Assembly (NCBI GenBank): GCA_903813345.2
Contig: CAIIXF020000002.1
Location: forward strand, 33,994,109 to 34,058,108
Source: Owenia fusiformis
Lineage: Eukaryota; Annelida; Polychaeta; Sabellida; Oweniidae
Direction: 5' to 3'
DNA: 64,000 nucleotides
Shown piece after piece: positions 1-64,000 of the stretch; positions within the stretch are counted from its first letter, which is position 1, and each line of letters starts with the position of its first letter. The notes beneath the pieces were generated by a model. That model was not told where the DNA came from, ran no database searches, and saw only the letters and a list, made by a program, of their open reading frames with translations. A program made the position numbers and the translations under genes.

Positions 1-307
1 ATATATATCATATCTGAGGAATGGGCAGGGTATATTGTATATGTCCCGCTCCAGGCCAAATGCGGGCAGATATAATATATCCATCCCGCTCCCGGGAATT
101 TTTCAAAAGTTTAAAAAAGTTTAAATATCAAAAGTTTTAATTTTCTAATTTTAAAATTTAATTTTTTTAAGTTTAAATGTTACAATTTCATTGTATTGAA
201 CAAAAAGAATATTACGAAAATGTTAAATATAAATATCTGGTCATTTGAAAAAGGTCGAAAAGGTTATATCTACCCTAAACCCACTCAAGTATGAGATACA
301 CCAGTTA

Positions 308-445
308 TGCACAGTCGGTTTGGATACATGGAATATCCCTTGGGATATACAATACATCTTCCCTCGGTCCCTTCGGTCCCTCGGGAAGATATATTGTATA
401 TCCCTCGGGATATTCCCTGTATCCAAAACCTCCCAGTACATAACC
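308..445. repeat. Palindromic MITE-like repeat, copy 1
   Basis: The left part (GTTATGCACAGTCGGTTTGG, then GGAATATCCC) is mirrored on the right (GGGATATTCCC, then CCAAAACC and GTACATAAC), so the unit folds back on itself. A related copy with the same ends lies at 53109-53232. No coding potential is seen; short open frames here are by-products of the palindrome. Confidence 0.6.
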
Positions 446-2334
446 CTTATATATTTGACACAGTTTGATTGAAAACATTACCAGATTACCAGGGAGGTGC
501 AGGACTATAAGTCCTGGAATTGGATAAGACATGGCCCTTGTTAGTCCATAGGGAACTATTTTCGACAATTGCCGATAATTCATATTTTCTGGGTCAGTCG
601 TCTTGAACAAGATCTCGCCTGTTGGTGATTTCAATCTTCTTTTAAAATTTTTCAAAAACAAAGGGGGACTTCGTTAAACGGAAATATAAGCCAATGTCAA
701 AAAAGCCCCATGGTCAGGTCTAGTCTATATCCAAATTTCAAAAAAATTTCAGACTACTACTTTTTTCATATCACCTTTGTTGCATCGATGATGATGCATA
801 AACATAGCATTTGATAGAAATTAGCGTAAATGCTTTTCCGACTTTTTCATTTTTCATCAATGTTGACTTCCGGGAAGGCGTTGTAGTTATCACGAAATAA
901 CGCATTGACCTTGAACTTTACTTTGTTGACGTGTCAACCAAGCATGTCTGGTGTGAAAATTAAAAGAATATTAAGCAATGTTCTACATCCGCCAAGCTAA
1001 GTGAAGTAGTCAATATTTAAAATTACCAATTTCAAGTGAAGTACGCAACGAACGAAACTGCGTGATCTACACTCCCACTATTGGTCTGAATGAAATGCTA
1101 CGTAGAAATATGAGCCGTCTGCTGTATTAGTCGATTAATAGAGTAAGACCTGTTGGTGATGCTTTATAATTTAGACCAAAACATTGAAGAACAAACGAAC
1201 CTGTAAATCATGAAAACAACGAACAAATATTCGGTTTTCACATATGTTCGGTAATTTTTCGTATTGAAACTTCCGGAACTTACAAGGAAATCATTCATTT
1301 TCTCGATCCATGATTTACCTCTTGGATGTTGTGGCAAATGCTCCATGGTTGACGGAACAAAGGTGATATGGTTTCATTAAGATTCGGGTTCTAACCTTTA
1401 GAAGGTAAGACAGACTCCCAAACGTCAGCTAACTCTTAGCATGTTAGCGACGCAGTCAGGCCTTGAAAAAAGTAGTAGAGGATATAGTCTAGCTGCTAGG
1501 TCAGGTCAATATGTAACCGCATACATCGAAGTTCGACGGATCTCATCTCGTTTATAGCATGGGCTCTATCATGGTAGAGCCCATGTTTATAGCTATAGTT
1601 AACTAAAATGCTTTGGATATGACCCCTGATGTGGATTAAAATACAATAAAGTTAGGAATTTAATTTGAAATTTGGCCCACCAGTGTCTACAAAAAGATCA
1701 TCCTATAGGACTGCACATTCCGCCCCCCAAGAATTGCATACATACCCCCCTCCCCCGAGTTTATTTACGTGTACCCATGGCCGAGTATACCCCACACTCT
1801 TCCTCCCAACATAATAAGTTGAACAAATAGAAATAAAAACGTGCCAACTTACTCAGAGTCCGCCATTTTTGTTGTAGATCAGGAGTGAATATATCTGTGC
1901 CTGTCAGGAATCAGCATATCATTATTTGTCTTCAGAAAACCGCCTCCAAACATTATGATTTTATTTATTATTCACTTTGTAAATAAATACTTATTTTTTA
2001 ACTCTCAAATTTAATAAATAATATTAGCACTGAATTTGACATTAATATTGCGGCATGAGCGCAACTGCTATCGTTGCGGCAATACCGCAACCACTTTATG
2101 AGCATTGACTGATGACATAATGCGGGTCAAACTATTGGTATTGTAAACATGAAAAGGTTTGTTGTTTGATGTTTTATTTATATTCACGATAGCCTTTCTT
2201 CAATGAAAACATAATTTATGAACGATTAATTGCATTTACAGTTTGAATATAATTATGGTAAAAGATAATACTGTCTTAAAAATTTCCGAAACAGATCTTT
2301 CCTTTTTTAATACGTATAATGTTTTTCTTATTAG
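446..2334. other. No gene recognised; presumed upstream intron of the CRAL-TRIO gene
   Basis: I looked on the + strand for an exon carrying the N-terminal helical part of a CRAL-TRIO protein and found none with convincing splice sites. The stretch is AT-rich with short open frames only. It is most simply the intron before the exon at 2335. Confidence 0.4.
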
Positions 2335-2436
2335 GTCAATGGCATAGTTGTGATAGACGATCAGACGAACGTCACACCAAAAGTACTGGCGTTTGGTGGG
2401 TTGGACAATATTACAAAAATGTTCTCTTTCTTAATG
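2335..2436 (+). CDS. CRAL-TRIO gene exon (start of lipid-binding core strands)
   Basis: This exon has 34 codons and is phase 0 at both ends. It is preceded by a T-rich tract ending TTAG and followed by GTAATT. It encodes VNGIVVIDDQTN followed by a helix (LDNITKMFSFLM), the usual first core strand and helix of the CRAL-TRIO fold. Confidence 0.82.
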
Positions 2437-5400
2437 GTAATTAGTATGTTGAATATTAATAAATATTGGTAGTGTAGTGTTCTGGTATATAAGCATATAA
2501 CTAAGATATTCACGTATGTGGTAATATTATAAACTTTATTCGGACTTGGAACTAAATATAAATCTTCATCCAAGATGGCGACTTTGCAACAACATCCGGG
2601 TAACTTATGACACCACTCCTTAAGGTGGATGACATGTTAAGGTAGACAGAGAGTAATATACTAAATAACACCACATCCCCCTTTCGAGATAATGACATAA
2701 TGTAATAACATGCAATGACATTGTAGTGAATAAAGAACAGTTCCTTTAAATGTTACAAAAGGGTTTTTACACAAAATATATAATACTTCAAAAGTTTCAG
2801 AAGTGATCAACTACCTTAATGTAACTGAATACATAGTACAATGTCTAACATGTCATCATGTAGTTTAATGTTATATAAAATGGTTATGCTAAACAATGTT
2901 TACATCATGACTGCATAAAATATGTCATCATTTTTCACTTATGCAAAATACAGTTTATAACCTCACATTTCTTCTATAAGTCTCTGAGGTGCTTTACTAG
3001 ACCTTGTAGATCTCCTTAACATGGGAGATGTAGAAACTTGAGTTTCACTATCATTCTCTGCCTGTTGAGAAGTAGATAAATTCAACTGATGAGAATTTTC
3101 ACTGTCACTACTGTCACTTAATATTGGATCCTCACACTGTTTAACACTGTTTTTATCATGTGAAGATATGAGATGTTTGCGATTTCTGCGCAATAGTCCT
3201 GCTTTCTCAGTTTTTACAATGTATGATCTAGGAGCATAATGTGGCTTATCAATTACTCCTGAAGTAACACTAGTTTTTCCTGGCTCAGAAATAAACACTT
3301 GATCTCCTGGAGATAATTCTGGTAAATCACGAACTTTGTGTCTTTTATTATAGTTCTGCCTTTGTCTGGCCTTTAACTTAAAGTCATTAGATTTAAATTG
3401 CTTCATATAAGGCCAACTGGGTACAAGTTCTGATGTCAACATTGGTAATGGAGTACGAAGTTTTCGTCCAAATAATAGTTCAGCTGGGCTAAAGCCATTT
3501 TCTAACGGTGTTGCCCTATAGGATAATATTGCCTTGTATATGTCCTCACTTTTACGGAGAATGTTTTTAATAGTTTGCACGGCTCGTTCTGCCTCCCCGT
3601 TAGATTGACTATATAGAGGACTAGATGTATCTATTGTAAATCCATAATCATTTGCAAAATCTATGAATTCACCACTGGTAAACTGAGTGCCATTATCAGG
3701 CCTAACTACTGCTGGGCATCCATGGCGAGCAAATATAGATTTAAGATGTGTAATGGTCTCTTTTGCAGTCATTGTTGACAATTTGACAACTTCCACATAT
3801 CTTGAGAAATAATCAATGATCAAGAGATACCATTTGCTTTCAAGATAAAAGAGATCTAATGCCAATTTTTGCCATGGGTGCTCAGGAAGTTTTGTTGCAA
3901 TCATAGGCTCAGTTGGATTTTTCCTGAATTTTGTGCATTTTTCACATTTTGTGACATAACTCTCTAATTCTTTACTCAAACCTGGCCAAAATACAGAGGC
4001 TTTGGCTCTCTCACGAGTTTTAGTGATACCTTGGTGACCATGGTGGAGTTTTTCAAGAATGTCAGAACGTAGAGACTGGGGAATAAAAATTCTTGAATCT
4101 TTGACAAGAATATCATTCATGATAGATAAATGACCTCTGATACTCCATAGTACTTTCAATTCACCATTGAGCTTAGATTTCTCTGGCCAGCCTATGAGAC
4201 AGTATTTCTTTGCTAATGAACAAGTGTGATCAGAATTTTGCTCTTCAATGATTTGGGCAAGTCTTTTCTCAGAAGCTGGTAGAGATATTTTGACTGAATG
4301 AACAAACATTTCTGTTTCATTTTCAAGATCAATTTCGTCTTCAGATTGGGTGTTACGTACCGGCGCACGCGATAATGCGTCTGCGATTGATAAATCTTTG
4401 CCGGGAACATGTTTTATAGTGTATTTGAAACGTGCCATACGCATACGAAATCTTTGAATACGCGGAGGCACATCAATGAGTGCTTTTGACCCCAAAAGCT
4501 GAATCAAGGGTTTGTGATCTGTTTCAATTTGAAATTCAGGCATACCATATAGGAAATCTGAAAATTTTTCACAAGCCCAACAAGAGGCTAAGGCTTCTTT
4601 TTCAACTTGAGCGTATCTTGATTCAGTTTCACTGAGGGATCTAGAAGCATACATTACAACGCGCATAGATTCATCTGACTGTTTCTGTTTCATGCAAGCT
4701 CCGATTCCATAAGATGAAGCGTCAGCTGAAATAAGCGTTTCCGCATTCGCGTCATAAAGTGCTAATGTTGGTGATTTGGTGAGCTCATTTTTTATCTTCC
4801 GAAACGCGTCACTTTGGCTTTGTGACCAAAACCATGCATTTTTCTTGCTAAGAAGATCGCGCAATGGTTTGGTAATTTCCGCAAGGTGGTCAATGAACCG
4901 TCCCGCTTGGTTAACCATCCCGAGAAATGAGCGTAACTCGGTAATATTTGTTGGTTCTGGATATTTCATTATCGCATCTACTTTTTCCGGATCGACACGA
5001 ATTGAGTTTGGACCAATTTGAAATCCTACATACGAAACTTGTGTCACAGCAAATTTACATTTTTTCTTGTTCAGTGTAACACCATGTTCCTTGAGTCGCG
5101 TCATGACTTTATCAAGACGGATGTCATGTTCATTTTTATTCTTGCCATGTACAAGAATATCATCTGCGATATTTGCGACACCATCAAGACCATCTAATAT
5201 TTGATGCATGCGACGCTGGAAATGTTCTGGCGCGGAGTTGATGCCAAAAGGAAGGCGGTTAAATGCATACCGTCCGAATGGCGTAATGAATGTCGTGAGC
5301 AATTTCGAATCTTCCGCTAACTCAACTTGCCAAAACACCGAATTTGCATCCAATTTTGTATAAACATGCGCGCCTGAAATTTGACCAAGAACTTCTTCAG

Positions 5401-8281
5401 TCTTTGGAAGAATATAGCGTTCGCGCTGTACCGCCTCATTGAGCATAGTGTAGTCTGCGCAAATTCTAACATCACCCTCGCGTTTAAGAACGGGGACCAT
5501 ACCTGCGCACCAATCTGTAGGTTGCTCGACCTTGAAAATTACCCCAATTTTTAACATTCGTTCCAACTCAATTTTGACCTTATCGTACAGAGGGAGTGAA
5601 ACATGACGGGGAGTTGCTAAAGCAAAAGGCTCAGCATTTTGGGCTAATTTAATTGAATATTCACCCTTGAGTTTACCAAGACCTCTGAACATATGGTTAT
5701 ATTTATTCTCATATGATTTATCACTCATGTTACAATTTACAGAGTCCACAGAGGCAGAACGCTGCAAAATATTGGCTTTTTCAATTGCAGGTCTGGACAG
5801 CAGTGGAACTTGGAGGTCCTGTAGAACGTAGATTTCATCTTGGATTGTAGTATTGTTAATTTTCAGCGAACCATCGTAGACACCTAAGACGTTTTGTAGA
5901 GGTTGATGACAGGGACCCGATAATGTCACATCGGTATCGTGCAGGTCGTTGAGAATATTACACTCCTCGGCAATTTGGCGGGATATGCATGTCACGTCCG
6001 CACCCGTGTCTATTTTGAAGCAAACACGGCCTTCATTTAATGTTCCATAGGTTGTCCACATGTTAGACTTATTTGGTATGTCAAGAATGACTTCGCCAAG
6101 ATAATACGAGTTTGTATCAGAATCATCAGAGTCACACGCAACTTCATGTACATTTTTAGTCTTACAGTACTCTGTGAAATGTCCTTTGATCTTACATCGT
6201 TTACAGGTCACTTTAATGGCTGGGCACCTATCCTTTGGGTGTGGTGCCTTCCCGCAGCGATAGCAAGATTTTAATCCATGTGATTCTGATTTAAATCCAG
6301 ATGATTTGCGATGAGATTTATTAAACTTTTTGCGTACCTCATCCAAGTTTTGTGGAGTAGCGGCTGGCATATCACGTAGTAAAGTCTGTTCCTGTTTTAC
6401 CGCCTCATTTTGACGAACTTTTGTGATGCATGTTTGCAGAGTCAGAGCTGCATCTAATTGTAGTTTCTCACTAAGTCGAGTATCACGAATGCCAACAACG
6501 ATTCTATCTCTGATGAGTTCCTCCTTTAAAGTACCGTAGGAGCAGTGCTCTGATAGTTTATATAAATCGGTGATGAATGTGTTCACAGATTCAGATTCAA
6601 GTTGTGAGCGTCTGTTAAATTGTGCTCTTTCATAAATGACGTTTTTTCTAACCTCAAAATGCTTCTCAAATGCAGTTTTGACAGTTTTATATTCATCCTT
6701 TGAGGCCTCATTTTCAAATGTGAAAGACAGGAATATATCTTCGGCTGTTTCACCCATGGAAAATATGAGCATGTTTACCTGCCTCTCCTGAGGGTCACGG
6801 TCTAGTCCCGACGCCATTCGAAATCTCTCAAATCGCCTGATCCATTTTGGCCACTCCTTAGCTCCATCTTTGAAGTTAAGTGGGGCTGGCGGATTTAGAT
6901 GGTAGGTTGTGGAAGTGGCAAGTGGTTGCTGGTGATGCACTTCCTCTGCCGCCACATCACTATGTTCACCGTCGTCAGCCATATATTATGATGAGAAGGT
7001 ATTATCCCGATAATAATATGTTTGTATAATAGTTCCACAGTCAACAAGTGTCCAGAAAAATCCAATTTTTCGAGGAAAATTGTCACGTGGTTTTCCTTAG
7101 AATGCGTATTTTTCAGTCACTTTACAGATATAACTCCATTTTTTAATAATTTTCACATCTAGACACCATGTAGTGTTCTGGTATATAAGCATATAACTAA
7201 GATATTCACGTATGTGGTAATATTATAAACTTTATTCGGACTTGGAACTAAATATAAATCTTCATCCAAGATGGCGACTTTGCAACAACATCCGGGTAAC
7301 TTATGACACCACTCCTTAAGGTGGATGACATGTTAAGGTAGACAGAGAGTAATATACTAAATAACACCACAGGTAGTATGTATGCATCAATTGAGGTTCT
7401 GAAAGAGAATATGTAAGCACAAGTTCCGACGGGGAAATGGAGGGAAAAATAAAATGGGAAAATGGGAAATAAAATTAGAAGCAATCTGTAATAACCAAAC
7501 TCTTTGTACATTGTTTTTCCAAATTTTTATATTATCTATACAGCATCATATCTATTATCAAGAAAATAAAGCTGTATTGTGCAGTTCACTATATTTTGCT
7601 GATTTTAGAATAAGTATCCTGTGAGAATGAAAGGTTGGCACTTTTACAATGCTGCAATAGTGGCCCAGACGTTGATGAGTGCAATAATGCCATTCCTGCC
7701 CCAGAATATCCAGGACAGGGTACATAGTATTTATTAATTACAGAAACAAAAGACTGCTTTCAATAAAAACAGACGGGACCCTCACCGTCACTTTATTATG
7801 TTTATTTAGGAAAAGTTAAGTACTTTCCACGAGAAATGTACGGAATTATTACTTCATCGATGCAAATATCAAATGTTTTCAGATGTTCCTATATGGGAAT
7901 AACATGGAGGATGTGTATAAACATATCCCAATGAGACTGTTACCCATGGAATATCTCCCTGATGAGTACACTGGATCTTGTCAAGGATATTTATTCAAGA
8001 TTCAAGGTAGGACATAAATTAAGTATGTCTTTGATCTTTTTCTTGATAAGAACCAACAATTGTTTCCCTTTTTGACACGACAAAGGTATTCTATTTCGAA
8101 TTAGGAAAATATCCTAAATATTGATGTCTTATCTTCAGCTAGCTACAAGGAAGCGTTGAACAACAAGGCAGTGCGAGATAAGATATGGAATACTACGTCG
8201 TCGGGCATGACGTATGATGAATCAAAGAAACCTGGTGATATTGGACCACAAGCTTCATTTCGAAAACTTAACATAGACTAA
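2335..8281 (+). CDS. CRAL-TRIO (Sec14-like) lipid-transfer protein, alpha-TTP/clavesin-like, C-terminal part
   Basis: Four exons join in frame: 2335-2436, 7609-7719, 7883-8006 and 8139-8281 (480 nt, 159 residues plus TAA). All have AG acceptors, and the three introns begin with GT. The product has the order of the CRAL-TRIO ligand pocket: VNGIVVIDD, then YPVRMKGWHFYN, MPFLPQNIQDR, a YGNNMEDVYKHIP segment, LPMEYLPDEYTG, and the C-terminal tail ending ASFRKLNID. Members of this family carry hydrophobic ligands such as tocopherol, retinal or phosphoinositides between membranes in the cytosol; the ligand here cannot be told. The N-terminal CRAL-TRIO-N helices are missing, so the gene is partial at the left edge. 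A 4.9-kb LTR element sits in antisense in its first visible intron; without it that intron would be about 268 nt. No frame damage is seen. Confidence 0.88.
2473..2675 (-). repeat. 3' LTR of the Ty3/Gypsy element
   Basis: This is the 203-bp direct repeat next to the end of the pol frame. It matches 7169-7371 base for base as far as I can read. Its outer neighbour is the target duplication GGTAG. Confidence 0.92.
2963..6982 (-). CDS. Gag-Pol polyprotein of the Ty3/Gypsy element (1,339 aa)
   Basis: This is a single open frame with parts in the usual order. Gag-like helical region is about residues 30-200, and two CCHC-like zinc knuckles about 240-275. Then come an aspartic protease (about 318-400), reverse transcriptase (about 485-660), RNase H (about 735-850), and an integrase with zinc-binding head and catalytic core (about 930-1150). 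A polar C-terminal tail follows. Gag and Pol share one frame, as in some Ty3/Gypsy lineages. It belongs to the mobile element, not to the host gene in whose intron it lies. Confidence 0.93.
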   Translation of the reverse strand: MADDGEHSDVAAEEVHHQQPLATSTTYHLNPPAPLNFKDGAKEWPKWIRRFERFRMASGLDRDPQERQVNMLIFSMGETAEDIFLSFTFENEASKDEYKTVKTAFEKHFEVRKNVIYERAQFNRRSQLESESVNTFITDLYKLSEHCSYGTLKEELIRDRIVVGIRDTRLSEKLQLDAALTLQTCITKVRQNEAVKQEQTLLRDMPAATPQNLDEVRKKFNKSHRKSSGFKSESHGLKSCYRCGKAPHPKDRCPAIKVTCKRCKIKGHFTEYCKTKNVHEVACDSDDSDTNSYYLGEVILDIPNKSNMWTTYGTLNEGRVCFKIDTGADVTCISRQIAEECNILNDLHDTDVTLSGPCHQPLQNVLGVYDGSLKINNTTIQDEIYVLQDLQVPLLSRPAIEKANILQRSASVDSVNCNMSDKSYENKYNHMFRGLGKLKGEYSIKLAQNAEPFALATPRHVSLPLYDKVKIELERMLKIGVIFKVEQPTDWCAGMVPVLKREGDVRICADYTMLNEAVQRERYILPKTEEVLGQISGAHVYTKLDANSVFWQVELAEDSKLLTTFITPFGRYAFNRLPFGINSAPEHFQRRMHQILDGLDGVANIADDILVHGKNKNEHDIRLDKVMTRLKEHGVTLNKKKCKFAVTQVSYVGFQIGPNSIRVDPEKVDAIMKYPEPTNITELRSFLGMVNQAGRFIDHLAEITKPLRDLLSKKNAWFWSQSQSDAFRKIKNELTKSPTLALYDANAETLISADASSYGIGACMKQKQSDESMRVVMYASRSLSETESRYAQVEKEALASCWACEKFSDFLYGMPEFQIETDHKPLIQLLGSKALIDVPPRIQRFRMRMARFKYTIKHVPGKDLSIADALSRAPVRNTQSEDEIDLENETEMFVHSVKISLPASEKRLAQIIEEQNSDHTCSLAKKYCLIGWPEKSKLNGELKVLWSIRGHLSIMNDILVKDSRIFIPQSLRSDILEKLHHGHQGITKTRERAKASVFWPGLSKELESYVTKCEKCTKFRKNPTEPMIATKLPEHPWQKLALDLFYLESKWYLLIIDYFSRYVEVVKLSTMTAKETITHLKSIFARHGCPAVVRPDNGTQFTSGEFIDFANDYGFTIDTSSPLYSQSNGEAERAVQTIKNILRKSEDIYKAILSYRATPLENGFSPAELLFGRKLRTPLPMLTSELVPSWPYMKQFKSNDFKLKARQRQNYNKRHKVRDLPELSPGDQVFISEPGKTSVTSGVIDKPHYAPRSYIVKTEKAGLLRRNRKHLISSHDKNSVKQCEDPILSDSSDSENSHQLNLSTSQQAENDSETQVSTSPMLRRSTRSSKAPQRLIEEM
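7169..7371 (-). repeat. 5' LTR of the Ty3/Gypsy element
   Basis: This is the 203-bp partner of the repeat at 2473-2675. On the - strand it precedes the primer-binding site and the gag start, so it should hold the element's own promoter. The outer flank is GGTAG. Confidence 0.92.
7609..7719 (+). CDS. CRAL-TRIO gene exon (YPVRMKG segment)
   Basis: This exon has 37 codons, phase 0 at both ends, acceptor TTTTAG and donor GTACAT. It encodes NKYPVRMKGWHFYNAA and a hydrophobic helix ending MPFLPQNIQDR, the ligand-gate and core region of the fold. Confidence 0.88.
7883..8006 (+). CDS. CRAL-TRIO gene exon (LPMEYLPDEYTG segment)
   Basis: The acceptor is TTTTCAG and the donor GTAGGA; the exon is 124 nt, phase 0 in and phase 1 out. 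It encodes MFLYGNNMEDVYKHIP and LPMEYLPDEYTG, matching the family's 'HGNN..L...I....LP.EYGG' region. Confidence 0.88.
8139..8281 (+). CDS. CRAL-TRIO gene terminal exon
   Basis: The acceptor is ATCTTCAG; phase 1 in, ending at TAA (8279-8281). The residues run ASYKEALNNKAVRDKIW, then TYDESKKPGDIG and ASFRKLNID-stop, the typical tail of insect, mollusc and vertebrate alpha-TTP-like proteins. Confidence 0.88.
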
Positions 8282-9219
8282 TATTATACAAATAACAATG
8301 AAAAAAAGGTTTGACGGAGTCATCATTTTATTTCGAAATCTACGGAGTAATACTTAAAGCCTGCTATTTTAATAGACGCATTTAATCTTTTCATCTTATC
8401 AAATACACCATGCACGACATTCACCGTAAAACACAAAATCTCCCCCTTGCCAGGGTAGATCAAGTGAAGAATATATCATTTCAACGATATACTTTCACAT
8501 GTATGTAAATAGATGTGTCGTATGTTATACATTTATTTATTTAAAAACCTTACGCTGCGTACGCAGCTTTAGTAAAACCTCGAGGATTAAGATAAGGACA
8601 TGAAAAATGCCAAATCAATATATTCAGCTAATCATAAAAATAACACATACATGTAAATATTACCAATCGTGCTAAGCAAATATTTCGTAAATAGATAAAA
8701 CATAACCTTCAAAGCCTTGCTCTTCGTCAACTCCTGCATATATACCAGTGTTCGGTTTACTTTAGAAACCACAAGATAACTTTAGGGAGATATACATAGG
8801 ACATTGTAATCAAACTAAAGTTGTTATACTGTAGTCTTTCCTTTTTCTTCTCATTGGCTTTGGGTCACATGGTTATGTCCTTAAATCTTATAATATGAAT
8901 ATGTATTTGGAATATCTAAAAACAATTGGACCGGGGAGAATACCCCTTTTGTGTGATGTCATCATTAGTTGTGCATTGGTGCAGAAGGCAATGTTTGTAG
9001 TAAATTATCTGAAAATGAATTCTCACCTAAATTGAGAATTCTCTGTCGAACCACTAAGTGTCTTCCTAGTCTAAACGATAGAGAATATATCCACCCTTGT
9101 TGCAGGAATTGCATATTTGCTATTATACCACTCTAAGTCCAATTACAGTTGTATAACATGGGTCTATAACAATGATATACAGCGGAGAGTGGTATATCGT
9201 TATCGTATACAACTCCTCC
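8282..9219. other. Intergenic region after the CRAL-TRIO gene; nothing recognised
   Basis: This will include the 3' UTR of the CRAL-TRIO gene. I see no clear polyadenylation hexamer close to the stop and no further exon. Short frames near 9117-9500 come from the foldback repeat that follows. Confidence 0.4.
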
Positions 9220-9438
9220 GTATACACTCCAGCGCAAGGAGGATTGGCTCCCAGAATGCACCACCGATATTCTGTCCCATATATGGTAGCGGTGACCTTT
9301 GACCTCACAGGTTTCAAAATGGCTTCCGTGCTAAAGAACGTGTCACGTGTCAACAAGGTCAAAGGTCACGCTACCATATATGGGACAGAATATCGGTGGT
9401 GCACTCTGGGAGCCAATCCTCCTTGCTCCAGCGTATAC
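9220..9438. repeat. Foldback MITE with arms of about 80 bp
   Basis: The left arm (9220-9305) reads GTATAC, then GCAAGGAGGATTGGCTCCC, and runs to GTGACCTTTGACCT. The right arm (9357-9438) is its near-perfect reverse complement. The roughly 50-bp loop reads AAAATGGCTTCC. It has no coding content. Confidence 0.85.
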
Positions 9439-9680
9439 CTCTGTAGAAGTGCATTCTGGGAACTAATGAATAAAAAAATCATGAAAATTTCCATGATTTC
9501 CTAGAATCAAGTGACGTCATAAATGGTTCCGGCATGATTTGCTAGGATCAAGCAACGTCATAAATGGTTCGAGATCAACATCAGCATTATTGAGTTGGCT
9601 ATGGAATATTTTTTATGGTTTTTAATTGTTATGATTGTGTTCGAATCGATTGTAATTGAACTTAGAGTGGCATAATAAGA

Positions 9681-9824
9681 TTATATCATGGTTCATTCTG
9701 TATATCATGCATTTTATACTCTCGTGAGAATATAATATATTCACTCGTTCGCTACGCTCACTTGTGAATATATCATATACTCACTCGAGTATAAACACGA
9801 TATACAGAAAGAACCATTATATAA
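9681..9824. repeat. Short palindromic element
   Basis: TTATATCATGGTTCATTCTG on the left is mirrored by CAGAAAGAACCATTATATAA on the right. An inner mirrored AATATATTCACT / GTGAATATATCAT core surrounds TTCGCTACGCTCAC. It looks like a MITE-like hairpin. Confidence 0.65.
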
Positions 9825-9937
9825 CCTCATATTATATCGAGAGAGGGATCACGAACATCAATGAAGAGTTTAGCTGCAGCGAAATTGACAAGTGTATATT
9901 TAAGAGAAATGATCCTATCAAACATTGGCTTATTGAA

Positions 9938-9991
9938 TGCATTAACTTTGTGGATTGCATTAACTTTGTGGATTGCATTAACTTTGTGGAT
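9938..9991. repeat. Three tandem 18-bp units
   Basis: The unit TGCATTAACTTTGTGGAT occurs three times head to tail with no differences seen, then a partial fourth. The 18-bp length keeps a short frame open, which gives a repetitive INFVDC peptide; I do not regard that as a gene. Confidence 0.85.
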
Positions 9992-12826
9992 TGCATTTTA
10001 CAGCAGATGACCACTTATAATGATTCAATTATGCTCACTATAAAATTTTGGTATATTTTAGAGAGGAAATAAACGTGCTGCGAACAACTGACACATTTTA
10101 GACCCATTGTAAATTGTAAACCTCGACTTACATTGCTGCTTGGAACTTGCTCACTGCATCATCATATATAACACATAGATATTTTAATTGTTTTCAAAAG
10201 TTGACCTTAGAATAGACTAGATGCGAATAAAAATAATCTTTCAGTCAACGTGATATCATATTTGAAGTCTACATGTGAAATAATGCAGTGAAACCATCAA
10301 TACTTGAACAATTCCCCTAAAATGGATTTGTTACACATTTATCGTAATATATTAATATGCTTGTCCATCGCTTGTTTGTGAGTTTCTCTTTTTGTTTGTC
10401 CTAATTGGCATGCGGAGCATATAAGAGATCGCTTGGATTCAATGTATACAATTCAAAATTCCATCATACAATATTTCATAAAAATATGAAAAAGACACCC
10501 AAGGGGTGTATTATAATAATATTCCATGGTTCATAATTTATGATTATATTACATAAAAGCATCTTTAGTGGTAACTGGAAGAATGAAAAAATAAAGCTAT
10601 GTAAAAACGAGAAACGACCTTGGAAGTTCAACCTTAAAACTCCAAAGAACACTCAAAACCGCTTAAGTGTAAAATTAATTTTGTTAAAAAGTGAAAAAAA
10701 TCCTAAAATGTTTTTTTCAAATAGATATATAGTATATATCTTCAAACATTTGTACATTCGTTACCCAAGGCATTAAAGTAAACTCCAAGGAAAAATAGGC
10801 GAATTTTCAAATTGAAATTAGGGTCCGTCTCAAACATGTCGATTTTCACACCTTGACCCCCTGATTAATGTGTCAAGCTATTGAAATTAGAATGCATCAT
10901 TTTCAAAAAAACAAAAACGTACCTCATGGTACTTAACTGTCCTTTAAAATCGCAAATGGATTTGGACTGCAAACTTTTTCTTTTTGATGTGCATCACTTT
11001 GTCAACATGAACCAATAAAATCTATCGTTTTTCTAAATTTTTAACTTCCCCTTTGTTTTTCATTTGAATAAAATTGAAAAAGTCGACTCTTTTGAAACAT
11101 GGATTGATGCGATCATGAAAAATGATGCTTAAGACGATAAGAAAATGATAACAGTTTTATTTGGGAAGAATTGATCATTAGGCTAGTTCACTATTCATCC
11201 GCATGTCGATTTTCACAAGACAATTAGAAACAAATGACAATGAGTTAGAAAGTTCACTTTAGGGACCACTAACTTCACGAATCGACATTTTTGATATGTA
11301 GAATATAACAAGCTGAACTGAGAAACAACCAGTGTGTATCTGTATCCAAATATGACCACGTTTATGTAACATTTTCCGTCAAAACCCTGTCGTGTTTCAC
11401 ATTTTATTCTAAAATATCGTCAAAGAGAATAAACTAAGTATACGTACATGTACGTATTACGTCCGCAAAGTTTATATGCACTGAACACATCTTCTCTACA
11501 TTCTTTTCACACCAACTTTACCAAAACATCGCACTGATTCATGAAACCAAGATTTACATTTTTAGATTGAATGACAATGGGATGACAGATGCCATGTCGT
11601 CAAAATAATGTTTTGACACCCTTGGCATATGTTTTCTTTTTTTATCTCACATACCAGGTATGGTTCTTTGACTTGTTTTTACAATTTGAGTAATTTTTCC
11701 TTTGGGTTTAGCTTTTAATGCATGCTTAAACCAGTTGCAGGTTGACGTAGTGACGTTTTTCCTGCATGTATCACAACAGGACAACCATTTACGTCATATT
11801 GGAGTACAAACATCATCTATCGAGATATGATCTGAAATGTCCCTTTAACATATTCCAAATCAAGAAGCCGGTCCTTATTCTACTCGAGTCTACGTTATCA
11901 ATTGAAACATGATATTGATGTCGAGTCCAGTTCATTAAGGATGACGTATAGTCCAATCATAAAAATCATCTGCACTGGTGTAGAGACGTTTCTCTTGACA
12001 CCATTATCTGCGTAGCGCTTCGCCAATGACCCCGCCCCCCTCCCTCTCCAAGTTCTTATCACAAGAACCCTTTTCCATGGCAACTGGAAGTGTTTTTATT
12101 ACTATGCTTTGGTTTATTCTGAGATTTTTGTTTTAGTCGCTAAAATTTCCGCTTTAGAGAAACAAATTTCTTTCGTGTCAGACTCGATCCTTTTTCGGAT
12201 TTCTGATTTCGCATCTCATAACTTTCGCTATCAAACTTGTTTCTTCTGATGTTTTGTTTTTCTTTGAAACTCTTGAAGTCTATATCATATTTTTAGTGAT
12301 CTACCCCCGTTTTTTTTTTTCGAAGAGGGGAAAAATCATCTTGCTTTTGTTGCCTCTATCGTCGCATGCGTATCTCGTGCTTTATGTTTCTATAATGCTA
12401 GTTCAATTGGCGATATTTTTCAATGAGGAACGTAATTTTATGCACCGCATGTCCTGATTTTTTGCATTGCTTACTTTTTGTTTTTCTTTGTAAGTTTTGC
12501 AAAGAATTACGTTTCACGAAGGGATACTGAATATTGTACATCAGATCGTAATAATGTATCGAGTAGTAGATCCGAGATCGTAATTAAAAATAATAAGCAA
12601 ATAAACATCGTTGAAAAGCTATAAAAGCCAGATATCAACGCTACTTACAATCGAAACGATCAAAAAGTATACTGACGTACTCCAGATAAAGGCATTCTAT
12701 TTTAGAATACATAAAATGTTGAGCAAAAATACGTTTTGTTTCAGCTATGTTCAATTACATGAAAAATGCCTATTTTTAACACTTATTTGTTTTCACTGAG
12801 AAGTCTGAAGATTTTAATACTCGCAA
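9992..12826. other. AT-rich stretch with no feature recognised
   Basis: Only short open frames on both strands and long A and T runs are present. No splice-flanked exon matching a family I know was found. Confidence 0.4.
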
Positions 12827-13434
12827 AAATGAGTTATGGGAAAACTCCCAATCATTACAAAGATATTCTACTAGGAAAGGTCAATGATAGAACAAATTAC
12901 GACTTAAGATCGGAAAGTGAAAACCATTTATTTAAGATTAAAAGTAACTTCCATCGAAACTCTTTTATTCCCTTTCATAAGGACGTGGAACGATCCAATG
13001 TCAATAAAAGACAAAACCACGTTTAATCTTTTCAAGTTTGAACGAAAAGGACATTTTTTCGATAAACATAAAATTCTTCAGAAACTGTATCATTGCAGCA
13101 ATCGCAAAGTTAATATAATTCACATGCGATTTAGATTAGGCCTCATGCAACTTAATTCGCATTTTTTTCCATGAGAGTAATCGTCTCTTCACATTGCCCC
13201 TCCTTTGGAAATGGAAACCAAACAATAATACATTTCATCCTTAACTGTCCATATCTCGCCGCTCAACGAAACGATTTACAAACTAATGAAATATGCTTAG
13301 TAGACGGACCCTTCATTATATTGACAACAAATCATGAAAAAGTAATTATTATTCTCAATGGGAGTACTTTTCTTTCTGATGAGAAAAACAAATTATTATT
13401 CGAAGAGCTCTATGGATATTTCATTAATTCATGA
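12827..13434 (+). pseudogene. Degenerate 3' end of a non-LTR retrotransposon ORF2
   Basis: Short overlapping frames together carry a region common at the C-terminus of CR1/Jockey-like LINE polymerases. It reads NIIHMRFRLGLMQLNSHFF, then a cysteine-rich stretch with CPSFGNGNQT and HFILNCPYLAAQRNDL. It ends with ILNGSTFLSDEKNKLLFEEL and a stop at 13432-13434. At least one frame change, near 13171, separates the parts. It is an old, dead fragment, with the reverse transcriptase core lost. Confidence 0.6.
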
Positions 13435-13541
13435 AGATTTTAAGTATGATCTCATGTCTCCCCGTGCTGCAACCCCCTGCCTTTACCAGTGATGAAATTA
13501 ACTAAGATGGTATGAAAGCATTTTGTATTAGCTATGATAGC

Positions 13542-14230
13542 TTACCCCCCTATCACACCATACTAGGTTCTTACCCGTCCTTGCCAGTCCTACGAAACCG
13601 TCGTAAAACGGGCTCATGCGATCTGACTGTGGTCGGAAATTATGTCTTAAATAATTAGCTACTTCGTTCATAAACACTCTTCAATACGTTCATCTCATTC
13701 GCAGTTCGTTCAGGTCGCACCATGTCGGTGTGCAACGTCGTATAACGCGTCCCTTAGTGTAGAAGGTCATCATGATCTGATTACAGAACAGTATGGTCGC
13801 CATCGAATTTTGAATCGATTCAAAATTCTAAATCACATTCCCCGTACGGGAAAGTCCATGAAGTTCGTAAACAGACCGTAGAACGTTGTAGGTACGTTCA
13901 TTCAGTTCGCACATATTTTAAAACCGATTCGGCAACGTTTTGAAGAACACAGTGACAACTGGTTCTTGTGTGATAGCTATTTTTGTTAATTCGTTCATAA
14001 GCAGTTTTTAATACGTTCATCTAGTCTTTATTCCGTCTCCAGTACGTTGGTATCAAGTTTAGATCGGGTTAAAGTGTGCGTTCGTCTCGTAGTTGACAAT
14101 TAGTTATACCTCGTTCTCAATACGTCCTAATATGTTACTGAATTATCCACCAAATTTCCATACGGTTGAACTCGTTCTAAAACATTAAACATCGTGTCCC
14201 TAATCCGTGCAGAACGCATTTATAATCCCT
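13542..14230. mobile_element. Partial copy of a CTATCACACCA-TIR non-autonomous element
   Basis: It begins TTACCCCCCTATCACACCA and matches 53957-54620 in the same orientation over about 670 bp, ending at AACGCATTTATAATCCC. The second half and right inverted repeat seen in the longer copy are missing here. No coding frame is shared between the two copies. Confidence 0.65.
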
Positions 14231-14315
14231 TTCCCTTTGGAATTTGTGCTTAGATAATTTGAGCATCTGTTTTTTTAATCAAACATTAAAAACGCAGTTC
14301 ATTATCAATACTCGC

Positions 14316-15325
14316 GGTAGACTGTAAATCTCGTAAATCTAGTAAATCTCGTAAATCTAGTAAATCTAATAAATCTAGTAAAATCTTGTAAAATCTTGTA
14401 AACTTTTTAGGGACCATTCATTTGATATCAATGTCAGTCTCAATGAAGAGTATTGGTGATTATGATTCCTTTTACAACATTAGAAAAATACCTTCTCTGC
14501 ATTAAAATTCAGAGTCATTCCTTTCATCAAATAATCAATATACACATTTTTTAACAAAATTGTGAAAAATTGTGAAATATTATAATAAAAAAGAATGTTT
14601 AAGGGGCTGATATGATATGGCTTTAAACTATTAATTACAAGGAATACAAGGAACATATCATCATCAAAACGTAAATGGAAAGCATTGTAGAAATGCCATA
14701 CTATACTTTATGTATAGGTAAAGCAAATAGATCAATCAGTAAGTTGTCTCACTCTTCCCCTTACTACAGCATTTGATTGTTTTTATTATTTTTGGGGGTT
14801 GGCAAAAATCAATTTTGAAATTGCCATTTATCCATTCCTCTCATATTGGAACTTCTACAAATATTGTCAATTGAACAGCATCGCCAAAAAATAAGCAATA
14901 ACTAAATTATCTGATAGGCTAAGCATTATAACATTTTGTGAGGGGAAAACAAGCCTGTGTCATTTAGATGGTACCCATTGTCCCCTCAGTCTTTAAATGT
15001 GTGGCTTAATTTGTTAATAGAGCATGCTTCTTGGGTGGGTTGTGTATGATGATAAATGGGTGTACCATTTGATAACCATTCATTTTGTTATCCAGTACTA
15101 ACATATAGTTGTTTTGAAACTAAATATTATGAAATAAAAAGGTAGAATTTTTTCTACATGTTCATTTCATTCATACAAAGGCATTTTCAGTGCTTTTTCG
15201 ACATTTGCACTTTATATCTTAGACATTGAATAATCAAGTTTTTACACGATTTTACAAGATTTTACTAGATTAACTAGATACTAGTTTTACTAGATTTACT
15301 AGATTTACTAGATTTACAGTCTACC
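14316..15325. mobile_element. TIR transposon with 9-bp target duplication (MULE-like, non-autonomous)
   Basis: The ends are GGTAGACTGTAAATCT on the left and AGATTTACAGTCTACC on the right. Each is followed inward by about 80 bp of imperfect tandem GTAAATCTA/GTAAATCTC units in inverted orientation. A perfect 9-bp duplication AATACTCGC flanks it (14307-14315 and 15326-15334). The 1,010-bp interior has no transposase. A 9-bp duplication is typical of Mutator-like elements; the superfamily call is inference. It lies just beyond the 3' end of the left VWD gene. Confidence 0.85.
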
Positions 15326-15661
15326 AATACTCGCACCATCGTCTTATTTGAATGATTAACTTCAATTATTGTTCATCATTATAGTCATAACAACAGTACA
15401 GTATATGATTTAGTATGTATTGGTATGTATTTGAATTGAGTTTGAATCAAAGTCATCATAACTAAAATTAGAAATATTCTATATATTAGTTTTATGGTCC
15501 TTTATGTAATGTTGACTGATTGACAACAATTTAATGCGAAAATTATTTAGAAATATTCTATATATTAACCAAACTTTCCTTCGTAAAATTACACTATTGA
15601 GAGACCTAAACATTGTGTGTTATGTCATTTTGATCCAGTGAGGTTCGGAAAGATGTTTCAT

Positions 15662-15667
15662 TTTATT
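15662..15667 (-). promoter_or_regulatory. Possible polyadenylation signal AATAAA for the left VWD gene
   Basis: AATAAA on the - strand is about 205 nt after the stop codon at 15872. No other canonical hexamer was seen nearer. The hexamer is common in AT-rich DNA, so this is weak. Confidence 0.35.
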
Positions 15668-15871
15668 CCGAACATATGATACCAAGAACAAAAGAAGTGT
15701 CAGGTGTTTTAAAAGCACATATATTGATTTCAAATTGTATTGTTACCATTCAAAAGATGACCATTAAATTGACGATGTGTAAAATTTTCAAATTTTTTTG
15801 ATGACTCTTTTAAGAGAAACGTTTGTTCAAAAAGGTCAGCATATCGATACCGATCCTTTGTGATGTGTTTC

Positions 15872-16139
15872 TCATCTTTTTACAAATTCGTCACATCCTT
15901 CTGGGACAGCGGTACTGTTAATGCACTGTGTCGTATCACGCGTGCTTATTAAAACCTCGCATCGTAACCTTTGATTTTCCTCAGAGAAAACGTAATCTGC
16001 TACACACGAACTATATCTGAACTCTGTTATGTCCATACATAGCTTTTCACAATGTCTTTGCGCGCTCCTATATAGTTCACCATTCATTTCACTCAATTCT
16101 GGCAAATCTGGGATATCATTGTCTTTGCAGACATCAGAG
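15872..16139 (-). CDS. Left VWD gene exon 14 (C8-like, C-terminus)
   Basis: Acceptor TTTCAG; phase 2 in; ends KR and TGA at 15872-15874. Cysteines are spaced as in a C8-like module ([29 protein letters not shown]). The paralogous exon is 51147-51408. Confidence 0.88.
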
Positions 16140-19100
16140 CTGAAATTATTATTATCTTGATATATTGATTGAATGGATGGATGATATGCTGATCGATAGA
16201 TATATACGATGATTTGGAAATTGTTCAATCTAAAACGTTAGATATCGAATCGAATACAAATCAAGTAAAGGAAAAACATAAAACCACATTGGTGGCGCTA
16301 AATGAACGCCACGTACGCACAGGCGTACTCTCACATTTTAAAGAAATAATGATTTCCAAAGTCAATTATAGTGAAATAATAGATATTTCATAAATATAAA
16401 AATCTGTGAACATTTTATCATGACTTCTTTCTTATTCAACATTCTATTCTGTAAATATATATACAAAATACACGTTTTGGCATAGATCCCTAATGTATTA
16501 TGAAATGGATCTGAAGATAATGTACCTCATATGGAAGTAAAGTTGATACAGTGATCGCACTTATGTTGATAATTGAAAGCACCATCGAACTCACATGAAC
16601 ACAAAATGATCACACAGAGCTTAAGTCAATGAACAGCGTTCCTTGTATAGTAGATGCTACGCCTTCATAACAAATTAAATTAACTTCCGTTGGAAAATTG
16701 TTTTTATTTTCATTATTTTCACCAATATTGATGTCGATTTGTATTCAAATATTTTACTTGTATTTCAATAGGAACAAGAACGTCATTACAACGCAACAAA
16801 GACGTTACTAAATTCACCAGATAACGTACTTGTTGCCAAAGTGAGAGAATTCTCAGTAGATTATTCGAGTTTAATACATTTGCTCGTGACAGACTAGCTT
16901 CTCAGTAACCTGATGGAACTATAAATATACGGGTAAATTATTGAGATACAAATTAACCTCTCCGTTGATGAAAGTAATTTGTTTTCCGACGAAAGTCCGT
17001 CCATTTTGATATAAAGACGCAACGTCTTTATAATAAGGTAGGGATTTTTGTAAAACGCGTGAAACTTGATGGACGTACACTGTTAGAATGGGCTACCTAG
17101 GCCTCTGAACCCGGACATTAAGTTAAGTTTTATACATACTCGTCGTCATATAATGGTAGTGACTCAGTATTCTTCCAGCTATTGCCAATCAGCGTCCCTT
17201 TGTTGTCTCTGCTTTTCACTCTTCCACCTGTTTTCGTAATGTAATCATCGTCACGAATACCATTGTAGTTTCCGCACATACCTGCAAGGTATTTTGATAA
17301 GGTCTAATCCAGTAGAAATGGCGTTTTTTAAACATAACAGAGTTGCTCTTCAAGCCGTAGAAATTCTTAATTTATAATACCATTAAGACTTGCTATTGAA
17401 GGCAAAGTCGATCGAAGTGGCCATTGATAAAGTCAATTTTAATATTTTTATTTAGAAGGTAAAGAGTCACGTCCGGTGATCGTACAAAATGGATGGAGGG
17501 GGAGTAGGCTATTTGTATTGTATTGTATTGTATTGTATTCTATTCTATTTCGTTGACAAATATTTATTCACCAATGATTCAATTTTAAAATTCACTTTTA
17601 GTACTACAGATCTAAATTGTTTAAGGTCTGGAGTCTTAGGTTGTTTTTAGCTAAATTGAAGGGTATTTTCTTTTGGTAGTGTTAATTTTATTTATTTATT
17701 TATTAATCTTATAAAAGGTACAGCATGACAAATACCGAGACACCAAAGGGCATATATTGGTATTAATCAAGAGCTTATTATAATATACAATAAAAAGGTA
17801 ACTAGCCCTAATGGCCGACACTAGGTACATGTAATTTCTGCAAAAAATCAACAAATTTGGAAGATTTATTTTTTCAAGAGAAAATTTACAACTGAATTGC
17901 CAAATGAATAGGCGCAGTGCATGGCGAAATATGTTAGGTCTTCTAGTATTTTTTTTAAACTTATAAGCTTCTAAGATATGAGATATATTAAAAAAGGCGC
18001 ATCATCTCCAACGTGCAAAAGTCAACGTTTTTGCCATAAATCAGGCAACAATGGTCTACGCAACATGTAATAAATAGGTATAAGGGACGTTATTACACAA
18101 CTCTAATGACATTGCTTACTTTTTAAAGTTAGTTTTCATGCGTAATACAACAAAATAATCGAAATAAATTAATATTGGATGGAGGGGGGAGTGGATGGAG
18201 GGAGTGGGTTATATATCTTTACGATGGATATTATATCTCTGGAGAATGAAAAATGGGAATATTTGGAGTAATAAGTATAAATCGAAGTAGCATGTCTTAT
18301 CATGTCTTATATACACGCTACAGCCCCCCCCCCCCTTCATCCACTTTGAAACATATCTCATATACCATATTAAAACTATGAAACATTTTTAATTCCTATA
18401 TTGCCATTTAGTGTGGTACAGAAGAACAAAATTTGAATATGATGCATTCTCTACAAAACTGGATGACATAAGTTTTCCATTCTTTACACTTTCACAAATT
18501 CAAAATTAAATGGTTATTATTGCGCATAATTTATCGAATCCATCTTACTTGTGTATTTATGTAAACTAATTACATCTTGGTATAAAGTGTCATACACCTA
18601 AATTGGTGTGGCCTATGAACTGAACACTCGTCAAATCATTGATCTAATTCAATGACATGCATTGAACGATTATGAAGATGGCAATTTTTGACAAACTTAA
18701 CAAGCTTAGATGTTGCATGATTGGAAATAATTAATCGTTTCACAAGGGGAGTGCATGAAGGGGGGAGGTATATGATGTGTATTTGAAAAAACTAGACTCA
18801 GTACCCCAGTAAGAAACTGGATATCATATCTCTGGAGAATGAAAATGGGAACATTTGGAGTTATAAGAATTAAAATAGCATGTCTTATCATGTCTTATGT
18901 ACACGTTACTCCCCCCCCCCTCCATCCATCCCCCCCCCTCCATCCAATATTAATTTATTTCGATTATTTTTTGTATAACGCATGGAAACTAACTAAAAGT
19001 GAGCAATTTCATTAGTGTTGTGATAATAACGTCCCTTATACATATTTATTACAGGTCGTGTAGACCATTGTTGCCTGGTTTATAGCAAAAACGTTGACTT

Positions 19101-22100
19101 TTGCACGTTGGTGATGATGCGACTTTTTAATAGATCTCATATCTTAGAAGCGTATCAGTTCAAAAAAATACTAGAAGACCTAACATATTTTGCCATGCAC
19201 TGCGCCTATTCATTTGGCAAGTCAGTCGTAAATTTCCCTTTGTTGAGTTTTCTTGCTGAAATCGCCTCCCCCCTCCGTCCATTTTCTACGATCACCGGGC
19301 GTGTAGAGTATTGATGGATGGATTGAAAGGAGATTTGTAAAATTACATTGATCAAATAACATACCTTTCACTCTTTCTTTCCAATATTCGTCTAAGTATA
19401 TCCTCGCTTCATGATTATCTTTAAACTGCACTTTTATCGCCATTGGTAGAATTTCAACAGTGACGACGCCATTCCATGAATCAATCGATATGTCAGCTGT
19501 GACTGCTGTATTCGTCCCTTGTACAGTTCCAAGTGCTACAGTGTGGGGCAAACTTGTAATATTCGTCATTTCTTGATTTATAACATCAATGATCTACAAG
19601 TAAATAGTTATGGAACGACTTTTATCATGAATTCTTAATGACCTGTAAAGTTGGTTCTACGACATAATAATCAGTAAATGGACAAACGCTAACTTCATTG
19701 ACGACAATCAAAATGTGCATTTGACAGCCACAGTGGATTTGTACAGCCAACGATTCGAAACATGATGTGAATTTCTACACCTTTCAGTCGAAAATAACGT
19801 AATAAAACATTTAAGAAGAAATGACACACAATTTCCGCCAAATGTATAAGAAAAAATATCTGTTATTATTATACATAAAACCTACCCGAACGTCAAACTC
19901 TGCAGCAACCTCGTAATCATTCCCATATTCAAAATACATGTAAGGAAACATATCCCTGGTTATTGCTCCAATGTATATGTCGAACCTGTTCAAAACTCTG
20001 ATGACTGCATATTTTGCCCATGATACTGAGTTCCAAATACCGGTTCCTCCTCCCCCCATCCAATTACGTACTGATATCTTAAAAAGTGGGTCAAAATCTT
20101 CAGAGATATCTTCCATTGAGGCAACGTATAGACAATGACCTTGGAAATCGTAAGTTGCCCCATCGAATGTGTTGTAATGAGGATCGCCGACTATTGTACA
20201 CCATCCCGGTTCTTCACCTTTAAACGAAGGTTGAGAGGTGTAACATGCTAAACAACTACATTGATTGAAAACCTTTCAGGGCTACGATATGTGTATTTAA
20301 TTCTATAAAACAAAATGTTTATGTTAAAATTCAGGGAGCTAGCAAAAAAATAATATCACCTACTGCGTTTTCAATTAAAACTATGAAACATTTTTAATTC
20401 CTATATTGCCATTTAGTGCGGTACAGAAGAACAAAATTTTAATATGAAATATTCTCTACAAAACTGGATGACATAATTTTTCCATTCTTTACACTTGGGA
20501 ACAAAACTGGATGACATAATTTTTCCATTCTTTACACTTGGGAGCTAAGTCACAAATTCAAAATTAAATGGTTATTATTGTGCACAATTTATCGAATCCA
20601 TCTTACTTGTGTATTTATGTAGACTGATATTTTAGTATAAAGTGTGATACACCTAAATTGATATGGCCAGCTGAACACTCGTCAAATCATTGCTCTTATT
20701 CAATGCAATGCATTAAACGATTGTGAAGATGGCAATTGTTGACAAACTTAAACATGCTAAGATGGTACATGATTAGAAATAATTAATCTTTTCATAAGAC
20801 TAATCAAGCTGTGTTACTGCCCAAGATTCCCCCCTACCATTAGTATAGTCTGGTAGCGTCTTTCGTGTACTACATTGTGCGTCTTCGAACAGTGGGTGAC
20901 ATTTGCATGCACAGGTTTCACCATCACAGTTGCATACTCCGCCATCACCGCAACCGCAAGAGTCCGCTGAGATTAAACAAAACAAGTCTGAGCATCATAG
21001 CTGTGTACAACATTGCATCATATTTTTGAGATTCTGTCTAGGTGGTAAAATATATATCTTTATAATAATTCTTGTTTCTAGATTCAAGCAAATCATACAC
21101 ATAGAAACCTTTTTGATTTATCGGGATTTGAGAGGGACTTTAAGATAAATATCTTGTACATGAGCATGTAGAAGTATCGTCCTCTTTTGGATTAGTTCTC
21201 CCCTTTGAAGTATTTACTTACCTAATTGGGCATAAAGGTGAAACAATAGTTGAGATAGCTATAGGGTTCTTGGATGAAGCAATTTAGAGAGGACAAATTG
21301 AGAGGGGGGCAGTAACCCCTGACCAGAAGGTCAGGAACAAGTTCACCTAAAGGTTTCCTATCACTCTTCAAGAATAAACAATATATCCAAATTTTCATCT
21401 TTTCGTCTAGTATATCATCATTAAAGTAGAAAAAGGCAACAAAAGTACGTTAAAACGCTAGGGTATGATTTATAAAATCAATAAAACCTTTGGTTAATAC
21501 TAACAACAAGAATGTGATTCAAATTCACGTAAATTTGTATAAGTTAAGGAACTAAATAACATGTGTACTAACGTAGTGAGCACCCAACTCCATTAAAACC
21601 AGTTTTACATCTACAATACTGTGTACCATCTGGTAGCTCATCATATACACCATTCGAACACGTTTGTTCCAGCGCGTCTTGAATAGAAATAATTACAAAT
21701 GCAAATACAAGTTTGGTACACAAAGCATAACTCACTTTGAATTGAAATATCAAAATTGTATTAAACGTTGATTAAACAATATTCTTACTACATTGAAACG
21801 CTGCTTTTGGTACTCCACAGTTGGCCGCTACCTGGCCAAGAACGGTACATCTATCATCTATCATGTGATAATAGTCAACTATACATGACTCTATAATCAT
21901 GGCTCTCTGATCTGCATCTGCGCTACAAACTGGATCAAAACATGGCGGATCTTGACCTTGGTCACATGCTGCATTACACTGTTCCCTGGCTTTAGCCACT
22001 AATGTAGCATCTGGCATTGGAGGAGTATCACTATTTGTTTCTGCTTTGCATCTACATTATAACGCATTTGCGACTGTAGCATATATGGTTAAATTTTTTT

Positions 22101-25100
22101 AAATTCTTACATCTACACATACACAGCATTCACAGATTTTTCATTGAAATGAAATAACAATAAATTGCAGACAAATCCTTTAGATGTTATGTGATATACG
22201 ACAAATCATCCGTTACATTTATATAATACAATACAGATAAACGTTACCTGTGATTAGCGACCTGACAACTGTTCCCTATTAATGTACCATAGTTTGGTTG
22301 ATCAGACACATCTTTCTGCCTGAAACCACACGTCATTAGATCATCAGTTCTATCTCCGTTAAGATTCTGACACAGTCCTTCTAGTTCTCCACCCCATGCC
22401 TCACTGTCTAAATAGACCAGGACTTCATGGTTGCCATCAAAAAGCAGACGTAGTCTCAATGTTGGAACGCTGATTTGTATGAACTCGTCATGCGATTTTA
22501 TTGGAGTATCACATCCACCATCAACACATTTTTCAATCCGTACCAAGTGATATGTGTAGTAGTCTGTGAATTGAATTGGCCTATCCAGGTTTAACCTTTT
22601 CCCATTCCACTACAAAATATTATGCCATTTAATGCTATAGGGCAAAACAAATACCTAATTATATAAATAAACGGATAGCAAATAAATTAGGTTAAACAAA
22701 TATATATTATGGACATATATAAATATTGCTTTTATAGATTGTATAGTTTCAAAAATTAGAAAAAATGAGACATACCGATACAATTTTTCCCTGACTGATT
22801 CTGAAGACGTCTTTAGTCAAATGTAGCTCAACATAATCGGTGGTAGAAACCGTCGCACCCTTGTGTGATTTTTTGTTTTTGGCCTGAATGCTAAATTTCA
22901 GCTCACTTTTCAGCATTTTTGTAGTGGGTTTTACAAGATAGTATTTACAGTCACCCTGCATGTCGTAATTTTTCTTGTCGAATGTAATGTAATGAACATC
23001 TCCCCATCCTCGACACATCACCATGTCTGCAATTAAAAGAAATATAGTGGATCTGTTTCATAATTATTTATGTAGGTTAACCAAAATGTCAGATAAAAAG
23101 TTAGACATTCTTGCTTCTAAAGCACAAAACCTCTAAGCCCAATCATGAAAACATAAGGTACATAAACAGTGAATGATAATATGTAAGTGTGTGCTTACCT
23201 TCGTCATCACCCTTCTTCATTGAACAGTCATTTCCAGTATATCCTGGTGCGCAGATGCAACCACATACCGTTTTCTTGCCATTGTAATATCTTTTGTGCC
23301 AGCCTCCATTGTAACATATACTACCAATACAACTTCCTGAATAAAACACAGAATCAGGTTATCGACATACATTAAAACAAACATAGAAACAACCTCGAAA
23401 ATCCAGATGCATCCATGAACCGGTTTGGCTCGAAACCTTTAAACAAGCATCGACACAGATGATTTTATGACGGAAAATCTCAAAAAACATTTACAAAGAA
23501 TGCCCCAAAAAATGCCCAATTATTACCTTTCATACATAGAAACATATCTGAAAATTCCAGATGAATCACTTATACGGTTTGGATGGAAACCTGTAGACAA
23601 GCCTCTAGAGACAAGATTTAAGGACGGGAAATCAAAAATGGCCGCCTTAAAATTTACCCAGAATGCCAAAAAACTAAGCATTCTAAAGTTTCATACCTAG
23701 AAACATCCCTGAAAATTTCAGATGAATCCATAAAACAATGGAAACCTTGAGACAATATTATTAATTTCTGGCGTTTTGATTTATATCATAACTTGTTATG
23801 TTTGATAAAGATAAAGAAAGGTGTATTGAATATGCTTATATACATTGTTTAAAACATGGAAACGACGTGTTATTTTCGAAAACTAACTGGTGAGAAAATT
23901 CGCCAATGGAGGTGGTACGAAAAAGACATAATCTGTTAACTCTTAAGCTCCGGGACTTTCCCCTATCTTATTTCAGATGAAACCCTGTAACGATTTGGCT
24001 TGAAACCACATGTAAACAATGTTTATTGGGACGCCCGCCCGTCCGGTAAACTTATCACAATTTAGCACAGATGGGTGAGATAAAAATATATTTCTGTAAG
24101 TCTGTTCTTCTAAATATCTCTGCTGGCCTACATATCCTAGGAAAATGTCATGTGATTATATCGAAGAATTAAGAATATGTAAGCGCAAGGGCAAACGGGA
24201 AAACACAGAAATGGAAAATAGAGAGATAGCATCAGTTGATGATTTCCCCTTGTAATTTAACATTCTTAGATACATGGTGTTTGCCATTGATATATCTCAT
24301 CCTAATGAGCATATGCCTTAAACACATCTTCAGAATATGGTTTATGATATCACATCCATAAGCAAACTTACCATCAATATGACAATGCTTCATTATTTTT
24401 CCACACGCCTTTGCAACATCAGCCCTTGCCTCACATTTCGTATCTAATGTCGGTGCACTGTATATATCCATGACACAACTTCTTGTTTTGAATGGTTTGT
24501 GTTCGATTCTTTTACCAAAGCATACGTCGTTCAGATTGCACGCCATCCGCGCTGTCATAAAAGCGCCGGCGTCGAATTCCTGATTTGGATTATTCCAAGG
24601 TATATCCCAATTGTCTGTTCCCGGACAACCACAGTTATCGCTACCAGAGATAAAAAAAATATAAATTTAAGCTCAATTCAAACTAGATTAGTGAAATTGA
24701 ACAACCGAGTTTGAAAGCAAAATATTGAGCATTATTGTGATATAAGCGAAAATTAGAAAATTAGATTTTGACCTAAGTATGATTTGCACTTCAAAAAAAG
24801 TAATACTAGTATCCTACAAATGTCCGATCATACGTTCGAATAATAGTTGGGTTTCAAATATTAATTGAGTGACATATATGAGAAAAGTGTTAATGCTACC
24901 AGGGGGAATCGGACCTGCAGGCCTTACAATTTATGTTTTTTTGTGTTTCGGAAAAGTCGATATGTGATGTATATGCTTAGTTCTTCGGAGAAATCTACAA
25001 ATATTTCGTCGCGGTTTTATCTTTACTTCGTTTTTTCAATCAGCGCCATCACTTTTCAAACGACGTTACCTTGAAATATCAATATATCATGCTATTCTCA

Positions 25101-28100
25101 TACTTATAAAACTTAATTTGGCTGTCATTCACCATTTATTAAGCAGTTAAAAATTAATTTGCTCCATGATATTTTTGGACCTAATTTTCGGACACCGATA
25201 TCTCGAAATCGGTTTGAGATATCAAAAAACTATTTCTAACACGTGTTTCTACTTTTTTATGAGGAATATGGAAAAAACAGAGCGAAAATATTGAAGGACG
25301 AAAAGCGACAAGAAATTAAACAACGTACCGAATTTAACTAAGTTCTTGACCTTTGACCTAGATAAAAAGTTGACCCCATTTCCCACCAACTAAATACAAT
25401 ATACTTAATTGACCATATAATTGTCTTCATTAAGAACGTTATGGTTGTTGGGAAATCTTGCGAGAGTATAATAGTTTGAATCAAAATATTTATGTTTTTG
25501 ACCCGTTGTGATGAAAGACATTTTTCGACCCGAAAGCCGGAAGTTTTTTTCAGCAAATGTTATTTTAAAAAATCAAGACATTTACACCTCTTTAAATATT
25601 GCTTCAAATGTTGCTGCGCTATAATGTGCTACGGATCCTTTCATATTCGGAAGTCATACCATGATGATACATGCAGGTTGATTACGTATTTAATAACGAG
25701 ACGTATTGAGGTAAGAATAATTCATAAATGGTTGTAAACGTTTCAGAGAGACACATACAATCTGCAATAATGACTTTCCTGAGATCAGAGCTTTTATTAC
25801 AGATGGAGATAAACATATTTTATTAGACATCACCTCTCACGAATTTCTTCATTTTAGCTTGTTTTTGTGAATTGTGACATCGTAATCAATAACTTTCACA
25901 ATTTCTACAACATTAAAGATAAGTCACGTGGTGTTTTATATCTAATTAAAGGAATAATATCGAGGATATTAACACAATTGGAATTACATGTTGAACAACT
26001 AATAAACATACTTTTTGTGTCTCGGTTGAATTGCTATGAAGCAAAATGTTCTAATGTGTCTCATCAAATCGACGATATTGTGACAAGGAATTTACCAAGG
26101 GGAGTTTATAATTTTTGTGCAAAGGACGATTCTCGGTTTGGAGAACGAAGTTCATCAATCTAAATGAGCATTATTCCTGCTTCGGACAAATTTGATTTTT
26201 TTTACATAATATAGATTTGAATGTCTTCTTTTGAATAGTCATAATTTAATTTGGGTAATATTTCTAGATTTTTCGCAAAAAAATATTAGCGCAGTACACT
26301 GATGAATTATTTTCCCCAAATCAAGACTTGTATCTTATTAAATCGGTCTAATTGAGCGTTATCCCTGCTTCAGACCAATTTGTTATTTTTACATCTTGTA
26401 GATTTAAGTGTCCTCTTTTGAATATTCATATTTTAATTTGGGTAATATTTCAATATTTTTCATGGAAAAAATTATTAGCCCAGGAGACTGTTTTCCAAAC
26501 CGAGAATCGTTCTTTCCTTCTTGGATCAAAAAATGTCATTTTCATTAGGTAAACTTACGATAGATGGCGAAGTGTCTAAAGGATGGTGGGGACTCGCGTG
26601 ACACAAAAAACATCAATTCATTCAGCAGATGGCGTAGTTACGACGAAACCCGATTAGCTCAGCTTGAATTTTGCGCTTGCAGTCGATCAAAACTGAAGCT
26701 TCTTTCATCGCTATCGAGGTGAGTGATTTTTTCAAGCTCTGGTATTTTGACAAAAGTAAGTTAATGGCATAGCCAATCTTCAGGGCAGGTTTAAGGCACC
26801 AACGATTTATATTGGCGTTTTTCTAAGGATTTAATCCCGAGTTATCGGCATTCAACCTTTAAAATGAATAATTTCCGCATATTTTTGCACATAATACATG
26901 GTTTATCCGTGTGAACCTAAATACGTCTTAGTATGATTGCCCACCCTGTACATATTTTCGAACAGCATTTTAAATAATTATATGTTTTAACCACATTTGA
27001 TATGTTTACTTTAAACTTGAACGAGATAGAAACAACAGGGAGGGGACATGGGAAATACAAGATGTTTGGGTGAGGAGTTTATGACAATAATAATTCTAAA
27101 GCAATAACTTACAACCATAATTCTTCAGAGAGTCCTCCCTCAATATCACAAAGGGAACCATGGATCATTCCAAAGACTCTTCCAGGGTTGACATAATTCC
27201 TTATAAATTCTGGGAAATCATCATCAGGATCACCATTAAAGTTTCCACACATTCCTGATATTTCTTTGCCTTTGTAGCTTTGAGGTATCTTGAAGTGTAC
27301 TCGACCTGTACCCCTTCCGTTAAACGACAGTTCAAACCCAACTGGCCATACGGTTATGTAAACCGTTTCGTCATATTCGTCAATAAATATCGTCCAAGGT
27401 CCATCAACAGGAACAAATTCAGTCTCTTCGTAATAAGGAAGTGATATAGATTCTAGTGTCATCTGAAACAGTATTTATAATCTTAATCCAGGACTAGTAC
27501 AAAGAAGTATTGGCTCTAAATCAATATTAATCTCATGCAGAAAGGTACATAATTAAATTACTAAGTCTGAAATTTGAACTCACTTGTATGACTGGTAAAT
27601 CATCGTTAATATAAACATAAGGGATGAAACAAGTTTAAGTTTGCTATATACACGTATCTCTATATTATACCGATGTCATGAGAAATAACTTAAATATACA
27701 GCTTTTAACATTTTGCATTTTTTTAAATAGATACCATGGGCATTATCTATTTTCTTACTAAATCACTAATAGTCATTTGCATTGTAGTACTTCTTAAAAT
27801 ATGAGTTGAAAGCCAATGAATTAAAGAATATGTTTTTGGCATCATCTTGAAGAAAAATCAATTTTGAATATTATCAAAACATCAAAAATGATTAGTCTCA
27901 TTAAAAAGTAAACAAAAAGACCAATAAGGAAAAGAGGTATCAAAACGTTCTCTTCGAGTGTTGCATTGTGGGTAATTATTCAAGAACACATTCAAATAAA
28001 AATATAATTTGTGTTGGAATGTTCAGTTTTATTATTGCCATAATTATGATGAATTCCATTTTCTATTATATCATCAACACGTATGCAGATAATCATGTTT

Positions 28101-29967
28101 TAATTTTTGGATTATTTCTTAAAATCATACATGAAAATCACAAAATAAGATTTTCCTTGGAATGTGTATAGGTTTTTTAAGCATTTCTTCTCCAATTTTG
28201 ATAATCCAAGACGATGCTTATGTATGAAAGATGGGAAGTTGCCTACCCTTCTATTGAAAGCCCATGAAGATACAGAAAGCCTAGATGCTGACAATGAATT
28301 AATTTAGACAATCAAACGTTTTTAAATCTGATTTAAATTCCTACCTCATCTCTGACTTCCCTGTCCCTATTTATACTGTACATATGTTGACCCAATTCAA
28401 TTTCCACTGTGTTTATATACGAAACATCACCAGGCCATTCTGGATCTCCTCCTCCATGTTCATGTTCCGAATCCACCTCATGGTCCCCTGTTAAAAGATG
28501 GACATTCACTCTGAAGATAGGATGATCATGGCCGTCTATTCCATCGTATAACAAAGCTAAGGTTTGCCAGCAACCAGTCTGGACATCGTATGTGTGGCCA
28601 TCGAATGTGATATAATGAGCAGCACCCCATACACGGCATTCCGCGGCATCTATTATAAACATCGGTTTATTAATTAAATATTCAAAATGTGTTTTGTATC
28701 TTGTGAAGACGACAGACCATATGTGGGTGTTGGCGTTTTCGACATAGCTTATCTAAATGTATTACGTTTATCAGAAATATAAACATCGATGCCTTCATAA
28801 GTACGTATGTTTTTCATCACGAGTCATTATGTCCTTTTTGTATGCCAGTTTCATCATTATTAGTATACCCATAACGTTTATGTAGATATATGAAGAAAAT
28901 ATGGGGCCCTTAACTACAAAATATCAATTTTCGGTAAAATAATTTAAATTACTACAAATTAGGAATTAATCTTACTAATTACCATTGAGAACACAAAACG
29001 GACAATCGCATTTACAGCGAACGCCACTAGTAGTTTCGCTACAAACCGGATCAAAATTAGTTGGACACTCTAATTGCCCTTGTTCTGTTGTCGCCGTTGG
29101 TCGCTGGGTTGTCCGCCTTGGTGTTGTCCGCCTTGCCGTCGTTGTTCTAGGCGTTGTTCGTCTTAGAGTAGTAGGTCTCGGTGTCGTTGGTCTCGGTGTA
29201 GCAGGTCTTGGTGTCGTTTGTCTTCTATAAGTCCTGGGTGTGGTTTGTTGTACAGTAGTGGTATCCGATGCTGCGTCATCACATTCATAGCCGTCTTTAA
29301 AATCACTTGCTTTCTTCAAAAGTGACTTAAACATCGATTCTATTTTGGAAAGTACCTTAGACACTTTTAGTAGCTGTTTACTGAAGGGTTTGAAAATCTT
29401 TTTCAGAGAGGTCAGTGTCGTCTTTTCCGAACCATCATCAAGCTTTTTAAGTGCACTGGCTATATCTTTACCCCATCTTTTACCAAGTGACGACAGAGTA
29501 TTAATTTGCGATCGTTTTTGTTCCCATGTTAGTGAATCAAACGAGGACAAGTAGTCATCGGCCTGTTTCATTAGATTGTCTCCTAATATACTGATGTAAT
29601 TATTTTCGTCCAGTTCCCTGTACTTTGATTTGACGCGGGGAGAGCCTGAACTCATGGCCGAAATTCCCTTTTGGATAAGTTTGACCTGTTTTGGCATTGG
29701 CTTTAGACTTTTAAGAATCGCTCTCAGTGACTTCTTTTCTGCAGAGGTCAACGTGTCGTCAGTTTTACTTTCTCCGAGTATGACTTTATAAATATCATTT
29801 AAGTTCTTCATTAAGTCGGGCATTGCTTTAGTCTTGTAGGTGTTCGTTAAGTCAATGCTATCTTGAATTCCATCGCATATTGCCACTGATTGACCTACCA
29901 CATTTCTGTAGACTAGCGCCACCACGACGAGGCGCAAAATTAATAAATCTAAAATGTGAAAGACCAT
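15872..29967 (-). CDS. Secreted multi-VWD/C8/EGF protein (left paralogue, complete, 14 exons, 1,375 aa)
   Basis: Exons, 5' to 3': 29967-28983, 28649-28345, 27462-27113, 24640-24372, 23336-23199, 23026-22776, 22609-22248, 22051-21789, 21677-21573, 20966-20838, 20217-19886, 19593-19365, 17281-17140 and 16139-15872. All introns are GT-AG, phases agree throughout, and the total is 4,128 nt with one stop. The order is signal peptide, helical region, Thr/Pro/Arg-rich linker, Cys-rich cap, VWD1-C8-EGF, VWD2-C8-EGF-EGF, VWD3-C8. VWD signatures include GDPHYNTFDG and GMCGNFNGDPDDD. VWD-C8 assemblies of this type (zonadhesin, FCGBP, mucins) form disulphide-linked extracellular polymers or adhesive layers, so a matrix, mucus or adhesion role is likely but unproven. 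Nothing in it looks broken. A tandem paralogue lies at 51147-62975. Confidence 0.9.
17140..17281 (-). CDS. Left VWD gene exon 13 (end of VWD3)
   Basis: Acceptor TTGCAG, donor GTATGT, 142 nt. It encodes [20 protein letters not shown] and ends LPLYDDE. The GMCGNYNG-x-x-DDD motif is the calcium-binding and disulphide end of a VWD domain. Confidence 0.88.
17675..17830 (-). repeat. Possible LINE 3' tail (CR1-like)
   Basis: On the - strand the segment ends GTCATGCTGTACCTTTTATA, then (AATA)n. Short AATA-type tails of this kind occur at the 3' ends of CR1/L2-like LINEs. It interrupts the left arm of the foldback element, since the right arm lacks it. Confidence 0.3.
18370..18746. repeat. Duplicate of intron 10 sequence inside the foldback element
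   Basis: TTAAAACTATGAAACATTTT through TAATTAATCGTTTCACAAG matches 20375-20798 in the same orientation over almost its whole length. The source copy has an extra internal tandem duplication (ACTGGATGACATAATTTTTC twice) that this copy lacks. Related sequence also sits at the same intron position of the right paralogue (about 58710-58890), which marks intron 10 as the original location. Confidence 0.75.
19365..19593 (-). CDS. Left VWD gene exon 12 (middle of VWD3)
   Basis: Acceptor CTTGTAG, donor GTATGT, 229 nt, phase 0 in and phase 1 out. It encodes beta-strand-like residues including WNGVVTVEILPMAIKVQF and ARIYLDEYWKERVKG. It matches exon 56920-57148 of the right paralogue. Confidence 0.87.
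19886..20217 (-). CDS. Left VWD gene exon 11 (start of VWD3)
   Basis: Acceptor TTAAAG, donor GTAGGT, 332 nt. It encodes [20 protein letters not shown], then [10 protein letters not shown], the opening strands of a VWD domain. It has 16 residues (around FPYMYFEYGNDYEVAA) that the right paralogue lacks. Confidence 0.88.
20838..20966 (-). CDS. Left VWD gene exon 10 (EGF-like)
   Basis: Acceptor TCTCAG, donor GTAGGG, 129 nt, phase 1 at both ends. The cysteine pattern is [20 protein letters not shown], then C; a compact EGF/integrin-EGF-like module. The matching paralogue exon is 58931-59059. Confidence 0.87.
21573..21677 (-). CDS. Left VWD gene exon 9 (EGF-like)
   Basis: Acceptor TTCAAG, donor GTTAGT, 105 nt, phase 1 at both ends. 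It encodes [20 protein letters not shown], then KTGFNGVGC, a symmetric phase-1 EGF exon as expected for a shuffled module. Confidence 0.85.
21789..22051 (-). CDS. Left VWD gene exon 8 (C8-like)
   Basis: Acceptor ATGTAG, donor GTAAGA, 263 nt. Cysteines: [18 protein letters not shown], then [26 protein letters not shown]. This fits a C8 module following VWD2. Confidence 0.88.
22248..22609 (-). CDS. Left VWD gene exon 7 (second half of VWD2)
   Basis: Acceptor TTGTAG, donor GTAACG, 362 nt, phase 0 in and phase 2 out. It encodes [20 protein letters not shown] and QNLNGDRTDD. The usual GxCGNxNG is changed to GLCQNLNG, so the motif is diverged in VWD2. Confidence 0.88.
22776..23026 (-). CDS. Left VWD gene exon 6 (first half of VWD2)
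   Basis: Acceptor ATTGCAG, donor GTATGT, 251 nt. It encodes [20 protein letters not shown], then QGDCKYYLV, the VWD opening. The right paralogue exon is nearly identical (62023-62273). Confidence 0.9.
23199..23336 (-). CDS. Left VWD gene exon 5 (EGF-like)
   Basis: Acceptor ATTCAG, donor GTAAGC, 138 nt, phase 1 at both ends. It encodes [20 protein letters not shown], then CGCICAPGYTGNDC; the last part is the classic EGF C-terminal pattern. Confidence 0.88.
23381..23760. repeat. About three tandem units of a diverged 155-160 bp repeat (intron 4)
   Basis: ACATAGAAACA..CCTGAAAAT..CAGATGAATC recurs near 23381, 23535 and 23695, followed each time by GGTTTGG-type and GAAACCT-type sequence. ATGGCCGCC occurs once. 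A related repeat family is seen at 33700-34240. Confidence 0.5.
24372..24640 (-). CDS. Left VWD gene exon 4 (C8-like)
   Basis: Acceptor GGTAG, donor GTAAGT, 269 nt. It encodes DNCGCPGTDNWDIPW and a Cys-rich part (ACNLNDVC, RSCVMDIY, KCEARADVAKACG). It follows VWD1 as C8 does in VWF-like proteins. No paralogous copy is visible because the right gene runs off the window. Confidence 0.82.
26117..26515. repeat. Inverted-repeat element around a tandem duplication (intron 3)
   Basis: The ends are inverted: ACGATTCTCGGTTTGGAGAA (left) and TTTTCCAAACCGAGAATCGT (right). Inside are two diverged head-to-tail units of about 185 bp (26157-26345 and 26346-26510), each opening TCTAA.TGAGC.TTAT and holding AATTTGGGTAATATTTC. 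Confidence 0.65.
27113..27462 (-). CDS. Left VWD gene exon 3 (second half of VWD1)
   Basis: Acceptor TTTCAG, donor GTAAGT, 350 nt, phase 0 in and phase 2 out. It encodes ISGMCGNFNGDPDDDFPEFI, the canonical VWD calcium and disulphide motif, and ends GGLSEELW. Confidence 0.9.
28345..28649 (-). CDS. Left VWD gene exon 2 (first half of VWD1)
   Basis: Acceptor ATAATAG, donor GTAGGA, 305 nt. It encodes CRVWGAAHYITFDGHTYDVQ; the usual GDPH is GAAH here. An acidic and His-rich stretch (HEVDSEHEHGGGDPE) interrupts the strands. Confidence 0.9.
28983..29967 (-). CDS. Left VWD gene exon 1 (signal peptide, helical region, Thr-rich linker)
   Basis: It starts at ATG 29965-29967. Residues 1-25 (MVFHILDLLILRLVVVALVY and following) are a signal peptide. 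Residues about 27-230 are polar, Lys/Leu/Ser-rich and largely helical, with no family I recognise. Residues about 237-300 are repeats of TTPRP/TTPRR type, a likely O-glycosylated linker. A Cys-rich cap (CPTNFDPVC, CKCDCPFC) closes the exon. The donor GTAATT gives a phase-1 join to VWD1. The bulky N-terminal half is what sets this protein apart from plain VWD repeats. Confidence 0.87.
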
Positions 29968-29999
29968 CTTTCATTATCTTATATGAAACTCACTGAACA

Positions 30000-30009
30000 C
30001 TATATATTA
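30000..30009 (-). promoter_or_regulatory. TATA-like sequence upstream of the left VWD gene
   Basis: TTAATATATA on the - strand is about 35-40 nt before the start codon. If it were the TATA box, the 5' UTR would be under about 15 nt, which is short, so an upstream non-coding exon is as likely. Confidence 0.2.
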
Positions 30010-31730
30010 ATCGTGTATTATTCTTGGATTGCATACGTGTTATGCTGTTTGATCGCATGAGTACCATTGTGTTTTCTTCATTTATAAAGCTTCGTATATA
30101 AAACTATCAAATATACAGCTCGTATTATATGTAGTATAAGAACTAAAAATAAGAAGTCCACGAAGTGTGATACAACGGTTTAGTAATTTCAAATTATGAT
30201 CGAGTCAATATATCTACTTACCCATACTTCCAGTTAATATAAATAACTTCAGGAAAGTCTACAGTTATATACAAAAACATGTTATGGAAAGTCCATGACA
30301 TTAAATCTTGGACAGATAGGAAACAATTCGATTTCAAAATAATAATAAACCACCTGTTTAACGCAATGAGTGTCCCTTTCTCATGATAACAATGAGAAAT
30401 ACAGGAAAAACAATGACTCTTCATTAATTAGATTTTGTAAAACGTGACTGACCTTTACAGGAATACTCGGTTGACATTTCCGACTGCTAAAACAAAGCAG
30501 GACTTTCGTAGAACGGAGAACAATAAATGAACTACAGGCAAAATAGAACAAACATGTTTCAAAGTGCGCCATTGTCCGAATACACTGAGTTAAGGCCGTG
30601 CCTCTTGTGAAGTAGGAACAATAGAGACGAATATCTATGGTAGATATTAATTGTGTTTCACTGCGCTGCTGCTTCATATTTTTATTCACTTTGCTTTTAC
30701 TGAAGGCTGTATTCATGTTTATCACGACATTAAAACATGACTGTGTAATTTCTAAATCATCGATATGATTAGTTTTCAATAGATTTAATAATATACTATC
30801 CTTCTTCAATTGTGTATTGTGCATTTAGCTTATGCCTTGGTCACATTTGCTACGATTTTCTCAACAGTACTCGGCCGATTGAGTATTTTGTTCAAAATTA
30901 TATTCAGTTTTGAACAAAATACTCAATCGGCCGGCGCCTGGGAAAATCTTGGCAAATGTGACCGAGGCATCAAAAATTCCTGTATTTTATCAAACTACCG
31001 AACGCTTATCAAACTAAATGTTCGTAGTTTTGGAATAAATATTCCATAGACTGACAGAATCCTACATATAATAGCTCACTATAAATATGTTAACGGATCC
31101 GGCTTAAAACTTCAGATTTCAACCTTTTTTAGTTTATGTTTTTTCCTATTTTTCCCAAATGTTTTTAATTTTTATTATCCAATATTATCATATGATACTG
31201 ATACAGGTCTGTGCTAGAATATCTTGTAGATTATGTCAACAAGTCGGGAAATAATAAAAAGATAAGTCACAACCTAGAGGTCGCGACATTTGGTTACCAA
31301 AACGGATCCGTTTCGCTAACTAGTTTGAAGGTTGCAGTATCATCAAAGAAGCGTATAAGAAACAGTACAAACTAAAGTGATGCTTTCCCAAAGGTGGATC
31401 GAGGCAAAATTATCAAACAACTACATTATTAAATAACTTCCAACAATGTTTCATTATGGAAACTGCTGTAAACAACATTACGGTACAGAGTACAATTCCT
31501 AAAAATTGCTAAAATTTGTAAAAACGTTATAGTAAGCTATGTTATAAGTTTGTTTAAAATCTGCATATGATTTAACAAAATAAACGTTAGAGTTTATCTT
31601 AGAGTCAGACGGATGAGCTTGATATAATAGTAATTAGACAACAGCAACGCCAAAGCGTAGAAAATCCCATTGAACAGCCATGACTGGCATTTTTACAAAC
31701 AAAGTATATGGCAAAATTGGCAGCCATTTT
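30010..31730. other. Region upstream of the left VWD gene; only a palindromic MITE recognised
   Basis: Apart from the palindrome at 30834-30968, I see only AT-rich sequence with short frames. A 147-codon open frame on the - strand (30381-30824) has no recognisable domain and runs into the palindrome. I do not call it a gene. Confidence 0.4.
30834..30968. repeat. Palindromic MITE, arms about 65 bp
   Basis: GCCTTGGTCACATTTGC is mirrored by GCAAATGTGACCGAGGC. The inner ACTCGGCCGATTGAGTATTT is mirrored by AAATACTCAATCGGCCGG around a short TATTCAG loop. The ends abut AT on both sides. Confidence 0.85.
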
Positions 31731-31836
31731 TCAAAATGACCACCTTCTACCGCAAATGTCATTTAGACATTGTACCATGCTTAAAGTATTTACATACCAA
31801 ATATGAACAGAATCGCTCCACTGCTTTTCGAGTTAT
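31730..31836. repeat. Unit of the ATGGCCGCC-type repeat family, interrupted by the next element
   Basis: It has the same layout as the units at 33900-34240: CACCTTCTACC, then GTCAT.AGACA.TGTACCATGC, then CATACCAAATAT and ending CTGCTTTTCGAGTTAT. The element at 31837-33510 is inserted right after that TTAT. Confidence 0.6.
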
Positions 31837-33510
31837 GGTATGAGTACCGTAATCCAACTATAAAACGCTTACCCCCCATAGTGTTATATATCAAAATGTA
31901 CCTGTTCATATAGGGGTTCGATTGATCTTCATCAAATTATAGGGAGTCAGGTTACTTTTTCAGATATCAGCGTCCATTTATTGTGACTCGCGTTTGCTAC
32001 CACTTCCTCAATTCTGATATGATGGGCAAACGCGTAGTAAACGTGCTCACGTCGGAACTATTTTTGACCTACATCGCTATTTTCGTAATTCAAATGAAAG
32101 TTGAACTCCTCCTCTTTATTTTGATACCAAATAGTGGCATACTAGGTACCCTAGAAGCCAACTATGGCGTTATTTAGAACAATACCACGAGTTTTTAAAT
32201 GGACTATATAGGGGTCATACCTTTTGGCGGATGGATATGGAACCTCATACCTTAATGTGTTATGACATCACACTGATTTTTGTCTCTGCAACTTTTTTTG
32301 GCAGAAGATATCATTTCTAGTTCAAAAATGCATAAAAACGTCGGAAATGGCTGAATATGTGAAAAATTTATCCATTTAGGCTAGAAAGGGTTAATTTACC
32401 CTACCCCAAATACGTCTAAATATGCTAGTCTAACTTTGCCACTGTGACGTCACAAATCTAACCTGACTATCTCTGAGTTTATTGAAGAAAATGATACGTC
32501 TGACAAACAGCTTTCATTCCTATATGGCACACTTTCTACTAAGAGTTGCATCATTGACTAAATCTAAGACAAAGGCCCTGTGTCCCGAGGATTTTGACTG
32601 AAATTTGGCCATTTTCGCCAAAATCTAACTAAATTGCAGTTTCCTTCACACCTGTATTTTGAAATGAATATTGCTACAATGTAGCAATTTAAAAATCACA
32701 CATGCTTACTGTTTCTGTCGACCTGACACGTGTATCTAGCCTGTAAGAATGAAAAATCGCTACATTGTAGCAATTTCACTGAGATATGGGCCCTGAAAAT
32801 CATGTAATTTTAGCAAAAAATGAAGATATAACCTGCAATTTTGACGGAATTTCAGAGGGCTTTCTTTCATTCCAGACCCTCCACGGGCCTCTTATGACCA
32901 TTCTTATACTCACAATATGGTTGAAAGTGATTTCAAATCATTGTTTGCCCTACGCAGAACGAAAAAATCGATTCTGTTCTCAAATTCTGCTAGAATATTG
33001 GTCTCTGGCCAACTAGCAGACAATTTTAGGCCTCATATTAAGGTATGAGTACCGTAATCCAACACCAAATTCGAAAAATCATAACAATACTTTGCACATA
33101 TGGCGTTCGTGACCAACTATAAAACGCTTACCCCCCATAGTGTTATATATCAAAATGTATCTGTTCATATAGGGGTTCGATTGATCTTCATCAAATTATA
33201 GGGAGTCAGGTTACTTTTTCAGATATCAGCGTCCATTTATTGTGACTCGCGTTTGCTACCACTTCCTCAATTCTGATATGATGGGCAAACGCGTAGTAAA
33301 CGTGCTCACGTCGGAACTATTTTTGACCTACATCGCTATTTTCGTAATTCAAATGAAAGTTGAACTCCTCCTCTTTATTTTGATACCAAATAGTGGCATA
33401 CTAGGTACCCTAGAAGCCAACTATGGCGTTATTTAGAACAATACCACGAGTTTTTAAATGGACTATATAGGGGTCATACCTTTTGGCGGATGGATATGGA
33501 ACCTCATACC
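31837..33510. mobile_element. Direct-repeat-flanked insertion (R-internal-R), recent
   Basis: Two near-identical direct repeats (31837-32251, 415 bp; 33042-33510, 469 bp) flank about 790 bp of non-coding sequence. They differ by one substitution seen and a 54-bp gap in the first. Each repeat starts GGTATGAG and ends CTCATACC. The whole is flanked by TTAT (31833-31836 and 33511-33514). It could be a non-autonomous LTR-type (TRIM-like) element, although the ends are not TG..CA, or a composite of two copies of a TIR element. It encodes nothing recognisable. The identical 64-codon frame in both repeats is a by-product of their identity. Confidence 0.7.
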
Positions 33511-33699
33511 TTATAGTCAGAGGGGGAGAAACACCAGGGTTCAAAGATGACATACGCTTATAATGTAAATCTGTATTGAGATGACATCGTCGCTGATTGG
33601 TCAAAAGTCGACAAACAAATGACGTCATCAATGGCGGTTTAAAAATTTTCGAAATACGCTTCGAATAATATTATGTTCATTTCTGGCGTGTTAACCAAT

Positions 33700-34240
33700 A
33701 TCAAAGCTTCTCATTTCACATCAAGATAAAGAAAGGTGTACGGAATATGCCAATATCAATTAAACCATTCCATCGAAGCGTAGTATTTGATAACTAGCCG
33801 ATGAAAATTCGAACGAACGAAGGTGGTAAGCAAGAGAGGTAATTCTGTCTGTCATCTTTAAACTCTGGGGCTTTCCCTCCTCTTCCTTATAGTAAATGGG
33901 GACAAAATGGTGGCCATTTTGAAAATGGCCGCCTTCTACCAAAAGTGTCATGAGACAGTGTGCCATGCTTATAGTATTCACATACCAAATATTAACAATA
34001 TCGCTCTGCTGCTTTTCGAGTTATAGTAAAATATGTTAAAATGGCGGGCATTTTAAATAAAAAATGGCCGCCTTCTTCCAAAAGAGTCATTAGACAGTGT
34101 GCAATGCTTATAGTATTCACATTACAAATATAAACAAAATAGCTCCACTACTTTTCGAGTTTTAGTAGAATACATTAAAATAGCGGCAATTTTGAAAAAT
34201 GGCCGCCTTCTACCAAAAGTGTTTGTGTGCCATGCACAGT
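33700..34240. repeat. Cluster of diverged ATGGCCGCC-type repeat units
   Basis: AATGGCCGCCTTCT.CCAAAA, then GTGTGCCATGC or similar, then CATACCAAATAT..CTTTTCGAGTT recurs at about 33925, 34065 and 34198 with a period of about 140 bp. The preceding 33725-33890 resembles 23803-23970 (AGATAAAGAAAGGTGTA.GGAATATG). Confidence 0.6.
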
Positions 34241-35590
34241 TCAAAGGTCAATTCAAATAGTGGTGATTTTTCAGCTAGATATAATTTCATGTTTTATACA
34301 TGTAAAATGATATATTTCTAAAAGAAAGTTTTATCTGTAGTGGTAAACATACAGGGAACATTCAGGAAGAAGACATATTTGGAAGTTGAAAAAATTCATA
34401 TATTTTGAATAGTGAAGCAATATTATACATGCCATTGGGCATTTATATGCACACACTAACTCACATAAATAGAGAATTGGACATAATAGAGCTGGTTATA
34501 CTTTGTATTAGTACAGCTCTACCTGTACTTTTCTGAGGTCAACATGCCCCATGGAAGAAACATATCAGGGCAACACAGACAGAATGGAGTGCACACTGCC
34601 CTGGCCATTACTAATAGGCCTACATTTCAACAGCAGCAGCAGCAGTAGCAGCTTCCTATAATTGACTATAAGGTAAAATTCAAAATGCTCGATGCAACGC
34701 AAGATGGCAATTTATAATACATCATACAGTTCCACAGGTTATACAGGCCGCAGGACTGGTTTGTGATTTGGGAAGTTTACTAAGTGCCCAATACATTCCT
34801 AGCTTAAAGACATGTTAATGAGACTTCTCCGTGGCATTTTTTCTTTATTCCTTTTTGTTTTAAATTTTTACACCATAACATTAACTAACTACTCAATATG
34901 CAACTTTTCACCCGTAGAATTTTAAAATATTAAGTTTGAAAATTCCATTTTTATAATGGAGCTCAATGGGAAATGACATAATTTGGATATTTTCAAATGT
35001 AGCGGCGTGATTTTCTTGAAATTGACAGATATAATAAATATTGGTAAGACAAAATGTTTGAAGAAAAATGAAGAAAATTCACCGTCCTAGTTACGCAAAA
35101 TATAGAAAAACGTGAAATAATCATAAAAACCTATAAAAATAGATTGAAGGGGGTGATATTCATTTTCAATGTGCCTTTCACTACTGCAGGGTAACCATAG
35201 TTTTGGTAATGGTTTACTAATTTTAAAAGCATATCTTCCGGCATGTGTATCAAGCGGAAGTAATACAATAAGTGAGTTATCATTAATTGGAATGGTATTA
35301 TCGTATTCCTTAGCAATTATGACAAAAAGGTTAAATCAATCATATCACATACAAGTTCTTACCATCAAATCGATCTGTTATAATGCATATTAAACAATAT
35401 AGCAGTAAATCTTCAAATTCAAAAATTGAGCTAAATTGTAATATTTCTCCTATATTCCCATAGCTAACCATTTATTTAATGATATAGGTTTTTAATATTC
35501 TTTATCTTATAAATTTTTATATATGTTTTTACAGGTAACATCTTTTGGTTTTTGAAAGCTGCCTTTTGTTGCAGGACTATTTTTAATAAT
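34240..35590. other. No gene recognised; right end may be decayed LINE B tail
   Basis: A short (CAG)n tract lies at about 34630-34653. From about 35120 the - strand may continue the decayed C-terminal part of LINE B, but frames are too broken to say so with confidence. The rest is AT-rich and featureless. Confidence 0.35.
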
Positions 35591-36606
35591 TTAGTTTAGT
35601 CTGCGATAGCACGTACTATTCCTCAGTCTATACTTCATGAAATCTATTTTAATACCAAATTCTTCACTTAAAGATTCGTTAGTTTTAAAAGAATCATCTC
35701 TATTAAGAAGATCATTTATTTTGTTTATTCCTGCAGCATGCCATTCTTTGTAGAAAATTGACTTGTTATTCACCTTTACGTGTTTGTTGTTCCTTATATA
35801 TTGAAGTGTAGTACATCTTCCCATGTTTCAATTTTAATTTCGTTAAAGGAAGCCCAAACATCTAGCATTTTTACATAACATTTTGGCAAATAATTTAAGT
35901 TTAGGAAATTTGTATTGAAGTTGCAGTCAAACAAGAACTTGCCACCACTTTGTCCAAGATATGCCAGGGGTATGGTCATCCAGGTTGCTAATTTATTCTT
36001 TTTAAACCTATTTAACCAAACACATTTAAGGGCTTTATCCATTAATTGATAATCAATCATTTTAAGACCACCTTCCTTAATTGGCGCAATTAACTTTTGG
36101 AGGCTTTTTATTCCACAAATATTCAAAAATTGCTTTATTGATATCATTTATTATGTTCTCAGGAATATATTGTACTGCACTTAAAAAATGTTTGCTGTGA
36201 GATACCTAATGATTTAATTATTTGAATTTTTCCTTCAGAAGTTAAGTTTCTTTGTTTCCAAATATTCAGTTTACTTTTCATGGCTTCTACGAGGGTTGTC
36301 CCAGAAGTAATGCACTATATGCTCTAACTTTCTTTAATATTCCTCAATTAAGCTGAAATTTTGTGTATGTAACAACTGAAGTTTTATCTATTATATCCTT
36401 AAGTTCCAGCTCAAATATTTTTTTTTTTTGTGTTTATTTTTTTTTCTCAATATACATTTTCACTACACAAGGATACAAGGATACAAGTGATTTGCTGTAA
36501 GCCGTTTTTACAAATGAAATAGAAATACAAAGAATACCAAATTCGACACATAGACCCATTCCACTCACACGACATTCATTCAATCATGCATACCACACAC
36601 ATACAA

Positions 36607-36834
36607 TCACTCATCAAAAATATTTTCCAGTCTGAGACCTTCGTTTAAATAGGCTTGAAATCCAACACAAGTCAGTGGCATGTTGGAATAATAAGCTGTA
36701 TGAACATAGTATTTTAATATCAAAACGGAAAAGTTAAACTTTCTAAAATGTTTCCTATCGAAATACCCAACAATGACGTGTTGCTCATTTTTTATAATAT
36801 TTAACAAATCATTGTAAATACCATTATGTGGCAC
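36607..36834 (-). CDS. C-terminal continuation of LINE A ORF2 after an in-frame TAG
   Basis: The reading frame of ORF2 continues for 75 codons after the TAG at 36835-36837. It begins VPHNGIYNDLLNIIKNEQHV and ends LRLENIFDE. Either TAG is a recent nonsense change in this copy, or the frame beyond it is chance; the length and lysine/isoleucine-rich composition favour the first. Confidence 0.5.
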   Translation of the reverse strand: MPHNGIYNDLLNIIKNEQHVIVGYFDRKHFRKFNFSVLILKYYVHTAYYSNMPLTCVGFQAYLNEGLRLENIFDE

Positions 36835-39800
36835 CTAATACTCCCTCTTGGGGGTCATAGCCACTAAAACCTGTAAATATGTTACATTGATTTTAATAAA
36901 AAAAAAAAAAAAGTGTATATCCTTTTCTCTCCATTGATCTCCGAAATATTTTAAAAGACTTTTGATGTTCTTGCACTCCCAAAAACGGTGGACAATCGTC
37001 TCTTTTTGGCCGCAAAAATCACATTTATCATTCGTACGTATACCAACAAGTTTAAGGTACAAATTTGAGGCATAAATATTATTAATAATCTTATACTGTA
37101 ATTCCCAAAAAGCGTGGTTTTTGGTTATGTCATATACCATTGAACACATATCTCGAGCGTTAACATTATATTTGCAACATAAGCGCTTAACGCTTATTGA
37201 TTCAGAAAAACATTGTTGATTGATGTACAATTGAATCATTTTTGTATTCAAATTTTTGATGTGGACCGTTTTGTTACCAATAAAAAACTCTTCGATGCTT
37301 TCAGTATATTCGGTTTCACACTTCGCTTTCGGATCGCTTTTTAAAATTGATTTCCATTTCTTTGGAATGGAAGATATTAGGCTAATGTAGTCTAAAAAGT
37401 CTATATCCACCTGGAACTTGTATTTAAAATCATTCAGTTCCATAAAACTACCATTCCCATTTAGTAAATCATTTATTTGAACAACCCCCATTTCGAAAAG
37501 GCTTTTTTGAAATATCTGTTTACCCTCCCTAAGTATGTATTTATTATGCCATAGTATCTCGCTCTTTACCTCAGAACTGTTTTTTGGTTCCTCCGTCTCA
37601 CTTACCGTTGAATAATATGAAAGAGCATTCATATAGAAATCGGGGATTTTTTGTTTAAATAGGCGTACATCATATCTACATTGCAGAAGTAGATTAAGAC
37701 CGCCAAAATGTTCAAAATATATTCGCGGAATCACTTTCCAGTGGCTAAGTTGGTCATCAAGGAATCGTTTAAGCCACATAATTTTTAGTGCTTTTTCCAT
37801 CGATGTCATGTTCACCATACGAATGCCCCCCTGATCATAAGATCCGACCACAGTATTTCGCTTTATTTTATCCCGTTTCCCTTTCCACAAAAAATTATAA
37901 ATCAAAGTATTCACCTTTGAAATGATGCTGTCGGGCGTAACAGTCATGGACATAGAATATACGATCTGTGAAACTGCAAGGGATTTGATTATCATAATAC
38001 GACCGTAAATAGTGAGATTTCGCTTACCCCAGAGGTTCAGAATCCTCTTCAACGATTCTATTTTCCGGTCAAAATTTATCGCCTTATTATGCTCTGGATC
38101 GTATGATACACTGATGCCTAAAAACTTACTTGGCCTCTTTACCCAAATACAGCCCCCAATATTCGGATTTACACCATCATGGTTGGCACCAACACTAAAA
38201 CATTCGGTTTTTTCCTTATTAATTTTTAGGCCCGATAATTGATAAAAAATTTCGAAAATGCTTAAGGCAGCTTCAAGGGAATTTGCATCTTTGAGTATTA
38301 GAGACGTGTCATCGGCATACATAATCAATTTCTGAGTGTGGCCATTTAGATCGATTCCTTTCACATTTTCATCTTGCCTGATCTTAAGGGCAAGAACCTC
38401 AATACATATAACAAAAAGGGAGCAACTTAACGGATCTCCTTGACGGACACCCATATGTACTTTAAACCACCCAGTAGAATGCCCGTTGTTCAATACGCAG
38501 CTATTGATATCAGTGTAAAAGAGCTTAACCCAACGGATTAACTCATCGCCAAAATTAAAGTACCGCAACGCAAAATCAATAAAACTCCATTCGATACTGT
38601 CATATGCTTTTTCAAAGTCAATTAAAGAAATAATGCCTGGTATTTTCCTTTCTCTAGTATATACTAGTAAATCCTCCATAAATCGAATGTTTTCGCCAAT
38701 CAGTCTTCCTTTGACAAAGGCAGTCTGATCGGGTTCAATAATCGCGCAGAGAACCGCTTCAATTCTCTTACTTACCACTTTAGAAACAATTTTATAATCT
38801 ATATTTAACAATGAAATTGGACGCCAGTTTTTAAGCAGAGATAAATCCTTTCCCGATTTTTCAATCAAAGATATTACGCCCTGCCTTTGACTAACAGATA
38901 AGAGTCCAACTCTAAGTGAGAGGTTAAAACTGTCAACAACACCTGTCGAAATGTCGTTCCAAAATGCTTTATACCATTCGGCCGAAAGGCCATCACTCCC
39001 CGGTGTTTTGTTCGACTTAAAAGTTGAGAGAACTTTAAAGCATTCTGCTTCAGTAAGTCTGAGTTCGCACGATGCCTTCTGCGCTTCAGATAGTTTACGC
39101 GACTGTAGATTATTAGTAAAAATGTCAAAATCTTTGAAATCGGGCGAGACCTTTTCAGAGCATAAATCTTGATAAAAGAGTTTAATTTCATTCAAAAAAC
39201 GAGTATCATTTTCGATACTTACTCCACCAATCGACAAATTTGTTATGTGTTTTTTCTCGTGGTTTGATTTTTCCAAATTAAAGAAAAAAGACGTACATCT
39301 TTCATTTTTTTCATACTGGTCAATTTTTGCTCGGACCAAATGACCTTCCGCCTTATAGATACACATTTTTTCAAGTTTGACTTTTGCTCTTTCATAGGCT
39401 TCACATACCGAAGAGATTAAGGTAGAGCCGTCACTTGCAATTAAAGATTCAAGATGTTCGATCTCCTTTAGTAACTCAAGTTCAGCTTTTCGATTCTCAC
39501 GACATTTTAACTTTGAAAAATGTATTGTCTTTTCCTTAATTTTGAACTTCATGAATTCCCATAATTCGATCTTGCTGAGATCACGGTGCTCGTCACGTAA
39601 TTTTGTTATGAGGCTTCGGATGCTTAAAGAGTACTCCTCGTCTTGTAGCAAACTATTATTAAATTTCCAAAAACCCGCCCCCCTCATTTCTGTATCCAAA
39701 CCAATATTAAGTCGTAATAATTTATGATCAGAAAGAATGGCAGGCTCGATAAAGCACTCACAATTCTTTTTGATCCTCCTGTCAACAAAAAACATATCAA

Positions 39801-40458
39801 TCCTACTTTTAAATTTTGAATTTTTAAACTCATCCTTCGCAAAGGACTCATAAGTATATTGTACCGCAGAAGGGTTTAACGTTCTCCAGATATCAAAAAG
39901 ATTAAAATCATGTATCATTGATCTCACGATACCGGCAGATTCGGATTCTTTATGTTTTGTCATTCCGTAGGAATATCTATCCGTATTAGGGTCGAGAATC
40001 ATGTTACAATCACCTCCTATAATCAAAAAATCTGAAGCAAAGTTCGTTGAAATATGAGTGTGAAGCTTTTCAAAGAAAGTCTTATTTTCGTGACTATCGT
40101 TTGGCGCGTAGATATTCACAAAAGTATAAGAGTGAGTACCTATTTTACATTTAATGATAACATACCTACCTGACGAATGTGTATCGATATCCAAAATGTC
40201 ATATCGCTGATGTTTAGAAAAAAGTATAGCGACTCCACGCTCGCTCCGTTTTTGACCATGCGCAAAATATATATCAGATCCCCATTCCCATTTCCACATA
40301 TTTTCATCGGCTATTGACGAATGGGTTTCTTGTAGAAAAACAACATCAAGTCTTTTTCTTTTCAGAAATAAGAAAATAGACGCCCTCTTTTTATTTTGTC
40401 TCAGTCCCTTCGTATTTAGGGACCCTAAATTTAAGTTACGGATAGGAGCAATATGGTT
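36835..40458 (-). CDS. LINE A ORF2: endonuclease-reverse transcriptase
   Basis: The frame is open from 40458 to the TAG at 36835-36837. The first ATG is at 40299, but the frame above it encodes the start of the AP-endonuclease (NLNLGSLNTKGLRQNKKRA, then VVFLQETHSS with the metal-binding Glu), so translation should begin upstream of that ATG. The endonuclease continues with FVNIYAPND, GGDCNMILDPNTDR and SDHKLLRLN. Reverse transcriptase: GSDGLSAEWYKAFW, NWRPISLLNIDYKIVSK, IDFEKAYDSIEW, GVRQGDPLSCSLFV and the YADD box. A C-terminal Cys-rich part (CDFCGQKETIVHRFWEC) follows. It nicks target DNA and primes reverse transcription from the nick. About 1,207 codons, within the L1 ORF2 size range. Confidence 0.92.
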   Translation of the reverse strand, partial: NHIAPIRNLNLGSLNTKGLRQNKKRASIFLFLKRKRLDVVFLQETHSSIADENMWKWEWGSDIYFAHGQKRSERGVAILFSKHQRYDILDIDTHSSGRYVIIKCKIGTHSYTFVNIYAPNDSHENKTFFEKLHTHISTNFASDFLIIGGDCNMILDPNTDRYSYGMTKHKESESAGIVRSMIHDFNLFDIWRTLNPSAVQYTYESFAKDEFKNSKFKSRIDMFFVDRRIKKNCECFIEPAILSDHKLLRLNIGLDTEMRGAGFWKFNNSLLQDEEYSLSIRSLITKLRDEHRDLSKIELWEFMKFKIKEKTIHFSKLKCRENRKAELELLKEIEHLESLIASDGSTLISSVCEAYERAKVKLEKMCIYKAEGHLVRAKIDQYEKNERCTSFFFNLEKSNHEKKHITNLSIGGVSIENDTRFLNEIKLFYQDLCSEKVSPDFKDFDIFTNNLQSRKLSEAQKASCELRLTEAECFKVLSTFKSNKTPGSDGLSAEWYKAFWNDISTGVVDSFNLSLRVGLLSVSQRQGVISLIEKSGKDLSLLKNWRPISLLNIDYKIVSKVVSKRIEAVLCAIIEPDQTAFVKGRLIGENIRFMEDLLVYTRERKIPGIISLIDFEKAYDSIEWSFIDFALRYFNFGDELIRWVKLFYTDINSCVLNNGHSTGWFKVHMGVRQGDPLSCSLFVICIEVLALKIRQDENVKGIDLNGHTQKLIMYADDTSLILKDANSLEAALSIFEIFYQLSGLKINKEKTECFSVGANHDGVNPNIGGCIWVKRPSKFLGISVSYDPEHNKAINFDRKIESLKRILNLWGKRNLTIYGRIMIIKSLAVSQIVYSMSMTVTPDSIISKVNTLIYNFLWKGKRDKIKRNTVVGSYDQGGIRMVNMTSMEKALKIMWLKRFLDDQLSHWKVIPRIYFEHFGGLNLLLQCRYDVRLFKQKIPDFYMNALSYYSTVSETEEPKNSSEVKSEILWHNKYILREGKQIFQKSLFEMGVVQINDLLNGNGSFMELNDFKYKFQVDIDFLDYISLISSIPKKWKSILKSDPKAKCETEYTESIEEFFIGNKTVHIKNLNTKMIQLYINQQCFSESISVKRLCCKYNVNARDMCSMVYDITKNHAFWELQYKIINNIYASNLYLKLVGIRTNDKCDFCGQKETIVHRFWECKNIKSLLKYFGDQWREKDIHFFFFFIKINVTYLQVLVAMTPKREY

Positions 40459-43400
40459 TCACCAAAGACTTAGCCATAAGACCGCGTAACACAGGCATAC
40501 ATACATTATACTTGCCCAGGTGGTCAAAACCCCGGAGGAATATCAGATAAAAGCATTTTATATTTTTTCGGTCTAGTGCATCTACAGATAGGATATAACA
40601 CACTACCTCATACCTTACACAATAAAAACTCGTATATGTATTTGAGTTACTCACATAAATCCTGTTCAATACAAAAGACATGCACACACAAAAGGCATTC
40701 AGGTGCAACACACTCACGCACATCAAAGCACACATTATCGCACATAAATACATGGTATGATTTGCAAAGTCACAAAAACATACATTCACACCCAAACATT
40801 CGAGACTCACAGAGTATTTAACAGAAACAATATTCATTTTCAAAATACAAAAAGACGCCGCTTCAAAAACCTTTGCATGGAAGTCCAGTCGTATGCGTAC
40901 AGTAGCGGTAATAATTCAATATACAGTTTTAAAAAAATGTGGTTTACAGAACATAAGTTATATACCCTTCTCAACCATTACTTAAATTCCTACAATAAAT
41001 CACCCTGGCTGTTGGGAATAGTCAGTATAGTTACGCCCTGACTATCTAAAAAGATTATTTAAAGGGGCCTACAATTGAAACACTTTTATAAATGTTTGAA
41101 TGTTTGATCGAGAAACACAAAATCGAAAAAATGGCCCCATAAGTATTTGTAAGTAGTAAGCATTGTTTCGAAAAAAAGAAAACCTCTAGCTAGCTACTAG
41201 CCATCAGTTACATCCCTCTATTAATAAACCTTGGAATTTATAGATAGGTTTCGCCTTCGCACCCAAGAAACAGGTAACTCACAAAGCAACCCAATTAACA
41301 GGTTACTCAAAAGGCAATTCAAGAAACAGGTAACTCAAATGGCAACCCAAGAAACGGGTTACTCAAAAGGGGTCTACATTTAAGAACGTATAGACATATT
41401 TTTGATACATGATTGAGATAAACAAGGTTGAGAAAGCTGCCCATAAATCACAATTAAGTAACCAGTGTTGTTTCAAGTAAAAAAAGAAAACTAAATTTAC
41501 ATATTGAAAAATATCAATAGGAGTATCATCACATAAGGTAAACCTAAAAAATACATGCTGCCAAAACATCAGTTGCTACATAAGACGCTAACATATTGTT
41601 ATTGAAGAGGCTACCTTGCACAACCAGGTTACTGTTTTGACAATGCATCTTTTACAGTACCAAAAATACTCGTTTCCATCATAAGTGGGTACTGGCAGAT
41701 CATATAAATCTTTGACCATTTTCAATGGTGTAACTATTCAAAATGCAACCCAAGAAACACGTTAATCAAAAGAGTCTACATTTAAGAACGTAATAAACAT
41801 ATTTTTGATACGTGATTGAGATACACAAGATTGAAAAGGCTGTCCCATGAATCACACTTGAGTAGTTTCAAAAAGAAAAAAGAAACACTGAATATACATA
41901 TTGAGAAATATTAATCATCACATAAGGTAAAAACCTAAAATAATACTTGCTGCCAACATCCGCGGCTACATAAAACGCTTTACATTTTGTTAGTGTAGGG
42001 GCTACATTACACAACCAGATTATTGTTTTAACAAAACATTTTTTACAATACCAAAAATGCTTGTTTCCATCGTAGATGGGTACTGGAAGATAATATAAAT
42101 CGTTGACCATTTTCAATGGTGTAACTATATCTCTTACGCAGTGTAAATTCATCACAACTTGATCTATCCAAAAAAGGCCATTAAATTGTACTGAGAAACA
42201 TTACAAGTTATTTCTTGAAATATTTGCACATTGCTTTACATGTACTAACTTGACTCTGAAAAGAAAACATCATTCGGTTATAATCTACAGGAATGGCGAA
42301 AAATAACTGCAACCCTACAGTCTAGTTCGTAAAAGGTTTAAGTATTGGTTAGGCAGAGCATAGCATGCTATACAAGGTATGTATTGACCAATCGTAAAAC
42401 AGGCAGATTTCCATTTCTAACAAGCAAGATCATTCATCATTCCATGTTTTGCCTGTTGATATGTGACACTTACCAAACTTAGGATACAGAGGCTATTCAT
42501 TTATCAGACATATCCTAATATCGATTTTTACCTCAAAATAGTAGGAAGACAAGACAACACCTGTATAACAATTAGGCATGATATGGTTGCGTTATCGTTT
42601 CTTAAGATTAAATAGCAGTGGTTAGCACACATGGAAAAAAGAGACACCACTCACATAATTTACAGATGAAACAACATTTGTTTTGAAACTGACTTGCTTT
42701 GAAATTGTAATTTTGACCATTGGAACGTGTAAAAATAAATAAAAATTAATACCCTATACAGTATACAGATTACAAAGTGCGAAGTCGTGTAAAACAGATA
42801 ATACGGGTTTTATACCAGTTAACATTGCCATTTTAGTATGCAATCAAGAATCATTAACCTGGAAATAGCTTTTACATTTCGATGTAAATTGCAAACAGCA
42901 CAAAATTGTGCATGAGGTTTTGTCTTCACTAATATGTGCCCCTACAAAGGACATATTGTCATAAAATTAAAGTAAATGCATTCCATATACGAAACAACCA
43001 CAAACTTCCGTAATTTTTCGAAGTATTACAACTATGAAGCAATTATATGTGGTGGAAATAGAAAGGATTTAATGCAATCTAAATGTATTAAACAAAAGTA
43101 AATCACGCAAAAGACATATTGTCATAAAATGAAAGTAAATGCATTTCATGTACGAAACAACCACAAACTTCCGTAATTTTTCGAAGTATTACAACTATGA
43201 AGCAATTATATGTGGTGGAAATAGAAAGGATTTAATGCAATCTAAATGTATTAAACAAACGTAAATCACGCAAAAGACATATTGTCATAAAATGAAAGTT
43301 ACTGGATTTCATTTACGAAACAACCACAAACTTCCGTACTTTTTCGAAATATTGCAACTATGAAGCAATTATATGTGGGGGAAATAGAAAAGATATTAAA

Positions 43401-43686
43401 CAAACGTAAAATAAAAAAAAAAAAAATCTATCAAGTAAATGCCTATGTCCATGGTATAACCATTGCATTTAACAGTCCAACTGTCATACATGTAAGTTGT
43501 AGTAATCAATCTGAAAAAGGTAAATGTCAGTCTTTGATCAATATACCTAACTGTGTTTGTTAAGCATGAGTCCCCATATAAAACTGTATGTGGAGTTAGC
43601 TAAATGCATTTTGTTATAATGCACTGATGATTTTCACCTTGAAAAGATAGAGTCAGTCTTTCTCGTCCACACAGTATAATATATAT
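40459..43686 (-). repeat. 3.2-kb inter-ORF spacer of LINE A with internal duplications
   Basis: There is no frame with a recognisable domain. Two head-to-tail copies of about 400 bp (41371-41733 and 41774-42128; GTCTACATTTAAGAACGTA to CATTTTCAATGGTGTAACTA) lie here. Three head-to-tail copies of about 190 bp sit between 42953 and 43400 (AAAGACATATTGTCATAAAA opens units two and three). Short AAGAAACAGGTAACTCA repeats lie at 41265-41355. Most L1-type LINEs have a far shorter gap between ORFs. Confidence 0.7.
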
Positions 43687-44934
43687 TTAGGGCTTCCCGA
43701 GTTCGTCTCTAACTGCCATCAATGATAAGCCTCCTAGGTTCTGGCCAGTCCACTTAGTGGTGTCGGTTGATGCTGGGTCATTCAGACGTAAGCCGTTCCC
43801 GCTTAAAGGGTCGAAAGGGTTGCATTCCCCTAGCTTATTCGAGCCGGTGGTCATTAGTGCTGCCTTCAGTTGCTCGTTCTGGGTAAACTTAAGCCTATTA
43901 CCTTTGGTAAGAAATTCCTTGAGGCAATCTGGCCATTTACCGACGTTTGCACCCATATCAAGGCCCCGGATAATACGTCTGCAATCCTGTGGGTTTTTCG
44001 CCGTAAGTATTGATTCTGCGATCTTGACGTTATCGAAGGCTATGGCTTTTTGGAAGGCAATGTACTGTGTAAGTGACTTAAAGATTACTCCATTTTCGCT
44101 AAAAGATGAGTAAAAATTTGGTCCAAGAGGACTAGTGTCACTATTATAAAGCATGAGATCGTCATTCTTTATATACGTGTTGTCAAAAGGGGCAAAAGCC
44201 GCTGGCAGTGTGTGCAAAGTATCCACTCGAAATTTCACGCCCTCTAAGATCAGATTGTCGGCAAATAGCGAGGCTCGCATATTCATGGCCTTTGCCTTTT
44301 TGAAGATAGGATACAAGATCTTCCTATTGGTTTCCACTTCGTACGGTAGGCTTTCACTGATTATGTATCTCCCCGGGACGTCTTTAAGAGTAAAGCGTTT
44401 GTTCCAAACACGTTCGAGGTCCTGGAACCAATTGAACTTGGCAGTAATCGTGCGTGTGTATTTAAAGTTTTTCTTGGGGCCCAGGGGTATCCTGTGTACT
44501 CTCTCAAAACGCATTTCCGTAGGGTCGACATTAAGTTTTGTCCTTATGAACTCGCGAATTACATCTTCACATATCTCACCCTCTGCCTCAGGAATGTTGG
44601 CGAAGTGCAAAGCACTGCGACGTGAATATATGTCCATATCCACCTGTTTTGCGTGGAGGGCGTCAATGGCCTTGTTTAATTGTCGCAGGCTGTTATTAGA
44701 TGATTGAGAACTCTCATCAGCTTGTTTCTCAAGAGCGGCGATGCGAGTTTCGAGGGCTAGGATATCCTTTTTATTCTCCGTAGCTAAATCCTGCGCATAT
44801 CCAATAGCCTGTTTCACATCTGCAAGTTCCTTCTTGAATTCGTTTGTCAATTTGACAGTCTGTGCTTCCAAAACAGTATTTAGTTGTTCCAGCGTAACTC
44901 CAGAGCTGGAGCTCTGCCTATCGTGTTTACCCAT
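43687..44934 (-). CDS. LINE A ORF1: coiled coil + RRM-like/CTD + NADAR domain (415 aa)
   Basis: Residues about 14-100 form a heptad-rich coiled coil. Residues about 105-175 (YSRRSALHFANIPEAEGEIC, FERVHRIPLG, YTRTITAKF) are an RRM-like domain and about 175-235 a C-terminal RNA-binding domain (YIISESLPYEV, RKILYPIFKKAK), as in L1 ORF1p, the RNA-coating chaperone. Residues about 261-413 resemble NADAR/YbiA-like proteins: QYIAFQKAIAF, KW (W334), RLKFTQNEQLKAALMTTGS, FDP..GNG and LGGLSLMAVRDEL. NADAR proteins act on riboflavin-pathway intermediates or ADP-ribose-type molecules. By eye, the Glu usual in 'S.E[HQ]Y' is Thr289 and the Trp of 'D..WG.G' is Ser378, so activity is doubtful. The frame has no stop or gap. 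Confidence 0.88.
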   Translation of the reverse strand: MGKHDRQSSSSGVTLEQLNTVLEAQTVKLTNEFKKELADVKQAIGYAQDLATENKKDILALETRIAALEKQADESSQSSNNSLRQLNKAIDALHAKQVDMDIYSRRSALHFANIPEAEGEICEDVIREFIRTKLNVDPTEMRFERVHRIPLGPKKNFKYTRTITAKFNWFQDLERVWNKRFTLKDVPGRYIISESLPYEVETNRKILYPIFKKAKAMNMRASLFADNLILEGVKFRVDTLHTLPAAFAPFDNTYIKNDDLMLYNSDTSPLGPNFYSSFSENGVIFKSLTQYIAFQKAIAFDNVKIAESILTAKNPQDCRRIIRGLDMGANVGKWPDCLKEFLTKGNRLKFTQNEQLKAALMTTGSNKLGECNPFDPLSGNGLRLNDPASTDTTKWTGQNLGGLSLMAVRDELGKP

Positions 44935-46810
44935 CGGAATTTATGAATGTTTGTAGTATACGAGTATATGAAGTTTATGCTTACGGGAGAATGCTCCTTA
45001 CGACATATACGTGTAGCGTGTGAGTGTTCCAGTTGAGAGTTCTCCCTTATAATCACACGCCTCGTAGGTTCATAAAAGAGAGAATATATGTCAGAATATA
45101 TGAAATTTCGATTACCTGCTTCAGTAATGTTCCTGACCATATATCATATAGACATATCCAAAGATAATATCCAAATTTTTTCCGTTTGAATGTATAATCC
45201 AGATGTTGTGTGATTTTACGCCTGGGTGAATAAACGAAAATTTTGTCCACGTGTACAATTATGTATCATCCAGAAACGTCGATTCTTTACTCAATATTCC
45301 ATATTTTGGTCAGATAAAGATACCAAACTGCGCTACATATGTTCCGATTATAGGTAATCTAAAGATTTAGTCCGTAACCATCCAGACTTCCATACAGGTC
45401 TTGAAATTAGCGGAGCTATCACAAATCACTCATGTCCGGTCGCCATCTTGAAATCTTCTATCATCAAATATTAATATTAAGTCTTAATATGGTTGCTATA
45501 GCAACATGGGGGTAGGGGTGGGCGGGTCAGGTACCAATTTTTCTAATTATGAAAAGATCTAAAGTGTTATTTTATTAATTTTTCTTTCTTTTAAATGATC
45601 AAAATGTTTGGGAAATTGTTGAATTTATTCAGCATAATGTTAACCAAGTACAAATAGTGACATTACGCACTGTGATGTCATAATACCACCTTTCAATAGT
45701 CACAAATTCAAATACAGTCACAGTCAAGAAATTACGAAAATGGCTACAATTCTCACCTGATAACAGAAGGCCTTGCGTTTGGTGGCCTTATTTCATACTA
45801 CGCTTGGACTCACAGCCACGCAAAACGTATGCTACCATGAGGAAAGTATATAAGGAGTATATATCAGGTAGAACTATAATTATGAGGTGGCAGAAGAGAT
45901 TTAAAAGAGATGATTCGACCCTGGATGACAACTCCAAGCATGGGAGGCAAAAACTCCACAAGTCACAGTGGAAGAAATTGCCAAGAGTGTTTGACCTGAC
46001 AGGCATCAAAAGTACATAACATGCAAAGGGCAATATTTTGAGAAAATGTGAAATGGGACACTGTGCATTATACATCCATTAAATCTAGGGTGTGCTCATA
46101 GTAATTAAGTATCTTAAAATGTATTTTTGAGCATACTTATTATAGCTACACAAAATAGTATTTTGTGATTAATCATTTCATATTTTCTATTTTTTATTCC
46201 TTTTGACGTGACTGTATAACCTGCCCCGCCCTATCCAAACTCACCAACTTGATTTTATTATAACATCGATATAGTTTTGTGAATCAATATGAAAATTTGT
46301 AGAATCATCAAAATGTCTCTAAGGAACATTTACTGGAAATTTCATGGAAAAAATCAATTATTGATAAAGTTAGAGCATATAGTGCATTACTTCTGGGACA
46401 ACCCTCGTACTTTAGTATATACACTATTGTTCACTTCAACTTGATTGTAAGATAATGTGACACCAAGTGCGATCACTGCTGCTTTTGGGTTTAATGTCTA
46501 AAACAGTATCAGAACTCTCCCGTTTTGCTCCTACCCACATGTCTTCTGTTTTGTTCTTATTGATTTGTAGACCTGAACACTTTTCAAAGTTTTCTAATAT
46601 TTCCATTACTCGTTTTGCTGATGCTTCATCTTAACTGAATACTGTTGTATCGTCAGCATATTGTGTCACCCGAGCTTCAAAATCGTTTGTTATGTTGATA
46701 CCTTCTATATCATTATCTGACCTTAATGCTATACTCAATACTTGTGCAACCATTATAAATAGAATGTCTGATATTGGGTCACCTTGTCGCACACCACGCT
46801 CCACCCTTAA

Positions 46811-48958
46811 GAAAAAAGCCATGATGGTAACCATGGTATTTCATGGTACGTCCATGGTAATCCATGGTTTTCCATGGAAATTCATGGTTTTTCATGGTAT
46901 TTTCCATGGAAATTCATGGAAGCCCATGGTAATATTCCATGGATATTTACAATGATTTACCATGGTAATTAGTGGTTTGATAATTGTTTTTTCATGGACA
47001 TGTCATGTTTTTACCATGGCACTTGAGTTGTAAAATCAACAATTTGGCAGGTTTTGATTTTACAAAAATCTTCCAAATTGAATCAATGTTTTAACGAATG
47101 AATCAGAGCTGGATTGAGACTAATCATAGAGAGAAGAATACTAGTATGATGTCCCCCTCAAATTTTTGGGAAAGTCAACCTTCTTAACAGAAGCTGGTTT
47201 CAGGCCTGAAATACAACCATGTTTTTTCCAATCTGAATATATGTTTATTCCATTCTGTATATAGTGTCATATGACAAAGAACTTTTTATTAAATAATTTT
47301 TGAATTGATGATTTGACCCCACAATTAGATTTAATAATTTGTTTGCTGGGATTTGCTATCATTAAACTTTGGCACAAATGTAAAAAAGACAAAATAATTG
47401 ATGAAATCAGCTCACCGGATTCTCTTATTGCAGACTGAATAAACGTTTTTACTAGTAAATCCTGTTTGGTTTTATTTGATCAACAATGAGTTTTTGACTT
47501 GCACTGTCTACATTCACAGACAATAATAATTACTGAAGAGGGAGCACTAGAAAGAGTAAGATTATCATATATAATAACAATTAAGATCAGAATATTTAAG
47601 AATTATGCAAATGAACTATTATAATCTGTCGCAAAGAGATTAATTTTTTAACATTAATTTGAGAGTTAAGACACCTAATTAACTATGAATAATGGCAACC
47701 AAATATTTAAAAATTATGCAAATGATTATATATTCCTATTCAAAGACAATTCAATATTTATTACTATGATTCATGTTTTAAGCCAAATGGTGTTGTTAAC
47801 CCCCCTCCCTCCTTCATGCAACTACTTTTTAAATGGATTATATATAACATTCTTACCTAGACAAATTTAATTTTGATCACTTAGGTATTACATTTCAGTT
47901 TGCAGCCATAGACTTGTGTTTAATCCCCAATCTCAAGTCAAATTTCTGAAAAAGTATATACTTTCTGTGGATTTTTCAGATAATATGCTTGTCACAGAAA
48001 ATTTCATTTAGAAACTAATGTATTATTCTTTTTTCTGCATCCAAAAGACCAAAAATAGCCCATGGAAAACCATGGACTTTTAAAAGATCAAAAGAATAAC
48101 CATGGAAAACCATGGACATTTAAAAGATCAAAAGAATAACCATGGGAAACCATGGCTTTTGATTGCACTTTCTGAAACATCAAAGAAATAACCATGGAAA
48201 AACATGGTTTTCGATTGCAATCAACCAACTTCCATGGCTTTTGATTGCAGTTTCCTCAACTTCAAAGAAAGAAACCACGGTTTTGATCGCATTCTCAAAT
48301 GTAAGAAATTAGTTATTTATTTATTAAATTATTGATTTTTATAACTGAAAATTAAAGAAAGTAATGAAACAAAACAGAGCTTAGGCTAGTTTGACTTAAT
48401 CTTTTTCAAAGGTTAGAAGTGTTTGGCCTCAAAAATAAGCAATCTCTATCTAGTCTTGATCCAAAAGCCCTTTCCACAATTCTCTTTGAAATCTTATGGC
48501 CTACTCTGTGCTGATTAACTGCATTGTCATATTTCTTAATAGAAAAGTTACATAATTTTCACATATTTTCTCATTTGTAAGGAAGCTGAGTTTAACATTC
48601 GATGAATGCTCTTGCTAAACCTAAGAACCCGGGCCTAAGAAATGAAATGTTCACCCTTTTTTCTCAATGATAAGTCTCACATCAATACATTCATTTTGGA
48701 GATTTTGGTAAATACAAATCCTACCAAAATTGTTGATTTTACAACTCCATGTGTTACAGTAAAAACCATGACACATCCATGAAAAACCAATTACCAAACC
48801 ACTAATTACCATGGAAAATCATGGTAAATATCCATGGAAAATTACCATGGGCGTCCATTAATTTCCATGGAAAATCATGAATTTCCATGGAAAACCATGG
48901 ATTACCATGGACGCACCATGGAATACCATGGAATATCATGGTTACCATGTTTTTTTTC
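46811..48958. mobile_element. CCATGG-rich TIR element at a TTAA site (non-autonomous)
   Basis: Inverted repeats of about 230 bp (46811-47045 and about 48735-48958) begin GAAAAAA and are packed with CCATGG/TCATGG, about 14 per arm. Both ends abut TTAA (46807-46810 and 48959-48962), or CTTAAG if the outer C/G are counted. Another CATGG cluster with two tandem AAAAGATCAAAAGAATAACC units lies at 48056-48300. About 1.7 kb of the interior has no frame with a recognisable domain. TTAA is used by piggyBac- and Kolobok-type elements; the ends do not fit piggyBac well. It splits the reverse transcriptase of LINE B. Confidence 0.82.
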
Positions 48959-48964
48959 TTAAGG

Positions 48965-49664
48965 GCATTTTAAAAAATTCAGATGCTTTCCCATTATTCA
49001 AAATTGTGCTTTCGAGGTTATTATGAAGAGCCTTAATAAAATTAATAAAAATTGGACCAAAGTTAAATTTTTGTAATGTTTTCAACATGAATGACCAATT
49101 AATACTGTCAAACGCTTTTTTGAAGTCAATTGGTAGGAATATTCCATTCTTATTGTTATCTTTGGTAAATTCCATAAGATCTTTCATTAATCGTATACTT
49201 TGTCCAATAAATCTACCCTCTACATAGCCAGTTTGATCTTCGTGTATGATTTTTGGTAAAATTTTCCTGAGTCTTTCACTAAGTACCTTTGTGCATATTT
49301 TATAATCATAATTTAAAAGGGTAATAGGCCTCCAATTTTCTAAATGCTGTTTATTTTTTTTTTTTAGGAATGAGTGAGATAATACCTCTTTTTGTGATAT
49401 TGATGCTTCTCCCTTTATTAATAAGAAATTAAAACTTTTAATCAAATCCTCTTTGATGAAATCCCAAAATGTAAGGTAAAATTCAACTGTTAACCCATCA
49501 CAGCCTGGGGTTTTATTTTTCTTTAATGATTTTAATGCATGTAAGCATTCTTTTTCAGTTAACTGTTGTTCACAACTATTCTTATCTACCTCACTTATTG
49601 TTGGTATATTATCATTTAAAAATTCCCTTTCATATTGTGGATTACTTTCTCTTTTACTGTACAA
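48965..49664 (-). pseudogene. LINE B reverse transcriptase, first half (palm/fingers)
   Basis: About 232 codons of open frame with KKNKTPGCDGLTVEFYLTFW, NWRPITLLNYDYKICTKVL, DQTGYVEGRFIGQSIRL and LPIDFKKAFDSINW. It is cut off by the CCATGG-rich element after FFKMPL, and resumes at 46806 with RVERGVRQGDP and QYADDTTVFS. Confidence 0.85.
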
Positions 49665-50344
49665 ATCTTTATAATATTATCTTTCTGTTTCTAATATTTC
49701 TGAACTTTCTGTTACTAACTTTCCTTGCTTGTTATATATTGAGTTTATTACCTTCTTTGTAAATTTTTTTTCCTAAGTTCAGAAAATACTTGAGATTTTC
49801 TCCATATTCACACCAGTTTGCTTTGCTCCTTATCATACCGCTCCTTGTTCGTCTATCTTGTATTATTTCAACCTTAAGTTTCGATCTATTGTATTGCATT
49901 AAAGTGTTCTCATTTTTATTTTTATCTAATTCCAACTGTGCTTTATTCAATTCAACCAAAGCTTCTTTCTCTTCATTTTTCCTTTCTCTGGCCTTGTTCT
50001 TACTAAATTTCTGAGTAAGTTACATCAATAAATTTTATTTTTGCTTCCTCAATTGCTTTTTGCATACTCTCTAAGTATTTGGGGTCTCTATCAAACATAG
50101 CATTATATTTCCAGAAACCTGGTCCACGTTCTGTGAAGTCCTTAGGAATGTAGTTTAAAACAGCTGCATGATGGTCAGAGGAAGGGCCCCATATACACTA
50201 CGTTAAATGCAATCACACACGGTGCTTCCGGGTTAACTCATACCCCATTCTTAAAAACCTCCAACGGCAGGAAAGCTGATCATTTTATCAATCAAGTGTT
50301 TAAAAGTTCTCCTGTCTTCCTCTTACAACTCATTTCTACATTAG

Positions 50345-50772
50345 TGCCGGGAGGGCTGCATGCTATCTCCAGCATTATTTTCAGTTTATGTGAATGATTT
50401 AGTGTCTGACATCAACGGTCTGCAATGTGGAGCACAAATAGAGGTCCAGAACATAGGCATCCTCCTTTATGTTGATGACATGGCACTTATTGCAAGCCCA
50501 ACAGATAATTTACAATGGATGCTAAACACTACATAAATGGTGCCGCGAGTGGAAACTTTTGATTAATCCTCGAAAATCCAAAATAGTTCACTATCGTCCA
50601 AAATTAAACCCAATGTCGTACTATGCCTTTAAATGTAGAGACTTCGATCTGCAGTATACTGACACTTCATAATAACTCGGGATCTGGCTACAAGAGCATG
50701 TAGATTCAACACATCCGATCAAAGAAATTGCAAAATCGGCTATTAGGGCTTTCAGTGTGATAATCAGTAAAT
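50345..50772 (+). pseudogene. Reverse transcriptase relic of another LINE family
   Basis: Broken frames on the + strand carry GCMLSPALFSVYVNDLVSDI, then GILLYVDDMALIASP (the YxDD box, here YVDD). After a frame change comes KWCREWKLLINPRKSKIVHY, and later LGIWLQEHVDSTHPIKEIAK. This is the palm-to-thumb region of a CR1/Jockey/RTE-like LINE. It lies directly beside the 5' truncation point of LINE B. Confidence 0.75.
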
Positions 50773-51146
50773 ACAGGGTGGTCAAAAAACGGCAACTCTG
50801 TATTTGCCTCATATCTCATATTAGAAAACTCAAAAGTTCTAAAAATGTAAGTACATCATAGCACACTCAAAATATTGATTGAGAATGTGCATAATACTTA
50901 CGCCTCATCCAATATTTGTTTCTCGAAAAGGTATTCTGCCATATCCAACTTTTGATCATCCAGTTTTTGTATAATATTGCCCTTTAAATGACATATTGTT
51001 CTAGCGTTCATCGTTACAGTCATAACAACAGTACAGTGTATGATTTAGTATGTATTGATATGTATTTTAACAAGTCAAATTCATCATAACTAAAATTAGA
51101 AATATTCTATGTATTAGTTTAAATGTGTGATGTGTGTTTCTCATCG

Positions 51147-51408
51147 TTATACAAAATCTTCACATCCTTCTGGGACAACGGTACTGTTAATGCATTTTGT
51201 CGTATCACGCGTGTTTATTAAAACCTCGCACCGTAACCTTTGATTTTCCTCAGAGAAGATATAATCTGCTACACACGAACTATATCTGAACTCTGTTGTA
51301 TCCGTACATAGCCTTCTACAATGTGTTTGTGCGTTCCTATATAATTCACCATCCACTTTACTCAATTTTGGCAGATCTGGGATATCATTGTCTTCGCAGG
51401 AATCAGAG
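51147..51408 (-). CDS. Right VWD gene exon 14 (C8-like, C-terminus)
   Basis: Acceptor TTCCAG, phase 2 in. It ends with [10 protein letters not shown] and TAA (51147-51149), two residues shorter than the left paralogue. Cysteine spacing is conserved ([22 protein letters not shown]). Confidence 0.87.
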
Positions 51409-54400
51409 CTGGAATTATTATTTAAGATAGATATATAGGATAATTTGACAAATGTTCAGTCTAAAAAGTTAAATTATTTGAATTAGTACACATCGAGAAA
51501 ATGGAAAACATGAAACCTCAATAGCGTCGCCACACGTACGTCAAGTACGCACAGGCGTACTCTCAACTTTTAAAGAAAATAATAATTTCCGAGACCAATT
51601 ATGATGAAATTATTTCAAAAACATAAAAATCTGTGAACATTTACAACGACTTCTTTTTGATTCATCATTCTGTTGTGTAAATATGAATACAGAATAGATT
51701 TGGAAATAATTTCTTGGCATAGATCTCTAATATGGACGTAAGAGATCTCATATAGAATTGACTAGGGTTGACTAGGGTCCGAGTTAACTAGGGTCCGAGT
51801 TGACCAATTACCAATCTGAAGATAATGCACCTCATACGGAAATAAAGTTGGCACATTAAACGCACCGAAAGTTGATAATTGAAAGCACCATCGAACTCAT
51901 ATGAACACATAAAATGATCTTGCGAAGCTTAAGTCAATGAACCTCTTTCTCATATAGTGGACGTTACCCCTTTATAACAAATTGGATGAATTGTTTTTAT
52001 TTTCATTATTTTCACCAAGAAGGATGTCGATTTGTATTCCATACCTGATGAGGTTTCAGGGACATATCAACCGGGAATATATTCCATATCCGGGCAAATA
52101 TTTTTCGTATGTCGCGCTCACACGATAATCCGGGTCATATAAATCATTTGCCCCGCATAAGCCGTTCTCTGGCTATATGTCCCGCCCCTATGGCTGGCCA
52201 AGTGGTACAAAGTTACGTCGTTATGTTTACGACCGTGAGGTCGTAAATGTAAAACCGGAAGAACGTAAAAATACGTCCTTAAGGTCGTTATTTTCGGTTC
52301 CAACATCGTAAATAAACGACCACAAGAACGTAAATGTACGACCATAAGGTCGTTCATTTACGTCAGTAATGTCGTAATAACACAGTAGTGAGGTCGTAAA
52401 TTTACGTCAGTAAGGCCGTATAACACGGTCGTAAGGTCGTAAATTTATGTCAGTAAGGTCGTATAACGCGGACGTAAATTTACGTCAGTAAGGTCGTAAT
52501 AACACGGTAGTGAGGTCGTAAATTTACGTCAGTAAGGTCGTATAACACGGTGGTAAGGTCGTAAACTTACGTCAGTAAGGTCGTATAACACGGTCGTAAG
52601 GTCGTAAATTTACGTCAGTAAGGTCGTAATAACATGGTAGTGAGGTCGTAAATTTACATTTCGACTATGAGGTCGTTAATTTACGTTCTTGGAACCGATA
52701 ATAACGACCTTAAGGACGAAAATAAACGACCTTATGGTCGTATATTTACGTTCTTGCGGTCGTACATTTACGAACTTTCGGTCGTAAACATAACGACGTA
52801 ACTTTGTACCACTTGGCCAGCCATACGCCCTGGGAATTCACGTCATAATTATTTCTGCACTGAACTAAACAAAAGACAAAAATAGAAGACGAATGAACAG
52901 AGCAAAATGTAAGATTTGAAATGAATGGTGTTGATAATTCTTAGAAATCACCGCTGCAAATGAGCATGCAACAAAGAAAACGCGTTTATATTTCGGAGTA
53001 CTCAATGATTACTTGGCTACCAAGGGTGAACTTCGGTCTATAGAAAATCTGGAACCAGAAGACATTCTTATTATTTCAAACCTCATCAGGTATTGAATGC
53101 AACAGATATGCACGGTCGGTTTGGATACAGGGAATATCCCTTGGTATATCCAATTTATCTTCCCCTGGTCCCTACGGGAAGATATATTGTATATCCCTCT
53201 GGATATTCCCCATAACCAAAACCTCCAAGTGCATAACCCCTATGTATCCAAATATTTACCTGTTTGTTAGTAGTAATATCCAGTTAATAAAAAGCGAATC
53301 GGTCACAGTTATATACATCCAATGGCTCCAATGATTGTACGAAAAAACCTCGTTTTAGCAACCAGGACGTTATCACAACGCAAGCAAAACGTTATGAAAT
53401 TCGCCAGATAATCTCCTTGTTTTTAAAGTGAAGTATATTGTAATTCTCAATCGATTAACGGAGCTGCTGGATACATTTGCTCGTGACTGACTAGCTTCTC
53501 TGCAACCGGATGTTACCATAAACATACGGGTAAACTATTGAGATAAAAATTAACATCTCTGTTGATGAAACTAATTTGTTTTCTGACTAAGGCTCATCCA
53601 TTTTGTTATAAAGACGCGACATCTTTATATCCAGATAGGGACTCTGAAACTTGACGGACGCACACTGTAAGATTCGACTAGCTACGCCTCTTAACATGGA
53701 CATAAAGTTGTGTTTTAAACATACTCGTCATCATATAATGGTAGTGAATCGGTATTCTTCCAGCTATTGCCAATCAGCGTCCCTTTGTTGTCTCTGCTTT
53801 TCACTCTTGCACCTGTTTTCGTAACGTAATCGTCATCAACAATACCATTGTAGTTTCCGCACATACCTACATGTACAATGTTTATTTGGATTTAATCAAG
53901 TAGAGATGCAGATTTTGAAACCCAATTAAGATTTCCACTTGTAGTTGTAGACAGTCTTAACCCCCCCTCTCACACCAAACTAGTTCTTACCCGTTCTTGC
54001 CAGTCCTACGAAAACGTAGTAAAACGGGCTCAATCTGGCTGTGGTCGGGAAATATGTCTAAAATAATTAGCTACTTCGTTCATAAACAGTCTTCAATACG
54101 TCCATCTCATTTGCAGTTCGTTCTGATCGCACCAAGTCGTAATGCAACGTCGTATAACGTGTACCTTTGGCTAGAAGGTCATCATGACCTGATTACAGAA
54201 CGGTTTGGTTGTCATCGAATTTTGAACGTTGTAGCTACGTTCATTCAGTTCGCACACAGTTTAAAACCGATTCGGCAACGTTTTGAAGAACGCAGTGACA
54301 ACTGGTTCTGGTGTGATAGCTATTTTTGTTTATTCGTTCATATGCAGTTTTTAATAGGTTCATCTCGTCTTAATTCCGTCTGCAGTATGTTGGTATCAAG

Positions 54401-57400
54401 TTTAGATCGGTTTAAATTGTGCGTTCGTCTCGTCTACACAACGTATCCAATCAGGACAATTACGTCCTTGATCAGTTTAAACCTGTTGACAATTAGTTGT
54501 ACCTCGTTCTCGATACGCCTAATATGTTACTGAATTATCCACCAAATCTCCATACGGTTGAACTCGTTCTAAAATAGTAAACATCGTGTCCCTAATCCGT
54601 GCAGAACGCATTTATAATCCCCTATTTTCCTGATTGGGGTTCCCACGGCTGCAATTTACGCCTGACTACACAACGTCGTAATACGTCCCTAGTAGGGTTG
54701 AAGTACGACACATCCGTTCGTAGTCACTGGTGATCCACTCGATTACGCCGTAACAAAGTGTCGGAACGTCGAAGGTAAGATTTTTCTGTTTTCTTATTTC
54801 AAGCGTTGTAGGCAGAATCCACACGACGTTTTTTCACACAAACGTGTATCAGTATCATATGTATTAGAAAATGTACATGTTTGCGAAAAAAATAGCTCAG
54901 AAGACAACAGAATCGTCGATTTAATTCCTCACTTAAGTTACATAAACGGTTTGGGTTAAAAGTACAGATCTTAACTGTTTTTCGAAATACCGTTTCGGTA
55001 ACTTAAGTGAGGAATTAAATCGACGATTCTGTTGTCTTCTGAACTATTTGTTCGAAAATATGGACATTTTCTTAAACATATGATACTGATACAAGTTTGT
55101 GATAAAAATGTCGAGGGAATTCTGCCTACAGCGTGTGAAATAAGGAAAAAATAAAAATCATACCTTCGATGTTCCGACATTTTGTTACCAAAACGAACCG
55201 TTTCGGTAACCAGCGTAATCGAGTGGATCACCAGTGGAAGTGTGTCGCCAGTGCGTCCAGGTCGTCTTAAGTACGTTGTCACTCGTTCTGATTGCAGAGA
55301 GTGAGGATCACCAGAAAATTTTGAGCATGCTCTAAGTTCTGGAGGACCTACTCGTTCGAGTAGTTTCATGAAGTTTGTAAACAGATCCCAAACGGTTCTT
55401 AGTGGGTTCTTAGTACGTCAAATTCGTTCGTGCACAGTTTAAGCCCGATTTCGAGAACGTAGTGAGAACTAGTTTGGTGTGATAGTAGGGTAAAATCAAC
55501 GTACTACATGATCGAAATGGCCATAATGAAGTCAGTTGTAAAACTTTATTCACCTTTCCCCAAAGTCAGCTCATGAATATTATAATTAGCAAATCTGAAA
55601 TCTCTGACGTCAGAGTAGGGCAGATTTTCGCGGGAAAATCCTAACACATTAGAAGTCAATGTGAATCGTGACGGAAATGGGTTAATTTTATTGTCAAATT
55701 ATGTTGAGTAGTAATAATATTTATGATAAATGTAATGGAATTTAATTTTTTATACTCACGTCTATATTCCCCCTTCTTTATATTGTTCTGGCGAATCAAA
55801 AGAATAGAAAAATATTGATGTGAAGAGTCCAATGTTTCCTGTACATTTTCAAATTACGCCAACTGTACAAAACCCCATGTTTAGTTCCTGACTGTCAAAA
55901 TGTCAACATCCCATTGTAATCTCATGGGTTGAAGAAGGGGTACGGCTTATTCTTGTAAAAAAAGTATTCGACTCTCAAATCTGGGCCAAAGCGTTACTTT
56001 CACTTACGTTTAGCCACCTATCATACCACATGACAATGTTACTTTTATGTCTGCCGAAGAATTTGACAATGGTTACATGAGTGATGACTAATTTCAATCT
56101 TAACAATCTTAAGGCCGTTCATGTATGCGTATTGAGACAATGTACCAGAGTTGCTTGTTTTACCGACGACCGTTTATTTGAAGAGATTTATCTCTTGAAA
56201 AGCCCATGGGCGTTCTTTTAAATATCGAACTTTTTAGAGATCTTTCAGGATATTTTTGGACGTAGACCAACAAGAGAGAAACTCCGGCAATTCAACCCCG
56301 TAGTCAGGATTTACCTGGGGGAGCAGTTTACCAAGGGGGGGGGCTTTTTGACAGTTTTGGCAAATAAAATCATGCAAAAAGTGCTCAGAATGGTGAAAAG
56401 CTGCATAATTTTGAAAGAATATCTGACCTTCCGCTCACGCCACCCCCCCCCCCCTCCTCCCCGAGGGCTACGGGCATGTAATTAAGCTTAGAATTGCAAT
56501 TAAAATGCAAACTACTACAGTCTACTTACAGTCTTATTGTTTGAATGATTGTCAATTTTTGGTGTGCGTAATTGGATGAACTTTGTTAAAAGGCTAGCAC
56601 ACGTATCACAATTATTTCTATGGTTTGATTTACCGGATTGCGTATTTAAGACACAGCTTAAGGCAAACTAGTCAGAAAAGAATATTTCACTTATTTTTGT
56701 TATCATTTTATAATGCGATCTATTTCACTCATTTGGCGATCTAATAGTAATTGAAGTTTTGGCGCGCAATGTGCCCTGCTTTGACGTCATTGATTTTCAT
56801 CGACCAATCAGCACAGCGGTCAAATGAGTACACTTTGGACTTTGGGGAAAGGTGAATATTTAGACAGCTTTAATGCTAATTAGAGATTTGTTTAATTAGT
56901 TTTAATCTCATTCACGTACCTTTGACTTTTTCTTTCCAAAAGTCGCCTAAGTATATCCTTGCTTCATGATTTTTTTTAAACTGCACTTTTATCGCCAAGG
57001 GATCAATTACAACAGTTATGATACGGTACCTTGAATCGAACGATATGTCGGCTGTGACTTCTGTATCCGTATTTTGTATATTTCCAATTTTTACTTTTTG
57101 AGGCAGATTTGTAATATCGGTCATTTCTTGTTTTTTTATATCGATTTTCTACAAATAAAGAGTAGCGGAATTTTGCGATATTCGTAATCAGAATTCACTA
57201 TCAAATAAAGTATATATAGTTTGTTAGTCCAAAATAACGTGGATATTTTGAAAAAAATGTATATTAGGAACATATTCTTGAAATTCTACAAAGGTCCATG
57301 AGAGGTATGGCAAGTGATTTTAGACGATCACAGCTTTCATCACGATTGCTTTCTGAGCATTATTGAAACAATGTTTCAATCCAAGTGAAGTCCAAATGAT

Positions 57401-60400
57401 GATAAAAATACCAATCAAACAATTCGAAAAATTATGAAAAGTGACCCCTTATCCATGTAAATAATTTTCTTGTTTTTTATATTTTTATCGTACAAGATAC
57501 GATTATTCGACAAGGGGTCTAAAAGTTCTTATTAAGACGAATGATTTGAAAGTCTTGTTTTGAAGATATCAATTATCGATGACCAAAAGTATGCTGAAAA
57601 CAATGGATAGCACGAGTTCTCCCTATGGGAAAACATTTGATGTGTGGTTTTAACTTGAGCGCATTTCAAACGCCATCGCCTTTCAGAAATTGTTAATAAA
57701 GAAGAAGAAACTGTTGATATGCTTATATTTAAAAAAAATTAAGATCCTCTTTTAAGAGCCTAACATTTTTTTAAATGCCAAGGTAGGATCCTTTCAAAGA
57801 ATTGAATTGATATTTTACTATCCTCGGGACTTCACTTGAACGACACATTTTTATATAGTGATTAAAAACCACAGTATCTATGGCCAGGGAGTAATCATGG
57901 TAAAGGAAATGACCGTCTACAATTGATTGCAATACCTCACAACAATGATCAATTATATAAATTTGTTTTCAAATATTATTTTGTGCAGCTTAAACTATAA
58001 TGCCAAAGAGATTGGCAAGCCATTAAGTATTAGAAATTTTTATAATAAATAAATATAAATAAGTTGGCTTTGTATACTAGAATGATGTAACTTGATGAAA
58101 CCTACTCGGACATCATACTCCGAACTACTTGATATTGCTCCAATGTATATGTCGACCTTGTCCAAAACTCTGATTACAGCATATTTGGCCCATGATACTG
58201 AGTTCCACTGACCGGTTCCTCCTCCGTGTATCCAATTGCGTACTGATATTTTAAAATGTTTGTCAAAACCCTCAGGGATATCTTCCATTGAAGCAACATA
58301 TAGACAATGGCCTTGAAAATCATAATGTGCCCCATCGAGTGTATTGTAATGAGGATCGCCAACTATTGTACACCATCCCGGTTCATTACCTTATAATAAA
58401 GGTTGAGAGGTATAACATGTTCAAAACAATCAATCACATTTATTTAAAACTTCGCAGGGTTCAGTTATATGGACTCGTTCCTAAGTGACACTATGTAAAG
58501 TAAAGTCAATGTTACACCAAAAGAATCGAAACTGATTCACGACTTTGTATTTATGTAATGGATGAACCGTGCGTCCTGAGAATCAGGTGAAATAAAAGCC
58601 ATCCATACTGACTCTAGTAAGAGGTAATGGTCCATGATACAATCTGGGAAATTTCTTTTTAATGACTATTTCTCTACAGGTGATCCATGTAAGTGCTACT
58701 ATCAATATTCGTCCAATGAAGAGTGTGATACAATTTAATTAATATGGTCCACGAACTGAACAAACTTCACATCATAGCTTTTGAATTCAATGATTATAAA
58801 GGTGACAATTGTTGAAAAACTTGAACAGACTGGAGTTGATGTAACACGATTGGGGATAATTAATACTGATCTAGTAAGTCATGATCAAAAGACTAACCAA
58901 GTTATATTACAGCCCAATTTTAACTCTTACCATTAGTATAGTCTGGTAGTGTATTTCGTGTACTACACGTTGGGCCTTCGAAAATTGGATGACATTTGCA
59001 CGCACAGGTTTCACCATCACAGTTGCATACTCCGCCATCACCACAACCGCAAGAGTCCGCTGGAATAAAAAAAGGCAAGTCTGAACATTCTCACAGAGTT
59101 GATAGATACAATATTGCATTTCATTTCTGAGATATAGAGTTACTCCATATATTAGATCCATATATTCGTCACTTTCTGTTTGCATACCCGAATGATAAAA
59201 ACAATTTCACGATAAAATGTACAAAACTTGACATGACGTCATTATGTTTAAGTTCTTGAAAGATGTGGATGTTACTGACATCGATTGTTACTTTTAAAAT
59301 CGAGAAACTTTTTTGATTCATAAGGGACGTTAAGACATTTTGATTTTAGGAGAACTTGCACATGACCGTGTAGAATTATTGTCCTCTTGGGATTAGTTCT
59401 ACTCTTAGTCGAATAGATCCCTGGATGAAGCTATTGAGAGGTGGACAAATTGAGATGGGGGTAGTTGCAGCGATCCCTGGCCAAGTGACCAATTACTATA
59501 AGTTCTCTTTAAACGTTAGTACTTCAACTTCAACTCCCAACTGTGTTTTCGTTAAACGTAAATGTTTATGTGCTAATAGATACGAACATTCGTATTCTGC
59601 CAGTGAGCTACACCCGTAACATTTAAAAGAATTAATAAGAATGTGTGTACTAACGCTGTGAACAACCTGCTCCATTAAAACCAGTTTTACATCTACAATA
59701 CTGTGTACCATCCGGTAGTTCTTCATATCTCCCATTGAGACAAGCCTGTTCCATCGAGTCTTGGAAATAAATAAAAGAGATACAAGTAAATGTAGAGTTT
59801 TGTACAAAAATATACCTTAATTAAATTGTTCACATAAATTAAACAACATTCTTACTACATTGAAACGCTGATTTTGGCACTCCACAGTTGGCCGCTACCT
59901 GGCCAAGAACGGTACATCTATCATCTCTCATGTGATAATAGTCAACTATACATGACTCTATAATCATGGCCCTGTGATCTGCATCTGCGCTACAAACTGG
60001 ATCAAAACATGGCGGATCTTGACCTTGGTCACATGCAGCATTACACCGATCTCTGGCTCTAGCCACTAATGTAGCATCTGGCATAGGAGGAGTATCACTA
60101 TTTGTTTCCGCTTTACATCTATAACGCATTTGAGAATGTAGCATAGAGTATATGCTAAAAATATGTTTAATGTCTTACAAGTTCCCACCTATACATTTAC
60201 AAATCATTAACAGAGTTATACTATTGAACATATAATGCTATGAAGCAACAAAAATTGCAGATCCAGATCCTTTAGATGTTGTGTGATACACGATTAATCT
60301 CTAATTTCATTTATTGGATACAAAAAAACTAGATTTGTAAATTGAAGACTCCAGATTGTATTGACCTAGCTAGTTGAGTAAAGAGCTGAGTAAAGAACAG

Positions 60401-62975
60401 AGTAAGTAACTGACTGAGTTAGTAGATGATTATTAAGTAATTGAGTAAGTAGTTGAGTAGGTAGCTGATTGCGTAGCTGAGTAAGTAACTAAGTAAGCAG
60501 CTGAGTATGTAGCTGAGTAAGTAACTTCATTGAGTAGCTGAGTATTTTAAAATGGCGTAGAATCGGATTCGGAGAATCGGAGAAAATTCTACATCTTTTT
60601 CATAGCTCATACGTTGAATTTTGAGAATCTATTGTTTTGATCTACTTTCCGGACGTCATATCTCAAAATCGGTAAGAGTAATCAAAAAAGGACAGTGACA
60701 TTAATGAAAGGGCTGTTTAATCTACATGATGAAAGAGATGAAGGCATAATGACGAATAGTGACGAGGATAATTAAGAGAACGTTGGAAATGTAAGATTTA
60801 ACCTAGTTCTTGCCCTTGGTTTTTCAGTGTCCAAATTTATATTAAAGTAGCTTTGGGGGCCTATTCTATTGAAGGCTTTCATTTATTTTATTTGTATCCA
60901 GTCTGTATCTCGTATCGTCACGATTCATAATTTTCTTGAGCTCCATAGATTTAACAGAGCAATATCATCATATCGATTTTTTAACTTCAAAACATCATAA
61001 CTTCCGAACCGGAAGTCAAATCGAAATTTAGTTTGCAGACTTAGATTCCTTAGAAAATTATACATTTATTTCATAACTCATACATTGAATTTGGAGAACT
61101 TTATTTAGCCTACTTTTCGGACATCATATCTCAAAAGTCGGTCAAAATACTTTCTGACGGCAAAAGGCTTACAGTATTAGCACACTCTTTGCTACCTGTA
61201 TACAAAATTTTGAAGCAAATCATTAAAATGAAGTGTCAGAATCGCAACAATAAGAAAAACCCATGAATTTGACCTAGATTTTGACCTAGGCATTTTAGTG
61301 TCCAAATTTTGAAGCAAAGTAGCTTTTGAGGTCCCCTTCTAATATAGGCTTTTATTATGTTTAGCTGTATTCAGTCTATATCTCGTATTTTTCACTTCAA
61401 AAAATTATTTTGTCCCATGACTTAACATCGATCACCAAATTTGAGCTTTTAAAACGCCATAACTTCCGAACCGGAAGTCGGATCGAAATTTGAATTTACC
61501 TGTGGTTAGCGACTTGACAGCTGTTCCCTATCAATGTACCATAATTTGGCAGATTTGACACATCTTTTTGCCTGAATCCACACGTCATTAGATCATCAGT
61601 ACTATCTCTGTTAAGATTCTGACACAGTCCTTCTAGTTCTCCACCCCATGCCTCACTGTCTAAATAGACCAGGACTTCATGGTTGCCATCAAAAAGTAGA
61701 CGTAGTCTCAATGTTGGGACGCTGATTTGTATGAAATCATCATGTGATTTTATTCGAGTATCACATCCACCATCAACACATTTTTCAATTCGTACCAAGT
61801 GATATGTGTAGTAGTCTGTGAACTGAATCGGTCCATCAAGGTTTAACCTTTTACCATTCCACTACAAAATATTATGCCATTTAATGCTACGGACCAAAAA
61901 AAATAGTAAACGGATAGCAAATATATTAGGTTAAATAAATATATATTATCGACATATATAAATATTGCTTTCATGACAATGTATAGATTGTATAGTTTCA
62001 AAAATTAGAAAATTAGACATACCGATACAATTTTTCCCTGGCTGATTCTGAAGACGTCTTTAGTCAAATGTAGCTCAACATAATCGGTGGTAGAAACCGT
62101 CGCACCCTTGTGTGATTTTTTGTTTTTGGCCTGAATGCTAAATTTCAGCTCACTTTTCAGCATTTTTGTAGTTGGCTTTACGAGATAGTATTTACAATCA
62201 CCCTGCATGTCGTATTTTTTCTTGTCGAATGTAATGTAATGAACATCTCCCCATCCTCGACACATCACCATGTCTGCAATTAAAAGAAATGTAGTGTATC
62301 TGTTTCATAATTATCTAACAAACAAAATTAGACTAGATGCGAGTAGAAATATCTTGTATTCGCGAATGCAATTCAGGAAGCGGCTATCGATAAGATTGAA
62401 ATTCAGGCGATACAGGCCTCCTAGACTTCCATCAACGCGAACATCAGTTCTGACCTCGCGAACAACGTTCCTTGCACTCGATCTGTTCACTTACTCAACC
62501 GAGTGACTTCATAATAATTGATCGTTAAAGTGGCATAATATTCATGCAATCACTATTTTATGAAAACTGGTAGGTTAATCCGATAGCCGACAGCCGCAAG
62601 TTTCATTTGCGAATTCAGTGGAAATGACTCATGTCATGCATTAAATATCAATTATTGATACCACCTTTGAAATCTACATTTTAATTTATATATTATATAA
62701 TCATTTTTGCAAGTTAACTGGAATGTTAAATTATGTTCAATAAGTCAGAGACACGATGCCCCTAATAAATAAAAACGTCCCATTCTTGAAAACAGAAACT
62801 AAGCACATTGAATGATAATGTGTATGGATTAGCTTACCTTCGTCTTCACCTTTCTTTATTGAACAGTCACCTCCAGTATATCCCGGTGCGCAGACACAAC
62901 CGCATACTGTTTTCTTGCCATTGTAATATCTTCTGTGCCAACCTCCATTATAACATATACTTCCAATACAACTTC
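51147..62975 (-). CDS. Secreted multi-VWD/C8/EGF protein (right paralogue, partial, 10 exons visible)
   Basis: Exons, 5' to 3': 62975-62838, 62273-62023, 61861-61500, 60118-59856, 59759-59655, 59059-58931, 58389-58106, 57148-56920, 53866-53725 and 51408-51147. They equal exons 5-14 of the left gene: eight have the same length, all the same phases, and splice sites are intact. Exon 11 lacks 16 codons and exon 14 ends two codons earlier. Visible order: EGF, VWD2, C8, EGF, EGF, VWD3, C8. The signal peptide, linker and VWD1 should lie beyond 64000, since the equivalent left intron would reach past the edge. No stops or frame breaks, so it looks functional. The tandem copies suggest a dosage or diversification role in an extracellular polymer; that is inference. 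Confidence 0.88.
52190..52824. mobile_element. Inverted-repeat element with a CGTAAATTTACG satellite core
   Basis: The ends ATGGCTGGCCAAGTGGTACA and TGTACCACTTGGCCAGCCAT are perfect inverted repeats. The arms continue for over 100 bp. The core (about 52350-52665) is tandem 40-45 bp units of GTCGTAAATTTACGTCAG plus TAAGGTCGTATAACACGG, about six or seven copies. Each unit is itself partly palindromic. It has no coding content. Confidence 0.85.
53109..53232. repeat. Palindromic MITE-like repeat, copy 2
   Basis: Second copy of the hairpin at 308-445: GCACGGTCGGTTTGGATACA, GGGAATATCCC, GGGAAGATATATTGTATATC and CCAAAACCTCC in the same order. Confidence 0.6.
53725..53866 (-). CDS. Right VWD gene exon 13 (end of VWD3)
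   Basis: Acceptor TGTAG, donor GTATGT, 142 nt. It encodes [20 protein letters not shown] and ends LPLYDDE; same length and phases as the left exon 13. Confidence 0.88.
53957..55492. mobile_element. CTATCACACCA-TIR element, full-length copy with nested palindrome
   Basis: It starts TTAACCCCCCCTCTCACACC and ends GGTGTGATAGTAGGGTAAA, inverted ends. Its first 660 bp match 13542-14230. The right half contains a large palindrome (about 54770-55190, arms near 190 bp, centre near 54965; AATTCCTCACTTAAGTTAC mirrored). A 178-codon frame inside (53997-54533) has no domain and is not shared with the other copy. Confidence 0.72.
55547..56858. mobile_element. TIR element with TATTCACCTTTCCCC ends
   Basis: TATTCACCTTTCCCCAAAGT on the left pairs with ACTTTGGGGAAAGGTGAATA on the right. 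The interior (1.3 kb) has G9 and C12 runs near 56330-56460 and no recognisable frame. It lies 55 bp from the preceding element in the same intron. Confidence 0.7.
56920..57148 (-). CDS. Right VWD gene exon 12 (middle of VWD3)
   Basis: Acceptor TTGTAG, donor GTACGT, 229 nt. It encodes [20 protein letters not shown] and [15 protein letters not shown]. It is more diverged from the left copy than the other exons. Confidence 0.86.
57306..57935. mobile_element. ATGGCAAGTGATTTTAGAC-TIR element, copy 1
   Basis: Terminal inverted repeats: ATGGCAAGTGATTTTAGACG on the left, with the mirrored CGTCTACAATTGATTGCAAT on the right. It lies in intron 11 of the right VWD gene. A second copy at 63338 carries the interior in reverse orientation. 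Confidence 0.7.
58106..58389 (-). CDS. Right VWD gene exon 11 (start of VWD3, 16 residues shorter)
   Basis: Acceptor TATAAG, donor GTAGGT, 284 nt against 332 nt in the left copy. It encodes [20 protein letters not shown] and [10 protein letters not shown]. After IYIGAIS it runs straight into SSSEYDVRV, skipping the segment found in the left gene; the frame is kept. Confidence 0.87.
58931..59059 (-). CDS. Right VWD gene exon 10 (EGF-like)
   Basis: Acceptor TTCCAG, donor GTAAGA, 129 nt, phase 1 at both ends. It encodes [20 protein letters not shown], identical in this stretch to the left copy. Confidence 0.88.
59655..59759 (-). CDS. Right VWD gene exon 9 (EGF-like)
   Basis: Acceptor TCCAAG, donor GTTAGT, 105 nt. 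It encodes [20 protein letters not shown] and [11 protein letters not shown]; same phases as the left copy. Confidence 0.86.
59856..60118 (-). CDS. Right VWD gene exon 8 (C8-like)
   Basis: Acceptor TTATAG, donor GTAAGA, 263 nt. It encodes [26 protein letters not shown] and [14 protein letters not shown]. Among the most conserved exons between the paralogues. Confidence 0.89.
60365..60545. repeat. GAGTAAGTAGCT-type minisatellite
   Basis: Imperfect units of about 12 bp (GAGTAAGTAACT, GAGTAGGTAGCT, GAGTATGTAGCT and similar) run for about 180 bp in intron 7 of the right VWD gene. The left paralogue intron has nothing like it. Confidence 0.8.
60556..61495. repeat. Two tandem units of about 460-470 bp ending at a splice donor
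   Basis: Both units hold, in order, ATA.CTCATAC.TTGAATTT, TTTTCGGAC.TCATATCTCA (or TTTCCGG), GTCCAAATTT, AGTAGCTTT and ATAACTTCCGAACCGGAAGT. The second unit ends 5 bp before the last base of exon 7. Related sequence lies in intron 3 of the left gene (about 25140-25370). Confidence 0.65.
61500..61861 (-). CDS. Right VWD gene exon 7 (second half of VWD2)
   Basis: Acceptor TTGTAG, donor GTAAAT, 362 nt. It encodes [20 protein letters not shown] and [10 protein letters not shown]. The donor differs from the left copy (GTAACG) because the repeat array reaches almost to it. Confidence 0.89.
62023..62273 (-). CDS. Right VWD gene exon 6 (first half of VWD2)
   Basis: Acceptor ATTGCAG, donor GTATGT, 251 nt. 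It encodes [20 protein letters not shown] and QGDCKYYLV, with almost no changes from the left copy. Confidence 0.9.
62838..62975 (-). CDS. Right VWD gene exon 5 (EGF-like), first visible exon
   Basis: Acceptor ATTCAG, donor GTAAGC, 138 nt, phase 1 at both ends. It encodes [20 protein letters not shown] and [14 protein letters not shown]. The phase-1 start requires an upstream exon beyond the window. Confidence 0.88.
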
Positions 62976-63337
62976 CTGAATAAGACACAGAATTGTTAGC
63001 GGGTAATTAATACAGTGTGTCCCCAAAAATGCAACAAAGAAAAACATTGTAAAATCACGAAACCAGCTTTATCACGTAGCCACGTGTTTCCCCTTTCAAA
63101 TGATATGTCATTTGTTCATATGTAATCATGGACCACGAAAAATCATTGTTTTCGTACATGCGTGAAAAGGCATTTGTGCCTAGTTATGAAAATCAATCAA
63201 CAGATCCTTATTATGCAATCAGGTAAATCATTATGTAATTGGTACTGGGAATTAAATTATTGTCACAAGATTTACATAACATAAGTTTCTGATTTAGATT
63301 TACTAAGAAAAAATGAAAAGAAAAGATCCATGTGCAG

Positions 63338-64000
63338 TATGGCAAGTGATTTTAGACAGTCATATCTTTGCTCGGTATAAATAGTAGTTTTTATTAAAAC
63401 AATATGTTTTCTTTAAAGTGAAGTCCCCGTGATGGTAAAATATCAATCCAACTCTCTGAAAAGTTATGGATTAGGACACCACCTTGTCACTTTTTAAAAA
63501 ATGTAAAGCTTATTTTCTAAAAGAGGATCTTTTTTCAATTTAAATGTATGTAGTTTCTTCTACACTATATTAATAACTTCTGCAAAGGGATGGGTATTGA
63601 AATGCGATAAAGTTGAAAACCACATTTCCCATGTTATTTTCCAATAGGGAAAACTCATGCTTTCCATTGTGTTCAGCATGATTTTGGTCATCGAAAATTG
63701 ATATCTTCAAAACTAAACTTTCAGTACCATTCTACCTTTGAAGATGTTTTAGACCCCTTGTTGAATAATTTTTTCATGCAATAAAAATCAGAAAAAGAAG
63801 ATCCTCTTTTGAGCAAATGAGTTCAACATTTTGAAAACATTGTTGACGCGGGGTCCATATTTATATTTTTTCGAATTGTTCGATTGTTATTTTTATCATC
63901 ATGGGGACTTCACTTGAAAGAAAACAAATTGTTTTAATGAAAACCATTTTATTTAGGCCCAGAAAGTACTCATGGTGAAAGATATGACCATCTAAAATCA
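63338..64000. mobile_element. ATGGCAAGTGATTTTAGAC-TIR element, copy 2 (reverse orientation, runs to the window edge)
   Basis: It begins TATGGCAAGTGATTTTAGAC like copy 1. Interior stretches such as TTTTGGTCATCGAAAATTGA are the reverse complement of copy 1 (TCAATTATCGATGACCAAAA), so it is inserted the other way round. It is in the intron upstream of exon 5 of the right VWD gene. Confidence 0.7.

Follow-up and report, generated by a model that had tools for sequence, protein, structure and literature searches.

An L1-type LINE ORF1 protein carrying a C-terminal NADAR domain in the annelid Owenia fusiformis

Does a retrotransposon RNA-binding protein of the annelid Owenia fusiformis carry a domain that handles ADP-ribose, and if so, is the fusion shared by a protein family and what might it do? 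The question is raised by a 64-kb stretch of genomic DNA, here called the window, in which the initial annotation, made from the letters alone, described one uninterrupted 415-codon frame joining an L1-type LINE ORF1 protein (ORF1p) to a NADAR (YbiA-like) domain. We find the frame as it was described, and we divide it as follows.

43687..44934, minus strand: ORF1, an L1-type ORF1 protein plus C-terminal NADAR; 415 amino acids, ATG start, no internal stops
44620..44892, minus strand: coiled-coil helix, ORF1 residues 15–105, from the AlphaFold helix and a heptad count
44344..44619, minus strand: RRM-like domain, ORF1 residues ~106–197
44209..44343, minus strand: L1 ORF1p-type CTD, ORF1 residues ~198–242
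43696..44175, minus strand: NADAR domain, ORF1 residues ~254–413

The order of coiled coil, one RRM and CTD in ORF1 is that of a type II (L1-type) LINE ORF1p, as the type is defined in PMC4120745, and the heptad a and d positions of the helix are 61.5% hydrophobic in the best phase versus 24–50% in six others. The NADAR part had been named from its motifs, and it now has a strong profile and fold match: the Pfam NADAR model PF08719 matches ORF1 residues 278–412 with an E value of 4.6e-25 and 89.2 bits (curated cut-off 35.1), and a NADAR fold is present with high confidence in the predicted ORF1 structure (AlphaFold, with the comparison made among Foldseek's best 1000 chains). When the window protein is searched as a single sequence against the PDB, it matches the NADAR entry 8bau at E 2.2e-07 and YbiA (2b3w) weakly, at E 0.12. 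Searched alone, it has no match to the L1 ORF1 Pfam models, and the L1-type assignment therefore rests on the family profile and the fold. The profile of the 41 relatives described below matches 8bau (3.8e-32), YbiA (1.2e-25) and human LINE-1 ORF1p (2yko, 2.2e-15), where the stretch matched to 2yko includes the coiled coil and many unrelated coiled-coil chains were attracted in the same PDB list; the same profile matches 2ldy, a coil-free ORF1p RRM-CTD entry, at 2.6e-09. From the profiles and the predicted structure taken together, we regard ORF1 as confirmed to be a genuine fusion of an L1-type ORF1p and a NADAR. A second ORF1 or NADAR was not found in the 64-kb window, where the best other matches have E values of 5.3 and 0.28.

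Is this protein part of a LINE? At lower coordinates, and on the same strand as ORF1, lies a second long frame, and the ends of a candidate element surround both.

36835..40458, minus strand: ORF2, an L1-clade endonuclease–reverse transcriptase; first ATG at 40299, open and ATG-less from 40299 to 40458
40459..43686, no strand: 3.2-kb spacer that separates ORF2 from ORF1; tandem repeats of ~403 bp (two copies) and 163 bp (three copies)
36418..36429, minus strand: poly(A), the probable 3′ end of the LINE (T on the plus strand)
36411..36419, no strand: candidate target-site duplication, left copy TCAAATATT (as on the plus strand), overlapping the poly(A) end
45464..45472, no strand: candidate target-site duplication, right copy, 9 bp

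By comparison with the PDB, ORF2 is of the L1 clade: it matches human LINE-1 ORF2p (8sxt) at 4.5e-77, colinear over residues 9–838, R2 at 3.3e-24 and the LINE-1 endonuclease (1vyb) at 6.6e-13. ORF1 and ORF2 share a strand and stand 3.2 kb apart, and the candidate duplication would bound a 9.0-kb LINE at 36420–45463, a duplication of 9 bp that is not significant alone, since the same comparison holds another 9-bp match. Because of the strand, the order, the poly(A) and the candidate duplication ends, we treat the two frames as belonging to one element, an assignment that is supported but not proved, and the link of a NADAR-ORF1 to a LINE ORF2 comes in this analysis from the window only, with a like case reported for the Tx1 families of the oyster. 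The spacer contains no convincing insertion boundaries. It holds a 14-base A run at 43413–43426 that may end another insertion. A search of the window against Rfam gave no match.

The LINE appears to be the innermost of several nested elements, as judged from the following features.

36288..36331, plus strand: 44-bp terminal inverted repeat, left, of a mariner-like relic
46366..46409, minus strand: 44-bp terminal inverted repeat, right, of the same relic, 100% match
35564–36290, 46517–46813 and 48960–49676, minus strand: pieces of an older L1-like ORF2, 28–51% identical to ORF2 (the longest, 43%)

The relic (36288–46409) amounts to 1069 bp once the LINE is subtracted. We take it to be mariner-like, and one frame in the 1069 bp presumably reads as a mariner-type helix-turn-helix piece, with many stops. 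The older LINE ORF2 is split by a foldback element and by the relic, and the positions of the elements thus place the relic inside the older LINE and the NADAR LINE inside the relic; the Tx1 LINE of Xenopus also sits within a DNA transposon. The foldback-like element, at 46831–48931 between pieces of the older ORF2, has CCATGG-rich inverted ends and arms at 46899–47012 and 48762–48875 that are 91% identical. Farther off, an LTR element at 2473–7371 has identical 203-bp direct repeats (2473–2675 and 7169–7371) around a 1339-aa frame (2963–6982, minus strand) with matches to gag, protease, RT, RNase H and integrase, not all of them above cut-off, and it looks Ty3/Gypsy-like and young. A 330-aa frame at 28975–29967 (minus strand) starts with hydrophobic residues, contains a stretch rich in Thr, Pro and Arg and is Cys-rich at its end; it has no Pfam match above cut-off and might encode a portion of a protein that the host secretes.

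Next is the matter of whether the fusion extends beyond this one copy. Two single-protein searches, which returned 6 and 36 proteins, gave at least 41 distinct proteins, a lower bound because in the larger of the two, as in the profile search below, only candidates sharing most words were scored. Whether related proteins keep the NADAR had been raised with the initial annotation, and all 41 carry it, the Owenia copies covered being P0002 and P0003. The RRM and CTD are likewise present in 41/41 by leave-one-out profile, the weakest at 98 bits. In P0013, P0016, P0022, P0024 and P0042, fewer than 50 residues precede the RRM, which leaves no space for a full coiled coil, and these may be truncated records. 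The O. fusiformis members of the family are P0001 (the window protein), P0002 and P0003, the last of which seems to leave frame within the NADAR and to end early, although this may also be a gene-model error. On these alignments, the fusion defines a family of proteins and extends beyond the window copy, and we reject a read-through or chimera because at least 41 relatives carry the fusion.

A third, profile-based protein search gave four matches, of which P0007 alone was new. In a profile comparison this protein, from the salamander Pleurodeles waltl, can be aligned over the coiled coil, RRM and CTD with 97.3% probability; no NADAR match was found in it, and it was kept out of the family alignment. 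P0007 looks like an L1-type ORF1p without a NADAR, and the NADAR therefore seems to have been added to a protein of that type. Searches of viral contigs with two family alignments returned none with one and two with the other, each with a NADAR frame, and a prokaryote genome search with a closer alignment returned one locus, which was left out of the analysis.

The RRM+CTD tree and the NADAR tree have 15 of 38 splits in common, as compared with a mean of 0.13 and a maximum of 2 in 200 label shuffles, and because this sharing lies far above the shuffles, we conclude that RRM+CTD and NADAR have mostly descended together. Over the 703 non-Owenia pairs, mean identity is 38.6% for RRM+CTD and 37.6% for NADAR, with the NADAR the more conserved in 297; over the 77 pairs with an Owenia row, the means are 32.8% and 28.8%, and the NADAR is the more conserved in 11 (P0003 was excluded from these pairwise counts). 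The N-terminal part falls below the identity of both other parts in all 11 of the individual pairs compared. The window protein and P0002 share 28% of residues in the N-terminal part, 49% in RRM+CTD and, over 150 columns, 40% in NADAR; this NADAR identity is within the range of 166 non-Owenia pairs of similar RRM+CTD identity. By these measures, conservation of the NADAR across the family is close to that of the RNA-binding part; in Owenia it is somewhat lower, which fits relaxed constraint as well as new function.

A NADAR tree was made from 40 ORF1 rows (P0003 left out), 46 viral rows (55 before duplicate removal) and YbiA, and on it the ORF1 label requires 2 changes as compared with a shuffled mean of 29.0, so the ORF1 rows cluster; six viral rows fall on the ORF1 side, at low resolution. 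From this tree, it is likely that the LINE NADARs arose once.

Is the NADAR pocket intact? Residue roles were taken from section 12 of PMC11543638, with the numbering hand-matched to the 8bau alignments at an offset of two. Three codons of the window are of particular concern.

44068..44070, minus strand: Thr289 codon, at the position of YbiA E48 / 8bau E43, the ribose-binding Glu
43825..43827, minus strand: Glu370 codon, retained, at the position of YbiA E125 / 8bau E125, reported catalytic
43801..43803, minus strand: Ser378 codon, at the position of YbiA/8bau W133

Thr289 and Ser378, which the initial annotation had singled out as unusual, do align to YbiA E48 and W133. In the family alignment with YbiA, the ribose-binding Glu position is E in 38/41 and T in 3/41, and those three are the Owenia rows. 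The Lys position (YbiA K55 / 8bau K50, Lys296 in the window protein) is K in 38/41 and R in 3/41, and the catalytic Glu is E in 40/41 with a gap in the remaining one. The first Trp (8bau W89) is W in 35/41, the second (W133) is W in 37/41, and the Asp position (8bau D130, Asp375 in the window protein) is D in 33/41, with six changes on the family tree. When gaps are scored as non-standard, E43, K50, E125 and W133 (8bau numbering) are jointly standard in 35/41, and all six of E43, K50, W89, E125, D130 and W133 in 23/41 only. The window protein keeps K296, W334, E370, D375 and N399, or five of the seven site positions checked.

The change from Glu to Thr at the 289 position takes one step on the RRM+CTD tree. 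There are 34 NADAR positions at which 80% or more of the 38 non-Owenia relatives agree. The window protein departs at nine of them, among which are 271–273 (where the others have SNF), 289 and 378, and P0002 is altered at all nine as well; at 30 conserved RRM+CTD positions, the window protein also departs at nine, and five of these are common to P0002. Because the same nine NADAR positions are altered in both proteins, the pocket was probably changed in the ancestor of the Owenia copies seen, before they diverged. The initial annotation took the substitutions to mean binding without catalysis, and this was too strong. Glu370, Lys296 and Asp375 are kept, and in the part of PMC11543638 that deals with the E. 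coli C7 NADAR, E88A, at the residue corresponding to Thr289, affected activity only slightly in vitro, although E88Q was inactive and substitutions at E88 failed to rescue cells; the position equivalent to Glu125 was tested there via the equivalent Asp of the same protein. Given the minor effect of E88A in vitro, the protein of Owenia may be catalytically active, and an inactive, a weak or an altered NADAR may each be compatible with its sequence.

What, then, might a NADAR do on an RNA-binding protein of a LINE? We favor the following reading, to which we give slightly less than an even chance: an ancestral enzyme on the RNA coat acted against host ADP-ribosylation, and the Owenia branch binds ligand with weak or altered hydrolysis. 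By homology to human ORF1p, a trimer would coat the element RNA, so that many NADARs would sit on the ribonucleoprotein. Because the active-site residues are mostly conserved family-wide, the ancestral role was probably enzymatic, and the NADAR would remove ADP-ribose from guanine, or another ADP-ribose conjugate, on the element RNA or cDNA or on nearby proteins, which could shield the LINE from ADP-ribosylation by the host or undo damage of this kind. The ancestor of the Owenia copies would have acquired a different ribose side of the pocket, which its descendants retained; their NADAR most likely remains able to bind a ligand resembling ADP-ribose, and its hydrolysis would be weak or altered. 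We infer this mechanism, an RNA-coating trimer bearing ADP-ribose-handling domains, and defence against host ADP-ribosylation, an idea raised in the initial annotation, is offered as a hypothesis. That LINEs of invertebrates recruited a nucleic-acid de-ADP-ribosylase to the RNA coat as a counter-defence against host guanine ADP-ribosylation in particular, with one annelid branch having turned it into an ADP-ribose reader, seems to us doubtful. No enzyme of a host is known to us to ADP-ribosylate the nucleic acid of a LINE. The NADARs tested in the experiments described in PMC11543638 and PMC11125620 strip ADP-ribose from guanine, and PMC9503650 proposes that the NADARs of eukaryotic RNA viruses target macromolecular ADP-ribosylation by host enzymes. 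Clam CARP-1 and butterfly pierisins make the guanine–ADP-ribose linkage according to PMC11543638, where, in the section concerned, reversal of these marks by NADAR is assumed and not tested.

The NADAR might instead act on a small molecule, such as an NAD-derived signal, a riboflavin intermediate or cyclic ADP-ribose, with ORF1p merely carrying it along with the RNA. YbiA and its relatives are described as N-glycosidases of riboflavin intermediates (PMC9503650, PMC9303266), and one passage of PMC9503650 raises a possible preference of viral NADARs for derivatives of ADP-ribose that are soluble, while another proposes macromolecular targets for those of eukaryotic RNA viruses; but fusion to an RNA-binding protein would argue for a target in nucleic acid or bound to the ribonucleoprotein, and we think the small-molecule role unlikely. 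We are similarly disinclined to see the Owenia NADAR as a passenger decaying after loss of function, with the RNA-binding part alone needed. The substitutions at two key residues, the lower identity to P0002 in NADAR than in RRM+CTD and the early end of P0003, unless that is a gene-model error, are what decay could produce, yet the fold is predicted with high confidence even at 40% identity with five of the seven site positions kept, the NADAR identity to P0002 is inside the range of the 166 comparable pairs, and the nine changed positions are common to both proteins.

A purely structural or nucleic-acid-binding module that packs the ribonucleoprotein without contacting ADP-ribose would leave it unpredicted that four pocket residues are standard in 35/41 relatives. 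Such a module would have parallels in the positive surface that PMC11543638 describes on DarT1-associated NADARs, which could bind ssDNA, and in SNA-3, a trans-splicing protein of nematodes with three NADARs of unknown function (PMC9303266). In the account given in PMC9303266, however, mutating residues relevant to N-glycosidase activity impaired SNA-3, which speaks for the site, and we consider the structural role improbable. That the window protein is a one-off read-through, a chimera or a domesticated host gene outside any LINE protein family strikes us as extremely improbable: ORF1 and ORF2 are separated by an unusual 3.2-kb spacer, and the target-site duplication has just 9 bp, but NADAR and RRM+CTD are common to 41 distinct proteins, and ORF1 shares its strand with an L1-clade ORF2, a poly(A) and a candidate target-site duplication (in the window only).

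The function of NADARs in animals is presented as an open question in PMC11125620. A LINE family that keeps a NADAR with a mostly intact pocket would make it possible to test how ADP-ribosylation of nucleic acids is connected with the control of retrotransposons, and the Owenia branch would be a natural variant of the NADAR pocket. If the counter-defence reading were true, guanine ADP-ribosylation would be an unrecognised animal defence against retrotransposons.

Among known systems, human LINE-1 ORF1p (2yko) lacks a NADAR and is 16% identical to the window protein over the aligned part, and the NADARs of Phytophthora nicotianae (8bau) and E. coli (YbiA, 2b3w) are entries that are not part of an ORF1 protein, whereas the window protein has its NADAR on ORF1, with Thr289 and Ser378. 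ORF1 proteins have recruited further domains elsewhere, as in the LINE ORF1 proteins of types III and IV with PHD and esterase domains described in PMC4120745, but those are other domains, in CR1 and L2 elements. An LTR retrotransposon with a YbiA-family NADAR also pairs a retrotransposon with this domain; in that case, however, the NADAR lies in Pol and not on an RNA-binding ORF1, and its matches are almost only bacterial, for which its authors suggest possible horizontal transfer. The NADARs of animal positive-strand RNA viruses, annelid and bivalve picornaviruses included (PMC9503650), likewise belong to RNA-based parasites of invertebrates, but as described there they lie inside polyproteins and not on a protein that coats LINE RNA.

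The closest case is in the oyster Crassostrea gigas, where PMC12477816 notes NADAR-like (YbiA-family) domains in the ORF1 proteins of LINEs from several Tx1 families and suggests that they take part in processing the RNA intermediate. The fusion is thus already on record, and within open-licence PubMed Central (subscription papers and Repbase reports being outside the scope) this is the only report of an ORF1–NADAR fusion that we found. The oyster proteins and the window protein are alike in being LINE ORF1 proteins with a NADAR in an animal host. They differ in that the host here is an annelid and in that the window ORF2 is assigned at the level of the L1 clade, and the oyster case occupies one sentence and a suggested role in the relevant passage of PMC12477816, without site or tree analysis. 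The fusion itself therefore has a short precedent in print, and what is new here is the annelid members, the co-descent of both parts of the protein and a pocket that was probably altered in Owenia.
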